From contig CANMAI010000003.1 in assembly GCA_947495795.1 (NCBI GenBank), forward strand, positions 1 through 64,000: a DNA stretch of 64,000 nucleotides. The letters run 5' to 3'. Positions 1 to 64,000 of the stretch are shown here, one piece after another; position 1 is the first letter of the stretch; every line of letters starts with the position of its first letter. The stretch is from an uncultured Paracoccaceae bacterium. GTDB taxonomy: Bacteria > Pseudomonadota > Alphaproteobacteria > Rhodobacterales > Rhodobacteraceae. The notes below the pieces were generated by a model. That model did no database searches. It was not told the DNA's origin and worked only from the letters and a program-made list of their open reading frames with translations. The position numbers were made by a program, and so were the translations under genes.

Positions 1-16
1 GTTTCGGCTTCGTCAT
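1..16 (-). CDS. 5' end of a gene running off the left edge
   Basis: An ATG on the minus strand at 16 is preceded by a strong ribosome-binding site (GGAGGT, about 6 bases upstream). The reading frame Met-Thr-Lys-Pro-Lys continues out of the window. Only five codons are visible, so the product cannot be named. The gene would lie downstream of, and in the same direction as, the CorC-like gene, but the hairpin at 216-235 lies between them and suggests separate transcription. Confidence 0.35.
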
Positions 17-215
17 TCGACACCTCCCGACGCAATCTGCGCCTATTCTAGGTGTCCACCAAATCAGAGCAAAACCAATAGGCTCAATCCGGTCATCCGC
101 TGCGATCTGCACGAAGGGCCGCTGCTGGATGAAACCTCTTGCCGACGACTGTTTGGCACAAACCGCATTCTTCGGGCCGTCGGGACGTTAAACCGTTTGG
201 GACTGTGCAGGTGAC

Positions 216-235
216 GGTGGGCAGGATTGCCCACC
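216..235 (-). terminator. Hairpin downstream of the CorC-like gene
   Basis: A perfect 8-bp stem (GGTGGGCA / TGCCCACC) with a 4-base loop lies about 20 bases past the stop codon of the minus-strand CorC-like gene. There is no T tract, so it may be a weak or Rho-assisted terminator, or simply a GTGGGCA-type intergenic palindrome. Confidence 0.5.
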
Positions 236-254
236 CTACCGGGCTGGGTGGGCG

Positions 255-1568
255 TCAGCCGAGGCGGCGGACGCGGAGTTCTGTGAGGCGGTTGCGGTCT
301 TTCTCCAGCACCTCGAAGCGGAAGCCGTGGAAGGTGAAGACCTGGCCTTTGGTGGGGATCGTCTGGGCTTCGTGGATGACGAGGCCCGCGACGGTGTTTG
401 CCTCTTCATCCGGCAGGTTCCAATCGCAGGCGCGGTTGAGATCGCGGATAGTCATGCCACCTTCCACTGTGACCGTGCCATCGGCGGCTTGCTGGATCTC
501 TGATTGTTCCTCATCGTGCTCATCGGCAATCTCGCCCACGATCTCCTCCAGAATGTCTTCGAGCGTGATCAGGCCACGGAGTGCACCGTATTCATCGACC
601 ACGAGGGCGAAGTGGGTTTTGCGGCGCAGAAACTCGCGCATCTGATCATCCAACGTTGTGGTTTCCGGCACAAAGTAGGGTTTCATCGCCACATCGAGGA
701 TCTGGAAGGTTTCGAGATTATCCAGCCCGCCCTTGGTGCCGCGTACGAGCGCATCGACGGCGCGCAGAAGATCCTTGGCGTGGATGACGCCGATGATGTT
801 TTCCGGATCACCCTTGAAGATGGGAAGGCGGGTATAGGTGGATTTGAGGCAGGCGGAGAGGATTTCCTCCGGCGGCCAGTCCGAGTCGATCATTTCGATA
901 TTCTGGCGGTGGAGCATGATCTCCTCCACCTCGCGGTGCTTGAGATCGAGCGCGCCGAGGAGCCTGTCCTTATCGTCCTTTTCCACAGCCCCTTCAGAAT
1001 GGTGGAGTGCGATGGCGCCTGCAATTTCTTCCTGAGCGGCCAGAAGATTGGCCTCCGGGTCCGTCTCCACCCCGAAGAAGCGCAGGAACGTGCGGACGAG
1101 CGCGCGGACGACGTTGACGATGGGGGCGAGCACGCGGACGACGATTGCGATGATGGGGGAGACGCGGGTGGCGGCGGTTTCCGGGTTGGTGATCGCGTAG
1201 GTCTTGGGCATGACCTCTGCGAAGACGAGGACCAGCGCTGTCATCACCAGGGTGGCCAGTGCGACGCCGCTATCGCCGAAGAGCAATGTGAGCATGGATG
1301 TGGCCAGCGAGGTGGCGAGGATGTTGACGAGGTTGTTGCCGAGGAGGATCGCGCCGATCAACCGTTCGCTGTCTTCCGTGAGCCTGAGGGCGGTATCGGC
1401 GCCTTTGGAGCCTTTATCCGAGAGGCCGTGCAGTTTGGCGCGGGAGGCGGCGGTGAGCGCCGTTTCCGATCCTGAGAAGAAGGCGGACATGCAAAGGAGG
1501 CCTATCACCGCGAGGACGGTGAACCAGAGGGCGCTATCCCAGACTGATGTTGCGAGTTCCGTTTCCAT
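255..1568 (-). CDS. CNNM/CorC-HlyC family membrane protein
   Basis: This 437-residue inner-membrane protein has the standard three-part layout. A DUF21/CNNM membrane domain covers about residues 15-190 and includes the GSETAL motif after the first membrane segment. A pair of CBS domains follows at about 205-335, and a C-terminal CorC_HlyC transporter-associated domain ends the protein at about 355-435. Members of this family are linked to magnesium/cobalt efflux or resistance to divalent cations; the old hemolysin label is historical. The ATG at 1568 has a purine-rich GAGGGCAAGG upstream. It is divergent from the metallophosphoesterase-like gene. The family is certain and the exact ion is not. 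Confidence 0.9.
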   Translation of the reverse strand: METELATSVWDSALWFTVLAVIGLLCMSAFFSGSETALTAASRAKLHGLSDKGSKGADTALRLTEDSERLIGAILLGNNLVNILATSLATSMLTLLFGDSGVALATLVMTALVLVFAEVMPKTYAITNPETAATRVSPIIAIVVRVLAPIVNVVRALVRTFLRFFGVETDPEANLLAAQEEIAGAIALHHSEGAVEKDDKDRLLGALDLKHREVEEIMLHRQNIEMIDSDWPPEEILSACLKSTYTRLPIFKGDPENIIGVIHAKDLLRAVDALVRGTKGGLDNLETFQILDVAMKPYFVPETTTLDDQMREFLRRKTHFALVVDEYGALRGLITLEDILEEIVGEIADEHDEEQSEIQQAADGTVTVEGGMTIRDLNRACDWNLPDEEANTVAGLVIHEAQTIPTKGQVFTFHGFRFEVLEKDRNRLTELRVRRLG

Positions 1569-1638
1569 GGCCTTGCCCTCAAACCTTGCGTTTGACAGAG
1601 GTTATGGGGTGTGCGGGGCGGACCTGCAAGGAGGGGTG

Positions 1639-2448
1639 ATGAAGGTTGTGGATCTGGGCGAACTGGAGGGGCCGGTGCTTCTCTTTGGTGGGCCTTACTC
1701 CAACTTGCAGGCGCTGGAAGCTTTGGTGGCTGAGGCGGAGGCTTTGGGCGTGCTGCCGGAGCGGATGATCTGCACGGGCGACATGGTGGCCTATTGCGCG
1801 GATCCGGTGGCGGTTGCCCAGCGGCTGCAGGATCTGAGATGCCCTGTGCTGACGGGCAATTGCGAGGCGCAGCTGGCGGTGGGCGCAATGGATTGCGGCT
1901 GCGGTTTTGATGAGGGGAGCGCGTGTTCGCTGCTTTCTGCCGGGTGGTACGCGCATGTTGACAGGCTGGTGGGGCCGGAATTGCGGGACTGGATGGGGGG
2001 ATTGCCCGAACGGATCGAGTTTGCGCATGAGGGGTTGCGTTACGGGGTGGTGCATGGCGGGGCCACGGCGATCAACCGGTTTATCTGGGGGATGGATGCG
2101 GATGCGGTTTTCGCCGGAGAGATTGCGGCTTTGGAGGCGGAGATCGGGCCAGTGGATGCGGTGATTGCAGGGCATTCGGGAATCGCGTTTGAGCGCGTTG
2201 TCGGGCGGCATCAGTGGATCAATGCAGGTGTGATCGGCATGCCGCCACATGACGGGCGCACGGAGACGGAATATGCCGTGCTGGAGGGCGGTGTGCAGTT
2301 TCGGCGGCTGGCATATGATCATGCAGGTGCTGCCGAGGCGATGCGGGCGCAGGGGCTTGTGCAGGGCTATGAGCGTGCACTTCTGACGGGCTATTGGCCG
2401 AGTGAGGATGTGCTGCCAACGGCGCTTCGGCGAAGCGGTGCAGCATGA
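1639..2448 (+). CDS. Metallophosphoesterase-like protein with degenerate metal site
   Basis: This 269-residue protein follows the layout of YfcE/calcineurin-like metallophosphoesterases. The motif blocks are recognisable (GDMVAYCADP, LTGNCE, VVHGG, IAGHSG, NAGVIGMPPHDG). The first block, normally an Asp-x-His metal ligand, reads FGGPYSN, and the last, normally GHxH, reads GHSG. Two or more metal ligands are therefore missing, and activity as a phosphodiesterase is doubtful. The ATG at 1639 follows a good ribosome-binding site (AAGGAGGGGTG). A longer in-frame reading exists upstream but would run deep into the divergent CorC-like gene. Family assignment is good; the function is unknown. Confidence 0.8.
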   Translation: MKVVDLGELEGPVLLFGGPYSNLQALEALVAEAEALGVLPERMICTGDMVAYCADPVAVAQRLQDLRCPVLTGNCEAQLAVGAMDCGCGFDEGSACSLLSAGWYAHVDRLVGPELRDWMGGLPERIEFAHEGLRYGVVHGGATAINRFIWGMDADAVFAGEIAALEAEIGPVDAVIAGHSGIAFERVVGRHQWINAGVIGMPPHDGRTETEYAVLEGGVQFRRLAYDHAGAAEAMRAQGLVQGYERALLTGYWPSEDVLPTALRRSGAA

Positions 2449-2599
2449 GGTTTTGCGTATAATTGTTTGTTTAGATGTACTTTTTGAGGAAATTCTGCTC
2501 TTTTCCGCGATGCTTCCGGTTTCGCTGTTGGGTCAAGGGCGCAGCTTGAGCCACCGTCGCCCTTGCTGGGGGCGTGGTCTGGATGGCGGCCGGTGCTGA

Positions 2600-3577
2600 C
2601 TACGCCTTGAAGATATCAGCGCCCATCTGCGCGAAGAGATCGCCGTAATCGAGCAGCACCCAGTTTTCCATGATCCTGCCATCGGCGCAGCGGTAGAAAT
2701 CCATCACCCGGAGCGTGAGCGCCTTGTTGGTGGCGGGCATGCCGAGGTAATCGGACTGATGCGTCATTGTCATTGAAGGCCAGCCGGAGACGGCGGCATA
2801 GTTGCCATCGCCGATCCGGCAATAATGGTTGCCGCCCTTCCGGTCCGGAAAGGCGTTCAGGAAGCTTTCGCGATGATCCTTGACGAAGCCTTCCCAGCGA
2901 TAGTTGGAGCCGATGCCACCCGGGCCGTACCAGAGCATATCTTCGTGCCATGTGCCTTCGCTGCCGGTCTGCGCCTTTGAGCCAAAGGTTTCGGGATCGA
3001 ACACATGAAGGGCGCCCAGCATCCGTTCTACCAGATCAAGGCTTGCTTCGCCGTCGCCCTGATCCTGCGGCGGCAGCACGCCGTCATGCGTGGCGGGGCC
3101 GGGGAAGAGCATTTCTGTGCCGAGGGTGCCGGGGAAGGGCAAGCCGCCGGATTGGCGCATCAGATCGGGCAGGTCGATGATGATGCGGGCCTTGGAGATG
3201 CGGCCATCCTCGATGCGGTAGAACTCTCCGGCGCGCAAAAAAGCTAGCCGTTGCGAGGGGGTGATGCCGCAGAGCGGGGCATGGAACGTGCCGACGTAGT
3301 GCGTGACGGAGGCCACCCATTCGCCGCCTTCATCGCGCCGGTTGGGGCCGCCAATGAAGATCTCGTCGCGGCGTCTGCAATGGGCGAGTGCGGCGCGGAG
3401 CGGTTCCAGAAAGCCCTTCAAAACCGCCTCCCGGCCTTTTAGCTGGCCGATGGGGTGGGCGATATCCCAGACGGTATCCTCCGTCAGCCCTTTTTGCAGA
3501 AGTGCCGGAATATCGGGCGATTCGGCCCTTATGATTGCATTGAGGAAGCTGTGGGCCGTATCACGAAACAAGGGCAT
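2600..3577 (-). CDS. Two-domain SnoaL/NTF2-like (ester cyclase family) protein
   Basis: This 325-residue cytoplasmic protein appears to hold two NTF2/SnoaL-fold domains in tandem, roughly residues 1-150 and 170-325. It ends with the signature NWVLLDYGDLFAQMGADIF, which recurs in two other proteins of this locus (8498 and 10948). SnoaL-like proteins form small alpha+beta barrels that can act as cyclases, isomerases, dehydratases or non-catalytic binders, so no reaction is assigned. The ATG at 3577 is preferred because AGGA lies 7 bases upstream; an in-frame ATG at 3613 is possible but would overlap the operator at 3595-3616. It is transcribed divergently from the sugar-type ABC operon and probably shares its LacI control. 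Confidence 0.8.
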   Translation of the reverse strand: MPLFRDTAHSFLNAIIRAESPDIPALLQKGLTEDTVWDIAHPIGQLKGREAVLKGFLEPLRAALAHCRRRDEIFIGGPNRRDEGGEWVASVTHYVGTFHAPLCGITPSQRLAFLRAGEFYRIEDGRISKARIIIDLPDLMRQSGGLPFPGTLGTEMLFPGPATHDGVLPPQDQGDGEASLDLVERMLGALHVFDPETFGSKAQTGSEGTWHEDMLWYGPGGIGSNYRWEGFVKDHRESFLNAFPDRKGGNHYCRIGDGNYAAVSGWPSMTMTHQSDYLGMPATNKALTLRVMDFYRCADGRIMENWVLLDYGDLFAQMGADIFKA

Positions 3578-3594
3578 ATGGCGTCCTGAGAGCA

Positions 3595-3616
3595 TTTTTG
3601 CATACGATTGCAAAAA
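3595..3616. promoter_or_regulatory. LacI-family operator candidate
   Basis: A 22-bp inverted repeat reads TTTTTGCA - TACGAT - TGCAAAAA with a CG pair exactly at the centre, which is the hallmark of LacI-family operators. It lies between the divergent SnoaL-like gene (start 3577) and the ABC ATPase gene (start 3692). A LacI-type regulator is encoded in the same locus at 12752. Palindromy is seen directly; regulation by that protein is inferred. Confidence 0.7.
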
Positions 3617-3691
3617 AACGTTGTCAGATTAACCGAAGCGAGTCTAGCCTGTGGAGGCGGGCTTTTGCACAGCAAGCTTTGGGGGGCGCTG

Positions 3692-4738
3692 ATGGCCGAG
3701 ATCCAATTGCGGAATGTTTCCAAGCGCTGGGGCAGCTTCGTGGGCGTGGACAGCTTTGATCTGACAATTGCGGACAAGGAGTTTCTGGTTCTGCTCGGCC
3801 CGTCCGGCTGTGGCAAGACCACGACCATGCGGATGGTGGCGGGGCTTGAGGAAGCCTCGGACGGAGAGATCGTGATCGGCGGGCGAGTCGTGAATGATCT
3901 CGACCCGAAGGACCGCGATGTGGCGATGGTTTTCCAGAGCTACGGGCTCTATCCCAACATGAATGTCTACGACAATATCCGGTTTCCGCTGAAGGTGCGC
4001 AAAGTGCCGGAGGGCGAGCATGACACGCGCGTGCGCCGAGCCTCTGCCATGGTGGAGCTGGACGATTTTCTGCACCGCAAGCCTGCGGAACTTTCGGGTG
4101 GGCAGCGGCAGCGCGTGGCTTTGGCGCGGGCGATCGTGCGCGAGCCGCAGGTGTTCCTGATGGACGAGCCGCTTTCGAACCTTGATGCGAAGCTGCGGGT
4201 GAGCACGCGGGCGCAGATCAAGAACCTTTCGCACGAATTGCAGGTGACAACGATCTACGTGACGCATGACCAGATCGAGGCGATGACGCTGGCGGACCGC
4301 GTGGTGGTGATGTCCGCGGGTGTGGTGCAGCAGGTGGGGACGCCCACGGAGATATACGACAATCCGGCCAACACATTCGTTGCGGGTTTTATTGGCAGCC
4401 CGGCGATGAACCTGATGGAGGGCGTGCTGGAGGCGGGTGTGTTCCGGGCCGAGAATGTGGAGATCGCGGGGCTTGCCGGGCCGGCCGGGCCTGTGACGCT
4501 GGGCTTTCGCGCGGAGGATGCGGCGGTGGCCGGGCAGGGCCAGATTGCCGCGAATGTCTACACGATGGAGTTGCTGGGCGATGCCACGATGATCACGGTG
4601 CGGGCCGGTGGTGCTCTTGTCAGCGTGAAGGCCAACAAGGAGTACCGGGCCGATATCGGCCAGCCGGTCGCGCTCAGCGTGCCTGCGGAGATTTGCCATT
4701 TGTTTGATGCAAACGGTGTGAGGATCGGGGCGGCATAA
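3692..4738 (+). CDS. Sugar-type ABC transporter ATP-binding protein (UgpC/MalK type)
   Basis: This 348-residue ATPase energises the importer encoded by the next three genes. Walker A is GPSGCGKTT, the Q-loop lies around [11 protein letters not shown], the ABC signature is LSGGQRQR, Walker B is [12 protein letters not shown], and the switch histidine is in [11 protein letters not shown]-terminal TOBE-type domain (about 235-348) is as expected for the CUT1 family. The ATG at 3692 replaces a longer in-frame start at 3608 that would lie in the operator region. It is the first gene of the operon, with a LacI-type palindrome about 80 bases upstream. The substrate is not predictable from the ATPase. 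Confidence 0.92.
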
Positions 4739-4798
4739 GCGGCCCTCAACAAAATGGTGCTTCACAAGAACGGGGTGCCAAGCAATCGGGAGAAGACA

Positions 4799-6019
4799 AT
4801 GAAACTGAAGATAATGGCGGCGGCGGGCCTTCTTTCGCTGATGACGACGGGTGCCTATGCCGGGTGTACTTATGAGAACCCCGTGCCCCTCAAATCCCTT
4901 TCTGCGGGGTTCGAGGCCTGGAAATCGGTGACGGACGCGATGGCGGAATGCGGGAATGTGGAGGCGGAGCTTGATCAGGAGTTTCGCACCAAGCAGCCTG
5001 CGGCCTTCGCTGCCAACCCCTCGCTCTACCATATTGGCGGCGTTTCCAACGGGACGGTCACGCCCTTGCTGAATGAGGGTACGATCCGCCCGCTGGATGA
5101 TCTGGTGGCGCAATATGGCGGCAACCTTTCACCGAACCAGCTGATCCGCATCAACGGCCAGGTGATGGCTGTGGCGATGATGGTGAACACGCAGCACCTG
5201 ATGTACCGCAAGGATATCCTCGATGATCTGGGGCTGGCGGTGCCGACCACATGGAACGAGGTGCTGGAGGTTGCGGCTGCAATCGAGGCGGCGGATGTGG
5301 TGGAGTATCCGCTGGGAGCCACGATGAAATCGGGCTGGAACCTCGCGCAGGATTTCAACAACATGTTCCTCGGCTATGGCGGCTCTTTCGTGAACGATGA
5401 CAGCACGCCGGCCGTGAATTCGGAAGCCGGTGTAAAGGCGCTGGAGATGATGAAGGCGACGACGGCTTTCATGGATCCGGAATATCTGGTGTCTGACAGC
5501 ACGTATGTTCAGCAGCAGTTCCAGCAGGGCAAGATTGCGATGGCGAACCTCTGGGCTTCCCGCGCGGGGGCGATGGATGACCCGGCTGAAAGCCAGGTGG
5601 TGGATAAGGTGTATGCGGCGGCAGCGCCCCTTGCGATGGAGGGTGGTGCACCGGCCACCACGCTCTGGTGGGACGGGATCGTGATTGCCAAGAACATCCC
5701 TGATGCGGAGGCGGAATCTGCCTTCCGTGTGGCGATGGAGGGGCTTGATACGGAAATGGTCGAAGGTGCCAATGACGAGGCGATCTGGCTGATCTCTGGC
5801 TATGCGCCGAGCCGGATGGCCGAGGGCGCGATTGCCACGGCCACGGCGGAGCCTGCGCCGATTTCTTACCCCTCCACCAGCCAGATGGGGCTGATGCACA
5901 CGGCTTTGGGCAACGAACTGCCCGCATTCTTCACCGGTGAGCGCGGCGCGAGGGATACGCTGGCTGCTGTTGAAGCAGCTTATACAACCGCTGCCAAGGA
6001 AGCCGGTATTCTGGAGTGA
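4799..6019 (+). CDS. Sugar-type ABC transporter substrate-binding protein
   Basis: This 406-residue periplasmic binding protein has an N-terminal signal peptide (MKLKIMAAAGLLSLMTTGAY, cleavage near Ala-Gly-Cys) and belongs to the extracellular solute-binding protein family 1 (maltose/glycerol-phosphate type). The ATG at 4799 has a clear GGGAGAAG site; an upstream in-frame ATG at 4754 lacks one. It lies between the ATPase and the two permease genes. A hairpin follows the stop codon (6027-6048), consistent with higher expression of the binding protein than the permeases. The ligand is unknown; the surrounding dehydrogenases suggest a polyol, sugar or related hydroxylated compound. Confidence 0.9.
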   Translation: MKLKIMAAAGLLSLMTTGAYAGCTYENPVPLKSLSAGFEAWKSVTDAMAECGNVEAELDQEFRTKQPAAFAANPSLYHIGGVSNGTVTPLLNEGTIRPLDDLVAQYGGNLSPNQLIRINGQVMAVAMMVNTQHLMYRKDILDDLGLAVPTTWNEVLEVAAAIEAADVVEYPLGATMKSGWNLAQDFNNMFLGYGGSFVNDDSTPAVNSEAGVKALEMMKATTAFMDPEYLVSDSTYVQQQFQQGKIAMANLWASRAGAMDDPAESQVVDKVYAAAAPLAMEGGAPATTLWWDGIVIAKNIPDAEAESAFRVAMEGLDTEMVEGANDEAIWLISGYAPSRMAEGAIATATAEPAPISYPSTSQMGLMHTALGNELPAFFTGERGARDTLAAVEAAYTTAAKEAGILE

Positions 6020-6026
6020 AACACGG

Positions 6027-6048
6027 GGGCCGGTGATGCCGGCCCTTT
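6027..6048 (+). terminator. Hairpin between binding protein and permease genes
   Basis: GGGCCGG - TGATG - CCGGCCC forms a perfect 7-bp GC stem with a 5-base loop followed by TTT, just after the stop of the binding-protein gene and before the first permease gene. This arrangement resembles a partial terminator or mRNA-stabilising hairpin that raises binding-protein expression. Confidence 0.6.
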
Positions 6049-6082
6049 ACGCGAACCCGTTTGACCGGAGAGGGGGGCTGTC

Positions 6083-7102
6083 ATGAAATTTCGCACATTC
6101 GCGGCCTTTGTTGGCCCCTCCGTCTTTCTGATGCTGTTGTTTATCGCAGCCCCTCTGACAAGCGTGTTTCTGCAAAGCTTCCAGCTGACGCAGCCGGTGC
6201 TGGAACGGGTCGAGGTGGAGACCTGCACGCCGGGGTTCGTCACGCAGACCTGCGTGACGGAGATAAAGACCCGCCCGCTTCTGGATGAGGCGGGCAATAT
6301 CCGCACCACGACGGAATGGGTGGGCGGGCTGAGCTATGCGCGGGTGCTTCAGCTTGGCAAGGTGGGGGAGGCGATTGCGGCAGGCGCGTGGGGCGATATC
6401 CTGTCCATCGATTTCTGGAAGGCGTTGCGGTTCACCCTGACCTTCACACTGATCACCCTTCCGCTGGTCATCGGTCTTGGCCTTGCCATCGCCCTGGCCG
6501 TCAACAACGCGGCGAAGGCCATTCGCGGGCAGATCATCTTCGTCTCTCTTCTGCCCTTCATCATCACACCGGTCATCGGCGCGCTTTCGATCCGCTGGCT
6601 TTTCATCGGCGACGGGATCATGACGGCGGGGCTGGAATGGTGGCTGGCGCGCGATATCTCCATGTTCGCGCAGGGCTGGACGATCGAGCTTCTGATGCTG
6701 TTCTACAGGGTCTGGCATGTGGCGCCCTTTGCCTTTGTGATCTTCTATGCGGGCTTGCAGACGGTTAATCAGGACACATTGGAAAGTGCGATTATCGATG
6801 GTGCAAGCCGGTGGGAACGGTTGCGCTATGTGATCGTGCCGCATCTGATGCCGCTGATCGTGTTCGTGGCGCTGATCCATCTGATGGACAGCTACCGCGT
6901 GTTCGAGGAGATCGTGGGCTTCAGTTCGCAGGCGCATGTGATCAGCCTGCAATGGCTGACATATGATTTCCTGCAACCCGATGATGCCGGAAACCGGGCC
7001 ATCGGGCGGGCCTCCGCCTCCGCTATGCTGACGATGGTTGGGATCGTGATCCTGCTGATCCCGCTTCTGCGCCGCACTTGGCGCGACCACAGGGGGGCGT
7101 GA
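6083..7102 (+). CDS. Sugar-type ABC transporter permease 1
   Basis: This 339-residue inner-membrane permease is of the MalF/UgpA type. It carries the cytoplasmic EAA loop (about residues 233-255, ESAIIDGASRWERLRYVIVP) that contacts the ATPase. After the first membrane segment there is a periplasmic insert of about 60 residues containing two cysteines (CTPGFVTQTC), which may form a disulfide. The ATG at 6083 follows a GAGAGGGGGG site. The gene is directly followed by its partner permease with a 1-base gap. Confidence 0.9.
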   Translation: MKFRTFAAFVGPSVFLMLLFIAAPLTSVFLQSFQLTQPVLERVEVETCTPGFVTQTCVTEIKTRPLLDEAGNIRTTTEWVGGLSYARVLQLGKVGEAIAAGAWGDILSIDFWKALRFTLTFTLITLPLVIGLGLAIALAVNNAAKAIRGQIIFVSLLPFIITPVIGALSIRWLFIGDGIMTAGLEWWLARDISMFAQGWTIELLMLFYRVWHVAPFAFVIFYAGLQTVNQDTLESAIIDGASRWERLRYVIVPHLMPLIVFVALIHLMDSYRVFEEIVGFSSQAHVISLQWLTYDFLQPDDAGNRAIGRASASAMLTMVGIVILLIPLLRRTWRDHRGA

Positions 7103-7103
7103 G

Positions 7104-8261
7104 ATGAGCACACCCCGCGCCTTGCGCCAATCCTTCGCATTGCGAGCCGGATCCGCTGGGTTTCTCGCCCTCTGGTGCCTGATCGCGGCCTTCCCGATCT
7201 TCTGGATCGCGGTGATGAGCTTCAAGACACCGGTGGATGCGTTTGCCGCCAACCCGCTGGATGTGATCCTCGGGCCGGAGACACGGGCGCGGGGGCACGG
7301 GCTTTCATTGCTGGATATACTGGTGGGTGTTGCAGTGCTGTGGCTCACCGCGCGGCTTGCGTTGCGCAACCTCGGTGGTTGGGTCCAACGCTTCAGCCCG
7401 CCTGGGCTGATCGCGCTCGGCTGGGTGCTCGGGGCTGTTGTCTTCGGGCTCGGCTTTGTGGCGGTTTTCCTTGGGCTGTTGCCAACCGTTCTCGGGGCAC
7501 TGAACGCGCTGGCGGGGCCGCTTGGTGTGCCGGTGATCGGGCTTTCGACAGAGCATTATGTTGCCGTATGGGCAGAGAACGCGTTCTACAGCAACTTCCT
7601 CAATTCGCTTCTGGTGACAACAGGAGTGGTGACGGTTTCTTTGACAGTAGGTACTCTTGCGGGTTACGGGCTGGCGCGCTCCGGCTCTGCGCTTGCATTC
7701 TGGATCCTGATTATCGCGCTTGTATTCAGAGCGTTGCCACATTCCGTTCTGGTGGCCGGGTATCTGCCTGTTTTCATTAATTCTGCCGAGATCCTGCGCC
7801 CGATCCTCGGAGAAAACGCCCCGACACTCTATGGCCAGCCACTGGCGGTGATCGCCGTTCTCGTCTCCATCAACCAGCCCTTCACGATCTGGATGCTGCG
7901 CTCCTTCTTTCAGAGCATTCCGGCGGAGCTGGACGAAGCGGCGCGGGTGGATGGCTGCACGCATTTCCAGGCGTTTCGCTGGGTGATCATGCCGGTGATG
8001 TGGCCGGGAGTGATCACCACAGGGCTGTTCTCCTTTCTTCTGGCCTATAACGATTTTCTTGTGACATCGCTTCTGCTGGATGCGCAGAACCAGACGATGG
8101 TACCGGCGATTGCGGGGTATTTCAATCGCGAGACAACCACGACCGATCAGGTGGAGGCTGTGGCGGCCGCCGTTTCAATTACCGCGCCCCTTTTTCTTCT
8201 GGTGATGGTGTTTCAGCGCCAGATCGTCTCTGGACTGACGGCGGGGGCGGTGAAGGGGTAG
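7104..8261 (+). CDS. Sugar-type ABC transporter permease 2 with extra membrane segment
   Basis: This 385-residue permease is the MalG/UgpE-type partner of the preceding gene, with the EAA loop around residues 274-300 (ELDEAARVDGCTHFQAFRWV). The family usually has about 270-300 residues. The excess comes from an insertion at about residues 60-140 that looks like two additional membrane helices before the normal core. It starts one base after the stop of permease 1 and ends the transporter part of the operon. Then comes a 236-bp gap containing a long inverted repeat. Confidence 0.9.
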   Translation: MSTPRALRQSFALRAGSAGFLALWCLIAAFPIFWIAVMSFKTPVDAFAANPLDVILGPETRARGHGLSLLDILVGVAVLWLTARLALRNLGGWVQRFSPPGLIALGWVLGAVVFGLGFVAVFLGLLPTVLGALNALAGPLGVPVIGLSTEHYVAVWAENAFYSNFLNSLLVTTGVVTVSLTVGTLAGYGLARSGSALAFWILIIALVFRALPHSVLVAGYLPVFINSAEILRPILGENAPTLYGQPLAVIAVLVSINQPFTIWMLRSFFQSIPAELDEAARVDGCTHFQAFRWVIMPVMWPGVITTGLFSFLLAYNDFLVTSLLLDAQNQTMVPAIAGYFNRETTTTDQVEAVAAAVSITAPLFLLVMVFQRQIVSGLTAGAVKG

Positions 8262-8282
8262 ACCATGCAAAGAGTATTAGAT

Positions 8283-8465
8283 GCCTCCGGCGGGGATATT
8301 TTCAGACACAAGATGAAAGGGTTTGTTAACTATCATTTGTCACAGTTTTCTGGCGGTACAGGCGGGGACGCCGATGGCCGCGACATGAGATGGCACCCCG
8401 TTTTGCGTAAGGCAGGCGGGGTGTTTCTCCCTCATCTTATGTCTGAAAATATCCCCGCCGGAGGC
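8283..8465. repeat. 34-bp near-perfect inverted repeat in intergenic gap
   Basis: The arms at 8283-8316 and 8432-8465 are reverse complements over 34 bp with one mismatch (GCCTCCGGCGGGGATATTTT plus 14 more bases), separated by 115 bp. A related half-site lies at 50721-50742 (TCATCTTTCCGAAAATATCC). The pair could fold as a long hairpin in mRNA between the transporter genes and the downstream catabolic genes. It resembles a dispersed intergenic palindrome rather than an insertion sequence, because no transposase is present. Confidence 0.8.
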
Positions 8466-8497
8466 TCCGGGGTTTCAGGCCTGTGCAGGTGCAGGCC

Positions 8498-9031
8498 ATG
8501 AAAGGATCGCGGCCTGAGCAGGCGCCCTTGTCCCGCGCCACCGATATGTCGAAGACCAACGCGACGCGCGCTGTGATCGAGGGCATGGTTGACGGTCTCA
8601 ACGATCACCGGATTTCCGATATCGGCGAGTTTTTTGCCGAGAGCTTTTCGTGGTTCGGGAATTTCGGGTGCGGCACCAAGCGCGGGGTGCGGGAATTTCA
8701 GGAGAACTGGCAAAAGCCGTTTCAAGCCGCGTTCTCGGATAAGGTCTGTGTGGATGAGGCCCGGCTTTTCATGGGGGAATGGGCGGCGGCTTTCGGGCGG
8801 CAGGAGGCCGTGCATTCGGGGCGGTTCTTCGGCGTGGAGCCTACGGGCAAGCGGGTGGAGATCCGCTATATGGATTTCTGGAAAGTGGTAGACGGGAAGA
8901 TCGTCGACAATTGGGTGATGGTCGATTTCCCGCATGTTTTGAGCCAGTTGGGCGTTGATGTGTTCGGCGGTGAGGGCTGGGAAGCGTTTGACCGGGGCGA
9001 GAAGGTCCCGCCGGGAGGGAGCGATGGTTGA
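8498..9031 (+). CDS. Single-domain SnoaL/NTF2-like protein
   Basis: This small cytoplasmic protein (177 residues from the ATG at 8498) has one NTF2/SnoaL-fold domain and carries the ending [19 protein letters not shown]. That motif is shared with the C-terminal domains of the proteins at 2600-3577 and 10948-11994, so the three are paralogues. The start is uncertain because no strong ribosome-binding site is visible; ATG at 8546 is an alternative. It overlaps the HisD-family gene by 8 bases and opens the run of overlapped catabolic genes. Reaction unknown. Confidence 0.72.
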
Positions 9032-10331
9032 GGTTCTGAAAGCGAGCAAGGCCGAGGCCGAGCGGGCCGGTGATGATGCGGATGTGCGCCGTGTTGTGGA
9101 GGCAGCCCTTGGAGATATCGCAGCGCGGGGCGATGGGGCGGTGCGCGAACTCTCGGCCAGGTTTGACGGATATGATCCTGCGGCCTTCCGGCTGACGGAG
9201 AGTGAGATTGCGGCGGCGATGAGCCGGGTCTCTGAGCGGGATATGGAGGATATCCGGTTTGCGCAGACCCAGATCCGCCGCTTTGCCGAGGCGCAGCGAG
9301 CCTCGATGGTGGATATCGAGCTGGAGACACTGCCCGGTGTGATCCTCGGACACCGGAACATACCCGTGCAATCGGTGGGCTGTTATGTGCCAGGAGGCAA
9401 GTTTCCCATGGTGGCCTCGGCGCATATGTCCGTGCTGACGGCGGCGGTGGCGGGTGTGCCGCGGATCGTGGCTTCAGCCCCGCCGGTGGACGGCGGGCCG
9501 CACCCGGCGATCGTGGCAGCGATGCATCTGGCAGGTGCGCATGAGATCCTGTGCCTCGGCGGTATTCAGGCAGTGGGCGCGATGGCGCTGGGCACCGAGA
9601 CGCTGGAACCCGTGCACATGCTGGTGGGGCCCGGAAACGCCTATGTCGCAGAGGCCAAGCGGCAGCTTTTCGGGCGTGTCGGGATCGACCTTTTTGCGGG
9701 ACCGACGGAGACGATGGTGATCGCCGACGAGATCGTAGATGCTGAGATGTGCGCCACCGATCTGCTGGGGCAGGCGGAGCATGGGTATAACTCGCCCGCT
9801 GTTCTGGTGACCAACAGCCGCAGGCTGGCGGAGGAGACGCTGGCGGACATCGCGCGCATCCTGGACATTCTGCCCACGGCGGAGACGGCGCGGCGGAGTT
9901 GGGAGGATTACGGTGAGGTGCATCTTTGCGAGAGCTACGAGGAGATGCTGGCAGTGGCCGATGAGATCGCCTCTGAGCATGTGCAGGTGATGACGGACCG
10001 GGACGACTGGTTTCTGGAGAACATGACGTCTTACGGTGCGCTTTTCCTTGGGCCGCGCACGAATGTGGCAAATGGCGACAAGGTGATCGGGACCAACCAC
10101 ACGCTGCCGACACGCAAGGCCGGGCAGTATACCGGCGGGCTTTGGGTGGGCAAGTTTCTGAAGACACATTCCTATCAGAAGGTGCTGACGGATGAGGCCG
10201 CTGCCGAGATCGGGGCCTACGGCTCCCGCCTTTGCATGCTGGAAGGCTTTGTGGGCCATGCGGAACAGTGCAATCTGCGGGTGCGCCGGTATGGCGGGCG
10301 GAATGTGGCGTATGGGGAGGCAGCGGAGTGA
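9024..10331 (+). CDS. HisD-family NAD-dependent dehydrogenase (histidinol/HpsN-like)
   Basis: This 435-residue protein belongs to the histidinol dehydrogenase family. The family zinc ligands and bases are in place: Gln250 and His253 in GQAEHG, Glu318-His319 in SEHV, Asp352 in [10 protein letters not shown], and His412 in [10 protein letters not shown]. It lies in a catabolic operon beside an importer and not among histidine-biosynthesis genes. A role oxidising an alcohol of the imported compound is therefore more likely, as in HpsN, the HisD homologue that oxidises 2,3-dihydroxypropane sulfonate. The ATG at 9024 follows GGGAGGGAGC. No sulfolactate-lyase gene is visible in the locus, so the substrate remains open. 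Confidence 0.85.
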
Positions 10332-10951
10332 GGCATTTCTTGACGATTGCAGCCTGCCTGTGGGCAGCACCACTTTGGGCCGGAGAGGGTGCGCATTTTC
10401 CTGCTGAGATATCTCAGGACTGTCGGGGCGGGCTTGCGGCGCTTTACGATGAGTGCGGTTCGCAATTTGACGTGCTGGCCGATGCGAAGGCGGAGGCCGC
10501 GCGCAGTGGCCGCATCGTGCTGGTGATCTATGGCGCTGAGTGGTGCATCTGGTGCCATGTTCTCTCTGCGCATCTCGACGGGCAGGTTGGCATTTTCAGC
10601 TACCAGTTTGACGGGCAGGCGGCGCTGCTGATGGAAGGCGAGGGGCTGGATCCTGAAGCGGCCAAGGCATTGGCGGCCTATGTGGATGAGACCTTCGTGA
10701 TTGCGCATATCGAGGGCGAACGTGCGATTGACGGGGATTTCGTGCTGCGCAAGACCGGCGCTTGGGAGGCTTACGAGAAGTGGATCCCCTTTGCCTACGC
10801 GCTGAAAGATGGCCAGTTCGCTGCGGGTTTGGGACAGACAGAGCACGGGCAGGATCTCCTGATCCGGCGGGAGGGCCCTCTTTGGTACCGGGGCTATGAC
10901 AGGGCGGTGCTGATGCAGGCCTTGCGGCGGATGGAGGCGGCTGCGAGATGA
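10328..10951 (+). CDS. Exported thioredoxin-like protein with CxxC motif
   Basis: This is a 207-residue protein with an N-terminal signal peptide ([17 protein letters not shown]) and a thioredoxin-like segment containing [11 protein letters not shown] at about residues 70-80. CIWC would be the redox pair. The start is a GTG at 10328 that overlaps the HisD-family stop as GTGA, with GGGAGG upstream. It is odd to find a periplasmic thiol protein embedded by overlaps within a sugar-type catabolic operon. It may keep an exported partner reduced, or reduce a substrate disulfide. The fold is assigned from the motif only. Confidence 0.7.
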
Positions 10952-11994
10952 GCGAGCATCGCACCAATCGCCATGTTCTGGATGGTATGCGCGCTGCCCT
11001 TTATGATTTTGAGCCGAAGGCGGTACAGGCTGCTTTGCAGGCTGCTTTCGCCCCGGATGCCACTGTTCGGCTTGCCCATCCCTTTGAGGATCTGGAGGGG
11101 GCGGGCGGTCTTTGGGAGCGGGCGCTTCAGCCCCTTGCCGCAGCCTTTCCGGATCTGGAGCGGCGCGATTTCATTGTGATGGCCGGGCCTGCGGATGGCG
11201 GCAACTGGGTGGGGTGTGGCGGGTATTACACTGGCACGTTCTGGAACCCCTTTCTGGAGATACCGCCGACGGGGCATATGGCTTCGATGCGGTACCATGA
11301 ATTCTACAGGATTGAGGAGGGTCGTGTCGCGGAGATGCAGGCGCTCTGGGACATACCGGAATTGATGATGCAGGCGGGGGCCTGGCCAATGGCGCCGAGC
11401 CTCGGGCGCGAGTGGCTGGTCCCAGCGCCCGCCACGCAGGACGGGCTGCGGCGGGGGGAATGGGACGAGGCTGCCTCGCGCCGCTCCAGTGCTACGGTGG
11501 TGGAGATGCTGACGGCGATGAAGCGCCACCCGCTGGAGGGCGGGCCGGAGGTGATGGACATGCCCCGCTACTGGCACCCGAAGATGAGCTGGTACGGGCC
11601 TGCCGGGATCGGCACAGGGCGCGGGATTGCGGGCTTTCGGAACTGGCATCAGATCCCCTTCCTCAAAGCCATGCCTGACCGAGGGCAACATGTGGATGAG
11701 ATCACCTATCATTTCTTTGGCGATGGCGATTATGTGGGTGTGACGGGCTGGCCCGACATGATCCAGACGATCAGCGATGACGGCTGGATGGGGATGGTGC
11801 CGAAGGGCCAGAGGGTAACGATGCGCAGCCTCGATTTCTGGCGGTTGGAAAACGGATTGATACGGGAGAACTGGGTTTTGGTGGATCTGCTGGATGTGTA
11901 TACGCAGGTGGGCGTGGATGTGCTGGGCCGGATGCGGGAGTTCAACAAGGCGCGGCGGGGCGGGTTCCCCGGCTTTGGGGAGCTTGAGGCATGA
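10948..11994 (+). CDS. Two-domain SnoaL/NTF2-like (ester cyclase family) protein
   Basis: This 348-residue protein is a paralogue of the product of 2600-3577 with the same two-domain plan (about residues 1-155 and 180-345). It has matching blocks such as HEFYRIEEGRVAEMQALWDI and PKMSWYGPAGIGT, and the ending NWVLVDLLDVYTQVGVDVL. The ATG at 10948 overlaps the previous stop as ATGA, and the stop overlaps the SDR gene the same way. The reaction is unknown. Several related copies in one operon suggest that successive intermediates are handled by similar folds, or that the copies form a mixed complex. Confidence 0.8.
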   Translation: MSEHRTNRHVLDGMRAALYDFEPKAVQAALQAAFAPDATVRLAHPFEDLEGAGGLWERALQPLAAAFPDLERRDFIVMAGPADGGNWVGCGGYYTGTFWNPFLEIPPTGHMASMRYHEFYRIEEGRVAEMQALWDIPELMMQAGAWPMAPSLGREWLVPAPATQDGLRRGEWDEAASRRSSATVVEMLTAMKRHPLEGGPEVMDMPRYWHPKMSWYGPAGIGTGRGIAGFRNWHQIPFLKAMPDRGQHVDEITYHFFGDGDYVGVTGWPDMIQTISDDGWMGMVPKGQRVTMRSLDFWRLENGLIRENWVLVDLLDVYTQVGVDVLGRMREFNKARRGGFPGFGELEA

Positions 11995-12755
11995 AGCTGC
12001 CCCGCACCCCTTCGTTTCGGCTGGATGGCAGGCGCGCGCTTGTGGCCGGGGCCTCTTCCGGCATCGGGCTTGGTTGTGCCGTGGCTTTGGCGGAAGCGGG
12101 CGCGGAGGTGTATCTTGGCGCGCGCAGGGTGGATGCGCTGGAAGTGGCGGTTGCGGCAATCCGGGCGGAGGGTTGGGCCGCGCATGCGCTGCCTCTGGAT
12201 GTGAGCGCTGTTGAAGCTACGGCGGCGGCTGTCGCCGAGAAGGGTCCGTTCGATGTGCTGGTGAACTCTGCCGGGCTGGCGCGGCATGGGCCGAGTCTCG
12301 ACACCACGCCTGAGGATTTCGATGCGGTTGTGGATGTGAACCAGAAGGGGGCGTATTTTCTGGCACAGGCTGTCGCCAAGGGCCTGATTGCGGCGGGCAA
12401 GCCCGGCTCTCTCATGACGATATCGAGCCAGATGGCCCATATTTCCGGGCCGGAGCGGGCCGTTTATTCCGGCACGAAGCACGGGGTGGAAGGCTTTACC
12501 AAGGGCATGGCGATCGAGTGGGGGCCGATGGGGATACGCGTGAACACGATCTGCCCAACCTTCATCCGCACGGCGCTGACCGCATCCACCTTTGAGCGGC
12601 CAGAGAAGGTGGCGTGGCTGACCGAGAAGATCAAGCTTGGCCGTGTGGGCGAGGTGGAGGATATCATGGGGGCGGTGACTTTCCTTGCTTCTGACGCCTC
12701 CGCATTGATCACCGGATCTTCGTTGCTGGTTGATGGAGGGTGGACGGCCGGATGA
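11991..12755 (+). CDS. Short-chain dehydrogenase/reductase (SDR)
   Basis: This 254-residue classical SDR has the nucleotide-binding motif GASSGIGLG (about residues 20-28), the NSAG block (about 91-94), a catalytic serine in ISSQMA, and the YSGTK tyrosine-lysine pair (about 157-161). It likely oxidises or reduces a hydroxyl/keto group using NAD(P). It overlaps the SnoaL-like gene before and the LacI regulator after it by 4 bases each. Together with the HisD-family enzyme it could carry out consecutive oxidations of the imported compound. The substrate is inferred only from context. Confidence 0.88.
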   Translation: MKLPRTPSFRLDGRRALVAGASSGIGLGCAVALAEAGAEVYLGARRVDALEVAVAAIRAEGWAAHALPLDVSAVEATAAAVAEKGPFDVLVNSAGLARHGPSLDTTPEDFDAVVDVNQKGAYFLAQAVAKGLIAAGKPGSLMTISSQMAHISGPERAVYSGTKHGVEGFTKGMAIEWGPMGIRVNTICPTFIRTALTASTFERPEKVAWLTEKIKLGRVGEVEDIMGAVTFLASDASALITGSSLLVDGGWTAG

Positions 12756-13786
12756 GTGTGCGCAAGGCAACCTCTCTGGATGTGGCCGAGCGGGCGGGTG
12801 TGAGCCAATCCGCCGTCAGCCGCGTGTTCACGCCGGGTGCTTCTGCTTCTGCTGCGACGGTTGAGAAGGTAAAAAAGGCCGCGTCCGAGCTGGGCTACCG
12901 GCCCAATGTGCTGGCCCGCAGCCTGATCACCGGGCGGAGCCGGATCATCGGGCTCGTCGTCGCCTATCTGGAGAATTACTTCTACCCCGAGGCTTTGGAG
13001 AAGCTTTCCAAGGCGTTGCAGGCGGAAGGCTATCATGTGCTGGTCTTCATGGCTTCGCAGGGAGCGGGAAACCTGGATCAGGTTCTGGAAGAGATCATGG
13101 ATTATCAGGTGGACGGGATCGTGATGGCCTCTGTCGCCCTTTCCTCGGATCTGGCGGCGCGGTGTCGGGCGGCGGGCGTGCCGGTGGTATTGTTCAACCG
13201 CGCGCAGGACGGGGAGGATGTGGCTTCCGTGACGTCTGACAATTATGCCGGGGGGAAGCTTGCGGCGCGGTTTCTTCTGGCCGGGGGGCACCGGCGCATC
13301 GGCTATATCGCCGGTTGGGAAGGCGCCTCCACCCAGAGGGACCGGGAGGCCGGGTTTCGGGCGGGGCTTGCCGAAGGCGGCGCGGATCTGGCGGCCCGGG
13401 AGGCCGGCGATTTTGACCATGCGCTGGCCGAGGCTGCGGCACGGCGGATGTTTGCGGGCCCAAATCCGCCCGATGCCGTTCTGGTCGCCAATGACCACAT
13501 GGCCTTTGGCGTGATGGATGTGCTGCGAAGCGAGTTGGGGCTGGACGTGCCCGGCGATGTTTCGGTGATCGGTTTCGATGACGTCCCGCCCGCAGCGTGG
13601 CCCGCCTATGCGCTGACCACGCTGCGCCAGCGGGCCAATGGCATGGTGGCGGAGACGGTGAACCTTTTGTTGGAGAGTATCGGCAAGAGGGCGGTTCCGG
13701 CCCGGCGGGTGGTGCTGGAGGCACCGCTGGTTATCCGCCGCTCCGCCCGGGTGCCAGAAGGATGGAGCGATGATGCAAGGCTTTGA
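12752..13786 (+). CDS. LacI-family transcriptional regulator
   Basis: This 344-residue regulator has an N-terminal LacI helix-turn-helix (SLDVAERAGVSQSAVSRVF) and hinge, then a periplasmic-binding-protein-like ligand domain (about residues 60-340). The ATG at 12752 overlaps the SDR stop as ATGA; the ATG at 12740 is less likely. Its probable operator is the CG-centred palindrome at 3595-3616, which would control both the ABC/catabolic operon and the divergent SnoaL-like gene. LacI proteins usually sense the imported sugar or an early intermediate and are released from DNA by it. An internal position in its own operon implies autoregulation. Confidence 0.9.
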   Translation: MSVRKATSLDVAERAGVSQSAVSRVFTPGASASAATVEKVKKAASELGYRPNVLARSLITGRSRIIGLVVAYLENYFYPEALEKLSKALQAEGYHVLVFMASQGAGNLDQVLEEIMDYQVDGIVMASVALSSDLAARCRAAGVPVVLFNRAQDGEDVASVTSDNYAGGKLAARFLLAGGHRRIGYIAGWEGASTQRDREAGFRAGLAEGGADLAAREAGDFDHALAEAAARRMFAGPNPPDAVLVANDHMAFGVMDVLRSELGLDVPGDVSVIGFDDVPPAAWPAYALTTLRQRANGMVAETVNLLLESIGKRAVPARRVVLEAPLVIRRSARVPEGWSDDARL

Positions 13787-14744
13787 CGAGAGGTTCCGGG
13801 ATTTCCCGGATTACATTCTGGGCATCACTAAGGAGATCTGGGAGGATCGGGGCATCGCGACGCTGCACCGCTATTATGCGCCCGAAATCATCGTCCGGTC
13901 CCCCGCCGGTATCGTGGTGGGCAATGAGGCCGTGATCGGTGCGACGATGGCGACGCTGGCGGAATTTCCCGACAGGACCCTGTTGGGCGAGGATGTGATC
14001 TGGTCCGGCAGCCCGGAAGTGGGGATGCTCTCTTCCCACCGCTTGCTTTCCACGGCCACGCATAGCGGCGACGGGGTGTACGGCAAGGCGACGGGCAAGC
14101 GGCTGACCTACCGGATCATTGCCGACTGCCACGCGAAGGCAAACCAGATCGACGATGAATGGCTGATCCGGGATCAGGGGGCCATCGTGCGGCAACTTGG
14201 CTGGACGCCGGAGGACTATGCGGCCGAGATGATCGCGCGGGAGGGCGGGCCGGAGGTGGCCCCGCGCCCCTTCACCACGCTTGGCGATATGGCGGGCCCC
14301 TATGCGGGGCAGGGCAATGACGATCCCTGGGGACAGCAATATGCCGACATCCTGTCGCGGATCATGGACGCGGATATGGCCGTCATCGGCACTGCGTATG
14401 ACAGGGCGGTCCAGTCGGAATATCCGGGGGGCGTGACCGGTCACGGACGCGGGGCAGTGGATGGGTTCTGGATGCGGCTGCGCGCGGCCTTTCCGGATGC
14501 TGCATTTACCATCCATCACCAGATCGGTCGGGAGGACAGCGCGATGCCGCCCCGCGCCGCACTGCGCTGGAGCCTTGAGGGCGTGCATTCGGGATGGGGC
14601 GGTTTCGGTGCCCCGTCCGGCGCCAGAGTGCATGTCATGGGCGCCTGTCACGCCGAGTTCGGCCCGTGGGGTCTGCGGCGGGAATACGTGCTCTATGACG
14701 AAGTGGCAATCTGGAAGCAGATCCTGTTGGCAGGGGCCGGGTGA
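13770..14744 (+). CDS. Divergent two-domain SnoaL/NTF2-like protein
   Basis: This 324-residue protein has two predicted SnoaL-like domains. The first includes blocks such as RYYAPEIIVRSPAGIVVGNE, and a second begins near residue 185. Its C-terminal motif (REYVLYDEVAIWKQILL) is a diverged form of the ending found in the three other SnoaL-like proteins here. The ATG at 13770 (or 13773) lies 17 bases inside the LacI gene. It is the fourth member of this fold in the locus and the most distant. Function unknown; ester-cyclase labels for this family are structural and not biochemical. Confidence 0.75.
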   Translation: MMQGFDERFRDFPDYILGITKEIWEDRGIATLHRYYAPEIIVRSPAGIVVGNEAVIGATMATLAEFPDRTLLGEDVIWSGSPEVGMLSSHRLLSTATHSGDGVYGKATGKRLTYRIIADCHAKANQIDDEWLIRDQGAIVRQLGWTPEDYAAEMIAREGGPEVAPRPFTTLGDMAGPYAGQGNDDPWGQQYADILSRIMDADMAVIGTAYDRAVQSEYPGGVTGHGRGAVDGFWMRLRAAFPDAAFTIHHQIGREDSAMPPRAALRWSLEGVHSGWGGFGAPSGARVHVMGACHAEFGPWGLRREYVLYDEVAIWKQILLAGAG

Positions 14745-15364
14745 TGGACCATTTCGGGACGCTCATGTTCACGCCGCGCGTGGCTGCGGAGCAGGCGGCG
14801 CGGGGCTCTCGCGAACAGTATGAACGGATGCTGCAGCGCCCGGTACCGGACGGTTTGGGGCCGGATGAGAAGGCGTTTATCGAAAGCCGCGACAGCTTTT
14901 ACATGGCCAGCATCTCGGAAAGCGGTTGGCCCTATGTGCAGCATCGGGGCGGGCCAACGGGATTTCTGAAGGTGTTGGGGCCGGAGACGATCGGGTTCGC
15001 CGATTATCGGGGCAACCGGCAATATGTGAGCACGGGCAATCTGAGTGGAGACGCCCGGGTGGCGCTCTTTCTGATGGATTATGCGCGGAAGGCGCGGATG
15101 AAGATCATCGGGCATGCTGAGGTGATTGAGGCGGAGGATGCGCCTGATTTGAGCGCGCAGCTTGCAAGCAAAGGGCAGGGGCGGGTGGAGCGGCTTTTCA
15201 CAATTCGTGTGGCAGCGTTCGATTGGAACTGCCCGCAATTCATCACGCCCCGGTTCACGGAAAAAGAGATCGAGGCGATGCTTGGGCCGCGCATGGCGGA
15301 ATTGCAGGCTGAAAATGCGGATCTGAGGGCCCGGCTGGCAGATTATGAGGGAGGCGCAGAATGA
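14744..15364 (+). CDS. Pyridoxamine 5'-phosphate oxidase-like flavin protein
   Basis: This 206-residue protein has a split-barrel PNPOx-like domain (about residues 35-150, with DSFYMASISESGWPYVQHRG and GFADYRGNRQ blocks). Such domains typically bind FMN or F420. A short C-terminal tail (AELQAENADLRARLADYE) looks like a coiled coil and may drive dimerisation. The ATG at 14744 shares one base with the preceding stop; a GTG at 14741 is also possible. It is probably a flavin-dependent reductase or oxidase in the same pathway, not vitamin B6 synthesis, because of its operon position. Confidence 0.82.
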   Translation: MDHFGTLMFTPRVAAEQAARGSREQYERMLQRPVPDGLGPDEKAFIESRDSFYMASISESGWPYVQHRGGPTGFLKVLGPETIGFADYRGNRQYVSTGNLSGDARVALFLMDYARKARMKIIGHAEVIEAEDAPDLSAQLASKGQGRVERLFTIRVAAFDWNCPQFITPRFTEKEIEAMLGPRMAELQAENADLRARLADYEGGAE

Positions 15365-16329
15365 CACCTGAGGAGATGGACGCACGGATCGTGCGCTACG
15401 GCGATCTGCGCCCGTGCAAGACGGCATTTATTGATGCGCACACACCGGGGAGCGACCAGAAGGAGAACTTCACGATCATCGGCGGGGGTGTTTCCGAAAG
15501 CCTCGATCAGCATGTGCATATCGCCATTCCGCACGGGTTCAACATTGGCGCGGCCGGGCAGCCGCCGAAATGCCGGAACTCGCTGCATTCGCACCGCACG
15601 GCAGAGGTGTTTTTCGTGCTGAAGGGGCGTTGGCGCTTTTTCTGGGGGCGCTGGGGCGATGCGGGCGAGGTGGTGCTGGAAGAGGGGGATATCATCAACA
15701 TTCCCACCGGCATCTTTCGCGGGTTCGAGAATATCGGCACGGATTACGGGATGATCATGGCGATCCTGGGCGGTGACGATGCCGGGGGCGGCGTGATCTG
15801 GGCACCGCAGGTGATCGAGGATGCGGCTGATCACGGGCTGGTTCTGGGGGAGAACGGACGCCTTTACGACACCAAGGCCGGGGAGCGGCTGCCGGAGGGC
15901 CTTTCACCCATGCCCCTGCTGACGGAGGCGGAACTGGCCGATTATCCCGAGCCGGAGGCGCTCGACGTCGTGCCAGGCCATGTCGCGCGCTGCTGGGATC
16001 TTGTGGCGCTGGCGGGCCGCAAACCTGCCAAGGTGATCGGAGAGACGGGCCTTTTGCGGGACAAGCCGGGTTTTGAGGTGGATTTCGTGACCCGCGCCTC
16101 TGCCTCGGACGCTATGCACACCCATGATCGCCCCTCAGTTCTGATGCCGATGCACGGGCACTGGCGGCTTTTCTGGGAGGGGGGCGAGACTGTACTGAAC
16201 CCGGGCGATACAGCCTCTGTTCCGGCAGATTTGCCGCATGGTGCGGTGCCTGCAATGACGGGGGAGGCCAGCCTTTACCACATCGTTGGAACGGATGATC
16301 CGGCGGGGCCGACGTGGAGAGAAGGATGA
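15361..16329 (+). CDS. Bicupin protein
   Basis: This 322-residue protein has two cupin domains. The first is at about residues 70-145 (HSHRTAEVFFVLKGRWRFFW, then GDIINIPTGIFRGF) and the second at about 245-320 (MHTHDRPSVLMPMHGHWRLF, then GDTASVPADLPHGA). Both keep histidines suited to bind a metal, as in quercetinase- or gentisate-dioxygenase-like bicupins. It overlaps its neighbours by 4 bases on both sides, so it belongs to the same operon. An oxygenase or isomerase role is possible; the substrate is not known. Confidence 0.82.
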   Translation: MTPEEMDARIVRYGDLRPCKTAFIDAHTPGSDQKENFTIIGGGVSESLDQHVHIAIPHGFNIGAAGQPPKCRNSLHSHRTAEVFFVLKGRWRFFWGRWGDAGEVVLEEGDIINIPTGIFRGFENIGTDYGMIMAILGGDDAGGGVIWAPQVIEDAADHGLVLGENGRLYDTKAGERLPEGLSPMPLLTEAELADYPEPEALDVVPGHVARCWDLVALAGRKPAKVIGETGLLRDKPGFEVDFVTRASASDAMHTHDRPSVLMPMHGHWRLFWEGGETVLNPGDTASVPADLPHGAVPAMTGEASLYHIVGTDDPAGPTWREG

Positions 16330-17393
16330 GTGTTGCAGTCAGAGCGTTGCCGGACATGATGTCCGGTGTTGTGCTGACAGGCCATGGCGGGCCGGACTGC
16401 CTGGAATGGCGGGACGATCTGCCCGTGCCGAAGCCGGGGCCTAGAGATGTGATCGTGCGCGTGGGGGCGACCGCCGTGAACAACACGGATATCAACACGC
16501 GGCTGGCATGGTATTCAAAGTCGGACGGAGAGGCAGCGGATGCAAGCTGGTCCGGCGCGCCGATCAAGTTTCCTCTTATACAAGGGATTGACGGGTGCGG
16601 CCGGATCGCGGCGGTCGGCGACGGTGTGGATCCCGGTCGGATCGGGGAGCGGGTGCTGATCGAGCCCTGTTTGCGGGAGGCGGGTGGCGCCGTGTTGGAT
16701 CCGCCCTGGTATCTCGGCTCTGATTGCGATGGTAGTTTCGCTGACTATGTGTGCGTTGCCGCACGCCACGCCTTTGTTGTTTCCAGCCCGCTCATCGATG
16801 CCGAGCTTGCCTCGTTTCCCTGTTCATATTCCACAGCCGAAAACATGTTGACGCGGGCAGGTGTTGCCGGAGGGGAGCGTGTGCTTGTCACGGGCGCGTC
16901 CGGGGGCGTTGGCTCTGCGGCCATTCAGCTGATCGCGGCGCGGGGTGGCGTTCCGTTGGCGGTGACGCGGAGCGACAAGGCAGACGATCTGCGCGCCCTT
17001 GGTGCCGCGGAAACACTGGATCGGGAAGAGGATCCCGTGCAGCGGCTGGGCGCGGAAAGCGTCGATGTGGTGATCGATCTGGTGGGCGGCCCGGCTTGGC
17101 CACGGCTTCTGGATGTGCTGAAGCGCGGTGGCCGCTATGCAGTGGCAGGGGCTGTTGGTGGAGCGGAGGTTTCGCTGGATTTGCGGACGCTCTACTTGAA
17201 GGATCTGAGCTTCTTCGGCTGTACAGCGCTGGAGCCGGAAGTGTTTCCCAACCTTGTGAAGCTGATCGAGCGCGGGGCAATCCGGCCTTTGCTTGGGCAC
17301 ATATTTCCCTTGCGTGAACTCCAAGAGGCGCAGGCGGCATTTCTCGCAAAACAGCATATCGGCAAGATCGCACTGACGGTGGAGGAAACCTGA
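16326..17393 (+). CDS. MDR-family (zinc-binding/quinone-type) alcohol dehydrogenase
   Basis: This 355-residue protein belongs to the medium-chain dehydrogenase superfamily. A GroES-like N-terminal part (about 1-150, with GIDGCGRIAAVGDGVD) precedes a Rossmann domain whose nucleotide loop is GASGGVGSAAIQL (about 185-197). The classic structural-zinc cysteine cluster is not obvious, so it may act more like a quinone oxidoreductase. The ATG at 16326 overlaps the bicupin stop as ATGA with GAAGGA upstream; a start at 16314 is less likely. It is the third distinct dehydrogenase type in the operon, after the HisD-family and SDR enzymes. Confidence 0.85.
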   Translation: MSVAVRALPDMMSGVVLTGHGGPDCLEWRDDLPVPKPGPRDVIVRVGATAVNNTDINTRLAWYSKSDGEAADASWSGAPIKFPLIQGIDGCGRIAAVGDGVDPGRIGERVLIEPCLREAGGAVLDPPWYLGSDCDGSFADYVCVAARHAFVVSSPLIDAELASFPCSYSTAENMLTRAGVAGGERVLVTGASGGVGSAAIQLIAARGGVPLAVTRSDKADDLRALGAAETLDREEDPVQRLGAESVDVVIDLVGGPAWPRLLDVLKRGGRYAVAGAVGGAEVSLDLRTLYLKDLSFFGCTALEPEVFPNLVKLIERGAIRPLLGHIFPLRELQEAQAAFLAKQHIGKIALTVEET

Positions 17394-18514
17394 TGACAGT
17401 TCTGACAACACATGCGGGCAGCCTGCCGCGCACGCAGGAAGTGGTGGATTTCATCTTTGCGCGGGAGCGGGGCGAGGCCTACGATCCGGCGGCATTCGAG
17501 GCCGCCATGAGTGCTGCGGTGGATGCGACCGTGCTGCGCCAGAAGGAGGCGGGTGTCGGCATTGTCTCGGACGGTGAGACGTCCAAGATTTCCTACGCGA
17601 CCTATGTCAAGGATCGCTATACCGGCTTTGCCGGGGACAGTCCGCGCAATGCACCTGCCGATCTGAAGCTCTTTCCCTCTTTCCTGAAGCGGCTTGCCTC
17701 AGAAGGTGGCACCCCGCAATACGCCCGTCCGATGTGCGTGGGGGAGGTCAAGTCCAAGGGACAGGGGGAGTTGGAGACGGATATCGCCAACCTGAAGGCC
17801 GCGATGGAAAGACACGGGATGGAGCGGGGCTTCATGAATGCCGCCTCGCCCGGTGTGATCTCCCTTTTTCTGCAGAACGACTATTATCCTGATCGGGAGG
17901 CGTATCTTGCAGCGCTGGCGGATGCGATGCGGGAAGAATACCGCACCATCGTGGATGCGGGGCTTGATCTGCAGCTGGATTGCCCGGATCTCGCACTTTC
18001 GCGGCATATGCTGTTTGCCGATCTTTCCGATGCGGAGTTTATCAAGGTTGCCGAAAGCCATATCGAGGCCCTTAACGGGGCTTTGGAGGGCATTCCGCCT
18101 GAGAAGGTGCGCGTGCATATCTGCTGGGGCAACTACGAGGGGCCGCATGTCTGCGATATTGATATGGACAAGGTGTTCGGGACGCTTATGAAGGCGCGTG
18201 CGTCTTATGTGCTTTTTGAGACATCCAACCCGCGCCATGCGCATGAGTGGCGGGTTTTCCGCGACAGGGCATCGGAAATTCCGGATGACAAGGTATTGGT
18301 GCCGGGGGTGGTGGATACGACCACCAATTTCGTGGAGCATCCGGAACTGGTGGCGGAACGGATTGCCAAGTTTACGAATATTGTGGGCGAGGAGCGTGTG
18401 GTGGCGGGCTCCGATTGTGGGTTTGGTACATTTGCGGGCTTTGGCGCGGTTGATCCGGAGATTGCCTATGCAAAGCTGAAAGTGATGGCCGAAGGGGCGG
18501 CGCTGGCCGGGTGA
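17393..18514 (+). CDS. Cobalamin-independent methionine synthase II-like methyltransferase
   Basis: This 373-residue protein matches the C-terminal catalytic barrel of MetE only. The zinc ligands of that fold are kept: His242 and Cys244 (VHICWGN), Glu276 (LFETSNP) and Cys342 (GSDCGFGT). N-terminal motifs LTTHAGSLPR and DGETSKISY are typical of the free-standing family. Full-length MetE is about 750 residues, so this is the short form. In a catabolic operon it may move a methyl group from a methylated substrate to a thiol or folate acceptor. It starts on the last base of the preceding stop codon. Confidence 0.85.
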   Translation: MTVLTTHAGSLPRTQEVVDFIFARERGEAYDPAAFEAAMSAAVDATVLRQKEAGVGIVSDGETSKISYATYVKDRYTGFAGDSPRNAPADLKLFPSFLKRLASEGGTPQYARPMCVGEVKSKGQGELETDIANLKAAMERHGMERGFMNAASPGVISLFLQNDYYPDREAYLAALADAMREEYRTIVDAGLDLQLDCPDLALSRHMLFADLSDAEFIKVAESHIEALNGALEGIPPEKVRVHICWGNYEGPHVCDIDMDKVFGTLMKARASYVLFETSNPRHAHEWRVFRDRASEIPDDKVLVPGVVDTTTNFVEHPELVAERIAKFTNIVGEERVVAGSDCGFGTFAGFGAVDPEIAYAKLKVMAEGAALAG

Positions 18515-19206
18515 ATATGCCGCTGGTTCTGCTGCCGGGGATGATGTGCGATGCGCGGCTTTTCGGGCCGCAGATAGCGGCTTTCTCGGCGGGCCGGGCG
18601 GTGCATATTGCCAGCCTGACGGGTACCGACAGCATTGAGGGCCTGGCCAAGGCCGTGCTGGCGGATGCGCCGCCGCGCTTTGCATTGGCTGGGCTTTCGA
18701 TGGGCGGGATCGTTGCGATGGAGATGATGCGGCAGGCGCCGGAGCGCGTGGAGCGGCTGGCGCTGATGGACACCAACCCGTTGGCCGAAGCACCGGATGT
18801 GGCCGCGCGGCGCGGGCCGCAGATGGAGGCGGTGGCGGCAGGGCGATTGCGGGACGTGATGCGCGATGAGCTGAAGCCCAATTATCTGGGTGACGGGCCC
18901 CATCGGCAAGCGGTGCTGGAGCTTTGCATGGAAATGGCGGTGGCTCTGGGGCCGGAGGTTTTCCGCATGCAATCGCTGGCCCTGATGGCGCGGCGCGATG
19001 CCCTTGATGTGCTGCGAGGGGTGCGTGTGCCAACGCTCGTGCTTTGCGGAGGGACGGACAGGCTTTGCCCGCCGGAGCGGCACTCCCTCATGCACGGCCT
19101 TATCGCCGGATCGGTGCTGGAGGTGGTGGACGGGGCAGGGCATCTTCCGGTGCTTGAGGGGCCGGAGGAGACGAATGCAGCGCTTCGCCGGTGGCTTGAT
19201 GCCTGA
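18511..19206 (+). CDS. Alpha/beta hydrolase
   Basis: This 231-residue alpha/beta hydrolase has the nucleophile elbow GLSMGG (Ser around residue 69), an acid region near LCGGTDRLCP, and a C-terminal histidine in GAGHLPVLEGPEET. The start is a GTG at 18511 that overlaps the MetE-like stop as GTGA. It is the last gene in the uninterrupted chain of overlaps from 8498 and could hydrolyse an ester or lactone made by the upstream dehydrogenases. Confidence 0.85.
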   Translation: MNMPLVLLPGMMCDARLFGPQIAAFSAGRAVHIASLTGTDSIEGLAKAVLADAPPRFALAGLSMGGIVAMEMMRQAPERVERLALMDTNPLAEAPDVAARRGPQMEAVAAGRLRDVMRDELKPNYLGDGPHRQAVLELCMEMAVALGPEVFRMQSLALMARRDALDVLRGVRVPTLVLCGGTDRLCPPERHSLMHGLIAGSVLEVVDGAGHLPVLEGPEETNAALRRWLDA

Positions 19207-19316
19207 GGCCGCTGCTGGCGTTGTTTCCCATGCAATGGGCGATCTGTCGTTCCCCTTGCGGCTGTGCTGCGGGGCTGACATACCCTTGGCCGGTTGCAGC
19301 AGCGAATGGAAGACCC

Positions 19317-20522
19317 GTGACTGAGAGTGAGGCGCCTCGATCCGTTACCCGCCGCCGTGTCTTCTACATCGCAGGGTTCGACCCGCGGCCTGTGGGCATT
19401 TATGCCAGAACGATGCGCGAGCAGGGAGAGGCCTACGCCGCGCTGCACGAACGCCGCTTCGCGATGGGCAAGCGGAAGGATCTTGCGCCTCATCTGCATC
19501 GCTGGGAGCTTTCGATGCTGAGCCCGGGTGCGGAGTGTGAAACGGAGTACGATTTTCTGGTGTGGAACGATCTGGTGAGCCAGCGGATGGATAGGGCGCT
19601 GCCCGAGATCTATCGCATGGCCCTCGGCGATCTTTTGCACTTCCTGCGGCTCGGCCTCTTTCGCCGTGTATGGGCAGCGGACAGGCGCATGTTCGGTTGC
19701 CTGATATATCCCTACTGGCTGCTGCCTGCCTTCCTTGGTGCAAGTGTGCTGGCCGGGCTTTGGGCATATGGCCTTGTGCAATCGGCTTCCGGTCTCTGGC
19801 CAGCCGGGCTTCTTGCGGGCTTTGCTGTTGCGGGCTTGCTGATGCTCTGGGTTGCCCGGAATGATGGCAGGCATTTCGCGCTTTGGCTCGCCCATTACTA
19901 CCGGTTCGCTCGGGAGGAGGCGCTTGGCAGTGCGGAGAGCCTTGTCGCCCGGCGGGCGGCCTTTGCGCGGGAAATCCGGGAGGCCCGCGCTTCCGGTCGG
20001 TACAAGGAGGTGCTGGTTGTGGGGCATTCCGCCGGGGCGCTTCAGGCCGTTCTGACGCTGGATGAAGGGGTGGAGGAGAGCGCCGGGGACGCGACCCCGC
20101 TCGGCCTCATCACGATTGGCCAGAACACCTCTCTTTTCTCCCTCAACCCTGAGGCCGAACGTGCCCGCGCCGCACTTGCCCGGCTGGCCGCGCGGCGGGA
20201 TCTTACATGGGTCGATATCTCCAGTGGGGAAGACTGGATCTCCTTCACGCGGCTGGATCCGACACTGGCGGCGGACATGCCTGCGATTGGGCAGAAAACC
20301 GGGCCGATCGTGCTGGGGGCGGGTTTTCGCGCCATCTTTTCGCGCAAGCAGGTGCGCTGGGGGCGGATGAGCGTTCTGCGCGGCCATTTCCTCTTTTTTC
20401 ATGCCAACGCCGAGCCTGGCCTCTGGGATTGGTATGACATCATCCTGGGGCAGGGAACGCTGGCTGAACGCTTCCGGGGGGCCAGCTCGGCCGTGAAGGC
20501 AAGCCGGATGCAGATGCGATGA
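19317..20522 (+). CDS. Membrane-anchored alpha/beta-hydrolase-like protein
   Basis: About 401 residues from the GTG at 19317. Two adjacent hydrophobic segments (about residues 130-185, including LLPAFLGASVLAGLWAYGLV) split the protein. The C-terminal half contains VVGHSAGALQAVL, a GxSxG nucleophile elbow of a lipase/esterase type. The N-terminal part begins RRRVFYIAGFDPRPVGIYAR. I do not recognise a named family. The stop overlaps the cytochrome P450 start by 4 bases, so the two are probably co-translated and may act on the same, perhaps lipidic, substrate. The start is uncertain. Confidence 0.65.
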   Translation: MTESEAPRSVTRRRVFYIAGFDPRPVGIYARTMREQGEAYAALHERRFAMGKRKDLAPHLHRWELSMLSPGAECETEYDFLVWNDLVSQRMDRALPEIYRMALGDLLHFLRLGLFRRVWAADRRMFGCLIYPYWLLPAFLGASVLAGLWAYGLVQSASGLWPAGLLAGFAVAGLLMLWVARNDGRHFALWLAHYYRFAREEALGSAESLVARRAAFAREIREARASGRYKEVLVVGHSAGALQAVLTLDEGVEESAGDATPLGLITIGQNTSLFSLNPEAERARAALARLAARRDLTWVDISSGEDWISFTRLDPTLAADMPAIGQKTGPIVLGAGFRAIFSRKQVRWGRMSVLRGHFLFFHANAEPGLWDWYDIILGQGTLAERFRGASSAVKASRMQMR

Positions 20523-21910
20523 ATGAGCGTGCACTTTTTCGCCCCGTCGCAGCGGAACCGCTGGCTGAGCGTGCCTCCCGCTGGGAGGTTCTCAAGGGTG
20601 TTTTGCGCTCTGACTTTTCCCATTTTCCGGAGCGGGCGTACCGGCGCGGCCTCTATTGCATTCCGCTGTTTCGCCGCAATGTGTGGATCCCCACCGGGGC
20701 CGCACCGCTGCGCCGGATACTGGTGGACGATCAGGCGAACTTTCCCAAAAGCCATGTGATGCGGCGGCTGCTGGAGCCTCTGATCGGGCAGAGCATGTTC
20801 GTGACGAACGGGGCGCATTGGCAGCGTCAACGCCGGATGGTGGACCCGACGATGGAGCTTTCCAAGCTCAAGATCTTCCTGCCGCTGATGCAGGGCGCGG
20901 TGGATGACATGATGGCGCGGCTGGAAGCCGCCGATGGCCAGCCTATCGATGTGGAGCAGGAAACGATGCGGGTGACTGCTGATATCCTCTGCCGCACCGT
21001 TTTTTCCGAGGAAGTGCCCGAGGGGTTTGTTGATGCGCTTTCGGAAGCTTTCCGCAAGTATCAGAAGCTCACCCCCGCCTTTATCGGGCTGGAAATGGCG
21101 GGCCTGCCGCGATGGCTTTTGCCGCTGCACGCGGGGCGGGCAGCGCGAGAGGGCAGGCGCATTCGCGCGCTGCTGAAGCCGCTGATTGCCGCCCGCATGG
21201 CCACAATGAAAGCGGGCAGGGGGCCGGAGGATCTTTTGAGCGCTATGATCGAGGCGGAAGATCCGGAAACGAAGTATCGCTTTACGGAAGCGGATCTTGT
21301 GGATGAGGTGGCCTTCTTCTTCCTCGCAGGGCACGAGACGACGGCGAGCGCGCTTTCATGGTCTTTCTACCTGCTTGCCAATGATGGCGCCGCGCAGGCG
21401 CGGGCGGCGGCGGAGGTGGACGCCGAGATCGGCAGTGCGGTTCCGGGTTTCTCCGCGCTTCGCAAACTGCGCTTCAACCGCGATGTCTGGCGCGAGGCGC
21501 TGCGCCTTTATCCGCCGGTGACGACATATATGCGCGATCCGCAGCAGGCGCTGGATATTCAGGATTACAGCATAACGACGCGCGACATCGTGGCTGTGAC
21601 GCCCTGGATGGTCCATCGCAGCCCCAAAAACTGGTCTCACCCCGATCTCTTTGATCCCGACAGGTTCACCACACCCGAGGGGCTGAATTCCATGCGCAAG
21701 GCCTACATCCCCTTCAATATCGGCCCACGTGTATGTTCCGGCGCTGCCTTTGCCACGCAGGAAACGTTGCTGGTGATGGCCGCCGTGCTTGGCCGCTACA
21801 GTCTTTCACCGGTTGCGGACCGCGAGCCGCAACCCGTTGCATGGCTGACACAACGCTCGCGCAACGGCATCTGGCTGGTACTGCGCAAACGTGGAGCAGG
21901 CAGCCCTTGA
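20519..21910 (+). CDS. Cytochrome P450
   Basis: This 463-residue P450 mono-oxygenase has the oxygen-activation motif AGHETT (270-275), the ExxR pair Glu326-Arg329 (REALRLYPP), the PxRF-like segment FDPDRFTTPEG (about 388-395) and the heme-thiolate loop FNIGPRVCSGAA with Cys406. No membrane anchor is obvious. It needs electron-transfer partners, and none is encoded nearby. The overlap with the hydrolase-like gene before it suggests a joint role in oxidising and hydrolysing a hydrophobic compound. The substrate cannot be inferred. Confidence 0.92.
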   Translation: MNERALFRPVAAEPLAERASRWEVLKGVLRSDFSHFPERAYRRGLYCIPLFRRNVWIPTGAAPLRRILVDDQANFPKSHVMRRLLEPLIGQSMFVTNGAHWQRQRRMVDPTMELSKLKIFLPLMQGAVDDMMARLEAADGQPIDVEQETMRVTADILCRTVFSEEVPEGFVDALSEAFRKYQKLTPAFIGLEMAGLPRWLLPLHAGRAAREGRRIRALLKPLIAARMATMKAGRGPEDLLSAMIEAEDPETKYRFTEADLVDEVAFFFLAGHETTASALSWSFYLLANDGAAQARAAAEVDAEIGSAVPGFSALRKLRFNRDVWREALRLYPPVTTYMRDPQQALDIQDYSITTRDIVAVTPWMVHRSPKNWSHPDLFDPDRFTTPEGLNSMRKAYIPFNIGPRVCSGAAFATQETLLVMAAVLGRYSLSPVADREPQPVAWLTQRSRNGIWLVLRKRGAGSP

Positions 21911-22081
21911 TCCGCAGGCTGATGTAGAGGGCCAGACCGCACAGGAACCCCGGTACTTTCAGCACTTCAACTCAGGCGCGAGGGTTCGTTCCGGGATCGT
22001 CCAAAAAGCAGTCATCAAAGCTGTATCTGGTGCAGAACACGGCAAACAGAGCTGTCAGACAGCGGTCACCACAATCATTCC

Positions 22082-22097
22082 TTGACCGTTTGGTCAA
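22082..22097. promoter_or_regulatory. RutR-like operator upstream of the BMP transporter operon
   Basis: TTGACCGTTTGGTCAA is a palindrome (TTGACC/GGTCAA arms, 4-base centre) 40 bases upstream of the BMP gene. It differs at one position from the known RutR consensus TTGACCANNTGGTCAA. RutR controls pyrimidine and purine use, which fits the nucleoside/base-type transporter downstream. No RutR gene is in the window, so the match is to sequence only. Confidence 0.65.
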
Positions 22098-22137
22098 AAT
22101 AATTCCTTCTTGGCGGAAACAACAGGGGACGCCTATC

Positions 22138-23145
22138 ATGACATATTCAACTGCCATTGATCGCCGCCATTTCTTGGCGACGACTGCTGCAACATCGCTG
22201 ATGCTCGGTGCTGGTCGTGCATTGGCGGCAGAGCCTATTCAGACCGCGGGCATCTATACCGTGCCGGTGGAGCAGCAGTGGGTGAGCCGGATCCATCAGG
22301 CGGCGCTTACAGCACAGGGGCGCGGTGATATCGCGTATTCCTTCTCCGAGAACGTTTCCAACACGGATTATGCTCGCGTGCTGCGTGAATACGCCGAAGC
22401 GGGCAACAAGCTGATTATCGGAGAGGTGTTCGGGGCCGAGCAGGAGGCCCGCGAAGTGGCGGCAGAGTATCCGGATGTGGCCTTCCTGATGGGCTCCAGC
22501 TTCAAGGAAGATCCCGCGCTTCCGAATTTTGCGGTGTTTGACAACTACATTCAGGATGCATCCTACCTTTCGGGGATCATCGCCGGTGCGATGACCAAAT
22601 CGGCGAATATCGGCATGGTTGGTGGCTTTCCGATCCCGGAAGTGAACCGCCTGATGCATGCGTTCATGGCTGGAGCGCGCGAGATGAACCCGGATATCCG
22701 CTTTCAGGTGAGCTTTATCGGCAGCTGGTTCGATCCGCCCAAGGCGAAGGAGACGGCGTTTGCGATGATCGAGAACGGTGCGGATGTGCTTTATGCAGAG
22801 CGGTTTGGCGTATCGGATGCTGCCAAGGAGAAAGGCATTCTGGCCATTGGCAATGTGATCGACACGCAGGCGGAATACCCGGAGACTGTGGTTGCTTCGG
22901 CGATCTGGCATTTTGAACCGACGCTGGACAAGGCTATTGCCGAAGTGCAGGCGGGCAGCTTCAAAGCGGCAGACTATGGCATCTATTCGTTCATGAACGA
23001 GGGTGGCACGTCGCTGGCACCGCTTGGAACGTTCGAGGGCAAGGTTCCTGCGGCTGCGATGGAACTGGTGGCACAGCGCGAGGCGGAGATCAAATCGGGC
23101 ACCTTTACGGTGACGATAAACGATGAAGAGCCATCATCCTCCTGA
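22138..23145 (+). CDS. BMP-family ABC transporter substrate-binding protein
   Basis: This 335-residue periplasmic protein of the basic membrane protein (PnrA/Med) family binds nucleosides or nucleobases in characterised members. It has a Tat-type leader (DRRHFLATTAATSLMLGAGR, Ala-x-Ala before AEPIQTAG). The ATG at 22138 is chosen because the leader starts there; a longer frame upstream would cross the palindrome at 22082. It heads a four-gene importer operon with an ATPase 6 bases downstream and two permeases. Confidence 0.9.
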   Translation: MTYSTAIDRRHFLATTAATSLMLGAGRALAAEPIQTAGIYTVPVEQQWVSRIHQAALTAQGRGDIAYSFSENVSNTDYARVLREYAEAGNKLIIGEVFGAEQEAREVAAEYPDVAFLMGSSFKEDPALPNFAVFDNYIQDASYLSGIIAGAMTKSANIGMVGGFPIPEVNRLMHAFMAGAREMNPDIRFQVSFIGSWFDPPKAKETAFAMIENGADVLYAERFGVSDAAKEKGILAIGNVIDTQAEYPETVVASAIWHFEPTLDKAIAEVQAGSFKAADYGIYSFMNEGGTSLAPLGTFEGKVPAAAMELVAQREAEIKSGTFTVTINDEEPSSS

Positions 23146-23151
23146 TCCGGG

Positions 23152-24693
23152 ATGGGCATGGGTAAGGTTGAGGCGCTTCGCCTGAACGCTATCACCAAGC
23201 GCTTCGGCGGGTTGACTGCGAATGACGCGGTCAGCTTTGGCGTGGATCAGGGAGAGGTGGTTGCCCTGCTGGGCGAAAACGGGGCGGGCAAGACCACGCT
23301 GATGAACATCCTGTTTGGCCAGTACACGGCCGACAGCGGCACTGTGGAGGTGTTTGGCCAGGCCTTGCCCCCCGGCAATTCCCGTGCGGCTCTGGATGCG
23401 GGCGTGGGCATGGTGCATCAGCATTTCACACTGGCCGATAACCTGACCGTGCAGGAGAACATCACGCTTGGCGCGGAGCCGCTGTTCAGTCCGCGTTTGA
23501 ACCGGGCTGGTGCCCGCGCGCGGATTGCAGCACTTTCGGAAAAATTCCACCTCGCCGTTTCTCCGGATGCCCGTGTGGGCAACCTGAGCGTGGGTGAACG
23601 GCAGCGCGTTGAGATCCTGAAGGCGCTTTACCGCGATGTGCGCATTCTGATCCTTGATGAGCCGACGGCTGTGCTGACCCCTCAGGAAACGGATGCCCTT
23701 TTCGCCACGCTGAGGCAGGCGACGGCGAACGGGCTTTCGATTATCTTCATCTCGCACAAGCTGCATGAGGTGATGGCCATTGCCGACCGCGTGGTGGTGC
23801 TGCGCCACGGCAAGCTGGTGGGCGGTGCCCGCACCGAGGATACGGACACACAGGCCTTGGCCGCCATGATGATGGGCCTGGAGGCAACCCCGCCGAATGT
23901 GGCCCCGGCCAATCCGGGTGCGGCCTTGCTTGAGCTTGAGGACGTCTCCACGCCGGATATCGGGAGTGCTCCCGGCCTCAAATCCGTCTCACTTGCCTTG
24001 AGAGCCGGGCAGATCATCGGGTTGGCGGGTGTATCGGGCAATGGGCAGGCGGCCATGGCGGATGTGCTGGGCGGCTTGCGTAGCCCGGCGACCGGGCGGA
24101 TCGTGCTGGGTGGCGAGGTTGTGCAGAGATGGACGCCGCGCGATGCCGTGCAAAGTGGTATCGCCCGTATTCCCGAAGACAGGCACAAGACGGGCACGAT
24201 CGCGGATTTTGATCTGACCGAGAACGCGATCCTTGAGCGCTACAAGGGTGTGCCTTTCAGCAAGGGCGGATGGCTGAACTGGCGAAAGTCGCGCGGTTTT
24301 GCCGAAGAGATCATCCGCAAGTACGATGTGCGCTGCCCGGGAGCCGATACGCCCATTCGCCTCCTCTCCGGCGGGAACATGCAAAAGCTGATCCTCGGGC
24401 GGGTGCTTGAGGCGGATCCGCAGGTGATCCTTGCCAACCAGCCCGTGCGCGGGCTTGATCTTGGCGCGGTAAATTATGTGCACGGCCAGTTGCTGGAAGC
24501 GCGGGGGCACGGCGCTGCGGTGCTTCTGATCTCGGAGGACCTTGATGAGATCATGGCGCTCTCGGATGTGATCCACGTTATCGCGGAGGGGCGGCTTTCG
24601 CCCGGTTTTGTGCGCGGAGAGAAGACACCGGCGGAACTGGGCCTGTGGATGGCCGGGCAAGGGTTTGATGCAAGGATCCCCCATGCGTCTTGA
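23152..24693 (+). CDS. Nucleoside/base ABC transporter ATP-binding protein (two-domain)
   Basis: This 513-residue protein holds two fused ABC domains. Domain 1 has Walker A GENGAGKTT, signature LSVGERQRVE and Walker B ILILDEPTAVLTP. Domain 2 (from about 265) has a degenerate Walker A (GVSGNGQAAMADVL) and signature LLSGGNMQKL, as is usual in the NupA/RbsA-like family. Both permease partners and the binding protein are encoded alongside. An in-frame ATG at 23158 is an alternative start. The 3' end overlaps the first permease gene by 11 bases. Confidence 0.93.
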   Translation: MGMGKVEALRLNAITKRFGGLTANDAVSFGVDQGEVVALLGENGAGKTTLMNILFGQYTADSGTVEVFGQALPPGNSRAALDAGVGMVHQHFTLADNLTVQENITLGAEPLFSPRLNRAGARARIAALSEKFHLAVSPDARVGNLSVGERQRVEILKALYRDVRILILDEPTAVLTPQETDALFATLRQATANGLSIIFISHKLHEVMAIADRVVVLRHGKLVGGARTEDTDTQALAAMMMGLEATPPNVAPANPGAALLELEDVSTPDIGSAPGLKSVSLALRAGQIIGLAGVSGNGQAAMADVLGGLRSPATGRIVLGGEVVQRWTPRDAVQSGIARIPEDRHKTGTIADFDLTENAILERYKGVPFSKGGWLNWRKSRGFAEEIIRKYDVRCPGADTPIRLLSGGNMQKLILGRVLEADPQVILANQPVRGLDLGAVNYVHGQLLEARGHGAAVLLISEDLDEIMALSDVIHVIAEGRLSPGFVRGEKTPAELGLWMAGQGFDARIPHAS

Positions 24694-25732
24694 GCCGGTT
24701 CAGAACCCTTCCCTTGCGCGAAAGGTGCTGCCGCCTGCGATTGCGCTGGCTTTTACCGTTCTTATAGCCTCGTTGCTGGCCATGATCGCGGGGGCGAACC
24801 CGTTTTCCGTGCTCGGCCTGATCATCAAGGGTGCGTTCGGCTCTAAATTCGCGATGCTTGAGACGCTGAACCGCGCGACGCCGCTGATCTTTACCGGGCT
24901 TGCCGTTGCGGTGGCGTTTCGTGCCCGGTTCTGGAACATTGGGGCGGAGGCGCAGCTCTACGCAGGTGCGCTGATGACGGTATTGCTCGGCACCGGCTTC
25001 CTGCCATGGCCGAGCCTTGCGCTATTGCCTGCAATCGCATTCATCTCGATCCTTGCGGGCGCAGCACTTTTGCTTATTCCTGCCCTTTTGAAGACCCGGT
25101 TCGGCGTCGATGAAGTGGTGACGACGCTTCTTTTCAACTTCATCTTTCTGCTCTTTATCTCGATGCTTCTGGAAGGCCCGCTGAAGGACCCGATGAGCAT
25201 GGGGTGGCCCAAATCCGCGCGGCTGCTGCCGGAGGCGCGATTGCCGCGCATTGTTGAGGGCCTGCGCCTTCATTGGGGATTTGCGCTGGCGATCCTTTCG
25301 GCCCTTTGCATCTGGATCATCCAGACGCGCAGCACGCTGGGCTATGAGATGCGCGCGGTTGGGCTGAACAAGGAGGCGGCGGCATTTGCGGGTATTCCGG
25401 TTAACCTCGTTCTGATCAAGACGGCCCTTCTTTCGGGCGGGCTTGCCGCACTTGCCGGGTTCTCCGAGGTGGCGGGGTTGAAGGGCAGCCTGACGCTCGA
25501 TCTTTCGCCGGGCTTTGGCTACACGGGCATTATCGTGGCGATGCTGGCCCTTCTCAATCCGCTGGGCGTGGTTCTTGCGGCTCTTTTCGTCGCGGGCATC
25601 TTTGTTGGCGCCGATAGCATGAGCCGTGCCGCCGATGTGCCCACATATCTTGCCGATATCATGCTTGCGACAGCGCTTTTGCTGATGGTTCTCGCGATCA
25701 TGCTGACGCGGTTTCGTGTGGTGAGGGACTAG
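24683..25732 (+). CDS. Nucleoside/base ABC transporter permease 1
   Basis: This 349-residue hydrophobic permease is of the BPD_transp_2 (branched-chain/sugar type) family, with about nine membrane segments and the conserved cytoplasmic stretch EMRAVGLNKEAAAFAGI (about residues 222-238). The start at 24683 lies inside the end of the ATPase gene. With the next gene it forms the heterodimeric channel of the BMP-type importer. Confidence 0.92.
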   Translation: MRLEPVQNPSLARKVLPPAIALAFTVLIASLLAMIAGANPFSVLGLIIKGAFGSKFAMLETLNRATPLIFTGLAVAVAFRARFWNIGAEAQLYAGALMTVLLGTGFLPWPSLALLPAIAFISILAGAALLLIPALLKTRFGVDEVVTTLLFNFIFLLFISMLLEGPLKDPMSMGWPKSARLLPEARLPRIVEGLRLHWGFALAILSALCIWIIQTRSTLGYEMRAVGLNKEAAAFAGIPVNLVLIKTALLSGGLAALAGFSEVAGLKGSLTLDLSPGFGYTGIIVAMLALLNPLGVVLAALFVAGIFVGADSMSRAADVPTYLADIMLATALLLMVLAIMLTRFRVVRD

Positions 25733-25736
25733 GGCC

Positions 25737-26681
25737 ATGGAGATTGTAGATATCCTTCTCTCTGCCAGCTTCTGGGCCGCCGCGATCCGCATTGCCAGCC
25801 CGCTGATCTTTGCGACGCTGGGGGAGCTGATCTGCGAGCGGGCGGGTGTGCTGAACCTCGGGATCGAGGGGATCATGGTGGCCGGTGCCTTTGCGGGTTG
25901 GATGGCCGTTTATTCCGGCACCGGGCTCTGGGTGGGTGTTGGTGTGGCCATGCTGGTGGGCATGCTTTTCGGGCTTCTGCACAGCTTCCTCACAGTGCCG
26001 TTCGGGCTTTCGCAGCATGTTGTGGGGCTTGGTGTTACGTTGTTGGCCACATCTTCGACCTATTACGCCTACCGGCTGGCCCTGCCGGAGGTGACGAGCC
26101 CGCCGAAGATCGAGGCGTTTCAGCCCTATGAGATACCCTTCCTCTCCGACATCCCGCTGTTTGGCCCTGCGCTGTTTGCGCAGACACCGTTCACCTATCT
26201 GGCCTTTGTGCTGGTTTTCGTGGTGGCGCTGATCCTCTACCGCACACCGCTGGGCCTTGCCGTGCGGGCTGCGGGCGAAAACCCTGCGGCGGTGGCTGCT
26301 CAGGGGCTATCGGTTACGGCGATCCGTATGGGGGCGGTTATCGTGGGCAGTGGCTTCATGGCGATGGGGGGGGCGTTCCTCACGATGTCTGCCTTTGACA
26401 GCTTCTTTTTCGAGATGGTCAATGGCCGGGGGTGGATCTGCATAGCACTTGTCGTCTTTGGCTCTTGGAGGCCGGGAAAGGCCCTGCTCGGCGCTATATT
26501 GTTTGCGGCCTTTGATGCGCTGCAAATCCGGGTGCAGCAGACCGGTTTCGGGGCCGAGATCCCGTATCAGATTTTCCTGATGATGCCGTATATTCTCTCG
26601 ATAGTTGCCCTTGTTGTCATGTCGCGGCGTGCGGAAGTGCCCGCAGCACTGATGGTGCCGTTCAACAAGGGAGAGCGGTGA
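25737..26681 (+). CDS. Nucleoside/base ABC transporter permease 2
   Basis: This 314-residue permease is of the same family as its upstream neighbour. Diagnostic stretches include FATLGELICERAGVLNLGIE (about 23-42) and LGLAVRAAGENPAAVAAQG (about 170-188). It starts 4 bases after the previous stop and ends the operon. The intergenic repeat copy 1 follows immediately and may act as the terminator between this gene and the convergent GH25 gene. Confidence 0.92.
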   Translation: MEIVDILLSASFWAAAIRIASPLIFATLGELICERAGVLNLGIEGIMVAGAFAGWMAVYSGTGLWVGVGVAMLVGMLFGLLHSFLTVPFGLSQHVVGLGVTLLATSSTYYAYRLALPEVTSPPKIEAFQPYEIPFLSDIPLFGPALFAQTPFTYLAFVLVFVVALILYRTPLGLAVRAAGENPAAVAAQGLSVTAIRMGAVIVGSGFMAMGGAFLTMSAFDSFFFEMVNGRGWICIALVVFGSWRPGKALLGAILFAAFDALQIRVQQTGFGAEIPYQIFLMMPYILSIVALVVMSRRAEVPAALMVPFNKGER

Positions 26682-26700
26682 GATCTGATGTTCTGTGTTA

Positions 26701-26804
26701 TAGCGTTTCGCCTTAAATCTGACTCACCTATCGCTGCCTGAAATCAAAGATTTCAACGCGTTAGGTGATAAGTGATGTTTCAGGTTAAAGACAAAACGCC
26801 TTAG
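26701..26804 (+). repeat. Palindromic intergenic repeat, copy 1
   Basis: About 104 bp related to copies at 37013-37116 and 41524-41627. The ends are inverted repeats (AGCGTTTCGCCTTAAA at the left, a GGTTAAAGACAAAACGC form at the right). The centre carries the perfect hairpin TGAAATC-AAA-GATTTCA. It lies between two convergent genes, and its right end supplies the stop codon of the GH25 gene. No open reading frame; it looks like a miniature mobile or REP-like element. Confidence 0.85.
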
Positions 26805-27673
26805 CGCTGCGTCCGGAGCGCTAGCCATGTTTGCCATGTCTGTGTATCACTGGCGAAGGCGTTGATATCGACAATCCCGTCCACGCCGGGCACGACTCCG
26901 GTGCCGGTATATTGCCAGAAGGTCCATTGCTCCCCCGGATACCGCTCAGACGGATGGCCTGCTACGGAGCGGAGCCAGAATTCGTAGTCGGAGAGGGTAT
27001 TCAGGCCGTTTTCCTCATAGAAATCAGGCGTCGTATAGATCACCGGTTTTGTTCTGTAATGCCTGCTCAGGATACCGACAAACTCCCGGATATCAGCCCG
27101 CACGGTGGCGGCCTCGGGGCGGCGCTTGCACGTTCTGGATTGGTGGTTCCACTCGATATCGAGCACTGGCGGAAGATCCGAAGAGACGCGCGGGACGTTG
27201 GCGATGAACCACCGCGCCTGTTCTGAAGGGGTACGGCAGAAATAGTAGAAGTGGTAGGCACCGACGGGCACGCCCGCCGCTCTGGCGCGGGGTGCATTCA
27301 GGCCGTATCCCGGGTCCAGGTGATCCCCGCCCTCGGTTGCCTTCAGCCAGGCGAAACTGATGCCCGCCTTGCGCGCGGCGGGCCAGCTGATCTCTCCCTG
27401 ATAGCGCGCGGCATCAATCCCGTGCACCGGGTAACTATCCGGCCCGACGGCACCCCATTCGTGCGGATCCGTATCGCCAAAACTTGACGGAAGGCCCCCT
27501 GCGCGGTGATCCGAGACGCGCAACGCGGTTGGATCCTGAAGTCTGCCGATGGATGGTGCAGGAGCTGCGCAGCCGAGCAGAACAAAAGCCAGTGTCGCGG
27601 TTAGAACTCCGGCGGCCGCATGCTTGCGGGCAAACCTTGTTTCTTTTCTCTCTGGTGCCGCTTCAGCCTGCAA
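26801..27673 (-). CDS. GH25-family lysozyme-like lipoprotein
   Basis: This 290-residue protein has a lipoprotein signal with lipobox LLGC (Cys35). It is followed by a glycoside hydrolase family 25 domain (about residues 82-285), which cleaves peptidoglycan muramidase-style. Active-site acids are visible: Asp87 in HGIDAARYQG and Asp172/Glu174 in VLDIEWN. WQYTGTGVVPGVDG is also typical of the family. The start appears to be a TTG at 27673 with AGGGA about 14 bases upstream. The stop codon lies inside the repeat copy 1, so the element may have altered the C-terminus. Confidence 0.85.
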   Translation of the reverse strand: MQAEAAPERKETRFARKHAAAGVLTATLAFVLLGCAAPAPSIGRLQDPTALRVSDHRAGGLPSSFGDTDPHEWGAVGPDSYPVHGIDAARYQGEISWPAARKAGISFAWLKATEGGDHLDPGYGLNAPRARAAGVPVGAYHFYYFCRTPSEQARWFIANVPRVSSDLPPVLDIEWNHQSRTCKRRPEAATVRADIREFVGILSRHYRTKPVIYTTPDFYEENGLNTLSDYEFWLRSVAGHPSERYPGEQWTFWQYTGTGVVPGVDGIVDINAFASDTQTWQTWLALRTQR

Positions 27674-27847
27674 AAATCCAAATCCCTATCTTGCGCGCGC
27701 CGCGTTCCAAATGCCCCCCCAGTCTGAGCCTGTTGCCAAGGCATGGAGGGTGAAATCAGCTGGACGCTGTGTCGGAAGGAGAGTCTCGCAGGCGGCAAAA
27801 GTCAAGGAATTCCAGGCGGGCAGGCTGCGCGCCATATGGTCTGTGTC

Positions 27848-28846
27848 TCAGCCTGTTTCCTGCATCGCAGTCGCTCCGACATGGAGTGCTATAATCTGAT
27901 CGATGCCTTCATCGGATCGGAAACCGATGCGCCGGGCGCGTGGGGCCAGAATTTCGCCTGGCCAGCTTCGGACGATGCGCTCAACCGCTGCATCGGGCTT
28001 TGCGACCACGAGGCGGAGCGCTTCTTCGCCGCCTGTCTTGCGGAGCGTGTCGAGCATCTCGCCCACTGTTACGGAAACGCCGGGCAGGGTGATCGTCGTC
28101 TCTCCTTCCAACGCGTCTTGCTGCAATGCAATCGCTGCCAGAACGCTCTCGCACGCCCGTTCCGGTGAGGCGAGGTGAAGCCGGAGATCCTTGCCGACGG
28201 GCAGGATCGCCTCCAGCCCTGCCAGAGGCTCCCGGATGATGCCGCTGGCAAAGCTTGATGCTGCGGCATTCGGTTTTCCGGGGCGCACGGAAACGGTTGG
28301 AAATCGCAGGGTGCGACCGCGTATAAACCCCTTCCGCGAAGCATCCCGGATCAGGAGCTCGCCCATCAGCTTCTGCGTGCCATAGGATGACATGGGGCGG
28401 GGCAGTGTATCCTCATCGATTGTATCATTGTTTGCGCAGGAAAAGACGGCAACGGAGGATGAGAAGATCAGGACGGGCGGTGCCTTGAGGCGACGGCAAA
28501 CATTGATCAGCCCGATTGTGGCGTTGAGGTTCACATCCATCCCAAGCTGGAATTCGGCTTCCGCTGCACTGCTGACAACCGCGGCAAGGTGGATGATCAC
28601 ACCCGGTTCCGCCGCCGAGATGCGGTTGAGCACGGCCGGATCGCCAAGGGATCCGTTGATCCGCTGGATCCTCCTGTCCCTTGCCGCCAGATCCTGTAGC
28701 GCATCTGTGTTGAGATCTACCGCGAGAATGTTGCCAATCTCCTTGGCGCTGCCATCAACGCTTATCTGGCGCTGCGCCGAAAGTGCTGTAAGCACCATTT
28801 TCCCGATGAAGCCCGCTGCTCCGGTGATGAGGATATCTGTTTTCAT
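27848..28846 (-). CDS. denD: NAD-dependent epimerase/dehydratase, D-erythronate dehydrogenase-like
   Basis: This 332-residue extended SDR has the nucleotide loop GAAGFIG near the N-terminus and the catalytic SSYGTQK tyrosine-lysine pair. The overall pattern (SSSVAVF, RTLRFPTVSVRPGKPNAAAS) resembles DenD, which oxidises D-erythronate at the start of its catabolism. DenD identity is inferred from the pattern, so the symbol is tentative. The ATG at 28846 overlaps the TctA stop as ATGA, which ties it to the tricarboxylate-type transporter; an upstream start at 28897 is less likely. The other four-carbon acid catabolism genes (kinase, aldolase) are not here. Confidence 0.75.
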   Translation of the reverse strand: MKTDILITGAAGFIGKMVLTALSAQRQISVDGSAKEIGNILAVDLNTDALQDLAARDRRIQRINGSLGDPAVLNRISAAEPGVIIHLAAVVSSAAEAEFQLGMDVNLNATIGLINVCRRLKAPPVLIFSSSVAVFSCANNDTIDEDTLPRPMSSYGTQKLMGELLIRDASRKGFIRGRTLRFPTVSVRPGKPNAAASSFASGIIREPLAGLEAILPVGKDLRLHLASPERACESVLAAIALQQDALEGETTITLPGVSVTVGEMLDTLRKTGGEEALRLVVAKPDAAVERIVRSWPGEILAPRARRIGFRSDEGIDQIIALHVGATAMQETG

Positions 28847-30342
28847 GCGCGAGAGCGCTCCTTCTTCCACGAGAGTAGGGCCCGGACCAGTGGCCAAAGC
28901 AAAGCCACCGCCGTAACAGTCAGCAGGACGGCGGCAATCGGATGTCCGTCAAAGAAAGCGGCAAAGGAACCATCTGTGATGATCAGGCCCTGTCTGAGGC
29001 TCAATTCAAAGGCGGGGCCGAGGACCATGCCGATGATCAGGGGGGCCATTGGGTAGCCAGCGCGTCGCAGAAACAGCCCGGCAACGCCTGCGGCGAACAT
29101 GATCAGAAGATCGAACGGATTGCCGCGCACGTAGTAGACGCCAAGCACGCAGAGCACGCCGATGGCGCTGAGCATCAGTGGCTCGCGGATCCGCAGGATG
29201 GGCGCTGCAACCTTGGACAGGAGCAGACCGAGGGGGAGCAGAAGGATGTTGATCACAAAGAACCCGAGGAAGATGGCCGCCATCAGCACGGGATTGTCTT
29301 CCATCAGGCGGACGCCGGGGGTGATGCCGTGCAGCGTGAAGGTGGCGAGCATCACGGCGGTGATCACATCACCTGGAATGCCGAGCGCCATTGTAGGGAC
29401 GAGCGCACCGCCGGTAACGGCATTGTTGGCGCTCTCTGCGGCGATGATCCCGTCGGGTTCGCCCTTGCCGAACTCTGCACCGCGGGGGGAGGAACGCTTG
29501 GCCTCCGCATAGGAGATAAATGCGGCAGTGGCGCTGCCAGTGCCCGGCAGCACACCCACGCCCGAGCCGATGGCGATGGATTTCGCCAAGCCCTTCAGCC
29601 GCCCTTTCCATTGCGAAAGGCGGGGCAGGACGATGCCTTTGAACTCAATTTTTGTGCCCCCCTCCGATGCGCCATCGGCGATGCGGATGAGAATTTCGGA
29701 AAAGGCGAAAATGCCGATCACCACGGCCAGCAGGTTGAAGCCTGCAATCAGCTGATATTGCCCGAAGGTGAAGCGTACCTCGCCTGTGATCGGATCGCCG
29801 CCGATGGTGCTGAGAAAGATGCCGAGTGCGCCTGCGGTGAGGCCCTTGAGGGCGGAGCCCTTGGAAACGGTAACGATGCAGGTCATCCCGAGGCAGATGA
29901 GCGCAAACGTCTCCACCGGGCCAAACTGCAGGGCGAAGGCGGCCAGTTGCGGGGCTGCGAAAAGAAGGAGGATCGCCGAAAACAGCCCGCCGACAACGGA
30001 GGCGACAGTGGCCCAGCCGAGGGCTTCCCCGGCCTTGCCTGCGCGCGCCATCGGTGTGCCATCCAGTACTGTGGCCGCCCCTGCCGGTGTGCCGGGTGTA
30101 TTGATGAGAATGGCCGAGATGGAGCCGCCGTAGACGGAGCCTGCGTATACGGCGAGGAGAAGAAGGATGGCCGGGGCCTGTTCCATCGAAAGTGTGAACG
30201 GTAGGACGAGGGCGACTGCAACGGTTGAGCCGATGCCCGGCATGGCCCCGAGAACGATGCCGAGGGCTGTGCCGATCACAAGGACGAGCATGCCTTGCAT
30301 TGTCAGCAAAAGTCCGAGGGCTGCGGGGAGCGCTTCGAGCAT
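28843..30342 (-). CDS. tctA: Tripartite tricarboxylate transporter large permease (TctA)
   Basis: This 499-residue integral membrane protein of the TctA family has about 11-12 hydrophobic segments. The N-terminal GAMPGIGSTVAVALVLPFT and mid-protein GVLPGTGSATAAFISYAEAK glycine-proline motifs mark the family. It works with TctB and the periplasmic TctC for proton- or sodium-driven uptake of carboxylates. It starts on the last base of the tctB stop and overlaps the dehydrogenase gene by 4 bases. Confidence 0.93.
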   Translation of the reverse strand: MLEALPAALGLLLTMQGMLVLVIGTALGIVLGAMPGIGSTVAVALVLPFTLSMEQAPAILLLLAVYAGSVYGGSISAILINTPGTPAGAATVLDGTPMARAGKAGEALGWATVASVVGGLFSAILLLFAAPQLAAFALQFGPVETFALICLGMTCIVTVSKGSALKGLTAGALGIFLSTIGGDPITGEVRFTFGQYQLIAGFNLLAVVIGIFAFSEILIRIADGASEGGTKIEFKGIVLPRLSQWKGRLKGLAKSIAIGSGVGVLPGTGSATAAFISYAEAKRSSPRGAEFGKGEPDGIIAAESANNAVTGGALVPTMALGIPGDVITAVMLATFTLHGITPGVRLMEDNPVLMAAIFLGFFVINILLLPLGLLLSKVAAPILRIREPLMLSAIGVLCVLGVYYVRGNPFDLLIMFAAGVAGLFLRRAGYPMAPLIIGMVLGPAFELSLRQGLIITDGSFAAFFDGHPIAAVLLTVTAVALLWPLVRALLSWKKERSRA

Positions 30343-30806
30343 CAGAACAGGTAGGAGAAGGGCGATGTGGGAAGTGGCAGGCCCAGACCGTGGTGGAAAA
30401 GGAGAAAGAGCGCCCCGGGGACCGCCAGAGAATAGCAGATGATCAGAACGGGCCCGCGTACGCGGAGAATGAGCAGGGTTGCCAGCACAAAGCCGATGCC
30501 GCTCAACAGAAAGCCAAGGCGTGTGGTGGCGTAGACAAAGAGCGCCATAGCGATAGCTACACCCACGATCTGTGCCCAGCGGCGCGGGGAGATCGCATTT
30601 TTTTCCGTGTTCGTTGTGATCTCACTGGCAAGGGTCAGAGCGGCAACAATCGCCCAGCCCCAGAGCACGTTGACGGGGAAGAACATCGGGGAGAAGGCCC
30701 CGCCGAGATCTGCAAACTCTGCACTTGTCGAGAGCAAGAGAAGGATCACCGGGGCTGCAAACAGCACTGCAGCCACGACGATGCGCTCATTGAGTTGAAA
30801 TTTCAT
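30342..30806 (-). CDS. tctB: Tripartite tricarboxylate transporter small permease (TctB)
   Basis: This 154-residue protein with four predicted membrane segments is the usual size and place of TctB, between tctC and tctA. The ATG at 30806 has GAGGATC upstream; a start at 30830 would shorten the gap to tctC but has no better site. TctB is poorly conserved in sequence, so the identification rests on size, topology and position. Confidence 0.85.
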   Translation of the reverse strand: MKFQLNERIVVAAVLFAAPVILLLLSTSAEFADLGGAFSPMFFPVNVLWGWAIVAALTLASEITTNTEKNAISPRRWAQIVGVAIAMALFVYATTRLGFLLSGIGFVLATLLILRVRGPVLIICYSLAVPGALFLLFHHGLGLPLPTSPFSYLF

Positions 30807-30840
30807 CCGATCCTCTGCCTTGGCCGCCAACGAAAGGGTA

Positions 30841-30860
30841 GGCGGAGCACTAGCTCCGCC
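30841..30860 (-). terminator. Hairpin after tctC
   Basis: GGCGGAGC - ACTA - GCTCCGCC forms a perfect 8-bp stem with a 4-base loop, four bases beyond the tctC stop and before tctB. Probably a partial terminator or transcript-stabilising hairpin favouring the binding protein. Confidence 0.6.
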
Positions 30861-30864
30861 GGTT

Positions 30865-31809
30865 TCAGAGCCCCGCCGCTTCGATCAGGGTCTTGTTGGC
30901 GTCCCATTGCTGGCGGAAGAAGGCATCGAACTCTTCCGGGCCGCGATAGTTGATCACGGTGCCTGTACTTTCAGCAAAAGCCTGGAAAGCATTGGATTGT
31001 ACTGCACCTTCGCAGGCGCTTGCCAGTTTCGCCGTTACTTCGGCATCTAGTCCGGCGGGCGCGAAGAGGCCGCCCCAGAGGTAGAGCTCGTTCAGGGGCG
31101 CCGCGATCCCGGCTTCCGTGGCCGTCGGCACATCGGGGAGGGAGGCAAGCCGCTCATCCGCGAACACCGCGAGAGGCTTCAGATCATAGCGCGACATCAT
31201 CACCTCGGTATCGCCGAAGAACTGGATGATGCCACCCGCCATGGATTTCATTGCGGGGCCGGAGCCTTTGTGCGGCAGATGCTTGACCTTATCCATCACG
31301 CCCATACCGTTCATGGCGGCCACCATCGTGAGATGCGTGATCGCACCTGGGCCCGAGGAACCGAAAATCAGCGCGTTCGGCTTTGCCTCGATATCCGCTT
31401 TCACATCCTCAAGGCTGTTGTATTCACTATCTGCGCCGACAAAGAACATCGTGGGCGAGGCGGCGACAGAACAGATCGGCGTCCAGCTTTCCTTGTCGTA
31501 GGGCACGTCCTTGATCTGGGGCTGGATCGTTGAAACCGTGATCGAGAGATACCCCAAAGTATACCCGTCAGGGCTGAGGCCTGCGATATGGGAGGCTGCA
31601 ACCGTGCCGGACCCACCAGCCATGTTCTGCACAACGGCATTTCCGCCAAGGGCTTCTGCGAAGGGTTCCTGAAAGCCGCGCAGCAGCAGATCGGTGCCAC
31701 CACCGGCGTTAAAGGGCGCGATTAGTGTGACGGGTTTCTCCGGAAAATCTGCCCAGACCGGGGTTGCCAGTGCAAGGGCCGCCGTGCAGACTATTGATCC
31801 AAATTTCAT
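30865..31809 (-). CDS. tctC: Tripartite tricarboxylate transporter binding protein (TctC/BUG family)
   Basis: This 314-residue periplasmic binding protein has a signal peptide (MKFGSIVCTAALALATPVWA) followed by DFPEKPVTLIAPFNAGGGTD, the standard opening of the TctC/BUG family. The carboxylate-binding loop IAPFNAGGGTD is intact. The ATG at 31809 has GGGAGGAG upstream. It is transcribed toward tctB-tctA-denD, and a FadR-type operator candidate lies about 70 bases upstream. The ligand is likely a hydroxy- or dicarboxylate, given the linked dehydrogenase. Confidence 0.92.
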   Translation of the reverse strand: MKFGSIVCTAALALATPVWADFPEKPVTLIAPFNAGGGTDLLLRGFQEPFAEALGGNAVVQNMAGGSGTVAASHIAGLSPDGYTLGYLSITVSTIQPQIKDVPYDKESWTPICSVAASPTMFFVGADSEYNSLEDVKADIEAKPNALIFGSSGPGAITHLTMVAAMNGMGVMDKVKHLPHKGSGPAMKSMAGGIIQFFGDTEVMMSRYDLKPLAVFADERLASLPDVPTATEAGIAAPLNELYLWGGLFAPAGLDAEVTAKLASACEGAVQSNAFQAFAESTGTVINYRGPEEFDAFFRQQWDANKTLIEAAGL

Positions 31810-31877
31810 GTTATCTCCTCCCATTTAAGCAATACGCGAAGGCCTTGATCGTTGAAGGCCATGCCGAATTACACCGT

Positions 31878-31891
31878 AACTGGTATAACAT
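31878..31891 (+). promoter_or_regulatory. FadR-type (GntR) operator candidate upstream of tctC
   Basis: AACTGGTATAACAT contains TGGTATAACAT, which fits the FadR-subfamily consensus TNGTNNNACNA at all but the last base. Very similar sites lie at 35939-35953 and 38118-38131, upstream of the two TRAP operons. It is about 70 bases upstream of the tctC start. Confidence 0.6.
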
Positions 31892-32091
31892 GTTCCTGTC
31901 CATATCTACTTTCGAACTCTCTTTGAAAGACCAGAGCAGAGGGCGCTTTCATTGATTTCATTGAGATATGAGCTCAAATTTCAACGGATAGGCGGGCTCT
32001 GCGAGCTTGTGCTCCGATCGATCTTACCTGACAAGTGGGGGGGGTGCGCTGCAGACTGCCAACCAACCGAAGCTCCGCAAGGGGACGCTGA

Positions 32092-32835
32092 ATGAAAATC
32101 TATACCGAAACGCAGGGCGCGGGTCCGCCGCTTCTCTTTATCGGGGGATCCTCCTGGGATCTTCGGTTTGACCGTGTGGCTTTCGATTGGGCTCCCCGCG
32201 CGCGGGTAACGGCCTTTGATCAGCGCGGGTTGGGGCAGACTGGGGTTCCGGCAAAGGAGTGGCGTATGGCGGACTACGTGGCGGATGCGCTGCGGGTGAT
32301 GGAAGGCTGCGCGCGGTTTGATCTTGTGGGCTACTCTTTCGGAAGCATGGTGGCGCAGCATCTGGCTGCCAAGGCACCTGAGCGCATCAACCGATTGGCG
32401 CTGATTGCGGCAGGGCCCGGTGGCCCGCTTGGCTCCTATCCGCTGCACGCGCTGGCGGATCTTCCTGTTCTGGAGCGTGTGCGCAAGATTATCGCCATTC
32501 AGGATGTCCGCAAGGAAGGCTGCGTGGATGCAGCGGAAGTGGCGCGTATGGCAGCCAATCTGGAGCGGAAAGCGGCGGTGGCACCCAAGGGCGGTGCGGC
32601 ACGCCTGCTGGCCGTTCGCGCCGGCCACGATGCACGCCATCTGTTACCCTCCATTCAGGCTCCCACCTGGGTGATTGGCGGCCTTCACGATGGGCAGGCC
32701 CCGCGCCGCATTGTGGAGGCGTTGGCGGATGCGATCCCCGGCGCGCGGCTTATGCTCATGCCGGGTGGGCATACATTTGTTGTGGATGCGGACGGGCCCT
32801 TGCAGGCGCTTGCGCGGCTATGGGATATCGGTTGA
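32092..32835 (+). CDS. Alpha/beta hydrolase
   Basis: This 247-residue alpha/beta hydrolase has the nucleophile elbow VGYSFGSM (Ser about residue 81) and a C-terminal histidine in MPGGHTFVVDADG. The small size and lack of a signal peptide fit a cytoplasmic esterase or lactonase, including the 3-oxoadipate enol-lactonase-like group. It is alone on the plus strand, divergent from tctC and convergent with the TAXI-TRAP permease gene, whose 3' end it overlaps by 18 bases. A lactonase would suit a region for sugar-acid uptake, but this is inference. Confidence 0.82.
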   Translation: MKIYTETQGAGPPLLFIGGSSWDLRFDRVAFDWAPRARVTAFDQRGLGQTGVPAKEWRMADYVADALRVMEGCARFDLVGYSFGSMVAQHLAAKAPERINRLALIAAGPGGPLGSYPLHALADLPVLERVRKIIAIQDVRKEGCVDAAEVARMAANLERKAAVAPKGGAARLLAVRAGHDARHLLPSIQAPTWVIGGLHDGQAPRRIVEALADAIPGARLMLMPGGHTFVVDADGPLQALARLWDIG

Positions 32836-34740
32836 TCCGGCTGCCTGTGCGGGCGGGTTGGTGGATGATTTCCGGCGATATTGAAGGAGCACCACACAGG
32901 CAACGAGAACGAGACCTGCAATATCTGTTCGCAGGCCGCCGAGCAGGAGGCAGATGGCCGCCGCAAGCAACACAACCCGCTCCAAGACATGTGCGGGCAT
33001 CACGAGATAGGCCTGCGCGGCAGCGGCCAACGCCACTATCCCCAGGGATGCTGTCAGCACGGCCTGCGCAACTTCCGCCCAACCGGCATTTAGTATCAAT
33101 GCCGGGGTTGCGATGAACATGAAGGGCACCAGATAGACGGCCACACCGAGGCGCATGGCGGTGAAACCCACGGCCTGCAGAGACTTTTCTCCCGCGATAC
33201 TGCCCGCTGCGTATGCCGCCACCGCAATGGGCGGCGTGATGGCCGATACGATGGCGTAGTAGAAGACGAAGAGATGCGCGGAAAGCGGGCTGATCCCCAG
33301 CTTGACCAATGCGGGAGCTGCGAAAATTGCCACGATGATATAGGCGGCGGCCGTTGGCAGCCCCATGCCCAGAATGATGCAGCTGACCATCACCAAGAGC
33401 AGCGTTATCACCAGATCACCATTGGTAACGCTGAGCAGCAAGGCGGTGAAGCGCAGGCCGAGCCCTGTGAGTTCGATTGTGCTGATGATCATCGCTGCCA
33501 CGAAGAGAGACATGGCAATGGGTGCGATGATCCGGCCCCCTGTCTCGAACGCTTCCAGAATACCGCGAAGGTTCATCCGTGTTGCCGGGAAGATCTGGGC
33601 GAGTACGATGGTGGTGATGATGCCCCAATATGCCGCGTTGTAGGGCGATCTGCCCTCGATCAGCAGGTAGACGATCACCACGAGTGGCACGCCGAGATGG
33701 GCATATCTGAAGAAATCCTTTTTGGCGTTGGCAATGAGATCTTCCCCCATCGCGGGGATATCGTTTTTGGCCGCTTCCAGATGCACCATCATGTAGACGG
33801 CAAAGAGGTAGAGATAGGCGGGAATGATCGCGGCCTTGACCACTTCAAAATACGCCGTGCCTGTGAAATCCGCGATCAGGAAGGCGGCAGAGCCCATGAT
33901 GGGAGGCACGAGTTGCCCGCTGGAGGATGCGATTGCCTCAATCGCTGCGGCAAATCGTGGCCGGAAGCCTGTGCGGATCATCAGGGGAATTGTGAAGCTG
34001 CCGGTTGCATAGACATTTGCAACAGCCGAGCCAGAGATGGACCCGAAAAGCCCACTTGCAAACACGGCAACCTTGCCCGCCCCGCCTTTCAGCCTGCCAG
34101 CCAGAAGGGCGGAGGCATTCATGAAGAACTTGCCACCCTGCGCACAATCGAGGATCGCACCGAAGAGGACGAACATGAGGACATAGGTGGCAGAGAGCCC
34201 CGTAAGCGAGCCGTAAATGCCTGCCGTTGTCATGAAAGTATGGTCAATGATCCTTTCCACACCGATAGCGGGCTGGTTCAGGACGCCCGGAAAATAGGGG
34301 CCGAAAAGGGCGTGGCCGAGGAAAAAGGCCAGCATCAGCGTCAGCGTCAGCCCAAGGGCGCGGCGGCAGGCCTCGGTTGCCAGCACCATGACAGTGAGGC
34401 CCACGATCCAGTCCATCGTCTCCAGCGGCTCCACGTAAGGATAGCGCAGCGAGATACGATCATAATCGAGATACACATAGGCCGCCGGAATCAGCGCGAT
34501 GCCCGCCAGCACGAAATCATACCACGGGATCCGGGAGCCTTCTCGCCCGCGCAGGAAGCCGTAGGCCAGAAAAACGAGGGCCGTGTACATACCCACATGG
34601 ATCGAACGGAAGATCAGCACCTGCGGCTGGCCGAACTGCACCGTGTAAAGATGGTAGAAAATCACGATCAGCGTAAAGAACCGCAAGATCAGAGCGTGAC
34701 TGCCTGACAGAATGCGCTGCCCGCTAACCTCGACGGCCAT
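32818..34740 (-). CDS. TRAP transporter fused permease (TAXI type)
   Basis: This 640-residue membrane protein fuses the small (DctQ-like, about residues 1-115) and large (DctM-like) subunits into one chain, as is usual for TAXI-TRAP systems. Motifs such as GLFGSISGSAVANVYATGSF and GSAAFLIADFTG belong to the DctM core. It forms the channel for the binding protein encoded immediately upstream (34841-35845). The gap between the two genes holds a strong hairpin. Confidence 0.92.
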   Translation of the reverse strand: MAVEVSGQRILSGSHALILRFFTLIVIFYHLYTVQFGQPQVLIFRSIHVGMYTALVFLAYGFLRGREGSRIPWYDFVLAGIALIPAAYVYLDYDRISLRYPYVEPLETMDWIVGLTVMVLATEACRRALGLTLTLMLAFFLGHALFGPYFPGVLNQPAIGVERIIDHTFMTTAGIYGSLTGLSATYVLMFVLFGAILDCAQGGKFFMNASALLAGRLKGGAGKVAVFASGLFGSISGSAVANVYATGSFTIPLMIRTGFRPRFAAAIEAIASSSGQLVPPIMGSAAFLIADFTGTAYFEVVKAAIIPAYLYLFAVYMMVHLEAAKNDIPAMGEDLIANAKKDFFRYAHLGVPLVVIVYLLIEGRSPYNAAYWGIITTIVLAQIFPATRMNLRGILEAFETGGRIIAPIAMSLFVAAMIISTIELTGLGLRFTALLLSVTNGDLVITLLLVMVSCIILGMGLPTAAAYIIVAIFAAPALVKLGISPLSAHLFVFYYAIVSAITPPIAVAAYAAGSIAGEKSLQAVGFTAMRLGVAVYLVPFMFIATPALILNAGWAEVAQAVLTASLGIVALAAAAQAYLVMPAHVLERVVLLAAAICLLLGGLRTDIAGLVLVACVVLLQYRRKSSTNPPAQAAGSTDIP

Positions 34741-34795
34741 ACCGATCCTTCCTCAAAACTATCAGATGCCCTCAGCGCGCATCATATACAACAAA

Positions 34796-34819
34796 GTTGC
34801 CCCACTCGCGCGGGGCAAC
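34796..34819 (-). terminator. Hairpin between TAXI binding protein and permease genes
   Basis: GTTGCCCC and GGGGCAAC form a perfect 8-bp stem around an 8-base loop. On the transcribed strand it is followed by TTTGTTGT. It lies 22 bases after the binding-protein stop and probably causes partial termination. Confidence 0.65.
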
Positions 34820-34840
34820 CAAGGCACACTTTGATTGGGC

Positions 34841-35845
34841 TTACTTCAGGACGCCGACTTCGCGGTAATAGCGCTCAGCACCGGGATGCAGCGGCACTGT
34901 CAGCCCGAAGGGGGCTTTCGCAAGATCCAGCGCCTTGAAAGCATTGTGGCCTGCGATCAGTTCGTCGGTTTTCTCGAACATCAGCTTTGTCATCTGATAG
35001 ACGACCTCTTCATCCATATCCGCCGTAGTGACGAACAGGGGTGTCTGATAGGTCGTCATGATATCCTCGGTCTGGCCCTCATACGTGCCCGCAGGGATCA
35101 CGCCCGGGATGTAGCCGTACTTCTCTTCCATCAGCTTGATCGCCTCGGGGGACTGGGAATAGATGGTGATATCATCCTTGGCGGCGAACTCGGCAAAAAG
35201 CGGTGCGCCTGGCAGATCATCATTGGCAAAACCGTCGATCTGCTTGTCGTTCACCCTGTCCATCGCCTCGCGGTACGGCGAATAGGTGATCGAGCCTCCC
35301 CAGGCCTGGATATTCTCATAAGAGGCCCCGTGGGCAGCCAGCATGCGCCCGGCGGCCAATTCGCCCCCGCCGCCGCGCGGGCCGGTATCGACCTTCAGGG
35401 GAATCTTGCGCTCAGCAATATCTCCCAGTTCCTCGATGCCGAGGGAGGTATCGAAATAGACGTGCATATAAGCCGAGAGGCCCGTGTTTGCGATTGCACG
35501 CACATTATCAAGCTTGCTCTTGTAGGGTTCATCTCCTCGAGCGGCGGCAAAAAGGTTTGTGGAGTAGGACATTGCAAATTGCGATTGCCCGCTGCTCAGC
35601 GAAATGGGATTGGCAACGCTGCCTCCCGGAATGGTCGTGTATGTCAGCCCATCGATATTGTTGCGGTAAAGCTCGAACATCGTCGTCATGATCGCGAACC
35701 AGCTTCCGCTGATGGAGCCCGCAGACACGGTATAGGATTTGTCCTGTGCCAGAGCAGGTGCGCCGGACAGTGGTGCGCCTGCAACGGCAAGCGAGAGTGC
35801 GGCGGCTGTTGCCCCACGCTTCAGGAACAGTGTTGAAATCATCAT
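34841..35845 (-). CDS. TAXI-family TRAP transporter substrate-binding protein
   Basis: This 334-residue periplasmic protein has a signal peptide (cleavage near ALAQDKSY) followed by the TAXI-family opening SGSWFAIMTTMFELYRNNI. TAXI-TRAP systems import organic acids such as glutamate or other carboxylates; the ligand here is unknown. The ATG at 35845 has GGGAGGAT upstream. Its promoter region shows TTGACA (35967-35972, minus strand) and a TATGAC -10-like element inside the FadR-type operator candidate. Confidence 0.9.
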   Translation of the reverse strand: MMISTLFLKRGATAAALSLAVAGAPLSGAPALAQDKSYTVSAGSISGSWFAIMTTMFELYRNNIDGLTYTTIPGGSVANPISLSSGQSQFAMSYSTNLFAAARGDEPYKSKLDNVRAIANTGLSAYMHVYFDTSLGIEELGDIAERKIPLKVDTGPRGGGGELAAGRMLAAHGASYENIQAWGGSITYSPYREAMDRVNDKQIDGFANDDLPGAPLFAEFAAKDDITIYSQSPEAIKLMEEKYGYIPGVIPAGTYEGQTEDIMTTYQTPLFVTTADMDEEVVYQMTKLMFEKTDELIAGHNAFKALDLAKAPFGLTVPLHPGAERYYREVGVLK

Positions 35846-36285
35846 GTTTAATCCTCCCAGATACGCCTCTCGCCCCCTTTGATCCGGGCGGAGATTTTGA
35901 GCTTTTGGATGCGCGCCATTCTGGCATCTTCATCTCACTTGTCATACCAGTTTAAATGCGTCGATATGTCAAGCACCCTCATTCGGACTTGAGAAACACC
36001 TGCAAATCTGCGATGTTTTGTTGAGCAAATACAGATTTTTAGCTGAAGTAGGCTCGCCTTGAGAGAGGCTGTAGAGTGACAACTGATCAGATATAATCGC
36101 GGGAATGGAGTGATATCTAAAGTGCTTTCGGAAAACTCGCCACACCGGCTTAGATCAATCTACAGCCCGATCTGGGATGGCTGTTGCAGGACCAGCGGCC
36201 AAACATCCCCCCAAGGGCTCGTTCGGCCTGCGCCGTTGTCACGAAACCGCTTGAATTGTTCAGATCGCTGTATGATTTTGGCGCC
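35846..36285. other. 440-bp divergent intergenic region
   Basis: This gap separates the TAXI-TRAP operon (minus) from the GntR regulator gene (plus). It is clearly more AT-rich than its surroundings. It contains the TAXI promoter/operator at 35939-35972 and a TATAAT at 36092-36097 that could serve the regulator gene. I see no credible gene in it. Confidence 0.6.
35939..35972 (-). promoter_or_regulatory. Promoter with overlapping FadR-type operator for TAXI-TRAP operon
   Basis: On the minus strand TTGACA (35967-35972) is separated by 20 bases from TATGAC (35941-35946). The latter lies inside AACTGGTATGACAA, whose core TGGTATGACAA (35939-35949) matches the FadR-subfamily consensus TNGTNNNACNA fully. 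Binding there would block RNA polymerase at the -10 region. Confidence 0.6.
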
Positions 36286-37014
36286 ATGACCGCAACAAAG
36301 CCAAAGCCCCGCAAGAAGAACCTCTCCCACGACATACGCGAGAGCCTCCTTGCGCTCCTCGAAAACGATGCCTACGGGCCGGGGGCAGCTCTGCCATCCG
36401 AACGCGAGCTGATGGCGCAGTTCGGCGTGGGCCGCCCGGCTGTGCGGGAGGCGATGCAGCATTTGCAGGTAATGGGGCTGGTAGAGATACGCCACGGCGA
36501 GCGTGCCAAGGTGGCCGAGCCTTCCATCGGGAAGATGGTGGAGCATTTCAGCGGTACGATGCGGCATCTGCTGGCAACCTCCAGCGCCAATCTTGAGCAT
36601 CTCAAGACAGCGCGCTTTGCGTTCGAGAAGGCGATGGCGCAGGAAGCGGCGCGGATGCGCACGACTTCGGATCTGGAGAGGCTGCGGCGGATTGTTGATG
36701 CGCAGGCGGGGGCCATGTCCGATATGACAAGTTTCCTGACGCATGATCGGGAGTTTCACCGCGCCTTGGCGTCAATCAGCGGCAACCCCATCTATACGGC
36801 GCTGGCAGAGGCAATGTTCGGCTGGCTGGCAGATTTTCATGCGGATACCGTTATTCTGCCGGGGCGTGAGCAGCTTACCATTGATGAACATCTGGAAATT
36901 GTGGATGCGATAGAGGCCAAGAACGCAGCCCGCGCTGCAAAGGCGATGCACGATCATCTTACCCGCGCAAATGTGCTCTATCATCGGACTTATCTCGCCT
37001 CTCCGGAGCCCTGA
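36286..37014 (+). CDS. GntR-family transcriptional regulator (FadR subfamily)
   Basis: This 242-residue regulator has an N-terminal winged helix (about residues 15-80, with LPSERELMAQFGVGRPAVRE) and an all-alpha FCD ligand domain (about 90-235). The FCD domain carries the metal/ligand histidines in DREFHRALAS and MHDHL. FCD proteins bind carboxylates, sometimes through a metal. The ATG at 36286 starts the conserved domain; an in-frame ATG at 36184 would add 34 residues without homologous features. Matching operators upstream of tctC, the TAXI gene and dctP make it the likely local repressor. Repeat copy 2 begins at its stop codon. Confidence 0.9.
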   Translation: MTATKPKPRKKNLSHDIRESLLALLENDAYGPGAALPSERELMAQFGVGRPAVREAMQHLQVMGLVEIRHGERAKVAEPSIGKMVEHFSGTMRHLLATSSANLEHLKTARFAFEKAMAQEAARMRTTSDLERLRRIVDAQAGAMSDMTSFLTHDREFHRALASISGNPIYTALAEAMFGWLADFHADTVILPGREQLTIDEHLEIVDAIEAKNAARAAKAMHDHLTRANVLYHRTYLASPEP

Positions 37015-37116
37015 AGCGTTTCGCTTTAAACTTGAATCACCTATCGCTGCCTGAAATCAAAGATTTCAACGCGTTAGGTGACAAGTGATAGCGCAGGTTA
37101 AAGACGAAACGCTTTA
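37013..37116 (+). repeat. Palindromic intergenic repeat, copy 2
   Basis: About 104 bp. The left end AAGCGTTTCGCTTTAAAC and right end GGTTAAAGACGAAACGCTTT are inverted repeats. The centre shares TGAAATCAAAGATTTCAACG and GCGTTAGGTGA with copy 1. It exactly fills the gap between convergent genes, and its right end contains the stop codon of the cyclase gene. Confidence 0.88.
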
Positions 37117-38019
37117 GATCAGTGCGAGCGGGCGGAGGGGTGCGCCGGTTGCGCCCTTCAGCTTGACCGCGGCGATCACGATGCAGAACGTTGTGATCCG
37201 CTTTGCCACCATCTCATCCAAGCAAAGGTTCTCGATGAGGTTCACACCGGCCTCGACGAGGCAATGCAGGTGAACGGGCATCTGTACCTTGGGAAAATCG
37301 GCACCGGGCAAAACCTCCACCGCCATCGTATCCGCGCCGATGGCGATCACCCCATGTGACGTGAGATAGCGTGCTGCCGTAAGGTCTATGCCCGGTTCAC
37401 CGGCGATATAGCGTTGGGGATCAGTATCGTAGTAACGGCCCCAACCGGTATGCAGACAAACCACATCTCCGGGCCGGGGGGGTGTTCCGGCGGCTGCAAA
37501 TGCTGCCTCCAGATCGCTTTGGGTCACGGCGCGCCCGGGCTCCAGATGCGCGGCGCCATCCAGTCCGGCAAGATCGAGGCATATCCCGCGCGTCACAATG
37601 GGTGGTATGTTTTCCACGCCAAGTTCCGCCAGCCCGGAAGGTGTTGTAAGTGCCTCTGCGGATCTGCCCCCATACATCCTGTCGCCCTCTGCGAAATGCC
37701 CCAAGGCATCGATATGAGTGCCAACATGGCTGGTCATCCCGATCCGCTCCAATATCGCTCCGGCATCATTCTCACCCCCGTTTGCGCGGCGCATGGCGAT
37801 GTTATCGGAGGCCCGCACGGTTGGCGAAAGCACATAAGGGGTCATGAGGGCGGGATTGGCGGGTGCGCCCGGCATGACGGTGCGGCCGAGATCGATCACA
37901 TGCCCCGTCTGTGCGAGTGTCAGGGCAGCGAGGGTCACATCCGCCGTCAGATATCGCCCTGCGGCCCCGGCCTGATTGCCCGGAGCCCACTCCGAATGAT
38001 CGTGAATGCAAGCCGTCAT
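37114..38019 (-). CDS. Cyclase family protein (kynurenine formamidase-like)
   Basis: This 301-residue protein of the metal-dependent cyclase/hydrolase family has the signature HVGTHIDALGHF (about residues 100-111), whose histidines and aspartate bind the metal. Related enzymes hydrolyse N-formylkynurenine, isatin or similar amides and lactams. No other tryptophan-degradation gene is nearby, so the substrate is open. The ATG at 38019 has GGAGGAG upstream. It is divergent from dctP, so both may respond to the same regulator. The TAA stop lies in repeat copy 2. Confidence 0.85.
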   Translation of the reverse strand: MTACIHDHSEWAPGNQAGAAGRYLTADVTLAALTLAQTGHVIDLGRTVMPGAPANPALMTPYVLSPTVRASDNIAMRRANGGENDAGAILERIGMTSHVGTHIDALGHFAEGDRMYGGRSAEALTTPSGLAELGVENIPPIVTRGICLDLAGLDGAAHLEPGRAVTQSDLEAAFAAAGTPPRPGDVVCLHTGWGRYYDTDPQRYIAGEPGIDLTAARYLTSHGVIAIGADTMAVEVLPGADFPKVQMPVHLHCLVEAGVNLIENLCLDEMVAKRITTFCIVIAAVKLKGATGAPLRPLALI

Positions 38020-38098
38020 TCGACACTCCTCCGCATCGCGGTTTCGGACCGATCAGGCCCGCTTTGAAGCCTGTCTGGAACTCTGCGGAGAGAATGAC

Positions 38099-38131
38099 TT
38101 GACAGGATCACATTTTCAACTGGTATGATGA
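38099..38131 (+). promoter_or_regulatory. Promoter with overlapping FadR-type operator for dctPQM
   Basis: TTGACA (38099-38104) and TATGAT (38124-38129) are spaced by 19 bases. TATGAT lies inside AACTGGTATGATGA (38118-38131), which fits TNGTNNNACNA with one mismatch. It is about 105 bases upstream of the dctP start. The architecture is the same as at the TAXI promoter. Confidence 0.6.
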
Positions 38132-38234
38132 CTTTGCAAACCAGCGCGATCTTTATCTGGCTCGACGCACCAAAGAAAGTGAAGGCGGAACCGTTGAGTA
38201 CACGCACTTCACAAGAGTATCTCGGGAGGAAGAC

Positions 38235-39338
38235 ATGACATCATCAATCGAACGAAGGCAGTTCATCCGAACGGCGGGGCTCGGTGCCGCAGGCGCTGCC
38301 GTGCTCGCAGCACCGGCCCTTGCGCAGGGGAAAAAGGAGCTTCGTTTCGTAACGTCCTTTCCCACAATGTTTCCCGGGCTGGGCACCTCTGCGCGGCGCG
38401 TAACAGACAGGATAAACCTAGCTACAGAAGGCCGTATCGAGGTTAAGTTGTATGATCGTGGTGCTCTTGTGCCGGGCGGTGTGGGTGTGTTTGAGGCGGT
38501 TTCTGCAGGCAATGCGGATATGTATTACTCATCCGAATACTACCACCCGTCAAAGAGCCAAGCCTACAATATCTACGGTGCCGTGCCCTTTGGCATGACA
38601 ACGCCGGAAACCTATGCCTGGATCCTACATGGCGGTGGCCAGCAGCTCTGGGACAAGCTTCATGCAGATTTCAACATGAAGCCGTTTGCCGGGCCCTCCA
38701 CAGGTGTTCAGATGGGTGGCTGGTATAACAAACAGATCGAATCACTCGATGATATGAAGGGCGTGAAGTTCCGCATGCCCGGCCTTGGAGGAGAGGTTCT
38801 GCGCTCAATCGGGGTGGCGGTTGTCAACCTGCCCGGATCGGAGGTTTTCGCGGCACTCCAGTCCGGTGCTATTGATGGCGCTGAATGGGTTGGCCCGTGG
38901 CACGATCTGGCCTTCGGCTTTCACAAGATCGTAAAGCATTACCACTGGCCCGGCTTCCACGAGCCTGGAAACATCGGTTCCTACGGGATCAATCTCGGCT
39001 TCTGGGAGGGTGTATCAGATGCCGACAAGCAGATCATCACATCCATCCTGGAAGCGGAATGCTATCTGCAAACCGCAGAGTATAACGGCGTCAGCCCCGA
39101 TGCGCTGGATAAGCTTCTGACGGAACACGGCGTTCAGTTGCACCAGTATCCTGACGAGCTGTTGGTGGAACTTGCCAAGGCGAGCAGGGATGTGATGGAA
39201 GATGTTGCGGGTGCCGATGCGATCACCAAGGATGTCTGGGAGAGCTACAAGGCCTTCCGTGAGAAATCCATGGGCTGGTCGAAATTGGGTATTCAGGGTT
39301 TCCTGAACGCCCGCACCCTCGCGCAATCCAGCATCTAA
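38235..39338 (+). CDS. dctP: TRAP transporter substrate-binding protein (DctP type)
   Basis: This 367-residue periplasmic binding protein has a Tat-type leader (ERRQFIRTAGLGAAGAAVLA). The DctP family body includes MPGLGGEVLRSIGVAVVNLP, with the conserved arginine that contacts the substrate carboxylate (FRMPG), and AALQSGAIDGAEWVGPW. Such proteins bind C4-dicarboxylates, keto acids or sugar acids. The ATG at 38235 has GGAGGAAG upstream. It heads the dctPQM operon, with a hairpin in the gap to dctQ. Confidence 0.92.
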   Translation: MTSSIERRQFIRTAGLGAAGAAVLAAPALAQGKKELRFVTSFPTMFPGLGTSARRVTDRINLATEGRIEVKLYDRGALVPGGVGVFEAVSAGNADMYYSSEYYHPSKSQAYNIYGAVPFGMTTPETYAWILHGGGQQLWDKLHADFNMKPFAGPSTGVQMGGWYNKQIESLDDMKGVKFRMPGLGGEVLRSIGVAVVNLPGSEVFAALQSGAIDGAEWVGPWHDLAFGFHKIVKHYHWPGFHEPGNIGSYGINLGFWEGVSDADKQIITSILEAECYLQTAEYNGVSPDALDKLLTEHGVQLHQYPDELLVELAKASRDVMEDVAGADAITKDVWESYKAFREKSMGWSKLGIQGFLNARTLAQSSI

Positions 39339-39351
39339 GCCTTTGGTTCCT

Positions 39352-39383
39352 CCCCGAGATCGTTCCGGGCCCTGTGCTCGGGG
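39352..39383 (+). terminator. Hairpin between dctP and dctQ
   Basis: CCCCGAG (39352-39358) pairs with CTCGGGG (39377-39383) across an 18-base loop, inside the 60-base gap after dctP. It is weaker than the other binding-protein hairpins because of the long loop. Confidence 0.4.
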
Positions 39384-39398
39384 CGGTTTCTGGGCAGA

Positions 39399-39950
39399 AT
39401 GGATCCCATGCTCAAACTCTCCCGCCTTCTCGATACGATTACAGACAGGTTTGGCCGTGGCCTCGCATGGCTGGCGATCTCGATGGTCGTGTTGCAGGGC
39501 GTTGTTGTCTTCATGCGCTACGTGTTCGGTCTGTCGATCCTGTGGATGCAGGAGGGTATCCTGTATCTTCACGCGATCATCTTTCTCTCTGCGGCCGGGT
39601 ATACGTTGCTGCACGATGGCCATGTTCGCGTCGATATTTTCTATAGTGGGGCAACCGCCAGAACGAAGGCCGTGATTGATATCATCGGCATCGCCTTTCT
39701 GCTCATGCCGGTCTGCCTGCTTCTGTTCTGGGCGGGTTGGCCTTATGTCGCCTCATCCTGGGCCGTTTTTGAAGGATCGATGGAACCGTCCGGGATCCCT
39801 GCGATGTTCCTCCTCAAAACCTGCATTCTCCTCTTCCCGGCGACGCTTGCCTTGCAGGGCCTCTCAATGGTGCTCCGCTCCATTCTCGTGCTGCAGGGCA
39901 AGCTGGAGACGAATGCATGGCAGCCGCCCCTCAGAAGCCCTGAAGGATAG
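39399..39950 (+). CDS. dctQ: TRAP transporter small permease (DctQ type)
   Basis: This 183-residue protein has four predicted membrane segments and the family stretch RYVFGLSILWMQEGILYLHA (about residues 45-64). It pairs with DctM to form the permease. The ATG at 39399 is used; an in-frame ATG lies three codons downstream. It is followed by dctM after 3 bases. Confidence 0.88.
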   Translation: MDPMLKLSRLLDTITDRFGRGLAWLAISMVVLQGVVVFMRYVFGLSILWMQEGILYLHAIIFLSAAGYTLLHDGHVRVDIFYSGATARTKAVIDIIGIAFLLMPVCLLLFWAGWPYVASSWAVFEGSMEPSGIPAMFLLKTCILLFPATLALQGLSMVLRSILVLQGKLETNAWQPPLRSPEG

Positions 39951-39953
39951 CGC

Positions 39954-41525
39954 GTGGGGTCTGATATCCTGCTCGGCCTGATGGTCGCGTTTGTTTTCGG
40001 CGCTCTGATGCTCGGGTTTCCCGTGGCGTTCACGCTAGCGGGCGCGTCCATTCTCTTTGGGCTGATGGGCTGGTGGTTTGATGTGTTCCAGCTTTCGTTC
40101 TTTGCCGTATTGCCGAACCGCATCAGCGGCCTGATGGCCAATCAGGTGCTGATCGCAATACCGCTTTTCATCTTCATGGGCGTCATGCTGGAACGGTCCC
40201 GCGTGGCGGAAGAGCTTCTGGAGACGATGGGCATGCTCTTTGGCAGGCTGCGGGGCGGGCTTGGTATCTCTGTCGCGATTGTGGGGGCGATGCTTGCAGC
40301 CTCAACGGGTATTGTGGGGGCCACGGTGGTTACCATGGGCCTTGTGGCGCTGCCCACGATGCTGCGGCGCGGCTACGATCCGAAGCTGGCGACCGGTATC
40401 ATCGCGGCGTCGGGAACGCTTGGGCAGATCATCCCGCCTTCGATCATTCTGGTGGTGCTGGGGGATCAGATCTCGATCGCGTATCAGGAAGCACAGCGCA
40501 AGCTTGGCAACTGGTCGCCTGATCCTGTCTCAGTCGGAGATCTCTTTGCCGGTGCCCTGATCCCCGGTCTCGTTCTGGTGGGGCTCTATATCCTCTACAT
40601 CCTGATTGTCTGCTGGTTCCGCCCGTCTGCCGGGCCTCCGATTACGGAGGTAGATGCTCAAAATGCAGGCCACCTTGGCCAGCGCCTGGTCCATGCGCTT
40701 CTGGCTCCGGCTGTTCTCATCGTCTCGGTCCTCGGGTCAATTCTCTCGGGCATCGCCACACCGACAGAGGCGGCGGCACTCGGTGCGCTTGGCGCCACCA
40801 TGCTCGGTGGATACAGGGCCAATACTGAACGGAAATGGGCTGTACTGCTTGCCTGCGCCGGTCTTGTCATCCTGATCTTTCTTGTCACCCAGGTCGATAT
40901 GCGGGTGACGCGTGAAATCGGCACAGCGCTGGAGCGTGCGTCGATCTGGGCGGCTGTTCTCGCCTGCATCGCGGTGGCCTACGGCTTTGCCGTCTGCCTC
41001 TGGCGCGTCTTCCGGAACGGTACGCTCGCAGAGGTCAACCGTCAGACCATCCGCATCACATCCATGGTGTTTGCGATCATCATCTGTGCCCAGCTTTTTT
41101 CACTCGTTTTCCTCGGATTGGGGGGCGATGAGATTGTCACAAGTATCCTCACATCCCTTCCCGGCGGCACGTTCGGGGCGGTCTTTACCGTTATGCTGGT
41201 GATCTTCGTGCTCGGCTTCTTTCTCGATGTACTGGAGATCTCTTTCGTGGTCGTTCCCATCGTCGCGCCCGTTCTTCTGGGGATGGAGCTTAATCCGGTC
41301 TGGCTCGGCGTGATGATCGCGGTCAACCTGCAAACTTCCTACCTCACGCCCCCCTTTGGCTTCGCGCTTTTCTACCTGCGCGGGGTGACACCGGTGGAAG
41401 TCTCGACCGGCACGATATACAAGGGCGTGGCCCCGTTCGTGGTAATCCAGCTTTCCATGCTTGGCATTCTGGCCCTCTTCCCCGGCCTTGCCACATGGCT
41501 GCCCGGAGTTATTTTCGGGCCCTGA
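39954..41525 (+). CDS. dctM: TRAP transporter large permease (DctM type)
   Basis: This 523-residue membrane protein begins at a GTG. Conserved DctM stretches include FPVAFTLAGASILFG, LLAASTGIVGATVVTMG-like and SGTLGQIIPPSIILVVLG. It is about 90 residues longer than short DctM proteins because of an extra hydrophobic block at about 285-385, a known feature of the long DctM subtype. It ends the operon, and repeat copy 3 begins at its stop codon. Confidence 0.92.
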   Translation: MGSDILLGLMVAFVFGALMLGFPVAFTLAGASILFGLMGWWFDVFQLSFFAVLPNRISGLMANQVLIAIPLFIFMGVMLERSRVAEELLETMGMLFGRLRGGLGISVAIVGAMLAASTGIVGATVVTMGLVALPTMLRRGYDPKLATGIIAASGTLGQIIPPSIILVVLGDQISIAYQEAQRKLGNWSPDPVSVGDLFAGALIPGLVLVGLYILYILIVCWFRPSAGPPITEVDAQNAGHLGQRLVHALLAPAVLIVSVLGSILSGIATPTEAAALGALGATMLGGYRANTERKWAVLLACAGLVILIFLVTQVDMRVTREIGTALERASIWAAVLACIAVAYGFAVCLWRVFRNGTLAEVNRQTIRITSMVFAIIICAQLFSLVFLGLGGDEIVTSILTSLPGGTFGAVFTVMLVIFVLGFFLDVLEISFVVVPIVAPVLLGMELNPVWLGVMIAVNLQTSYLTPPFGFALFYLRGVTPVEVSTGTIYKGVAPFVVIQLSMLGILALFPGLATWLPGVIFGP

Positions 41526-41627
41526 AGCGCTTGGCTTTTGATCTGAAGCATTCCTGTTCACCGACTGCGTTGAAATCTTTGATTTCAGGCAGCGATAGGT
41601 GATTAAGGTTTAAGGTGAAACGCTGTA
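41524..41627 (-). repeat. Palindromic intergenic repeat, copy 3 (inverted)
   Basis: About 104 bp in the opposite orientation to copies 1 and 2. The core GCGTTGAAATCTTTGATTTC plus AGGCAGCGATAGGTGATT and the right end GTTTAAGGTGAAACGCT match the reverse complement of copy 2. The other half is more diverged. It directly follows the dctM stop, where the same CCCTGAAGCG junction is seen as at copy 2. Confidence 0.8.
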
Positions 41628-41842
41628 GCGGTGCTCATTGCAGTGTTGTGCGGTCGCGTGGTCAGCCGGATTTTCGGGGGGCTGGCCACACTTGGCGATG
41701 CCCGGATTGCCCCGCCAGAACCGCCCCGAAAATTATCTGAAATTTTTTTGAACCTTTCCCGCTCCAGCGGCGACTAAGGGCATCAAGACGTAAAACCTGC
41801 CCTAACGGCAATGCGTCTAACAACATAGTTGGAGACTGAATT
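41628..41842 (+). promoter_or_regulatory. Upstream region of the RTX gene with inverted repeat
   Basis: A perfect 10-bp inverted repeat, ATTTTCGGGG (41670-41679) and CCCCGAAAAT (41724-41733), lies about 110 bases upstream of the RTX start. It is followed by an AT tract with TTTTTTTGAACC. A ribosome-binding site (TTGGAGAC) precedes the ATG at 41843. The repeat could be a regulator site or an old terminator; no promoter can be fixed with confidence. Confidence 0.4.
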
Positions 41843-44800
41843 ATGCCTACGACACCCGGTGACGACGAACTCTTTGGTGATGCAGACAACAACACGATCA
41901 GCGGTGGCGATGGCGATGATCGGATCTTTGGCCGTGCGGGGAATGACACGCTCAACGGCGACAATGGCAACGACCTGCTGAACGGCGGTGAGGGTGATGA
42001 CATCCTCAATGGCGGCGACGGCGACGACAATCTGCGCGGCGGCGACGGCAATGATACGCTGAACGGCAATGATGGCAACGACAGGCTTTTTGGCGGCGCG
42101 GGCGACGATACGCTGAACGGCGGCAACGGCAATGACGTGCTCATGGGCGATGCCGGTGCAGACGCTCTGGACGGCGGCGGAGGCATTGACACCGTGGATT
42201 ACTCCGCGTCCGGAGCTGGAATAACGGTCGTCATGAACAACGCCCAGACTCTGGGTATCGGCGGGGACGCTGAAGGCGACACGCTGCGAAATTTCGAAAA
42301 CCTCATCGGCTCCGCCTTCGATGACACCATCACCGGCAACAACGGAACCAATGTGATCAAAGCGGGCGCCGGTAACGACTTCATCGATAGCCGGGACGGC
42401 AGTGATGACGTGTTTGGCGAAGAAGGTAACGACACAATCAGGATCGTGAACGATAACAACCGCATCATCGATGGCGGCGCAGGTAATGATACGCTGATTG
42501 TGACTGAAAACGATGACTTGCGCAACGATACCCTCGTCTCGATCGAGAACATCGTTCTGCAAATCACCGGCAGAGACGATGCGATCATCCGTTTGAACGT
42601 TGAACAAATTGCGGATCTGCAATCGATCACGTTCATTCCACAGAACGGAAACCAGTTTGCAGATATCCGTGTCGGCGCCGCTGGAGAAACCGAGGTTGAT
42701 CTTTCCGGCATCGAGCTTATCGGCTTCGACCCTGCGCGGGATCGGTTCGTTGTCGAGGGAAACGACAATATTGACGAGGTTCTCACAGCCTCTGCCCTTG
42801 ACGATATCATCAATGGTCGCGGTGGCAATGATACCCTGAGAGGGTTTGGTGGTGATGATGAGTTGAACGGCGGCGATGGCGATGACCGGGTGTTCGGTGG
42901 CGCTAGCAACGACACGCTGAACGGCGGCAACGGTGCTGACAGGCTCGTTGGCGGCGGTGGCAATGATAGGATCAATGCCGGTGATGGCAACGATGCACTC
43001 TTTGGTGGCGACGGTGATGACGATATCCGCGGCGAAAACGGCAACGACACGCTGGATGGAGGTGACGGAGACGACCAGTTGTTCGGCGGCGACAACAACG
43101 ACCTGCTTCTGGGCGGCGCCGGTGCAGACATCATGGAAGGCGGCAACGGAAGGGACACCGTGGATTACTCCGCGTCCGGAGCTGGAATAACGGTCGTCAT
43201 GAACAACCGCGACGTGCTCGGCATCGGCGGGGACGCTGAAGGCGACAGCCTGCGGAACCTCGAAAACCTCATCGGCTCCGCCTTCGATGACACCATCACC
43301 GGCAACAACGGAACCAATGTGATCAATGCGGGCGCCGGTGACGATTTCATCGATAGCCGGGACGGCAGTGATGACGTGTTTGGCGAAGCAGGTAACGACA
43401 CGATCCGGATCGTGAACGATAACAACCGTATCATCGATGGCGGGGCAGGCAATGATACGCTGCTTGTGACCGAAGCCGATGACTTGCGCAACGATACCCT
43501 CGTCTCGATCGAGAACATCGTTCTGCAAATCACCGGCAGAGACGATGCACTCATCCGTGTGAACGCGGAACAGATCGCGGATCTGCAATCGATCGCGCTT
43601 GCTCTCCAGAACCTCAACCAGTTCGCCGATATCCGCATCTCCTCCGATGGAGAGACCGAGGTTGACCTCTCCGGCATCGAACTGATCGACTTGGATCCTG
43701 CACTGGACCGGTTCATCATCGAAGGCGACAACGATAGTGAGGTTCTCACAGCCTCCGACCTTAACGACATCATCAATGGTCGCGGCGGCAATGATACCCT
43801 GAGAGGGCTTGGTGGCGACGACGAGTTGAACGGTGGCGACGGCAACGACACGCTGGACGGCGGTGCGGGTGATGACGAGCTTCGCGGCGACGACGGCAAC
43901 GACACGCTGGACGGCGGTGCGGGTGATGACGAGCTTCGCGGCGGCAACGGCAACGACACGCTGGATGGTGGTGACGGAGACGACTTCCTGACCGGCGGCA
44001 ACAACAACGATCTGCTTTTGGGCAGCGCTGGTGCAGACATCATGGATGGCAGCAACGGAAGGGACACCGTGGATTACTCCGCGTCCGGAGCTGGAATAAC
44101 GGTCGTCATGAACAACCGCGACGTGCTCGGCATCGGCGGGGACGCTGAAGGCGACAGCCTGCGGAACCTCGAAAACCTCCGCGGCTCCGCCTTCGATGAC
44201 ACCATCACCGGCAACAACGGAACCAATGTGATCAATGCGGGCGCCGGTAACGACTTCATCGATAGCCGGGACGGCAGTGATGACGTGTTTGGCGAAGAAG
44301 GTGACGACATAATCCGGATCGTGAACGATAACAATCGCATCCTAGATGGTGGCGCGGGCAATGACACGCTTCTCGTGACCCAGAATGATGACCTGCGGAA
44401 CGATACACTCGTCTCGATCGAGATTATCGCTCTGGAAGTTACCGGCAGGAATGATGTTCTGATCCGCCTCAACGGAGAACAGGTCGAAAATCTGCAGTCC
44501 CTGACATTCGATTTGCAGCAGCCCAACCAGTTTGCCACGATCGACATCCGGGGTGGAGAAGCGGTTGTGATCGACGTCTCAGATGTGGATCTGACAGGCT
44601 TCGAGGCGACCCGGGATCAGTTCCTCATCATCGGAGACGGCGATTCCGAGACCCTCATAGCTTCGGACCTCAATGACAAAATCGAAGCCAATTCCGGCAA
44701 TGACACCATCGATGGCGGTGCGGGTGATGATGAGCTTTTCGGACAGAATGGCCGGGATGTCTTTATCAGCGGTGCCGGTGCCGACTTCATGGATGGCGGC

Positions 44801-45496
44801 AACGGTGTGGATACGGTGGATTACTCCGGGTCGGCAGACGGTGTGCAGTTCGTCATGGATAGCTCCAGCGTTCTGGGCATCGGCGGCGATGCGCAGGGTG
44901 ACCGTATACGCCTGATGGAAAACGCAATCGGCTCCAACCAGGACGATACGATCCGCGCCAACAACAGCAACAACCTGATCCAGGGAAATGCCGGTAACGA
45001 TGTTGTCGACGGTCTGAGCGGGAACGACAGGCTGTTCGGCGGTGCGGGCAACGATGTCCTCAGCGGTGGCAATGGCAACGACATGATCGTGGGCGGCAGT
45101 GGCAACGACTTCCTCAACGGTGGCAACAACAACGACACCATTGTGGGCGGCAGCGGCAACGATACGCTGATCGGCGGTGCAGGCGACGACAGGCTTGTTG
45201 CGGGTACCGGTGACGACATCCTGACCGGTGGCGGAAACGCGGATACGTTCGTTTTCGATGTCAGCAATGCTGCGGCTTCGCTCGGCAACGATACCGTCAC
45301 CGATTTCCAGAATGTCGACACGCTGGAGATTGAGGGACTGGGCGAAGACTTCGACGCCTTCTCCTTCATTCTGGACATCCAGCAGCAGCAGGCCAATGGC
45401 GTGGGTGGCGATGTCGTGATCGAACTGGCAACAGGCACGATCACTCTGGAGAACGTGAACTTCGAACTGGAAGCATCCAACTTCTTCCTGATCTGA
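41843..45496 (+). CDS. Large RTX calcium-binding repeat protein, probably type I secreted
   Basis: This 1217-residue acidic protein consists almost wholly of RTX-type glycine/aspartate nonapeptides (GGDGNDTL, GGAGDDEL and similar), which fold into calcium-binding beta-rolls. Four longer modules begin VDYSASGAGITVVMNN or a variant. It has no N-terminal signal. The C-terminal 80 residues (ADTFVFDVSNAAASLGNDTV to the hydrophobic end ASNFFLI) fit an ABC-type (type I) secretion signal. No catalytic domain is recognisable, so an adhesin, S-layer or biofilm role is more likely than a toxin. No type I secretion genes are in the window. Confidence 0.88.
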   Translation: MPTTPGDDELFGDADNNTISGGDGDDRIFGRAGNDTLNGDNGNDLLNGGEGDDILNGGDGDDNLRGGDGNDTLNGNDGNDRLFGGAGDDTLNGGNGNDVLMGDAGADALDGGGGIDTVDYSASGAGITVVMNNAQTLGIGGDAEGDTLRNFENLIGSAFDDTITGNNGTNVIKAGAGNDFIDSRDGSDDVFGEEGNDTIRIVNDNNRIIDGGAGNDTLIVTENDDLRNDTLVSIENIVLQITGRDDAIIRLNVEQIADLQSITFIPQNGNQFADIRVGAAGETEVDLSGIELIGFDPARDRFVVEGNDNIDEVLTASALDDIINGRGGNDTLRGFGGDDELNGGDGDDRVFGGASNDTLNGGNGADRLVGGGGNDRINAGDGNDALFGGDGDDDIRGENGNDTLDGGDGDDQLFGGDNNDLLLGGAGADIMEGGNGRDTVDYSASGAGITVVMNNRDVLGIGGDAEGDSLRNLENLIGSAFDDTITGNNGTNVINAGAGDDFIDSRDGSDDVFGEAGNDTIRIVNDNNRIIDGGAGNDTLLVTEADDLRNDTLVSIENIVLQITGRDDALIRVNAEQIADLQSIALALQNLNQFADIRISSDGETEVDLSGIELIDLDPALDRFIIEGDNDSEVLTASDLNDIINGRGGNDTLRGLGGDDELNGGDGNDTLDGGAGDDELRGDDGNDTLDGGAGDDELRGGNGNDTLDGGDGDDFLTGGNNNDLLLGSAGADIMDGSNGRDTVDYSASGAGITVVMNNRDVLGIGGDAEGDSLRNLENLRGSAFDDTITGNNGTNVINAGAGNDFIDSRDGSDDVFGEEGDDIIRIVNDNNRILDGGAGNDTLLVTQNDDLRNDTLVSIEIIALEVTGRNDVLIRLNGEQVENLQSLTFDLQQPNQFATIDIRGGEAVVIDVSDVDLTGFEATRDQFLIIGDGDSETLIASDLNDKIEANSGNDTIDGGAGDDELFGQNGRDVFISGAGADFMDGGNGVDTVDYSGSADGVQFVMDSSSVLGIGGDAQGDRIRLMENAIGSNQDDTIRANNSNNLIQGNAGNDVVDGLSGNDRLFGGAGNDVLSGGNGNDMIVGGSGNDFLNGGNNNDTIVGGSGNDTLIGGAGDDRLVAGTGDDILTGGGNADTFVFDVSNAAASLGNDTVTDFQNVDTLEIEGLGEDFDAFSFILDIQQQQANGVGGDVVIELATGTITLENVNFELEASNFFLI
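42194..44815 (+). repeat. Large in-frame tandem duplications within the RTX gene
   Basis: Module starts (GTGGATTACTCCGCGTCCGG and variants) lie at 42194, 43160, 44069 and, diverged, 44816. Spacings of 966, 909 and 747 bases are all multiples of three. The first three modules are nearly identical in nucleotide sequence over long stretches, which points to recent duplication or gene conversion. The fourth is older. The spacing varies because the number of nonapeptides between modules differs. Confidence 0.85.
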
Positions 45497-45588
45497 CGTC
45501 TGCCCGTTGATCGAGGGGCTACACAACAGGTCTGCCTGACAGACCGACAGTGGAGCCCCTTCGCAGGGCGGGGCCGATAAGAAGTGTG

Positions 45589-45615
45589 TGGCCGGGAAGA
45601 CGATCTTCCCGGCCA
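45589..45615 (+). terminator. Strong hairpin downstream of the RTX gene
   Basis: A perfect 12-bp stem (TGGCCGGGAAGA / TCTTCCCGGCCA) with a 3-base CGA loop lies about 90 bases past the RTX stop. It has no T tract. It probably ends the RTX transcript or blocks read-through toward the opposing tRNA-Gln gene. The rest of the 45497-45744 gap contains no gene. Confidence 0.6.
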
Positions 45616-45744
45616 TGCTCATTGGGCCTTCGAATGGGTGGCGTTTGGCGAGGCCTGTCAGGCGAACGCGTCGCCTCCCAATAGCCCGAAGTGCCGCGAC
45701 CGACAAATCGGGTATCGGTGACCGTGTCAGATAATCTGGAAGTT

Positions 45745-45818
45745 TGGCTGGGGAACCTGGATTCGAACCAGGACTAACAGAGTCAGAGTCTGCGGGTCTA
45801 CCGTTAACCTATTCCCCA
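45745..45818 (-). tRNA. tRNA-Gln (CTG anticodon)
   Basis: A 74-base cloverleaf on the minus strand includes an encoded CCA. The acceptor stem is TGGGGAA/TTCCCCA, the D arm contains GGTTAACGGTAGACC, the anticodon loop is CTCTGAC (anticodon CTG), and the T arm is CCTGGTTCGAATCCAGG. It reads CAG glutamine codons. Confidence 0.95.
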
Positions 45819-46064
45819 AGCGTTCCCCGACATAATCAAAGCCACAGCCAAGATCAAGCGGGGTTTGCACACGCAATTGCAGCAATTGTTCACGAACTTC
45901 ACAATTTGGCCATATTCATGAAAATCACCGTTACGTGAAGGAACGAATCTCCCGTCCCACCGTCTATCTCACAGGGTGCGGGAAGCGACTTTCGCGACAG
46001 GCAGAGAGCTTGTCCGCGCCCTGTTTGAGTGCCGATCCGGTACAGGCAGGAAAGGAATAACGTT

Positions 46065-46667
46065 ATGAAGAAACTCATTGCAGCCACGCTCCTTGCAGGC
46101 GGTTTTGCTACACCGCTGCTCGCGGGCAACGTGGAATTCGAGGCACCGCCAGAGCCAGCACTGGCACCCGTACCGGTGGCCTCCGTCCCGGTGGGTGTTG
46201 ACTGGACAGGCTTTTACGCCGGTGTTCAGGCAGGCTACGGCTTCGGTGAAGCCGACGGCGCTGCGGACAGCGACCTGGATGGAGCCTTTGGCGGTATCCA
46301 TGGTGGATACAACTATGATTTCGGTCAGTTCGTTCTGGGTACGGAGCTTGATCTCTCCGTTGCCGACCTGAGCCTTGATACAGGGGGTGAGATCGATCAA
46401 CTGGCCCGCCTGAAGCTACGCGGCGGGTTCGAGCTTGGCCGTGCGCTTATCTACGGGACAGGTGGTGCCGCCTATGCCAACGTGAACACCGCCGGAGGTG
46501 ACCTTTCCGACTACGGCTATTTCGTCGGTGCCGGGGTGGATTATCTGCTGACCAACAATATCGTGGCGGGTGTGGAATACCTCTACCACGACTTCCAGGA
46601 CATCGACGATTCAGGCATTGATGCCAATGTCAGCACGATCGGTGCGAAAGTATCCTGGAAATTCTGA
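46065..46667 (+). CDS. Small outer-membrane beta-barrel protein
   Basis: This 200-residue protein has a signal peptide (MKKLIAATLLAGGFATPLLA) and a Pro/Ala-rich linker. An eight-strand-type barrel follows, with alternating hydrophobic residues and glycines (VDWTGFYAGVQAGYGFGEAD, FELGRALIYGTGGAAYANV) and a terminal aromatic residue (GAKVSWKF), as needed for outer-membrane insertion. It resembles the Omp25/RopB-like porin-family proteins of alphaproteobacteria. The ATG at 46065 follows AAAGGAATAA. It is monocistronic and followed by a good terminator. The 245 bases upstream of it, after tRNA-Gln, hold no gene. Confidence 0.88.
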   Translation: MKKLIAATLLAGGFATPLLAGNVEFEAPPEPALAPVPVASVPVGVDWTGFYAGVQAGYGFGEADGAADSDLDGAFGGIHGGYNYDFGQFVLGTELDLSVADLSLDTGGEIDQLARLKLRGGFELGRALIYGTGGAAYANVNTAGGDLSDYGYFVGAGVDYLLTNNIVAGVEYLYHDFQDIDDSGIDANVSTIGAKVSWKF

Positions 46668-46701
46668 TCGCAGCTCCGGACAACCGGAATTGTACCATCA
46701 T

Positions 46702-46737
46702 CGCCCGCGCATCATGGATGTGCGGGCGGTATCTTTT
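46702..46737 (+). terminator. Rho-independent terminator of the beta-barrel gene
   Basis: An 11-bp stem with one G-U pair (CGCCCGCGCAT / ATGTGCGGGCG) and a 5-base loop is followed by TATCTTTTT, 35 bases after the stop codon. Confidence 0.75.
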
Positions 46738-46793
46738 TCAATGGGGCTGAAGGTCTGCTCGAAGACCGTGGACGGATCTGCTCCTCGGCTGCC

Positions 46794-47612
46794 TCAGTTC
46801 CCCTTTTCCAGAAGCGCATCCACCTCGCCGCCCGAGATACCGCCCAGAAGGCCGAAATCGCCGCGCGTGAACATGGCGTCCGCGGCATCGGCGATCAGCT
46901 TGTGCGTCGCCCGCGCAAGAGCGGAGCCGAGGGAGATGCGGGCGACACCGGCAGCCGCAAATTCGGACCTTGAAACCTTGGTAAACGGTCCGGCGGCCAG
47001 TGCGTTTACCGGACATGGAACGGCGGAGCAGATCCGCGCGATATCGGCCATGGAAGGCGGGATCGGCACGTAGATGCAATCCGCACCCGCTTCGGCATAG
47101 GCCTGCACGCGGCGCAGAGCCTCCTCGATATCATAGTGCCCGTTCATGATGCCGTCCGCCCGCGCAACCAGCACAAAATCGCGGGGCAGGGCGCGGGACG
47201 CGGCAACCGCTGCCTTGATCCGCTCCACCGCGAGTTCAGGTTCGTAAGGTTCTGTGCCCGGAAGGGCGGTGTCTTCGATGGAACATCCGGCAAGCCCGAC
47301 CTCGCAGGCCAATCGGATCGTCTCTGCCACGGTCTCAGGCGCATCGCCAAAGCCGTTCTCGAAATCGCCGGAAACGGGCAAGGGGGTGGCGGTAACCATC
47401 GCTTCGGCATGCGCCAGCGCCTCATCGCGGGACACGCGGCCCATATCGGTTCGCCCCAGCGTGAAGGCGTGCCCCGCTGACGTCGTGGCCAGCGCCTCTG
47501 CCCCCATCGCTGCCAGCATCCGGGCAGAGCCCAGATCCCATGCATTGGCCAGAACAAAGGGATCACCCGGTTTGTGCAGGGCCCGGAAGGCGGGGCCGGG
47601 ATCATGCGGCAT
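46794..47612 (-). CDS. Isocitrate lyase/PEP mutase family protein
   Basis: This 272-residue TIM-barrel protein of the PEP mutase/isocitrate lyase superfamily has the magnesium-binding motif SGDFENGFGD and the SIEDTALPG block. The longer lid region and KKCGH motif of true isocitrate lyase are absent, so it is a small carbon-carbon lyase or hydrolase of uncertain substrate (oxaloacetate or methylisocitrate-like). The ATG at 47612 has GAGGAGAT upstream and overlaps the aminotransferase gene by 11 bases. Confidence 0.85.
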   Translation of the reverse strand: MPHDPGPAFRALHKPGDPFVLANAWDLGSARMLAAMGAEALATTSAGHAFTLGRTDMGRVSRDEALAHAEAMVTATPLPVSGDFENGFGDAPETVAETIRLACEVGLAGCSIEDTALPGTEPYEPELAVERIKAAVAASRALPRDFVLVARADGIMNGHYDIEEALRRVQAYAEAGADCIYVPIPPSMADIARICSAVPCPVNALAAGPFTKVSRSEFAAAGVARISLGSALARATHKLIADAADAMFTRGDFGLLGGISGGEVDALLEKGN

Positions 47613-48777
47613 CTCGTATCTCCTCTGCAAAGCGCGCCAATGTGCGAAGCGCTGTCTCTAAAGTGCAGGCATCCCGGGTCAGCGCAATTCGCAAATGCCC
47701 CGCTGCCGCAGCGCCAAAGCTTTCGCCCGGCATCACGGCAATGTCGTGTGCATCAATCAGGCGCGCTGCAAACTCCCGGCCAGACATGGCCGTGCTGCGG
47801 ATATCCAGCATCACATACATAGCCCCCGCCGACGGCACCGCAGTGATGCCATTGAACCCGGCCACAACCTTCAACGCCAGATCGCGGCGGGCGCGGTAGG
47901 TGGCTGTCAGCTCCGCCTCGATCCCATCGCCCTCGACCAGCGCAACAACGGCCGCATCCTGAATATAGCCCGGCACGCCGTAGGTTGTGTTCGTCGCCAG
48001 ATTGGCGAGATGCGAGACTATCCCGGCAGGCCCAACCACCCAGCCAAGGCGGCTGCCCGTCATCACATGGCTCTTGGAAAGCGAGCCGACCACCAATGTG
48101 CGCTCCGCCATTTCGGGCAGTGCGCGCATCGAGATATGCGCACCTTCCCAGACCTGCCCGTCATAAACTTCATCCGAAATCACCCAGAGATCCCGCGCCT
48201 TCGCAAAACCTGCAAGCGTGTTCATTGTGGCCGCAGAATAGACAACGCCGGTAGGATTGTTGGGTGTGTTCATCAACAGCACCTTCGCCTCCGGTGCGCT
48301 CTCCAGATCGCGCATTTCCGGCTGGAAACCGGCCTCTGGCCGTGCTGCGATACTGTGGGAAATGCCGGAGGCCGCGCGGATTGTGCCGGGATAGGTGGCG
48401 TAATGCGGATCAATGAAAAGCGCTGTGTCGCCCGGATCGAGCGTTGCCATGAAACTGCCGAAGAGCCCGGCCTGCCCGCCGGGTGTAACGAGCACATTCT
48501 CACGGTGCGTCGGCACGCCTGTCCGCGCTTCCACCCGCGCTGCAATCGCATCCCGCAGCGCGGGGATCCCGGCCACATCGGCATAGCCCGTGTGTCCGCC
48601 CCGCGCGCTCCCGATCATCTCATCAAGGATCAGATCGGGCGTAATCCTGTCATGGTCGCCCACGGTCAGATCCAGCACAGTCTGCCCTGCCCGCCGCATA
48701 TCCCGCGCAGCATAAAGGATCTCCCACCCGTCAGAGCCTGCCGCATTCAGCGTGGAAATTCGCTTTGATGCCTTCAT
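47602..48777 (-). CDS. PLP-dependent aminotransferase (class I/II)
   Basis: This 391-residue fold-type I aminotransferase has the NTPNNPTG substrate/cofactor loop (about residues 164-171), ISDEVYDGQVW, the PLP lysine in GSLSKSHVMTGSRLGW (about 230-245) and a C-terminal LRIALT with the carboxylate-binding arginine. The amino donor and acceptor are not predictable. The ATG at 48777 overlaps the MmcQ/YjbR stop as ATGA. With the PEP mutase-like gene and the MmcQ gene it forms a three-gene operon. Confidence 0.9.
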   Translation of the reverse strand: MKASKRISTLNAAGSDGWEILYAARDMRRAGQTVLDLTVGDHDRITPDLILDEMIGSARGGHTGYADVAGIPALRDAIAARVEARTGVPTHRENVLVTPGGQAGLFGSFMATLDPGDTALFIDPHYATYPGTIRAASGISHSIAARPEAGFQPEMRDLESAPEAKVLLMNTPNNPTGVVYSAATMNTLAGFAKARDLWVISDEVYDGQVWEGAHISMRALPEMAERTLVVGSLSKSHVMTGSRLGWVVGPAGIVSHLANLATNTTYGVPGYIQDAAVVALVEGDGIEAELTATYRARRDLALKVVAGFNGITAVPSAGAMYVMLDIRSTAMSGREFAARLIDAHDIAVMPGESFGAAAAGHLRIALTRDACTLETALRTLARFAEEIRDAA

Positions 48778-49109
48778 TTCAATGCCTCCTGCGCAGCCTT
48801 GGGCAGCCCTGCCTTCACGGTCTCGTAAGATGTCTCCAGCCGCGCTTCGAGATCGCCCCGCTCCATATCCGCAGGCAGCGAGATCCAGCCACCACGCGGC
48901 AGATGCGGGGCGCGTGTTGCCACACCGATCTCGATCAGGAACTCCGCCGTTTCCACATCCGCGCATTTCAGCGTCACCCGATGTTTCTGATCGGCATAGA
49001 TCGCGTAAACCTTGCCGCCGATCTTGTAGACATGCGCCCCCATCCACTGGATCACGCGTGTCGTACCAGCCAGGGCCATGCAGTGGGCCTCTATCTCTTC
49101 CGGGTTCAT
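48774..49109 (-). CDS. MmcQ/YjbR family protein
   Basis: This 111-residue protein of the MmcQ/YjbR family (CyaY-like fold, often labelled DNA-binding) has the motif YKIGGKVYAIYADQ at about residues 27-40. Its biochemical role is not established. It is the first gene of a three-gene operon with the aminotransferase. Confidence 0.82.
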   Translation of the reverse strand: MNPEEIEAHCMALAGTTRVIQWMGAHVYKIGGKVYAIYADQKHRVTLKCADVETAEFLIEIGVATRAPHLPRGGWISLPADMERGDLEARLETSYETVKAGLPKAAQEALK

Positions 49110-49320
49110 GGCCGCAGCTTGGCCGAGCCCCGCGCAAGAGACAACTTGCTTTTTGTGATGGCGCCCATCATAAAGCCCTTATGAAACGCTTCGCCATCTG
49201 CACTGGTATTTGCATTATCTGCTGACATATCGTCCGCGGCGCGTCTCTGTGTTTCCAATCTGAAATCAAAATGCTAGGTCGCCCGCGGGAGAGCTTTCTC
49301 TGACACCCGATGGGACGAAC

Positions 49321-50712
49321 ATGACCGAGATCACCCTCTACAACACTGCCAAGCGTCGCGACGAGACGCTGAAACCGCTGAAGGATGGCGAGGTCTCGCT
49401 CTATCTCTGCGGGCCGACGGTCTATGACCGCGCCCATCTCGGCAATGCGCGGCCCGCGGTGGTCTTCGATGTGCTCTACCGCCTGTTGCAGCACACATAT
49501 CCCGACCGGCAGATCAAATATGTCCGCAACATCACGGATGTGGACGACAAGATCAACGAGACCGCGCGCGCGCGAAAGGCGGCGGGCGATCCCCGCAGCG
49601 TAGAGGATCTGATTGCCGAGCGGACGGAAGAAACCGTGGGCTGGTACCGCGAGGACATGGCCGCCCTCGGCAATCTGTCGCCCTGGCAGGAGCCGCGGGC
49701 AACCGCCTATATCCCCCAGATGGTGGAGATGATCGAGGCCCTCATCGCGAAAGGCGCGGCCTATGAGGCCGAGGGGCATGTCCTCTTCAACGTCGATGCG
49801 TACGAGCATTACGGCCAGCTGTCCGGCCGCAGCACCGACGACATGATCGCCGGAGCCCGTGTGGAGGTTGCGCCGTACAAGAAGAACCCGATGGATTTCG
49901 TCCTCTGGAAACCGTCGGACGCTGAAACACCCGGCTGGGAAAGCCCGTGGGGCAGAGGGCGTCCCGGCTGGCACATAGAGTGCTCCGCCATGTCCAAGGC
50001 CCTCCTTGGCGAGCGGTTCGACATCCACGGCGGCGGCATAGATCTCCAGTTCCCGCATCATGAGAATGAGATCGCGCAATCGAAATGCCTCTGCGGCGAA
50101 GACAGTTTTGCGAACATCTGGATGCACAACGAGATGCTCCAGGTCGAGGGCAAGAAGATGTCCAAATCTCTGGGCAACTTCTTCACCGTCCGCGATCTGC
50201 TGGACAAAGGCGTCCCCGGTGAAGTGATCCGCTACGTCTTTCTGATGACGCACTACGCCAAACCGATGGATTGGACGGAGGAGAAAGCGCGCCAAGCTGA
50301 AGCTGCTCTCCGCAAGTGGGGTGCGCTGACAGAGGGCATCGAGCCCTCTGCCACCGCCGCGTCCGTAGAGGACGCGCTGGCCGATGATCTCAACACGCCC
50401 GCTGCGCTCAGTGCGCTCCACGCTCTGGCGTCTGCTGGAGATTTGGCGGGGCTTAAGGGTTCAGCACGAATGCTCGGCCTTTTGGCAGACGAGTTTGGCC
50501 AATGGCGTGAAGTGGATATAGATACATCCTCCCAAATTGAAGCCCTTCTTGCCGCCCGCATTGATGCGCGGGAAGCAAAGGATTTCGTGCGCGCCGATGC
50601 CATCCGGGATGCGTTCGTTGCTGCGGGGGTCGAAGTGAAAGATAGCGCAGAGGGCACCACATGGTCCCTCAAAGCTGGATTTGACCCGTCCAAGCTTGAG
50701 GATGTCTTATGA
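49321..50712 (+). CDS. cysS: Cysteinyl-tRNA synthetase
   Basis: This 463-residue class I synthetase attaches cysteine to tRNA-Cys. The N-terminal zinc/substrate cysteine is in [10 protein letters not shown] (Cys29), followed by the HIGH-equivalent HLGN. The region [20 protein letters not shown] and the zinc site around [10 protein letters not shown] are present, and [11 protein letters not shown] is the KMSKS loop. Length is normal. The ATG at 49321 starts the conserved N-terminus ([15 protein letters not shown]). Confidence 0.96.
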
Positions 50713-50720
50713 ACCTCTCC

Positions 50721-50742
50721 ATTCATCTTTCCGAAAATATCC
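50721..50742. repeat. Half-site related to the 8.3-kb inverted repeat
   Basis: The stretch with TCATCTTTCCGAAAATATCC lies in the short gap between cysS and cimA. It resembles the right arm at 8432-8455 (TCATCTTATGTCTGAAAATA then TCCC). It may be a dispersed intergenic motif of this genome. Confidence 0.5.
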
Positions 50743-50782
50743 AAACACACCGTTGCACCACGCACCGCGCTTGGAGGTGTAA

Positions 50783-52405
50783 ATGACCCGCGAACACCTC
50801 TCCCTGTTCGACACAACGCTCCGCGATGGCCAGCAGACGCAGGGCGTCGATTTCTCGCTGGATGACAAATTGCGCATCACCAAGGCCCTCGATGCCCTCG
50901 GTCTCGATTATATCGAGGGCGGCTGGCCGGGTGCCAACCCGACGGACAGTGACTTCTTCGCGCAGGTCCCCGAAACCCGCGCCACCTTCACCGCCTTCGG
51001 GATGACCAAGCGCGCCGGGCGGTCGGCGGCCAATGACGACGTGCTGGCGGAGGTGATCAATGCGGGCACGCCTGCCGTCTGCCTCGTCGGCAAGACGCAT
51101 GATTTCCATGTCACCAAGGCGCTCGGCATCACGCTGGAGGAGAACCTCGAGAATATCTCCGCCTCTTTCCTGCATCTGAAGGAACAAAACCGCGAAGCCC
51201 TTTTCGACTGCGAACATTTCTTCGACGGTTTCAAATCAAACCCCGACTACGCAATCGCCACCGCGAAGGCCGCCTATGATGCAGGGGCCCGCTGGATCGT
51301 TCTTTGCGACACCAATGGCGGCGCGCTGCCGCATGATGTGCGCAAGGCCGTCAGGGCCGTGATCGAAGCCGGCATTCCGGGCAAGAACGTCGGCATCCAT
51401 ACGCATGACGATACGGGCAATGCCGTCGCCAATTCCCTTGTGGCCGTCGCCGCCGGTGCGCGCCAGATCCAGGGCACGCTCAACGGGCTTGGAGAGCGTT
51501 GCGGCAACGCCAATCTTGTCACGCTGATCCCGACGCTTCTTCTGAAAGAGCCCTATGCCAGCCAGTTCGAGATCGGTGTGAGCGAGGACAATCTGAAGAC
51601 CCTCACCCAGACCTCCCGCATGGTGGACGATATCCTGAACCGCGTCCCGAACGCTCACGCACCTTATGTCGGGGCCTCGGCCTTCACGCATAAATCCGGC
51701 CTTCATGCCTCTGCCATCCTGAAGGATCCGGCAACATACGAGCACATTCCCCCCGAAGCCGTTGGCAACGCCCGCTTCATCCCGATGTCCAATCAGGCAG
51801 GCCAATCCAACCTTCGCAAGCGCCTTTCCGAAGCCGGGCTGCAAACCGAACAGGGCGATCCACGCCTCGCCGCGATCCTTACGGACGTTAAGGAACGCGA
51901 GGATCGCGGCTACGCCTATGATAGTGCGGCCGCCAGCTTCGAACTGATCGCCCGCCGCCATCTCGGCGCGCTCCCCCGGTTCTTTGATGTGGAGCGCTAC
52001 AAGGTGACGGTGGAACGTCGCACCAATGCCAAGGGCGAGATGATCACGCTCTCCGAAGCGATGGTGAAAGTGGCGATTGGCGCGGAAACCTTCATGTCTG
52101 TTTCCGAAAGCATGGATGCTGTGGGCAATGATCAGGGCCCCGTCAACGCGCTCTCCCGCGCGCTGGCCAAGGATCTTGGCCCTTATCAGAGCCATATAGA
52201 AGATATAGATCTCGTGGATTTCAAGGTGCGCATCACCAATGGCGGAACAGAAGCGGTAACCCGTGTGCTGATCGACAGTCAGGACGGGCAGGGCAGGCGC
52301 TGGTCCACCGTCGGGGTTTCCGCCAACATAGTCGATGCCAGCTTTCAGGCGCTGATCGACGCCATCACATGGAAGCTGATCCGTGATGGCGCGGTGCCCG
52401 CATGA
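50783..52405 (+). CDS. cimA: Citramalate synthase
   Basis: This 540-residue enzyme condenses pyruvate and acetyl-CoA to (R)-citramalate for isoleucine synthesis. The N-terminal HMGL-like barrel shows DTTLRDGQQTQGVDF, the metal-binding GIHTHDDTGNAVANS and LNGLGERCGNANL. The C-terminal part (about 395-530) is the LeuA-type regulatory domain, so feedback control by isoleucine is likely. Length and the HTHDD signature fit CimA and not LeuA. A GGAGG site lies 7 bases upstream of the ATG. It is coupled to the methyltransferase gene by a 4-base overlap. Confidence 0.93.
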   Translation: MTREHLSLFDTTLRDGQQTQGVDFSLDDKLRITKALDALGLDYIEGGWPGANPTDSDFFAQVPETRATFTAFGMTKRAGRSAANDDVLAEVINAGTPAVCLVGKTHDFHVTKALGITLEENLENISASFLHLKEQNREALFDCEHFFDGFKSNPDYAIATAKAAYDAGARWIVLCDTNGGALPHDVRKAVRAVIEAGIPGKNVGIHTHDDTGNAVANSLVAVAAGARQIQGTLNGLGERCGNANLVTLIPTLLLKEPYASQFEIGVSEDNLKTLTQTSRMVDDILNRVPNAHAPYVGASAFTHKSGLHASAILKDPATYEHIPPEAVGNARFIPMSNQAGQSNLRKRLSEAGLQTEQGDPRLAAILTDVKEREDRGYAYDSAAASFELIARRHLGALPRFFDVERYKVTVERRTNAKGEMITLSEAMVKVAIGAETFMSVSESMDAVGNDQGPVNALSRALAKDLGPYQSHIEDIDLVDFKVRITNGGTEAVTRVLIDSQDGQGRRWSTVGVSANIVDASFQALIDAITWKLIRDGAVPA

Positions 52406-53148
52406 GCGAGCAGGAGGCCTTTCAGACACTGCACAAGGGCCTCCTTCGCGAGGCCCCGGGCTCTGATGTCTCCACTTTGAAAGCACTCGGCCTTACAGGT
52501 CTTTCCGGCCCGATCCGCATTGCCGATATGGGCTGCGGGCCGGGCGCTGCGGCCCTGATGGCGCTGCAGGCCTTCCCCGAGGCGGAGGTGCTGGCGATAG
52601 ATCACCACCAGCCCTATCTCGAAACGCTGCAAACCCGCGCCCACGCCGCCGGACTTGCCCGCAGGCTGGAAACACGCGCGGCGAGCATGGCCGATCCCGG
52701 CATCAGCCCCTCCACGCTCGATCTGATCCTGTGTGAGGGAGCGCTTTACTTCCTCGGCGTCGAAGCAGGGCTGAAACGCTGGGCGCCACTTCTCAAACCG
52801 GGCGGTGTGGTTGCCTTTTCGGAAGCCGTCTGGATCACACCGGAGCCGCCCGAAGAAGCCAGGCTCTTTTGGATGGAATACCCCGATATGACGAACCGCA
52901 AGGGCGTGCGCCAGCGCATTGCTGCAGCTGGCTACACGCTGGTTGATGAGTTCGTGCAGCCGCTGGAGGACTGGCGCGTCTATCTCGGCCCCCTGGGCGC
53001 ACGGGCCGAGGCGCTGCGCCCCGGTGCGGATGAGACCATGCGGAAGGTGCTGGACGGGGCGGAGCAGGAAACAAAGCTCTTCGAGCGGCACGGCGACGCC
53101 TATGCATACGCGTATTTCATCGTCCGCCCGGCGGACGCCCGGCCGTGA
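52402..53148 (+). CDS. SAM-dependent methyltransferase
   Basis: This 248-residue class I methyltransferase has motif I IADMGCGPGAAALMAL (about residues 39-54), the acidic loop VLAIDHHQPYL and motif IV LDLILCEGALYFL. It resembles methyltransferase domain 11/25 proteins acting on small molecules. It lies between cimA and the squalene/phytoene synthase-like gene with 4-base overlaps at both ends. The target is unknown. Confidence 0.85.
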   Translation: MSEQEAFQTLHKGLLREAPGSDVSTLKALGLTGLSGPIRIADMGCGPGAAALMALQAFPEAEVLAIDHHQPYLETLQTRAHAAGLARRLETRAASMADPGISPSTLDLILCEGALYFLGVEAGLKRWAPLLKPGGVVAFSEAVWITPEPPEEARLFWMEYPDMTNRKGVRQRIAAAGYTLVDEFVQPLEDWRVYLGPLGARAEALRPGADETMRKVLDGAEQETKLFERHGDAYAYAYFIVRPADARP

Positions 53149-53936
53149 GCGTCGATGCCTGCGCAGAGAGCGTCGCCAAGAGCGATCCCGACAGGTTTGC
53201 CGCCGCACTTACGGCGCCCCTGCAAGTCCGCGCGGATCTCATCGTGCTTTACGCCTTCAACGCAGAAGTCGCACGTGCGCCGTGGGTTACGGACGAGCCG
53301 ATGCTGGCGGAGATGCGGCTGCAATGGTGGCGTGATGCTGTGGAGGAAATCTACACCGATAAGGCCGTGCGCCAACACGAGGTCACGACACCGCTGGCCG
53401 AGATGCTCCGCCGCCGCCAACTGCCCCGCAAGAAGATCGATGCAATGATCGATGCGCGGCGCTGGGAACTGGCGCGCGAGGGGTTGGACGATCTCTTCAA
53501 GATAGAGGCGCTTCTGAAAGACAGTTCGGGCATCGTGATGGAACTTTCCGCCTGCATCTCTGCGGAGAGCACACCGCTTGGCCCCGCCGGCCGCGCTGCT
53601 GCGCGTCACCTCGGCATGGCCGAAGGGATGGCGGCAATCGTTCAGGCCTTCCCGGAGCTGAAGGCGCGGGGAAACATCCCTTCCATCGTGCATTGCACCG
53701 CAAACTGGATGCATATTCTGGGCGATGCGGGGCGTGTGAGCTACATGAAGGCCCGCGAGAAGCGCAAGGCCCTTCCGCGCGCCACGTTACCGGCCCTCCT
53801 CTCCGCTGTCCGGGCAGAGCCGATCCTTATCCGGGCCAATCGCCGCCCGGAGGCTGCTTTCTCGGCTCCTCTTGTCATATCCGATGCCCGTGTGCGCTTC
53901 CGCCGCCTGATCCAAGGCACCACTGGAAACTGGTAG
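53145..53936 (+). CDS. Squalene/phytoene synthase family protein
   Basis: This 263-residue protein starts at a GTG that overlaps the preceding stop. It belongs to the squalene/phytoene synthase family, with blocks LYAFNAEVARAPWVTDEPML and LQWWRDAVEEIY at about residues 36-70. The aspartate-rich DxxxD motifs of true synthases are weak or absent, so it may be closer to the NDUFAF6-like group involved in respiratory complex I assembly than to a carotenoid enzyme. No other carotenoid gene is nearby. Confidence 0.8.
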   Translation: MSVDACAESVAKSDPDRFAAALTAPLQVRADLIVLYAFNAEVARAPWVTDEPMLAEMRLQWWRDAVEEIYTDKAVRQHEVTTPLAEMLRRRQLPRKKIDAMIDARRWELAREGLDDLFKIEALLKDSSGIVMELSACISAESTPLGPAGRAAARHLGMAEGMAAIVQAFPELKARGNIPSIVHCTANWMHILGDAGRVSYMKAREKRKALPRATLPALLSAVRAEPILIRANRRPEAAFSAPLVISDARVRFRRLIQGTTGNW

Positions 53937-53939
53937 CGC

Positions 53940-54662
53940 TCAGCGGCCCGAAAGGCTCTTCAGGATCTCAAGCTCATCGGCACGTTCGTCCCGCTGCCGG
54001 AGCGCCCGCGTCAGGCGTTTTTTGAGGTAACCGTCAAGAAAGGGCGTGGCGAGTTCAGGGTCAAGATCCTTCAGCCGCAGGAAGGTGGCCAGCGCATAGG
54101 CGCGCGTGTCCGATCTCAGATAGCCCTGCCAGCCCACATCCCGTGCGCCTTGCAGATCGATCACACCGAGGCCCGCGTATATCACTGTCAGATCCGTCAG
54201 CTGTTCATGCTCGGCCTCTCCGCCGGGCGCTTCATGCACATGCGGGGCAAGGATATAATGCGCCAGCTCATGCGCCAGCGTGCCGATGAAGGCCTTGGGC
54301 GTGCGCATCAAGCCGGGGCGATAGGTGATGATCGCAGGCCCGTCCTCGGGTGTGTAAAACGTGCCGGCGACCTGGCTTGTCTCATATGTTGCGGCTCCGA
54401 AATCATCTCCTACAGTGCCGAGCGGCACCAGCCGCACGGGCCAGTGGTTGATGCCCATATGCTCGCGCACCTCATCGAAAATCGCGGAAGCCGTGGCTTC
54501 ATCCGTGCCGCCGCTGCTTTTAAAGAAGCTCTTCGTCGGCAGGATCAGTTTTGTGTGGTCGAAGAAGGTTTTCGGCCCCAATGTGGTGACAAGCCACGAG
54601 AAGCGGTCCGTTACCCAGTCCGCAATCTCATCCGAGACGAGTGTGCGCCGCCGCCAGATCAT
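53940..54662 (-). CDS. Uncharacterised protein with HExxH zinc-protease motif
   Basis: This 240-residue cytoplasmic protein has the motif LAHELAHYILAPH (His131 and His135) and downstream acidic residues (EHEQLTDL, about 151-158) that could provide a third zinc ligand. This makes it a probable minor zincin. I do not recognise a named family. The ATG at 54662 overlaps the MFS transporter stop as ATGA; a start at 54782 would run into that gene. It is convergent with the squalene synthase-like gene, separated by only 3 bases. Confidence 0.72.
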   Translation of the reverse strand: MIWRRRTLVSDEIADWVTDRFSWLVTTLGPKTFFDHTKLILPTKSFFKSSGGTDEATASAIFDEVREHMGINHWPVRLVPLGTVGDDFGAATYETSQVAGTFYTPEDGPAIITYRPGLMRTPKAFIGTLAHELAHYILAPHVHEAPGGEAEHEQLTDLTVIYAGLGVIDLQGARDVGWQGYLRSDTRAYALATFLRLKDLDPELATPFLDGYLKKRLTRALRQRDERADELEILKSLSGR

Positions 54663-55879
54663 GCGGCGATGCGCCGCTCCCGCAGCGCGAACCATGTCAG
54701 CGCCCCTCCGGCCAGCAAAAGGAAGGGGATCATCGCGATGTTCACGGCTGTCCAACCCTCCTGCGCCGAACCGCCCGAGCAATTCATCAGCAAGCCGGAA
54801 CTGAGCGAGGCGATCGTCACCATTCCGAAAACGGCAAAGTCATTCATACCCTGCACGCGCCCCCGCTCCTCCGGCGAATGCGCGGAGGCGAGCATGGCTG
54901 TGCCGCCGATGAAGCCGAAATTCCAGCCGATCCCAAGGAGAACGAGGGTGATATAGAAATGCCCCAGCTCGACGCCACTCAGCGCCACAAGTCCGGCCGC
55001 ACCGAGGATGATGAGGCCGGTCGCAATGATCCGCTCCACCCCGAACCGCGCGATCAGATGCCCGGTGAAAAACGAGGGTACGAACATTGCCAATACATGC
55101 GCAGAAACGATGTCGGCGGCATTGTTGGTGGTGAAGCCACAGCCTACCACGGCCAGCGGGGTGGAGGTCATCACTAGGTTCATGAGGGAGTAGGAGACCA
55201 TTGCACAGATCATCGCCACGGCGATCCTGGGTGTCTTCAGCAATTCCATCCGGCTTCGCCCTGCTGGTGAATTCTCCTCGGGCTTCGGCGGCTTCGGAAT
55301 ATCGAGAAACGCAAAGACGAACACGCCGATCAGGTTCAGCACGACAATGGCGATATAGCCGCCGGCGAAGGGCACAGGGTCGGTCAGCGTACCTGTCAAC
55401 TTCACCAGTTGCGGGCCGACGATGGCCGAAAGCAAACCTCCCGCCATCACATAGGAAATGGCCTTGGGCCGAAACCCTTCACTCGCCGTATCCGTCGCCG
55501 CAAACCTGTAGAACCCCTGTGCGGACATATAGATGCCAGTGCAAAAGGAGCCGATGAGAAAGAGCGCGAAAGAGCCCTGCAAAAGCCCTATCACCGAAAG
55601 CGCGCCCCCCAGCGCTCCACCCGCAGCCCCCAGAATGAACCCGGCGCGCCGCCCGTTTGTCTGCATGAAGTTGGCCATCACCGGAGCCGTCATCATGGAG
55701 CCGAAGACGATCAGCGAGATCGGCAGCGTGGCAAGGCAGGGATGCGGCCCGAGAAACTGCCCGGAAAGCCCGCCCAGCACAAAGGAAATGGGCATCTGCG
55801 CGCCCAAAAAGGCCTGGGCCGCCACCAGTACCGCCACGTTCTTGCGGGCGCGGGCATCGGAGATGTGTGCGTCAGTCAT
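54659..55879 (-). CDS. MFS transporter
   Basis: This 406-residue major facilitator protein has 12 hydrophobic segments. The inter-segment loop TNGRRAGFILGAAGGALGGA after segment 2 and the matching loop near ARFGVERIIATGLIILGAAG in the second half reflect the two six-helix repeats. The transported compound is unknown. It is translationally coupled to the zinc-protease-like gene downstream. Confidence 0.88.
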   Translation of the reverse strand: MTDAHISDARARKNVAVLVAAQAFLGAQMPISFVLGGLSGQFLGPHPCLATLPISLIVFGSMMTAPVMANFMQTNGRRAGFILGAAGGALGGALSVIGLLQGSFALFLIGSFCTGIYMSAQGFYRFAATDTASEGFRPKAISYVMAGGLLSAIVGPQLVKLTGTLTDPVPFAGGYIAIVVLNLIGVFVFAFLDIPKPPKPEENSPAGRSRMELLKTPRIAVAMICAMVSYSLMNLVMTSTPLAVVGCGFTTNNAADIVSAHVLAMFVPSFFTGHLIARFGVERIIATGLIILGAAGLVALSGVELGHFYITLVLLGIGWNFGFIGGTAMLASAHSPEERGRVQGMNDFAVFGMVTIASLSSGLLMNCSGGSAQEGWTAVNIAMIPFLLLAGGALTWFALRERRIAA

Positions 55880-55981
55880 TGGTCGCTTCTACACCGGGAA
55901 ATCTGGGGTTCCAATGGGCGATCTGCCTCGACATGTGCGCGCCCTCATGCTTCTCTCCGGCAAGGTTTGAAGGAGGCAAAA

Positions 55982-56614
55982 ATGGTGGGCCGTATCCTGC
56001 ATGCGCAGGAAGATGTGGATGAGGGCGTGGCGTGGCTGGCGGCAGCCGATCCCGCGCTGGCCAAAGCCGCGGATATCGCGGGTGCGGTGCGGCTGCGACG
56101 GCGGGAGGCGGGCTATCCCGCCCTGCTCAGCGCCATCGTCAGTCAGCAGGTTTCCGTTGCTTCGGCCGATGCAATATGGGGCAGGCTGGAGACAGCGGGG
56201 ATGACGGAAATGGAAGCGGTTGCCGCCTGTTCCGAAGAGACGCTTGTGGAATGCGGCCTCTCACGCCAGAAGCGGCGCTATGCAAGGGCGCTGGCCGAAA
56301 GCGGCATCGATTTCGAGGCTCTGGCCGGGGAGCCCGACGCCGAGATCGTCAAGACCCTCACGGCCGTTACCGGCATTGGTGTCTGGACGGCGGAGATCTA
56401 CGCGATGTTCTCCCTCGGCCGGGCCGATCTCTTTGCCGCAGGCGATCTCGCTCTTCAGGAGGCCGCGAAGCTCATCTACGGGATGGAGGAACGCCCGACA
56501 GAAAAGGCCCTCCGCATCCAATCGGAGGCGTGGTCCCCTTGGCGCACGGTTGCGGCCACGCTGTTCTGGCAATACTACGGTGCGGTTAAATCACGGGAAG
56601 GAGTGCGGGTATGA
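55982..56614 (+). CDS. DNA-3-methyladenine glycosylase (AlkA-like)
   Basis: This 210-residue HhH-GPD base-excision repair glycosylase removes alkylated bases. The helix-hairpin-helix LTAVTGIGVWTAEIY lies at about 126-140, and the catalytic Asp155 is in AAGDLALQEAAK. It lacks the N-terminal domain of E. coli AlkA, as in the shorter bacterial forms. The start at 55982 is preceded by GAAGGAGG. Longer in-frame readings upstream overlap the MFS gene and are rejected. It overlaps the carboxylesterase gene by 4 bases. Confidence 0.92.
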   Translation: MVGRILHAQEDVDEGVAWLAAADPALAKAADIAGAVRLRRREAGYPALLSAIVSQQVSVASADAIWGRLETAGMTEMEAVAACSEETLVECGLSRQKRRYARALAESGIDFEALAGEPDAEIVKTLTAVTGIGVWTAEIYAMFSLGRADLFAAGDLALQEAAKLIYGMEERPTEKALRIQSEAWSPWRTVAATLFWQYYGAVKSREGVRV

Positions 56615-57264
56615 GCCTGACTTTTGAGAGAAAAGAGGCCGCCTCCGGCACGCCGAAATCGCTTGTTATACTTGTTCACGGCTACGGCGCGGACGGCAAG
56701 GATCTGATAGGCTTGGCCGATCCACTGGCACCGCACCTGCCCGATACCACATTTCTCTCTCCCAACGCCCCAACGCGCTGCACCAACAATCCAATGGGTT
56801 ATCAGTGGTTCCCGATCCCGTGGCTCGATGGCTCCAGCGAAGTGGAGGCGGGCATCGCGATGGCGGCGGCAGCCGCCGCCTTCAACACATATCTAGATGA
56901 GATGGCTGAGGCCGAGGGAATTACGGCGCAAAACACAATCCTCCTCGGCTTTTCCCAGGGCACGATGATGAGCCTTCAGGTGGGTCTCCGCCGCGCCGAT
57001 CCGCTTGCCGGTATCATCGGCTTCTCCGGCCGTCTCCTTCAACCCGAAGCCCTGAAGTCGGAGATCGTCTCCAAACCGCCGGTGCTTCTGGTGCACGGCG
57101 ATCAGGATGATGTGGTGCCCTATGAAAGCATGGCGCTGGCCGAGGCGGGGCTGAAGGCTGCGGGTGTCGACGTGGCCGTTCACACCTCTCCCGGCACGGC
57201 CCACGGCATCGCACCCGATGGGCTGACCCTGGCGCTTCAATCCGCGATGCGCTGGCTGGCCTGA
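56611..57264 (+). CDS. Phospholipase/carboxylesterase family hydrolase
   Basis: This 217-residue alpha/beta hydrolase of the carboxylesterase/thioesterase (YpfH-like) family has an opening LVHGYGADGKDLIGLA, nucleophile Ser115 in LLGFSQGTMM, Asp in HGDQDDVVPYE and His in PGTAHGIAPDG. It is cytoplasmic, with no signal peptide. It follows the glycosylase gene with a 4-base overlap. Confidence 0.9.
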   Translation: MSLTFERKEAASGTPKSLVILVHGYGADGKDLIGLADPLAPHLPDTTFLSPNAPTRCTNNPMGYQWFPIPWLDGSSEVEAGIAMAAAAAAFNTYLDEMAEAEGITAQNTILLGFSQGTMMSLQVGLRRADPLAGIIGFSGRLLQPEALKSEIVSKPPVLLVHGDQDDVVPYESMALAEAGLKAAGVDVAVHTSPGTAHGIAPDGLTLALQSAMRWLA

Positions 57265-57599
57265 AGGCCCGGATCTAAAGGCTTGAAGGCCTTCTCCCCA
57301 AGACAGATGAGATTTGAAAGCGCGATCCCCGCCCAGCGGCCTGTGCGAGCGACCGCGAGGGATCCCATGCGCATTCTCCGTGTTGAACGTCAGATGACTT
57401 TGACTTTCACGTCAATACGCAGGCCCAAATGGGTCAGGGTACGCTTGCGGTAAGAGTGTCAAAGGGAGACTTTGCCCACACATTTACCGCAATGTGGCGA
57501 ATATCGGCTATTTGGATTGTCCACATCCGCCCTTTGTTTGCCACAGCGAACGGACCCCTTTCAAAGGGTGCCAGCTGGTATGACGGTAGCGACAACTCC
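57265..57599. other. 335-bp gap without recognisable gene
   Basis: Neither strand gives a credible protein here. It contains the palindrome TTGAC-TTTCAC-GTCAA near 57400-57415 and a look-alike of the FadR-type site at 57576-57584, both probably chance. It is the left border of the TetR-cupin pair and may be decayed coding sequence. Confidence 0.5.
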
Positions 57600-58028
57600 C
57601 TAGTCTTGTGTCCAATCCGTTGTTGTCGGCCCTGTCCCGATCTCGAGAATGCGGACATCGCCGTCGCGCGCTGCCATCCAATGCGGCACGCCCGCAGGCG
57701 TAAGTGCAACGCTTCCAGCCTCGAACACCTGTTCGGCACTTGGGTCGATGGAGGTTCCGACCCCAAGATACATCGTCCCTTCGATAACCAGCGACATTCG
57801 GGCATCGGGATGGCTATGGGGCGGGAATATGCTTCCATCTTCCATGATGGCGTTTGCTCCGAAAACCCCTTCGGCATCCATTGCGCCTGACATCATGGCA
57901 GAGGAAACACCTTCAATCGGTGTCTGGTTGAGCGGCATCTCGCTGAGGATCAGTTTCGAGACTTCGGCGATCGCCAATGACGGCAGCGAAAGGGCGGCTA
58001 TCAATGTCATTGTCTTTGAGAAAGTCAT
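57600..58028 (-). CDS. Exported cupin-domain protein
   Basis: This 142-residue protein has a signal peptide (MTFSKTMTLIAALSLPSLAI) and one cupin domain (about 60-130). Metal-binding histidines are visible in FPPHSHPDARMSLVIEG and in a second block GSVALTPAGVPHWMAA. It is divergent from a TetR-type regulator gene 70 bases away, which probably controls it. Function unknown, perhaps binding or protecting a small molecule in the periplasm. Confidence 0.82.
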   Translation of the reverse strand: MTFSKTMTLIAALSLPSLAIAEVSKLILSEMPLNQTPIEGVSSAMMSGAMDAEGVFGANAIMEDGSIFPPHSHPDARMSLVIEGTMYLGVGTSIDPSAEQVFEAGSVALTPAGVPHWMAARDGDVRILEIGTGPTTTDWTQD

Positions 58029-58098
58029 GGATATGGTCTCCTGTTGTTGCTATTTAACATACCCAATAGTTCATAAATTGAGAGGAATAAAAAGACTG

Positions 58099-58698
58099 AT
58101 GAGTTCACAAAATAGTCAACGCGGTCGCCCGGCGATTTCCGATGACGGTTCCATCATCGAAGCAGTCACAAATGTCCTCTGGAAATCAGGATTTTCCGGC
58201 ACGTCCATCAGCGACCTTTCACAAGCTAGCGGAACGTCTCGGGCGAGTTTGTACAAGCTCTATGGGGACAAATATGCGCTTCTTGCAGCGGCACTGGATT
58301 GTTATGCCGCACGGTTCGATGCGCGTGTCAGCGGTACTCTGCGGGAAACCACCGATCCGGGTGATGCGGTTGAGACAACCCTTCGCGCCAGCGCGGACCG
58401 GCTGGCCGACCCAAGCGCGCCCAACGGATGCCTCAGATGCCGTGCGACCCTTGAGCTCAAGGGGCAAAGCCCGGTTGTGGATGCGGCAATTGATCGTGCC
58501 AACAAGGCGTTCGAAGCCAATATGCTCCGCCTTTTGACCGCCGACGGAGGTGCGCGCGCAACGGACGCTTCGATGGCGCGAACCTTGACAGCTATTGTCA
58601 ACGGATTGGTCATCATGGCAGAGGCCGGTGCATCTCGCGAGGCCTTGCAGGACATTGTCAGCGGCGCGATCACCGAAGTTCGATCCCGGCTAAAGTGA
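58099..58698 (+). CDS. TetR/AcrR-family transcriptional regulator
   Basis: This 199-residue regulator has an N-terminal helix-turn-helix (TSISDLSQASGTSRASLYKL, about residues 33-52) and an all-alpha ligand domain with NGCLRCRATLEL, typical of the AcrR-like group. The ATG at 58099 is chosen because the family N-terminus (SQRGRPAISDDGSIIEA) begins there; a longer frame runs through the cupin gene. The 70-bp AT-rich gap to the cupin gene probably holds the shared promoter and operator, though I see no clear long palindrome. Confidence 0.88.
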   Translation: MSSQNSQRGRPAISDDGSIIEAVTNVLWKSGFSGTSISDLSQASGTSRASLYKLYGDKYALLAAALDCYAARFDARVSGTLRETTDPGDAVETTLRASADRLADPSAPNGCLRCRATLELKGQSPVVDAAIDRANKAFEANMLRLLTADGGARATDASMARTLTAIVNGLVIMAEAGASREALQDIVSGAITEVRSRLK

Positions 58699-59283
58699 TG
58701 AGAAAGGCAGACGCCGGAGCAGAAATGCGCAACAGCGGCTCTGCGTGCACGGCCTTCATCGGATCTGCAATGCTAGACGCTTGATCAAAAACCGTATGAA
58801 GTTCCAAGCTTTCACCGTTGATACTCCTTCTCGGCCTGCCCGCACGCGCATTGACCGAAAAGTGGCTTGGCCCTGTGATCGGCGTGCAAGCCCACCGGCA
58901 TTTACTGCCTCCATAAGCGAGCGGGGTGAAAACATCGGGAACGCCGGTGTCTGGGATACGACCGACGCTACCCTCAGCGCAGATCGGCGCACCAGCAGGG
59001 GCGCCACATCCAACGGGCGCGTTATACCGCCCGCAAGGCAAACCATGCGCCGATATTGCCTTTTGGCCGCCGATGTCCATCTTAGATGGGAGGCGAGGAT
59101 TCCGCTCTGGCTGTCACAAAAGCTTCGGAACCTGTGGATAGTTTGCGCCCGAGGCTGCTCTACCCGCTGGATATAGAGGGTTGCGCCTCTCAAAGGGCGA
59201 GATATAGTCAGCCCATAATCATTGGGGCGGGCGCGTCCCGTCCGCCGCCGCACAGGCCGAGCAGGACGAAGGAACGAGTCTCT
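58699..59283. other. 585-bp gap without recognisable gene
   Basis: Frames of up to about 140 codons exist on both strands but show no family features, have poor ribosome-binding sites and overlap each other. The last 180 bases presumably carry the promoter of the HNH gene. With the 57265-57599 gap it flanks the TetR-cupin pair and may be remnant DNA. Confidence 0.5.
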
Positions 59284-59880
59284 ATGCATACCGCGACCCG
59301 GACGCAAGACCAGCCAAGCTTCATCAGGCATCCCTCGGGGATGCGGGATCATCCCGCGCTTGTGCTGAACGCTGATTACCGCCCGCTTTCCTACCTGCCA
59401 CTCTCGCTCTGGCCTTGGCAGGAAGCTGTGAAAGCAGCCTTCCTTGATCGTGTGCAGGTTGTTTCGGTCTATGATGAGGTCGTCCGCTCCCCCTCGCTGG
59501 AGATACAGATCCCCTCGGTCGTGGTGCTGCGCGATTATGTGCGGCCTGCCAAAACCTCCGCCTTCACGCGGTTCAACCTCTTCCTGCGGGATGAGTTTAC
59601 CTGCCAGTATTGCGGGGCCAAGGGCGATATGACGTTCGACCATGTGATGCCCCGCGCGCGTGGCGGCAAAACATCGTGGGATAACGTGGTTGCGGCCTGC
59701 GGGCCCTGTAATCTCAAGAAGGGCTCCAAAACGCTCAGGCAGGCGAATATGCATCTGCGCAAGCCGCCGCTGCGGCCCGATCCGATGCAGTTGCAGAATA
59801 TCGGCCGCAAATTTCCGCCGAACCACCTGCATGAAAGCTGGATGGATTACCTTTACTGGGATGCGGAGCTGGACGCGTAG
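59284..59880 (+). CDS. HNH endonuclease family protein
   Basis: This 198-residue protein has an HNH domain at about 112-160. Zinc cysteines are CQYC and CGPC, and the catalytic core is DMTFDHVMPRARGGKTSWDN. The N-terminal half (ALVLNADYRPLSYLPLSLWP) is the usual partner segment of this bacterial HNH group. Its physiological role is unclear; similar genes are chromosomal and not phage-linked. The ATG at 59284 is used; an in-frame ATG at 59341 also fits. Its 3' end overlaps the convergent dsbB gene by 28 bases. Confidence 0.88.
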   Translation: MHTATRTQDQPSFIRHPSGMRDHPALVLNADYRPLSYLPLSLWPWQEAVKAAFLDRVQVVSVYDEVVRSPSLEIQIPSVVVLRDYVRPAKTSAFTRFNLFLRDEFTCQYCGAKGDMTFDHVMPRARGGKTSWDNVVAACGPCNLKKGSKTLRQANMHLRKPPLRPDPMQLQNIGRKFPPNHLHESWMDYLYWDAELDA

Positions 59881-60332
59881 GCGCGCCAGCCCCAAAGCCA
59901 GATCAGCACCAGCCCGGCGGAGAGGAGCGCATTCCAACCCGCCATCGAGATGCCAGCAAACTCCCACACAATCTCATCACAGCGCACAACGGGTGCCGTG
60001 AGGATTTGATCCAGCAGATCTTCTGTCGATAACCCGCTGATATCCCCGGAAGAACAGGTGGTGGGTCCTTCCCACCAGCCTTGCTCCACGCCCGCGTGAA
60101 ACGCGCCAATCCCGGATGTGACAAGTGCGCAAAGCGCGCCAAGCAGGATGGCAGGCCGCCACGACGTCAGCAGAAAGAGCGCACCAAAGCCAATGGCGGC
60201 CCCATGCGGCCAGCGCTGCCAGATGCACATCTTGCAGGGATGCAGCCCGCCGAAATACTGAGAGACAAGTGCCGCCCCGAGCAGAGCGAAAGAGCCGAAC
60301 GCCGCTGCCAGAACCAGCCTGTGTGCACTCAT
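59853..60332 (-). CDS. dsbB: Disulfide bond formation protein DsbB
   Basis: This 159-residue inner-membrane protein with four helices passes electrons from the periplasmic thiol oxidase to quinone. The two redox pairs are visible: Cys33-Cys36 in HPCKMCIWQRWP, and Cys93 with Cys108 in the second periplasmic loop. No DsbA gene is adjacent. It is coupled to the DedA-like gene upstream by a 4-base overlap and overlaps the convergent HNH gene. Confidence 0.9.
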   Translation of the reverse strand: MSAHRLVLAAAFGSFALLGAALVSQYFGGLHPCKMCIWQRWPHGAAIGFGALFLLTSWRPAILLGALCALVTSGIGAFHAGVEQGWWEGPTTCSSGDISGLSTEDLLDQILTAPVVRCDEIVWEFAGISMAGWNALLSAGLVLIWLWGWRAYASSSASQ

Positions 60333-60907
60333 AACAGCCGCACCGCGGCAAACCCGCCAATCAGGGCAACGAAGACCAGCGTCACCACCAGCCCGAACCG
60401 CCTTTCGATGAAGTCACGGATCGGCGGGCCGAACTTCCACAGAAGCCCTGCAATCACGAAGAAGATGAAGGAGCGGGCGATAACGGAGCTTATCATGAAC
60501 ACCCCGAAATTCAGCCCCGTTGCCCCCGATGTTATCGTGATCACCTTATAGGGGAACGGTGTGATGCCCGCAAAAAGCACGGCCCAAGCACCGACAGCGT
60601 TGAATCGCTCCTTGAAGATATCGAATTTCTCCATCTTGCCGTAAAATTCCAGTACAGGGCGGCCCACACTCTCAAAAAGTTCCGCGCCGATCCAGTAGCC
60701 CAGCACACCGCCGAGCACCGATGCCGCCGTGCACACGCCCGCCAGTAGCCACGCGCGCTCCGGCCGGGCCAGCACCATAGGCACCAGCATCACATGGGGC
60801 GGGATGGGAAAGATCGAACTTTCAATGAAGCTCACGAAGGCCAACGCCAGCAGCGCCTGCGGATGCCCTGCAAGCCTCAATGTCCAATCGTACAATCCAC
60901 GCAGCAT
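60329..60907 (-). CDS. DedA/VTT-domain (YqaA-like) membrane protein
   Basis: This 192-residue membrane protein has the SNARE-associated/VTT fold seen in DedA and YqaA. Markers are FVSFIESSIFPIPPHVMLVP near the N-terminus and WAVLFAGITPFPYKVITITS in the middle. Family members are linked to membrane homeostasis and lipid flipping. The ATG at 60907 has AAGGGGG upstream; a start at 60943 is less likely. It is co-transcribed with dsbB. Confidence 0.85.
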   Translation of the reverse strand: MLRGLYDWTLRLAGHPQALLALAFVSFIESSIFPIPPHVMLVPMVLARPERAWLLAGVCTAASVLGGVLGYWIGAELFESVGRPVLEFYGKMEKFDIFKERFNAVGAWAVLFAGITPFPYKVITITSGATGLNFGVFMISSVIARSFIFFVIAGLLWKFGPPIRDFIERRFGLVVTLVFVALIGGFAAVRLL

Positions 60908-61024
60908 CGCCGCCCCCTTAAAACGCACGGCCCCATGCATCATGGCCCCGCATCACCGTCAAGGTCTTTACCGCCTGTTAAGGCTGGTGCAGTCTCTTCG
61001 GGAACAGGGCTCAGGAGATAAGTG

Positions 61025-61870
61025 ATGAAATGGAGAGGGCGCCGCGGCAGCCGCAATATCGAAGACAGGCGGGGCAGGGCGCGTGTGGGCGGTGCCAAGG
61101 GCATTGGCGGTATCGGCGCAATCGTGCTTGTTCTCGCAGGCCTCTATTTCGGTGTCGATGTCACACCGTTCCTTGCGGGCGATGTCGGTTCAGCCAGAAC
61201 GCTCAACCAGGCGGAGGAAGATCAGGACAGGGCTGCGCAATTTGTGTCGGTCGTCCTCGCGGATACGGAAGAGGTGTGGGGCGAGATTTTCCCCGCGCAG
61301 GTCGGGCGCCCCTACGAACCGCCCACTCTGGTGCTTTTTCGCGATAGAACATCTTCGCCTTGCGGCGGCGCATCCGGTGCTACAGGCCCGTTCTACTGCC
61401 CGGCGGATGAGAAGGCCTATCTCGATACATCCTTCTTCGTCACTCTGGAACATCGTCTTGGCGCCGAGGGGGATTTTGCGGCGGCCTATGTGGTGGCGCA
61501 TGAAGTGGCGCACCATGTGCAGAACGAACTGGGCGTGCTGGGCGAGGCCAACCGCATCCGTTCCCGCGTAAACCCCGTGCAAGCCAATCTCATCTCCGTT
61601 CGCATAGAGCTGCAGGCCGATTGCTTCTCGGGGGTCTGGGCGCGCTATGCGAAAGAGCGCATTGGCTCTGTAGAGCCCGGGGATGTGGAGGAGGCGATGA
61701 ACGCTGCGCGCCAGATCGGCGATGATACACTCCAGCGCAATGCGGGCCAGCAGCCGATGCCCCATACCTTCACACATGGCACATCCGCGCAGCGGCAAAA
61801 CTGGTTCAGGCGCGGCTACCAATCGGCCAGCATGAAGATGTGCGATACCTTTGCAACGGATGATCTCTGA
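61025..61870 (+). CDS. Neutral zinc metallopeptidase (YpfJ family)
   Basis: This 281-residue protein has an arginine-rich N-terminus (KWRGRRGSRNIEDRRG), one membrane anchor (about 28-48), and a zinc-peptidase domain with VVAHEVAHHVQNELG (about 158-172) and the glutamate-containing RIELQADCFSGVWA. It is probably anchored with its domain in the periplasm. A GTG at 61022 precedes the ATG at 61025. It stands alone, followed by tRNA-Leu. Confidence 0.9.
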   Translation: MKWRGRRGSRNIEDRRGRARVGGAKGIGGIGAIVLVLAGLYFGVDVTPFLAGDVGSARTLNQAEEDQDRAAQFVSVVLADTEEVWGEIFPAQVGRPYEPPTLVLFRDRTSSPCGGASGATGPFYCPADEKAYLDTSFFVTLEHRLGAEGDFAAAYVVAHEVAHHVQNELGVLGEANRIRSRVNPVQANLISVRIELQADCFSGVWARYAKERIGSVEPGDVEEAMNAARQIGDDTLQRNAGQQPMPHTFTHGTSAQRQNWFRRGYQSASMKMCDTFATDDL

Positions 61871-61952
61871 GAAGCTCGCGCGGGGCCAAGCTGCCTCTTT
61901 TCGCCGCCGGGGAATCGTGCTAGCAGCGCTCCACCAACAAGACGGCACACAA

Positions 61953-62039
61953 GCGGGCGTGGCGGAATTGGTAGACGCGCTGGATTCAAAATCCAGTTCT
62001 GGTGACAGAGTGCCGGTTCGATTCCGGCCGCCCGTACCA
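61953..62039 (+). tRNA. tRNA-Leu (CAA anticodon)
   Basis: An 87-base class II tRNA with encoded CCA. The acceptor stem is GCGGGCG/CGCCCGT-type, the anticodon loop is TTCAAAA (anticodon CAA), and it has a long variable arm and the T arm CCGGTTCGATTCCGG. It reads TTG leucine codons. The following 87 bases to the PfkB stop hold only an AT-rich inverted repeat (AGATATC / GATATCT, 62094-62113). Confidence 0.95.
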
Positions 62040-62126
62040 CCGGCTTAAGCTGGTGACGCCGCAAATCACAAGCTTAAATAGAAAAGCGTTTTCAGATATC
62101 TAATATGATATCTTAAAGTGGTTTAA

Positions 62127-63071
62127 TCAGTCGGCCAGCTCATCCAGCCGAGGCGGGTTGCACCCAACTCGTCCGCAATTGATTGCCGCTGCTTTCGCCG
62201 CCAGCGTCAGAATGCGCTTTATCTCTGGCGGTGCCGTAGTCCGCAAAGCATCCTTCGCCATCAGATCAGCCCGCGCGGATTGCGCCAGCAACGTGCCCAT
62301 GAATGTATCGCCTGCGCCCACCGTATCCTTCAGCTCCACCACCGGAGCAGGCGGGATGCGAAACGTTTCGCTCTCCGTCACGCCAAAGGCACCCTCGCCC
62401 CCCAAGGTCAAAACAACCAAGGCCGCGCCGGATCGTGCAAAAATCGCCCGCGCCGCATCTTCCACCGCCTCTCCCGGAGCCAGCCACGCCAGATCCTCAT
62501 CGCTCAGCTTGATCAGATCGGCCACCGCATAAAGCCGCTCCAGCCGGGCCAGATACCCCGCCCGATCATGGATGAACGCCGCCCGCACATTCGGATCAAC
62601 GCTGCAAAAGCGCCCGGAAGCGGACATTTCCTCAAAGAACGCCGTCCATGCCTCCGCATCTGCCCCGTTGGCCAGCGCGAGTGAGCCAATATGAAACGCT
62701 TTAGCCCCCTCCGGCACCGTCGCCGTCAGTCCGGGCGCATCCACATCCCGCTCCGCCGTGTTGTCGCGGTAAAACTGGTACTGCGCCTGCCCATCGGACA
62801 GCGAGACAACAGCAAGCGAAGTGGGCTTGGAGGAACGGGCAGCCAGAAGCTCCACACCCTCGGCCGCCAATTCCGCCTCCAGCATTGCGCCCAGCGTATC
62901 TGAGGAAAAGGGGGTCATGTAGCCCGTCGCCACCTCCTGCCGCGCCGCCGCCTTGGCCACATTATAGGGCGAGCCACCTGGAATGGCGCGGTAGAGCGGA
63001 TGGCCGCTGCCGCCCGGTTCCTGAATGAAATCAATCAAGTTCTCGCCACCAATAAGGATCACGCGCGTCAC
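62127..63071 (-). CDS. PfkB-family carbohydrate kinase
   Basis: This ribokinase-fold sugar kinase of about 314 residues has the N-terminal sugar-binding motif GGSPYNVAKA and the C-terminal catalytic DTVGAGDTFMGT, with the aspartate base. It resembles fructokinases. The start is uncertain: GTG at 63071 is used, and a GTG at 63062 has better spacing to GCGAGGGAG. A longer ATG form at 63116 adds residues without homology. No sugar transporter is adjacent. Confidence 0.85.
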   Translation of the reverse strand: MTRVILIGGENLIDFIQEPGGSGHPLYRAIPGGSPYNVAKAAARQEVATGYMTPFSSDTLGAMLEAELAAEGVELLAARSSKPTSLAVVSLSDGQAQYQFYRDNTAERDVDAPGLTATVPEGAKAFHIGSLALANGADAEAWTAFFEEMSASGRFCSVDPNVRAAFIHDRAGYLARLERLYAVADLIKLSDEDLAWLAPGEAVEDAARAIFARSGAALVVLTLGGEGAFGVTESETFRIPPAPVVELKDTVGAGDTFMGTLLAQSARADLMAKDALRTTAPPEIKRILTLAAKAAAINCGRVGCNPPRLDELAD

Positions 63072-63219
63072 TCCCTCGCAATTGCCCCAAGCGCAATACA
63101 GCCTTTCCCACCGCATTGCCCAGAGTTTTTTGGTGGCCGCCGCCTTGGTGCCGCAAATCTAAGGGGGATATTTACGCTTGCCCGCCATAAGCGTCGCCAA
63201 GCAAGTTCCCTCGGTGGTC

Positions 63220-64000
63220 ATGGATCTTCAGTCTGTCGTCGCAAATATAGGCTCCTACACGCAGGATGCCGTGCTCATCTCCGCCGCCGATCCTTCGGAT
63301 GGTGCCACGCTGCGTATGGCCTGGCTGAACCCTGCCTTTACCGAGCTTACCGGATACAGCGAAGAGGATATCGCAGACAGGACGCTTGGCTTTCTGGCCT
63401 GCGATGAGACGGATCCCGCGGATCATGCACAGATCATTGATCGCCTGAGCAACTGGCTGAATGTCGAAAGCGATATCGTCATCGGCCGCAAGGATGGCAC
63501 GCATTTCTGGTGCCATCTCAGGTGCCAGCCGCTGGCCGATGAAGAAGGTCTCTTCCGCTTCTGGATCTGCATTCTCCGCGACATCACGGATCGCAAGATT
63601 GCCGCCGATCAGAAACGCGATCTCTCCCTCATTGCGGAAACCACGCAGGATATGGTCATCGTGATGGACGAGAACCGCCGCTGCACCTGGGTCAACCCAT
63701 CCTTCAAGGCCTTCACCGGCTTCACGCTGAAGGATGTTGCGGGAAAGCGGATGTCGGAGTTCATCACACCGGCGGATGATGCGGCGGTGCAAGATATTAG
63801 CGCCAAGCTGGACAGGCACGAGGCTGTCTTCACGCAAATCCTCTGCCACAAGGCCGATGGCACACTCTATCTCGGCGAATTCGAGTTTCAGCCTATCCTG
63901 AACGATCTCGGGGTGCTGGAACGCTACGTATCGCTCCACCGTGACGTTACCGAAAAGCACTCGCTCGAAACGCGCTATGCCAGCCTGATCAACGCGGCAG
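63220..64000 (+). CDS. PAS-domain sensory protein, 3' end outside window
   Basis: The visible 260 residues hold two PAS domains with PAC segments: about 10-125 (ending FWICILRDITDRKIA) and 130-250 (ending YVSLHRDVTEKHSL). The spacing suggests further PAS, kinase, GGDEF or other output domains beyond the window. The first domain lacks the photoactive NCRFLQ cysteine motif, so it is not a LOV domain. The ATG at 63220 has only a weak ribosome-binding site; a TTG at 63178 has GGGGGA at good spacing and could be the true start. The output type cannot be told. Confidence 0.8.
   Translation, partial: MDLQSVVANIGSYTQDAVLISAADPSDGATLRMAWLNPAFTELTGYSEEDIADRTLGFLACDETDPADHAQIIDRLSNWLNVESDIVIGRKDGTHFWCHLRCQPLADEEGLFRFWICILRDITDRKIAADQKRDLSLIAETTQDMVIVMDENRRCTWVNPSFKAFTGFTLKDVAGKRMSEFITPADDAAVQDISAKLDRHEAVFTQILCHKADGTLYLGEFEFQPILNDLGVLERYVSLHRDVTEKHSLETRYASLINAA

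Follow-up and report, generated by a model that had tools for sequence, protein, structure and literature searches.

A candidate small-RNA gene between inverted REP-like repeats in a transport operon, and the match of its linker to dispersed repeat tails

The locus and its repeats

The window, meaning the whole stretch of 64,000 nucleotides from an uncultured Paracoccaceae bacterium that was analysed, carries at 4754-16329 a tight run of twelve called genes, including genes for a solute-binding protein and two permeases, a SnoaL-like gene and a histidinol-dehydrogenase-like gene, and the sole gap of more than 100 nt in this run is filled by an inverted-repeat element. The long inverted repeat described here by a first-pass annotation is real, with arms of 34 nt at 8283-8316 and 8432-8465 that are complementary at 33 of 34 positions (97%) across a spacing of 115 nt. 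The very stable mRNA structure proposed between the permease and the SnoaL-like gene is likewise predicted, the computed RNA fold of 8262-8500 reaching -126.3 kcal/mol as compared to -80.1 +/- 4.6 kcal/mol for 200 shuffles (z -10), and the region folds better than its shuffles on both strands, with z of about -10. The annotation's interpretation as a member of a dispersed palindrome family, with a half-site elsewhere in the window and a stable structure, holds in these parts, but it overlooked the 115-nt interior, which contains a conserved RNA element. The features of the locus are as follows.

7104-8261, + strand: ABC transporter permease (BPD_transp_1), upstream of the insertion
8283-8316, + strand: left REP-like arm, with tail X = GACACAAGATGA at 8305-8316
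8315-8330, + strand: CtrA-box-like site, GAAA-N7-TTAAC against the consensus TTAA-N7-TTAAC (consensus from PMC6180460), at -38 to -23 of the presumed RNA start
8341-8346, + strand: -10-like element CACAGT, with A at -11 and T at -7
8353-8381, + strand: conserved hairpin P1/P2 of the candidate RNA (GCGGUACAGGCGGGGACGCCGAUGGCCGC), with the presumed transcription start at 8353
8382-8393, + strand: linker X' = GACATGAGATGG, matching REP tails of the GACATAAGATG subfamily
8393-8426, + strand: terminator-like hairpin GCACCCCG...CGGGGTG, followed by TTT only; predicted -20.7 kcal/mol
8432-8465, - strand: right REP-like arm, with Xc = TCATCTTATGTC at 8432-8443, which complements X and, with one G.U, X'
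8498-9031, + strand: SnoaL-like gene, downstream, its start picked by analogy with relatives; it directly follows the permease in six relatives
50722-50742, - strand: degenerate REP-like copy of the second (GAAAGATGAA) tail type, the half-site of the earlier annotation

Because the corresponding gaps of six relatives, in which a SnoaL-like gene (80-85% identical) follows the permease at a distance of 0-175 nt, contain neither the two-armed element nor the RNA core, the element looks to have been inserted into a conserved operon. At the window element, inspection by eye revealed no target-site duplication, and in two further relatives of the permease (L164 and L181) no close SnoaL gene adjoins. 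One of the six gaps (L163, in genome G007) holds a lone reverse REP arm; this genome gave no RNA match in the covariance search described below, and the arm is apparently an independent insertion.

Each arm of the window element is a copy of a dispersed REP-like repeat of the form (GC-rich)GGATATTT-nn-X, namely a GC-rich arm, the constant part GGATATTT, two or three free bases and a purine-rich tail X. Repeats of this kind have been known for decades, and their function is not agreed. The dispersed family that the annotation suspected emerged when the window's genome (4.84 Mb in 55 contigs) was searched with the first 21 nt of the arm at up to three mismatches, which found 31 places, the two arms included, whereas the reversed control pattern of the same 21 nt found none in the same 4.84 Mb. 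The exact 15-mer GGCGGGGATATTTTC is confined to the two window arms in this genome, so an exact search would miss the family. The proposed half-site also belongs to it, since 50722-50742 on the - strand reads GGATATTTTCGGAAAGATGAA with no mismatch and represents the second tail type of the window's genome; as a control, GGATATTTTCGGAAAGATGAA at up to three mismatches was found in none of 100 shuffles. A matrix built from the copies located 6-7 places in 464 kb of the window's genome, chosen blind to the repeats, and none in the reversed sequence. In relatives, where the annotation had advised a search, 152 of the 295 family genomes examined, each from a different genus, contain the exact 19-mer GCCTCCGGCGGGGATATTT, its reversed control being 0 in every row of the family search, and named carriers of a longer version of the repeat (67 stretches) include Actibacterium, Palleronia, Aliiruegeria, Aliiroseovarius and Roseobacter.

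The copies occur singly or as inverted pairs (for example at C2:87928-87998) and, with genes called by a codon-usage script, they lie mostly near gene 3' ends: 29 of 31 in the window's genome and 80 of 83 at named loci are outside called genes, with 0 of 31 and 6 of 83, respectively, between divergent genes. Seventy-eight REPs from seven genomes were matched by tail (see below), coding hits having been removed in advance; convergent genes flank 37 of them and divergent genes none, and co-directional gaps hold 21 and 20 in the two orientations, a neutral distribution. In named carriers (L071-L137), 31 of 43 reverse-oriented REPs finish no more than 9 nt from the stop codon of the gene that reads into them, a tighter spacing than that of forward ones.

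A conserved RNA-like element and its distribution

The interior at 8353-8426 consists of a 29-nt hairpin (P1/P2), the linker X' and the terminator-like hairpin, and P1/P2 is composed of a 5-bp outer stem, an ACA/GAUG internal loop, a 4-bp inner stem and a GGGA-type loop. When the 115-nt interior was used as a DNA query, 83 of 149 family genomes gave a match, and a covariance model, R1, of 43 positions and nine pairs, which was built on 28 aligned copies and covers the hairpin and linker, matched 233 of 295 family genomes (one per genus) with 1-7 copies each. The window's genome has two copies, the window's own (C3:8353) and one at C12:63217. At the level of the class R1 matched 14 of 289 genomes, ten of them outside the family (seven at E 5e-7 or better, three marginal at E 0.006-0.009), and at the level of the phylum, at E 0.001 or better, it matched 14 of 299, all 14 in the same bacterial family.

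In 27 distinct sequences 99.2% of cells pair, with exchanges among G.U, A-U and G-C, as compared to at most 61% in slid controls, and of five measures of covariation three were reached in 0 of 500 shuffles and the other two in 13 and 62 of 500. The outermost pair, which lies outside the pattern used to gather the copies, is standard in all 27 (GC 12, GU 9, AU 6). In a larger set of 86 loci, gathered by a letter pattern that restricts variation, 751 of 774 cells pair, and the innermost pair of the inner stem is GC in 61, UA in 18, AU in 3 and CG in 1, being unpaired in 3. The G.U pairs point to an RNA rather than a DNA structure, and in predicted folds X' would be only partly unpaired (0.33-0.78 over its first nine bases).

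The covariance models of Rfam 15 gave no match at E<=1 for 8200-8560 and, for 20 further loci, six matches, none on the core and all under the gathering scores, of which five were microRNA families on REP inverted repeats (E 0.0004-2.1) and one was M23 (E 2.5). No description of the RNA or of its core letters was found in the open-licence literature, and a description elsewhere is possible. A survey of Paracoccus denitrificans names its sRNAs by number, and in the part of that publication available (PMC5107571) these could not be mapped to the candidate RNA. From its sequence, 8353-8426 looks like a small-RNA gene of an unnamed family. A known riboswitch (c-di-GMP-I, suggested by the loop letters) was rejected when Rfam gave no match on the core, and a phage or Escherichia coli origin of the core when searches gave no match; Shine-Dalgarno mimicry, CsrA sites, a GNRA loop in X' and tRNA-, CRISPR- or TnpB-like readings were set aside by eye, the letters being inconsistent across loci or no partner gene being known. 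A single-hairpin terminator as the full account leaves X' unexplained.

Taking the first base of hairpin P1 as position +1, A at -11 and T at -7 occur together in 59 of the 86 loci, as does G at -14 (59/86), and the first hairpin base is a purine, G or A, in all 28 aligned copies where it is free. TTAAC stands at -27, and a second TTAA fits best exactly seven bases upstream of it (a mean of 2.15 of 4 letters, against 1.86 at N8 and 0.59-1.16 at other spacers), with at least six of the nine letters of a CtrA box present in 53 of 86 loci. According to PMC6180460, CtrA-dependent promoters have the full site TTAA-N7-TTAA near -35 in Caulobacter, and an A at -11 and a purine start in Rhodobacter sphaeroides, where sites spaced by six are also described. 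As a family consensus, the letters upstream of the RNA resemble such a promoter, which here would drive the candidate RNA gene; the window copy retains TTAAC, A-11 and T-7, but its upstream half-site is weak (GAAA). At the other end, a closed hairpin followed by at least four T in 8 nt was found in 64 of 86 loci, in a simple scan without a shuffled control.

The RNA gene recurs in shared surroundings. Twenty-two of the 86 RNA loci, in 21 genomes, adjoin an acyl-CoA dehydrogenase gene and/or a gene with a Succ_CoA_lig domain (17 both, 5 one; assigned by Pfam for one locus), and a second neighbourhood, with glutathione S-transferase, accounts for six loci, the two RNAs of the window's genome lying in neither. 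At the acyl-CoA dehydrogenase neighbourhood the hairpin has a mean column identity of 95% and X' one of 81%, with 16 forms of X' in the 22 loci; thus X' varies within limits. Three genomes (G093, G174 and G247) have an RNA at this neighbourhood, and dispersed REP tails elsewhere in the same genomes match its X'. Two other RNA loci, in different genera (L196 and L199), adjoin what looks like the 3' end of guaA, judged by a C-terminus read by eye on the reverse strand. Repeat and RNA also tend to be found together, the REP 19-mer being carried by 147 of the 233 genomes that have the RNA and by 5 of the 62 that lack it (Fisher p 7e-16, uncorrected for kinship).

A search of plasmids with a 48-nt core query at E up to 1 returned 41 records, the weakest of them doubtful, and the carriers include Paracoccus, Cereibacter, Leisingera, Phaeobacter, Mesorhizobium, Shinella and two Legionella; five Sphingobium rows among the matches listed fall within an acrB gene and probably arose by chance. 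In the two Legionella plasmids (L244 and L245), whose hosts are Gammaproteobacteria, the RNA core is accompanied by a CCCCGGGATATTT arm and by a matching Xc or X, and this combination of arm with matching tail or complement suggests that the RNA unit can move between distant hosts by means of plasmids.

Correspondence between the linker and repeat tails

X' lies directly 3' of the hairpin, and in 57 of 72 distinct loci a copy of X is found within 115 nt upstream at 9/12 or better (in 15 it falls below 9/12), as compared to 11.7% of mismatched pairings in which the X' of other loci is used; these 72-locus counts retain a few probable false core matches, such as L163 and L282. TATTT or TACTT precedes 52 of the 57 X copies. 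Downstream, Xc is present at 9/12 or better in 44 of the 72 loci, against 12.8% of mismatched pairings, and is absent or weak in 28. Of the 119 differences between X and X', 77 are A>G, and 44 of the 57 loci have this change at position 6. X' usually repeats X apart from A>G at one position, so that it would still pair with the opposite strand.

The correspondence extends to REPs elsewhere in the genome. REPs were gathered by their arms, blind to the tail, in stretches of seven genomes picked for high REP counts or single contigs, with coding hits removed and a filter for a GC-rich arm that takes in only the letters preceding the tail (the G000 set includes 30 arm-pattern loci). Of 94 REPs outside RNA elements, 78 match an X' of their own genome at 8/11 or better, and the mean best identity of 8.91 compares with 7.01 when sets of X' are reassigned among the genomes (maximum 8.44; 0 of 10000 reassignments reached the observed value). 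In G174 all 15 of 15 tails are AACAAAAGAAG, with X' AACAGAAGAAG, and in G184 eleven tails are GGTCAATGATGG, with X' GGTCGATGATGG. G247 has three tail types (AACRGRTGAA in nine copies, CAGAGAGGATG in five, and CCAAGATGAA with close variants in four) and three RNAs, whose X' are AACGGGTGAA, CAGAGGGGATG and CCAAGGTGAA; the first sample from this genome already showed a second tail type when a single X' had been identified, and a later search found an RNA with a fitting X'.

When X' is set against the complementary strand of 80 tails, selected at 8/11 or better, 708 of 800 positions form Watson-Crick pairs, 77 wobble pairs and 15 mismatches, and of the 92 differences between X' and tail 75 are A>G and none is G>A. 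Sixteen of the 94 candidates are unmatched. In G003 a tail type, CCATTTGGAA, present in two copies (L256 and L270), has no counterpart among the RNA matches of that genome, and either the RNA was overlooked or this may be an orphan repeat type; in G141 five of six candidates are unmatched and are probably not REPs.

In a first, noisy test of the tails that kept coding hits, own-genome values were reached in 0 of 500 draws for G000, G174 and G247, in 5 for G093, in 29 for G003 and in 410 for G141. Without the arm filter, own X' were favoured over foreign X' in G000 (14 vs 3), G174 (15 vs 2), G247 (15 vs 1) and G184 (13 vs 2), and foreign X' in G003 (3 own vs 6), G093 (1 vs 3) and G141 (1 vs 5), 14-17 foreign X' having been tried against 1-4 own.

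Possible functions and rival readings

From the conserved structure, the promoter-like and terminator-like signals and the X'-REP match, all of them present in the sequence, we infer expression, control by CtrA, pairing in the cell and an effect. The reading that best accommodates these observations, to which we assign a probability of roughly 0.6, is that CtrA-controlled small RNAs recognise dispersed REPs through base pairing of X' with the complement of their tails. The window element would then be a small-RNA gene of an unnamed family, sitting between two inverted REP-like copies inserted between two genes of a transport/catabolic operon and most likely possessing its own promoter, activated by the cell-cycle regulator CtrA. 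Its transcript would most likely run from the first base of P1 to the terminator-like hairpin, a length of about 75 nt, with the fixed hairpin serving as a scaffold that is probably bound by protein. X' would pair in trans with the pyrimidine-rich complement of REP tails, either in transcripts that cross REPs from the tail side, in REP DNA, or in both, and where X' has G against a tail A or an A/G mixture it could pair with both, as G.U or G-C. Each REP tail type would tend to have its own RNA, the two changing together, and the effect would most likely be on mRNA 3' ends or on REP DNA. The systematic wobble suggests that the recognising strand is RNA. Neutral REP orientation points to recognition at the level of DNA or to a mixture of targets, and the 20 of 78 REPs that would put X, rather than Xc, into the upstream mRNA argue against an effect on mRNA only.

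A more elaborate and tentative version of this reading, which we hold possible though doubtful, envisages an RNA-guided repeat system in Alphaproteobacteria. Its RNAs, under cell-cycle control and one for each repeat type, would combine a fixed scaffold of 29 nt with an exchangeable guide of 11-12 nt; the guide would attach them to REP DNA beside the constant GGATATTT, and they would either propagate the repeats or hold them together in the chromosome.

It is also conceivable, but unlikely, that the RNA serves REP mobility as its trans-acting recognition component, guiding an enzyme to REP ends, where X stands beside GATATTT; REPs would then be non-autonomous copies, and their spread, not control of host genes, would keep X' and X matched. 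Mobility would be consistent with the neutral orientation of REPs, with the absence of the two-armed element from the orthologous junction of six relatives and the lone arm in one of them, with the RNA and REP arm found together on plasmids, including those of two Legionella, and with the TATTT or TACTT that precedes X in 52 of 57 copies. Residence of the RNA gene in one neighbourhood at 22 loci is nevertheless unlike a freely mobile gene, the window element shows no target-site duplication by eye, and a search limited to the Y1 family (PF01797) found any Y1 transposase in only two of ten RNA-bearing genomes. Transposition of REPs by a RAYT-type Y1 enzyme was accordingly rejected, the gene being absent from the window's genome and from seven of the nine others.

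Less credible still is a likeness of X' to X that stems from common descent or from gene conversion among REPs, with the RNA gene a passenger and no pairing involved. X does usually lie within 115 nt upstream of X' (57/72), where local conversion is possible, yet conversion would remove the A>G difference, and this difference is found at position 6 again and again (44 of 57 loci) and accounts for 75 of the 92 differences in the genome-wide set, with no G>A; moreover, X' GAACGGTAATG of G003 shares 10 of 11 letters with the dispersed tails GAACGATAATG but 9 of 11 with its own left arm GAACAGTAATT. We would give similarly little credence to a role confined to cis, in which transcription would be terminated or slowed by the hairpins on its way from the transporter genes to the enzyme genes downstream. 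The very stable predicted fold (z -10), the terminator-like hairpin on the sense strand of the operon and the position within an operon that is otherwise closely packed, and unbroken in relatives, are all as such a role would have them, but it leaves the conserved P1/P2, the promoter-like signals and the genome-wide X'-REP match unexplained. A local polar effect may exist beside recognition of REPs by the RNA, in that the predicted hairpins may locally reduce read-through from the transporter into the SnoaL-like and histidinol-dehydrogenase-like genes.

If small RNAs do recognise REPs, these repeats gain a partner and their role becomes directly testable by way of a single small RNA, and the repeats may be tied to the CtrA cell-cycle circuit. 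The candidate also represents an additional RNA family, which had no Rfam match in the search made here and which occurs in 233 of the 295 genera sampled from a single bacterial family. We know of no precedent beyond naRNA4 for the coupling of an sRNA gene, a REP and a CtrA site, the parts themselves being of known kinds. According to PMC6907758, naRNA4 of Escherichia coli, which acts with HU, is a non-coding RNA encoded by the REP325 element and is reported to target cruciform DNA of the nucleoid. In the present case the RNA is a separate gene between REP arms. To our knowledge, naRNA4 has no scaffold conserved across a family, no match of one RNA to each REP type and no CtrA promoter.

The repeats resemble REP and REPIN sequences associated with RAYT (Y1) enzymes in being short and dispersed, in occurring as singlets and inverted pairs, and in lying mostly between genes and near gene 3' ends; they differ in their constant part, GGATATTT, from the superfamilies with GTAG or CGTC tags that PMC3733652 describes. 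With trans-acting sRNAs that have a Rho-independent terminator the candidate shares a 5' hairpin, a partly open linker and a terminator-like hairpin, but its presumed targets are dispersed REPs instead of a small number of mRNAs, and from genus to genus the linker changes along with these targets.

Follow-up and report, generated by a model that had tools for sequence, protein, structure and literature searches.

A NanR-family regulator very probably controls TTT, TAXI-TRAP and DctP-TRAP uptake together in a Paracoccaceae bacterium

Analysis of a 64-kb stretch of the genome of an uncultured, marine-type Paracoccaceae bacterium (64,000 nucleotides, hereafter the window) indicates that a single regulator of the NanR family very probably controls uptake through three transporters, of the TTT, TAXI-TRAP and DctP-TRAP classes, together. 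Profile searches bore out the three classes that an earlier reading of the DNA (the sequence-only reading) had assigned: TctC of the TTT system, a TAXI protein with a fused TRAP permease, and DctP/DctQ/DctM. That reading had also placed the three operons under one GntR/FCD regulator, a proposal now supported by the words found around homologues of the regulator, by co-occurrence across 397 genomes and by the conservation of the sites in orthologous blocks. Computation established the family of the regulator, the operator and its link to the regulator clade, how far the sites are conserved and which genes related loci contain; from these results we consider it likely that an acid-sugar repressor of the NanR clade acts on the tctCBA-denD, TAXI-TRAP and dctPQM operons through CTGGTATRA units. 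The features of the block are listed in Table 1.

Table 1. Genes and candidate operators of the transporter block, with coordinates in the window
Feature	Position	Strand	Basis and remarks
denD, D-erythronate dehydrogenase, last in tctCBA-denD operon	27848..28834	-	NF043036 359.5 bits, cut-off 325
tctA, large permease	28843..30342	-	ORF; name from synteny and tct operon order; Yoonia orthologue 91% identical
tctB-like small permease gene	30342..30797	-	ORF between tctC and tctA; 75% identical syntenic orthologue in Yoonia sp. F2084L
tctC, binding protein, tripartite tricarboxylate transporter (TTT)	30865..31824	-	PF03401 E 5e-42
Candidate operator AACTGGTATAACAT, upstream of tctC	31878..31891	+	Reverse orientation relative to tctC
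Alpha/beta hydrolase, divergent from tctC	32092..32835	+	PF00561
Fused TRAP permease, TAXI system	32818..34740	-	TIGR02123 (TRAP_fused) 600 bits
TAXI-type TRAP binding protein	34841..35845	-	TIGR02122, PF16868
Candidate operator AACTGGTATGACAA, upstream of TAXI-TRAP operon	35939..35952	-	Overlaps -10-like element
GntR/FCD regulator, NanR clade (assigned)	36286..37014	+	PF00392 and PF07729; 242 aa from ATG 36286
Putative cyclase, divergent from dctP, common intergenic region	37114..38019	-	PF04199 E 1.6e-28
Candidate operator AACTGGTATGATGA, upstream of dctPQM	38118..38131	+	Overlaps -10-like element
dctP-type TRAP binding protein	38235..39338	+	PF03480 E 1.1e-39
dctQ	39399..39950	+	PF04290
dctM	39954..41525	+	PF06808, TIGR00786

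The regulator gene, described at the outset as the sole GntR/FCD gene and as lying in the middle of the block, is indeed the only one of the 11 FCD genes of the whole genome to fall within the window, where the TAXI operon lies on one side of it and the dctP operon on the other. An upstream TTG at 36184 would yield a protein of 276 aa, but homology begins near the ATG at 36286. Besides the two domains that define FCD-type GntR proteins (FadR subfamily), the protein keeps their D/H/H/H metal ligands. Its score on the NanR subfamily model NF003011 is just above the cut-off (269.2 bits against 260; E. coli NanR scores 409 bits), and it falls far under the cut-offs of the LldR, PdhR and FadR models. 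Its closest solved chain is NanR (6on4, E 4.2e-38), and its DNA-recognition region aligns almost without change to that of NanR. The regulator is 34% identical to E. coli NanR, the repressor of the sialoregulon (6on4, 6wfq, 6wg7), and has in common with it the GntR and FCD domains, the NF003011 match and the recognition region. On these profile and alignment matches the regulator is assigned to the NanR clade, and not to the palindrome-binding FadR type. Regulators of the FadR, LldR and PdhR kind belong to the same superfamily and share its FCD domain, but their operators are TNGTNNNACNA-like palindromes, and the candidate operator here has no such symmetry.

Given the NanR subfamily match and the identity of the closest solved relative, the expected binding site is the NanR unit TGGTATAW rather than a FadR palindrome. 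NanR binds direct repeats of TGGTATAW (PMC4494728), and for the E. coli protein the repeats number three, each of them GGTATA (PMC8012715); CTGGTATAACA forms part of the nanA operator, which in the E. coli sequence reads CTGGTATAACAGGTATAAAGGTATA. Near-identical motifs do occur upstream of tctC, the TAXI gene and dctP, as the sequence-only reading had noticed, at 54 bp, about 94 bp and about 104 bp, respectively, from the start codon of tctC, the TAXI binding protein gene and dctP. Its further claim that their cores fit the FadR-subfamily consensus was not upheld: TNGTNNNACNA fits one of the three sites, that of TAXI, and occurs in the window no more often than chance would have it (2 observed, 4.7 expected), and the FadR palindrome was rejected on both counts. 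The recognition region, so close to that of NanR, and the known repeats of NanR lead us instead to read the window motif as one NanR unit, so that the operator is, as predicted from sequence, the unit CTGGTATRA. Each site is built of TGGTATA-type units, as expected in the NanR subfamily, with one good unit per site. The GGTATA-type unit is thereby common to the two regulators, but the E. coli operator comprises three such repeats, for three dimers, whereas one clear unit was found at each site in the window; a second repeat, which reads AGTATAA in several relatives, is degenerate at all three sites and matches most poorly at tctC.

Exact matches to AACTGGTATRAYRW number three in the 4.84-Mb genome and are the three sites themselves, within one 6.3-kb stretch, a rarity that taken alone is circular because the pattern was built from those sites; with one mismatch allowed, the genome holds 11 matches, against six for a reversed control pattern. 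Independent evidence comes from other genera. Around 20 homologous regulators, with the window left unused, the most enriched 10-mers were ACTGGTATAA and ACTGGTATGA, both of the CTGGTATRA type and with conserved AA...AG flanks. A set of 397 family genomes, almost every one from a different genus, was scored for the regulator (called at E below 1e-35) and for the word AACTGGTATRATNAG, which is present in 28 of the 42 genomes with the regulator and in eight of the 355 without it (Fisher P = 1.6e-25, a value that overstates the strength of the association since related genomes are not independent draws). Within the regulator-bearing genomes, 28 of 33 instances of AACTGGTATRATNAG fall no more than 12 kb from the regulator gene; this longer word has no exact match in the window's own genome. 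When about 1.0 million positions of this genome were scored with a matrix built from relatives, excluding the window and its two close orthologous blocks, the best score fell to the dctP site (32.1) and the next best to the TAXI site (23.9). The same matrix gave the tctC site 16.2, seventh among those positions and similar to background matches. Genome-wide work consisted of the pattern search and of a sample of about 0.5 Mb, in which several stretches had been picked for their one-mismatch sites, so that the background looks worse than it is.

The sites are also conserved in relatives. The motif search in the genome and its relatives recovered all three in the block of Yoonia sp. F2084L and two in that of Roseobacter CCS2. 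Yoonia sp. F2084L has the same block, its proteins being 73-91% identical to those of the window, with sites at tctC (26.8, 53 bp from the gene), TAXI (24.5) and dctP (29.8), and with two further sites at the hydrolase (25.8) and gntR (21.2). The CCS2 contig starts inside the TAXI permease gene and holds sites at TAXI, dctP and gntR. Alignments with both genomes reveal the motif as a conserved island amid poorly conserved sequence. In Pelagibius the genes follow a gntR-TAXI-denD-like order, and a site lies on the gntR start. When 397 genomes of the family were drawn a second time, no further close orthologue came up at E below 1e-85, and the footprint consequently rests on Yoonia, CCS2 and the more distant loci L044 (Pelagibius) and L045; a plasmid search returned homologues of at most 47% identity among the best matches listed. 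In the window the best score before gntR on the gntR strand is 3.6, which is not a good site, and the autoregulation suggested in relatives therefore seems to have been lost here.

Of the three sites in this genome, that at tctC is the least certain; its support comes from one orthologous block. The regulator might accordingly govern only its nearest partners, the TAXI and dctP operons, with the tctC match being fortuitous or belonging to another factor. The near-background score of that site, its poorly matching second repeat and its reversed orientation would all fit such an arrangement, which we nevertheless regard as unlikely, for the Yoonia block has a high-scoring site at the same place upstream of tctC, along with one at the divergent hydrolase, and the presence of denD in the tct operon suits an acid-sugar theme.

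In the regulatory scheme that we favor, the regulator would occupy the CTGGTATRA units that lie in or close to the promoters of the three operons (tctCBA-denD, TAXI-TRAP and dctPQM) and thereby block RNA polymerase. In the TAXI and dctP promoters the unit may well cover the -10 region, a coincidence of operator and promoter that would explain repression by occlusion. Of the promoter architecture initially described, the overlap with a -10-like element in two cases stands, and the claim of an equal distance from TTGACA does not: TTGACA and TATRAY are 19 nt apart at dctP and 20 nt apart at TAXI, each spacing being constant in orthologues, and equal spacing was rejected. At the tctC site no TTGACA lies at that distance, and the motif faces away from the gene. 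Regulators of the FadR type can activate as well as repress, and homologous loci have no constant -35 spacing, so that an activating or dual role at one or more of the promoters is conceivable. We think such a role distinctly improbable, because the sites at TAXI and dctP lie on -10-like elements, the usual place for repression, and because E. coli NanR is a repressor (PMC8012715).

The same overlap allows a reading that dispenses with the regulator altogether, with the motif being a mere extended -10 element (TGnTATRAT) of three alike strong promoters. CTGGTATGAT indeed reads TG-n-TATGAT, with TTGACA upstream at the dctP and TAXI spacings given above. This reading is very unlikely, since it does not account for the presence of only three copies in 4.84 Mb, for the occurrence of the word mostly in regulator-bearing genomes, for the conserved flanks or for the orientation of the tctC site, and the sites of homologues keep no TTGAC at promoter distance.

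For the repressor favored here, the mechanism would be completed by a carboxylate ligand that is held by the zinc site of the FCD domain and a conserved arginine and releases the regulator from its operators, so that the three uptake systems and the erythronate dehydrogenase would be induced together. The evidence points to a small sugar acid, for example erythronate, as the ligand in place of sialic acid. Every homologue aligned retains the zinc ligands of NanR (Asp172, His176, His222 and His244) and its Arg128, which E. coli NanR and the regulator thus have in common; the regulator also keeps Phe168. By contrast, the Neu5Ac contacts Asn165, Arg203, His214, Asn215 and Gln221 are changed or deleted. 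Acid-sugar (tetronate/apionate) pathway genes co-localize with the regulator, with denD in the window and, after dctPQM in CCS2, OtnK and OtnC (both above cut-off) and an OtnI-like protein (below cut-off). The neighborhoods of homologues are rich in DUF1537 kinases (OiaK-like), RuBisCO-like proteins (OiaX-like), ApnL-like lactonases and DenD, the OiaK, OiaX and ApnL matches scoring under their equivalog cut-offs. Our best guess for the ligand is a tetronate- or apionate-type small acid sugar held via its carboxylate (most likely D-erythronate, L-threonate or a relative), with Neu5Ac unlikely; its identity is uncertain because homologues also adjoin other pathways. TRAP transporters carry sialic acid in some other bacteria, and with the NanR subfamily match and the shared operator unit this could point to a true sialic acid regulator whose transporters import sialic acid, an extremely improbable reading given the altered Neu5Ac contacts and the absence of nanA, nanE and nanK homologues from the 64-kb window and from the 25 homologue neighborhoods examined.

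The acid-sugar repressor proposed here would thus differ from E. coli NanR in lacking both the Neu5Ac contacts and nan genes nearby, and in having three transporters and an erythronate dehydrogenase as its targets. Among its closest counterparts are alphaproteobacterial 'NanR' homologues located beside OiaK-, OiaX- and ApnL-like genes, such as that on the S. meliloti megaplasmid, which present the same ligand-pocket features and the same AACTGGTATRAT operator adjoining the gene. These homologues are mostly 36-53% identical to the regulator, and their neighbors are acid-sugar enzymes, often with ABC or single TRAP systems, but not a triple transporter block. Tetronate catabolic loci (DenD/LtnD, OtnI, OtnK and OtnC) resemble the block in its denD gene and in the OtnK-OtnC-OtnI-like genes behind dctPQM in CCS2; unlike in those loci, the kinase and decarboxylase of this genome lie on another contig with ltnD, in an ltnD-otnK-otnC operon that has no operator site.

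Both the family to which the regulator belongs and its operator unit were known before. Neither the triple transporter regulon nor an acid-sugar role for the 'NanR' group was found in the literature searched, which was mostly without subscription papers, and a prior description is possible. We hold it about evenly balanced that the alphaproteobacterial 'NanR' proteins form a separate clade of acid-sugar sensors, in which the NanR operator code would have been kept and the ligand changed, and one of which would here run a TTT/TAXI-TRAP/DctP-TRAP block from single units, two of them on extended -10 promoters. The analysis also indicates that automatic annotation misleadingly labels a large group of regulators in Alphaproteobacteria as 'NanR'. 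Little is known about the ligands of TTT and TAXI transporters; since a shared operator would tie the three transporters to one effector and pathway, a single ligand screen on the regulator would shorten the list of candidate substrates for the whole trio.

A further match to the motif, GGCTGGTATAACAA at 38718, was rejected as an operator and not counted, since it lies inside dctP, is kept as coding sequence in Yoonia sp. F2084L and Roseobacter CCS2, and has low scores there (12-16).

Many alphaproteobacterial NanR-subfamily regulators (loci L126-L145 and the S. meliloti megaplasmid locus L125) are adjoined by OiaK/OiaX/ApnL/DenD-like acid-sugar genes and not by sialic acid genes, and the "NanR" label appears to be wrong for the alphaproteobacterial clade of these regulators.

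In Roseobacter CCS2, dctPQM is followed directly by a tetronate pathway (OtnK, OtnC, OtnI-like), which is missing at the corresponding place in the window and in the Yoonia sp. F2084L block. The ltnD-otnK-otnC operon encoded elsewhere in the window's own genome lacks a NanR-type operator. The additional operator-like sites found in the two relatives, at the hydrolase and gntR promoters in Yoonia sp. F2084L and at the gntR promoter in Roseobacter CCS2, are absent from the window.

Coordinates of tetronate genes, additional operator-like sites and neighboring features
Feature	Source	Position (strand)
Tetronate genes behind dctPQM	Roseobacter CCS2, L043	6949-10491
ltnD-otnK-otnC operon	window's own genome, L148 (G000:C8)	8285-11114
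Operator-like site, hydrolase/gntR promoters	Yoonia sp. F2084L, L042	5811 (-)
Operator-like site, hydrolase/gntR promoters	Yoonia sp. F2084L, L042	9900 (+)
Operator-like site, gntR promoter	Roseobacter CCS2, L043	1716 (+)
Imperfect inverted repeat	window	37013-37117
Repetitive protein gene	window	41843-45496

The convergent gntR and cyclase genes are separated by an imperfect inverted repeat, for which the terminator scan returned no call. The gene directly 3' of dctM encodes a large protein of repetitive sequence, whose GGxGxD repeats are of the calcium-binding (RTX-like) type.
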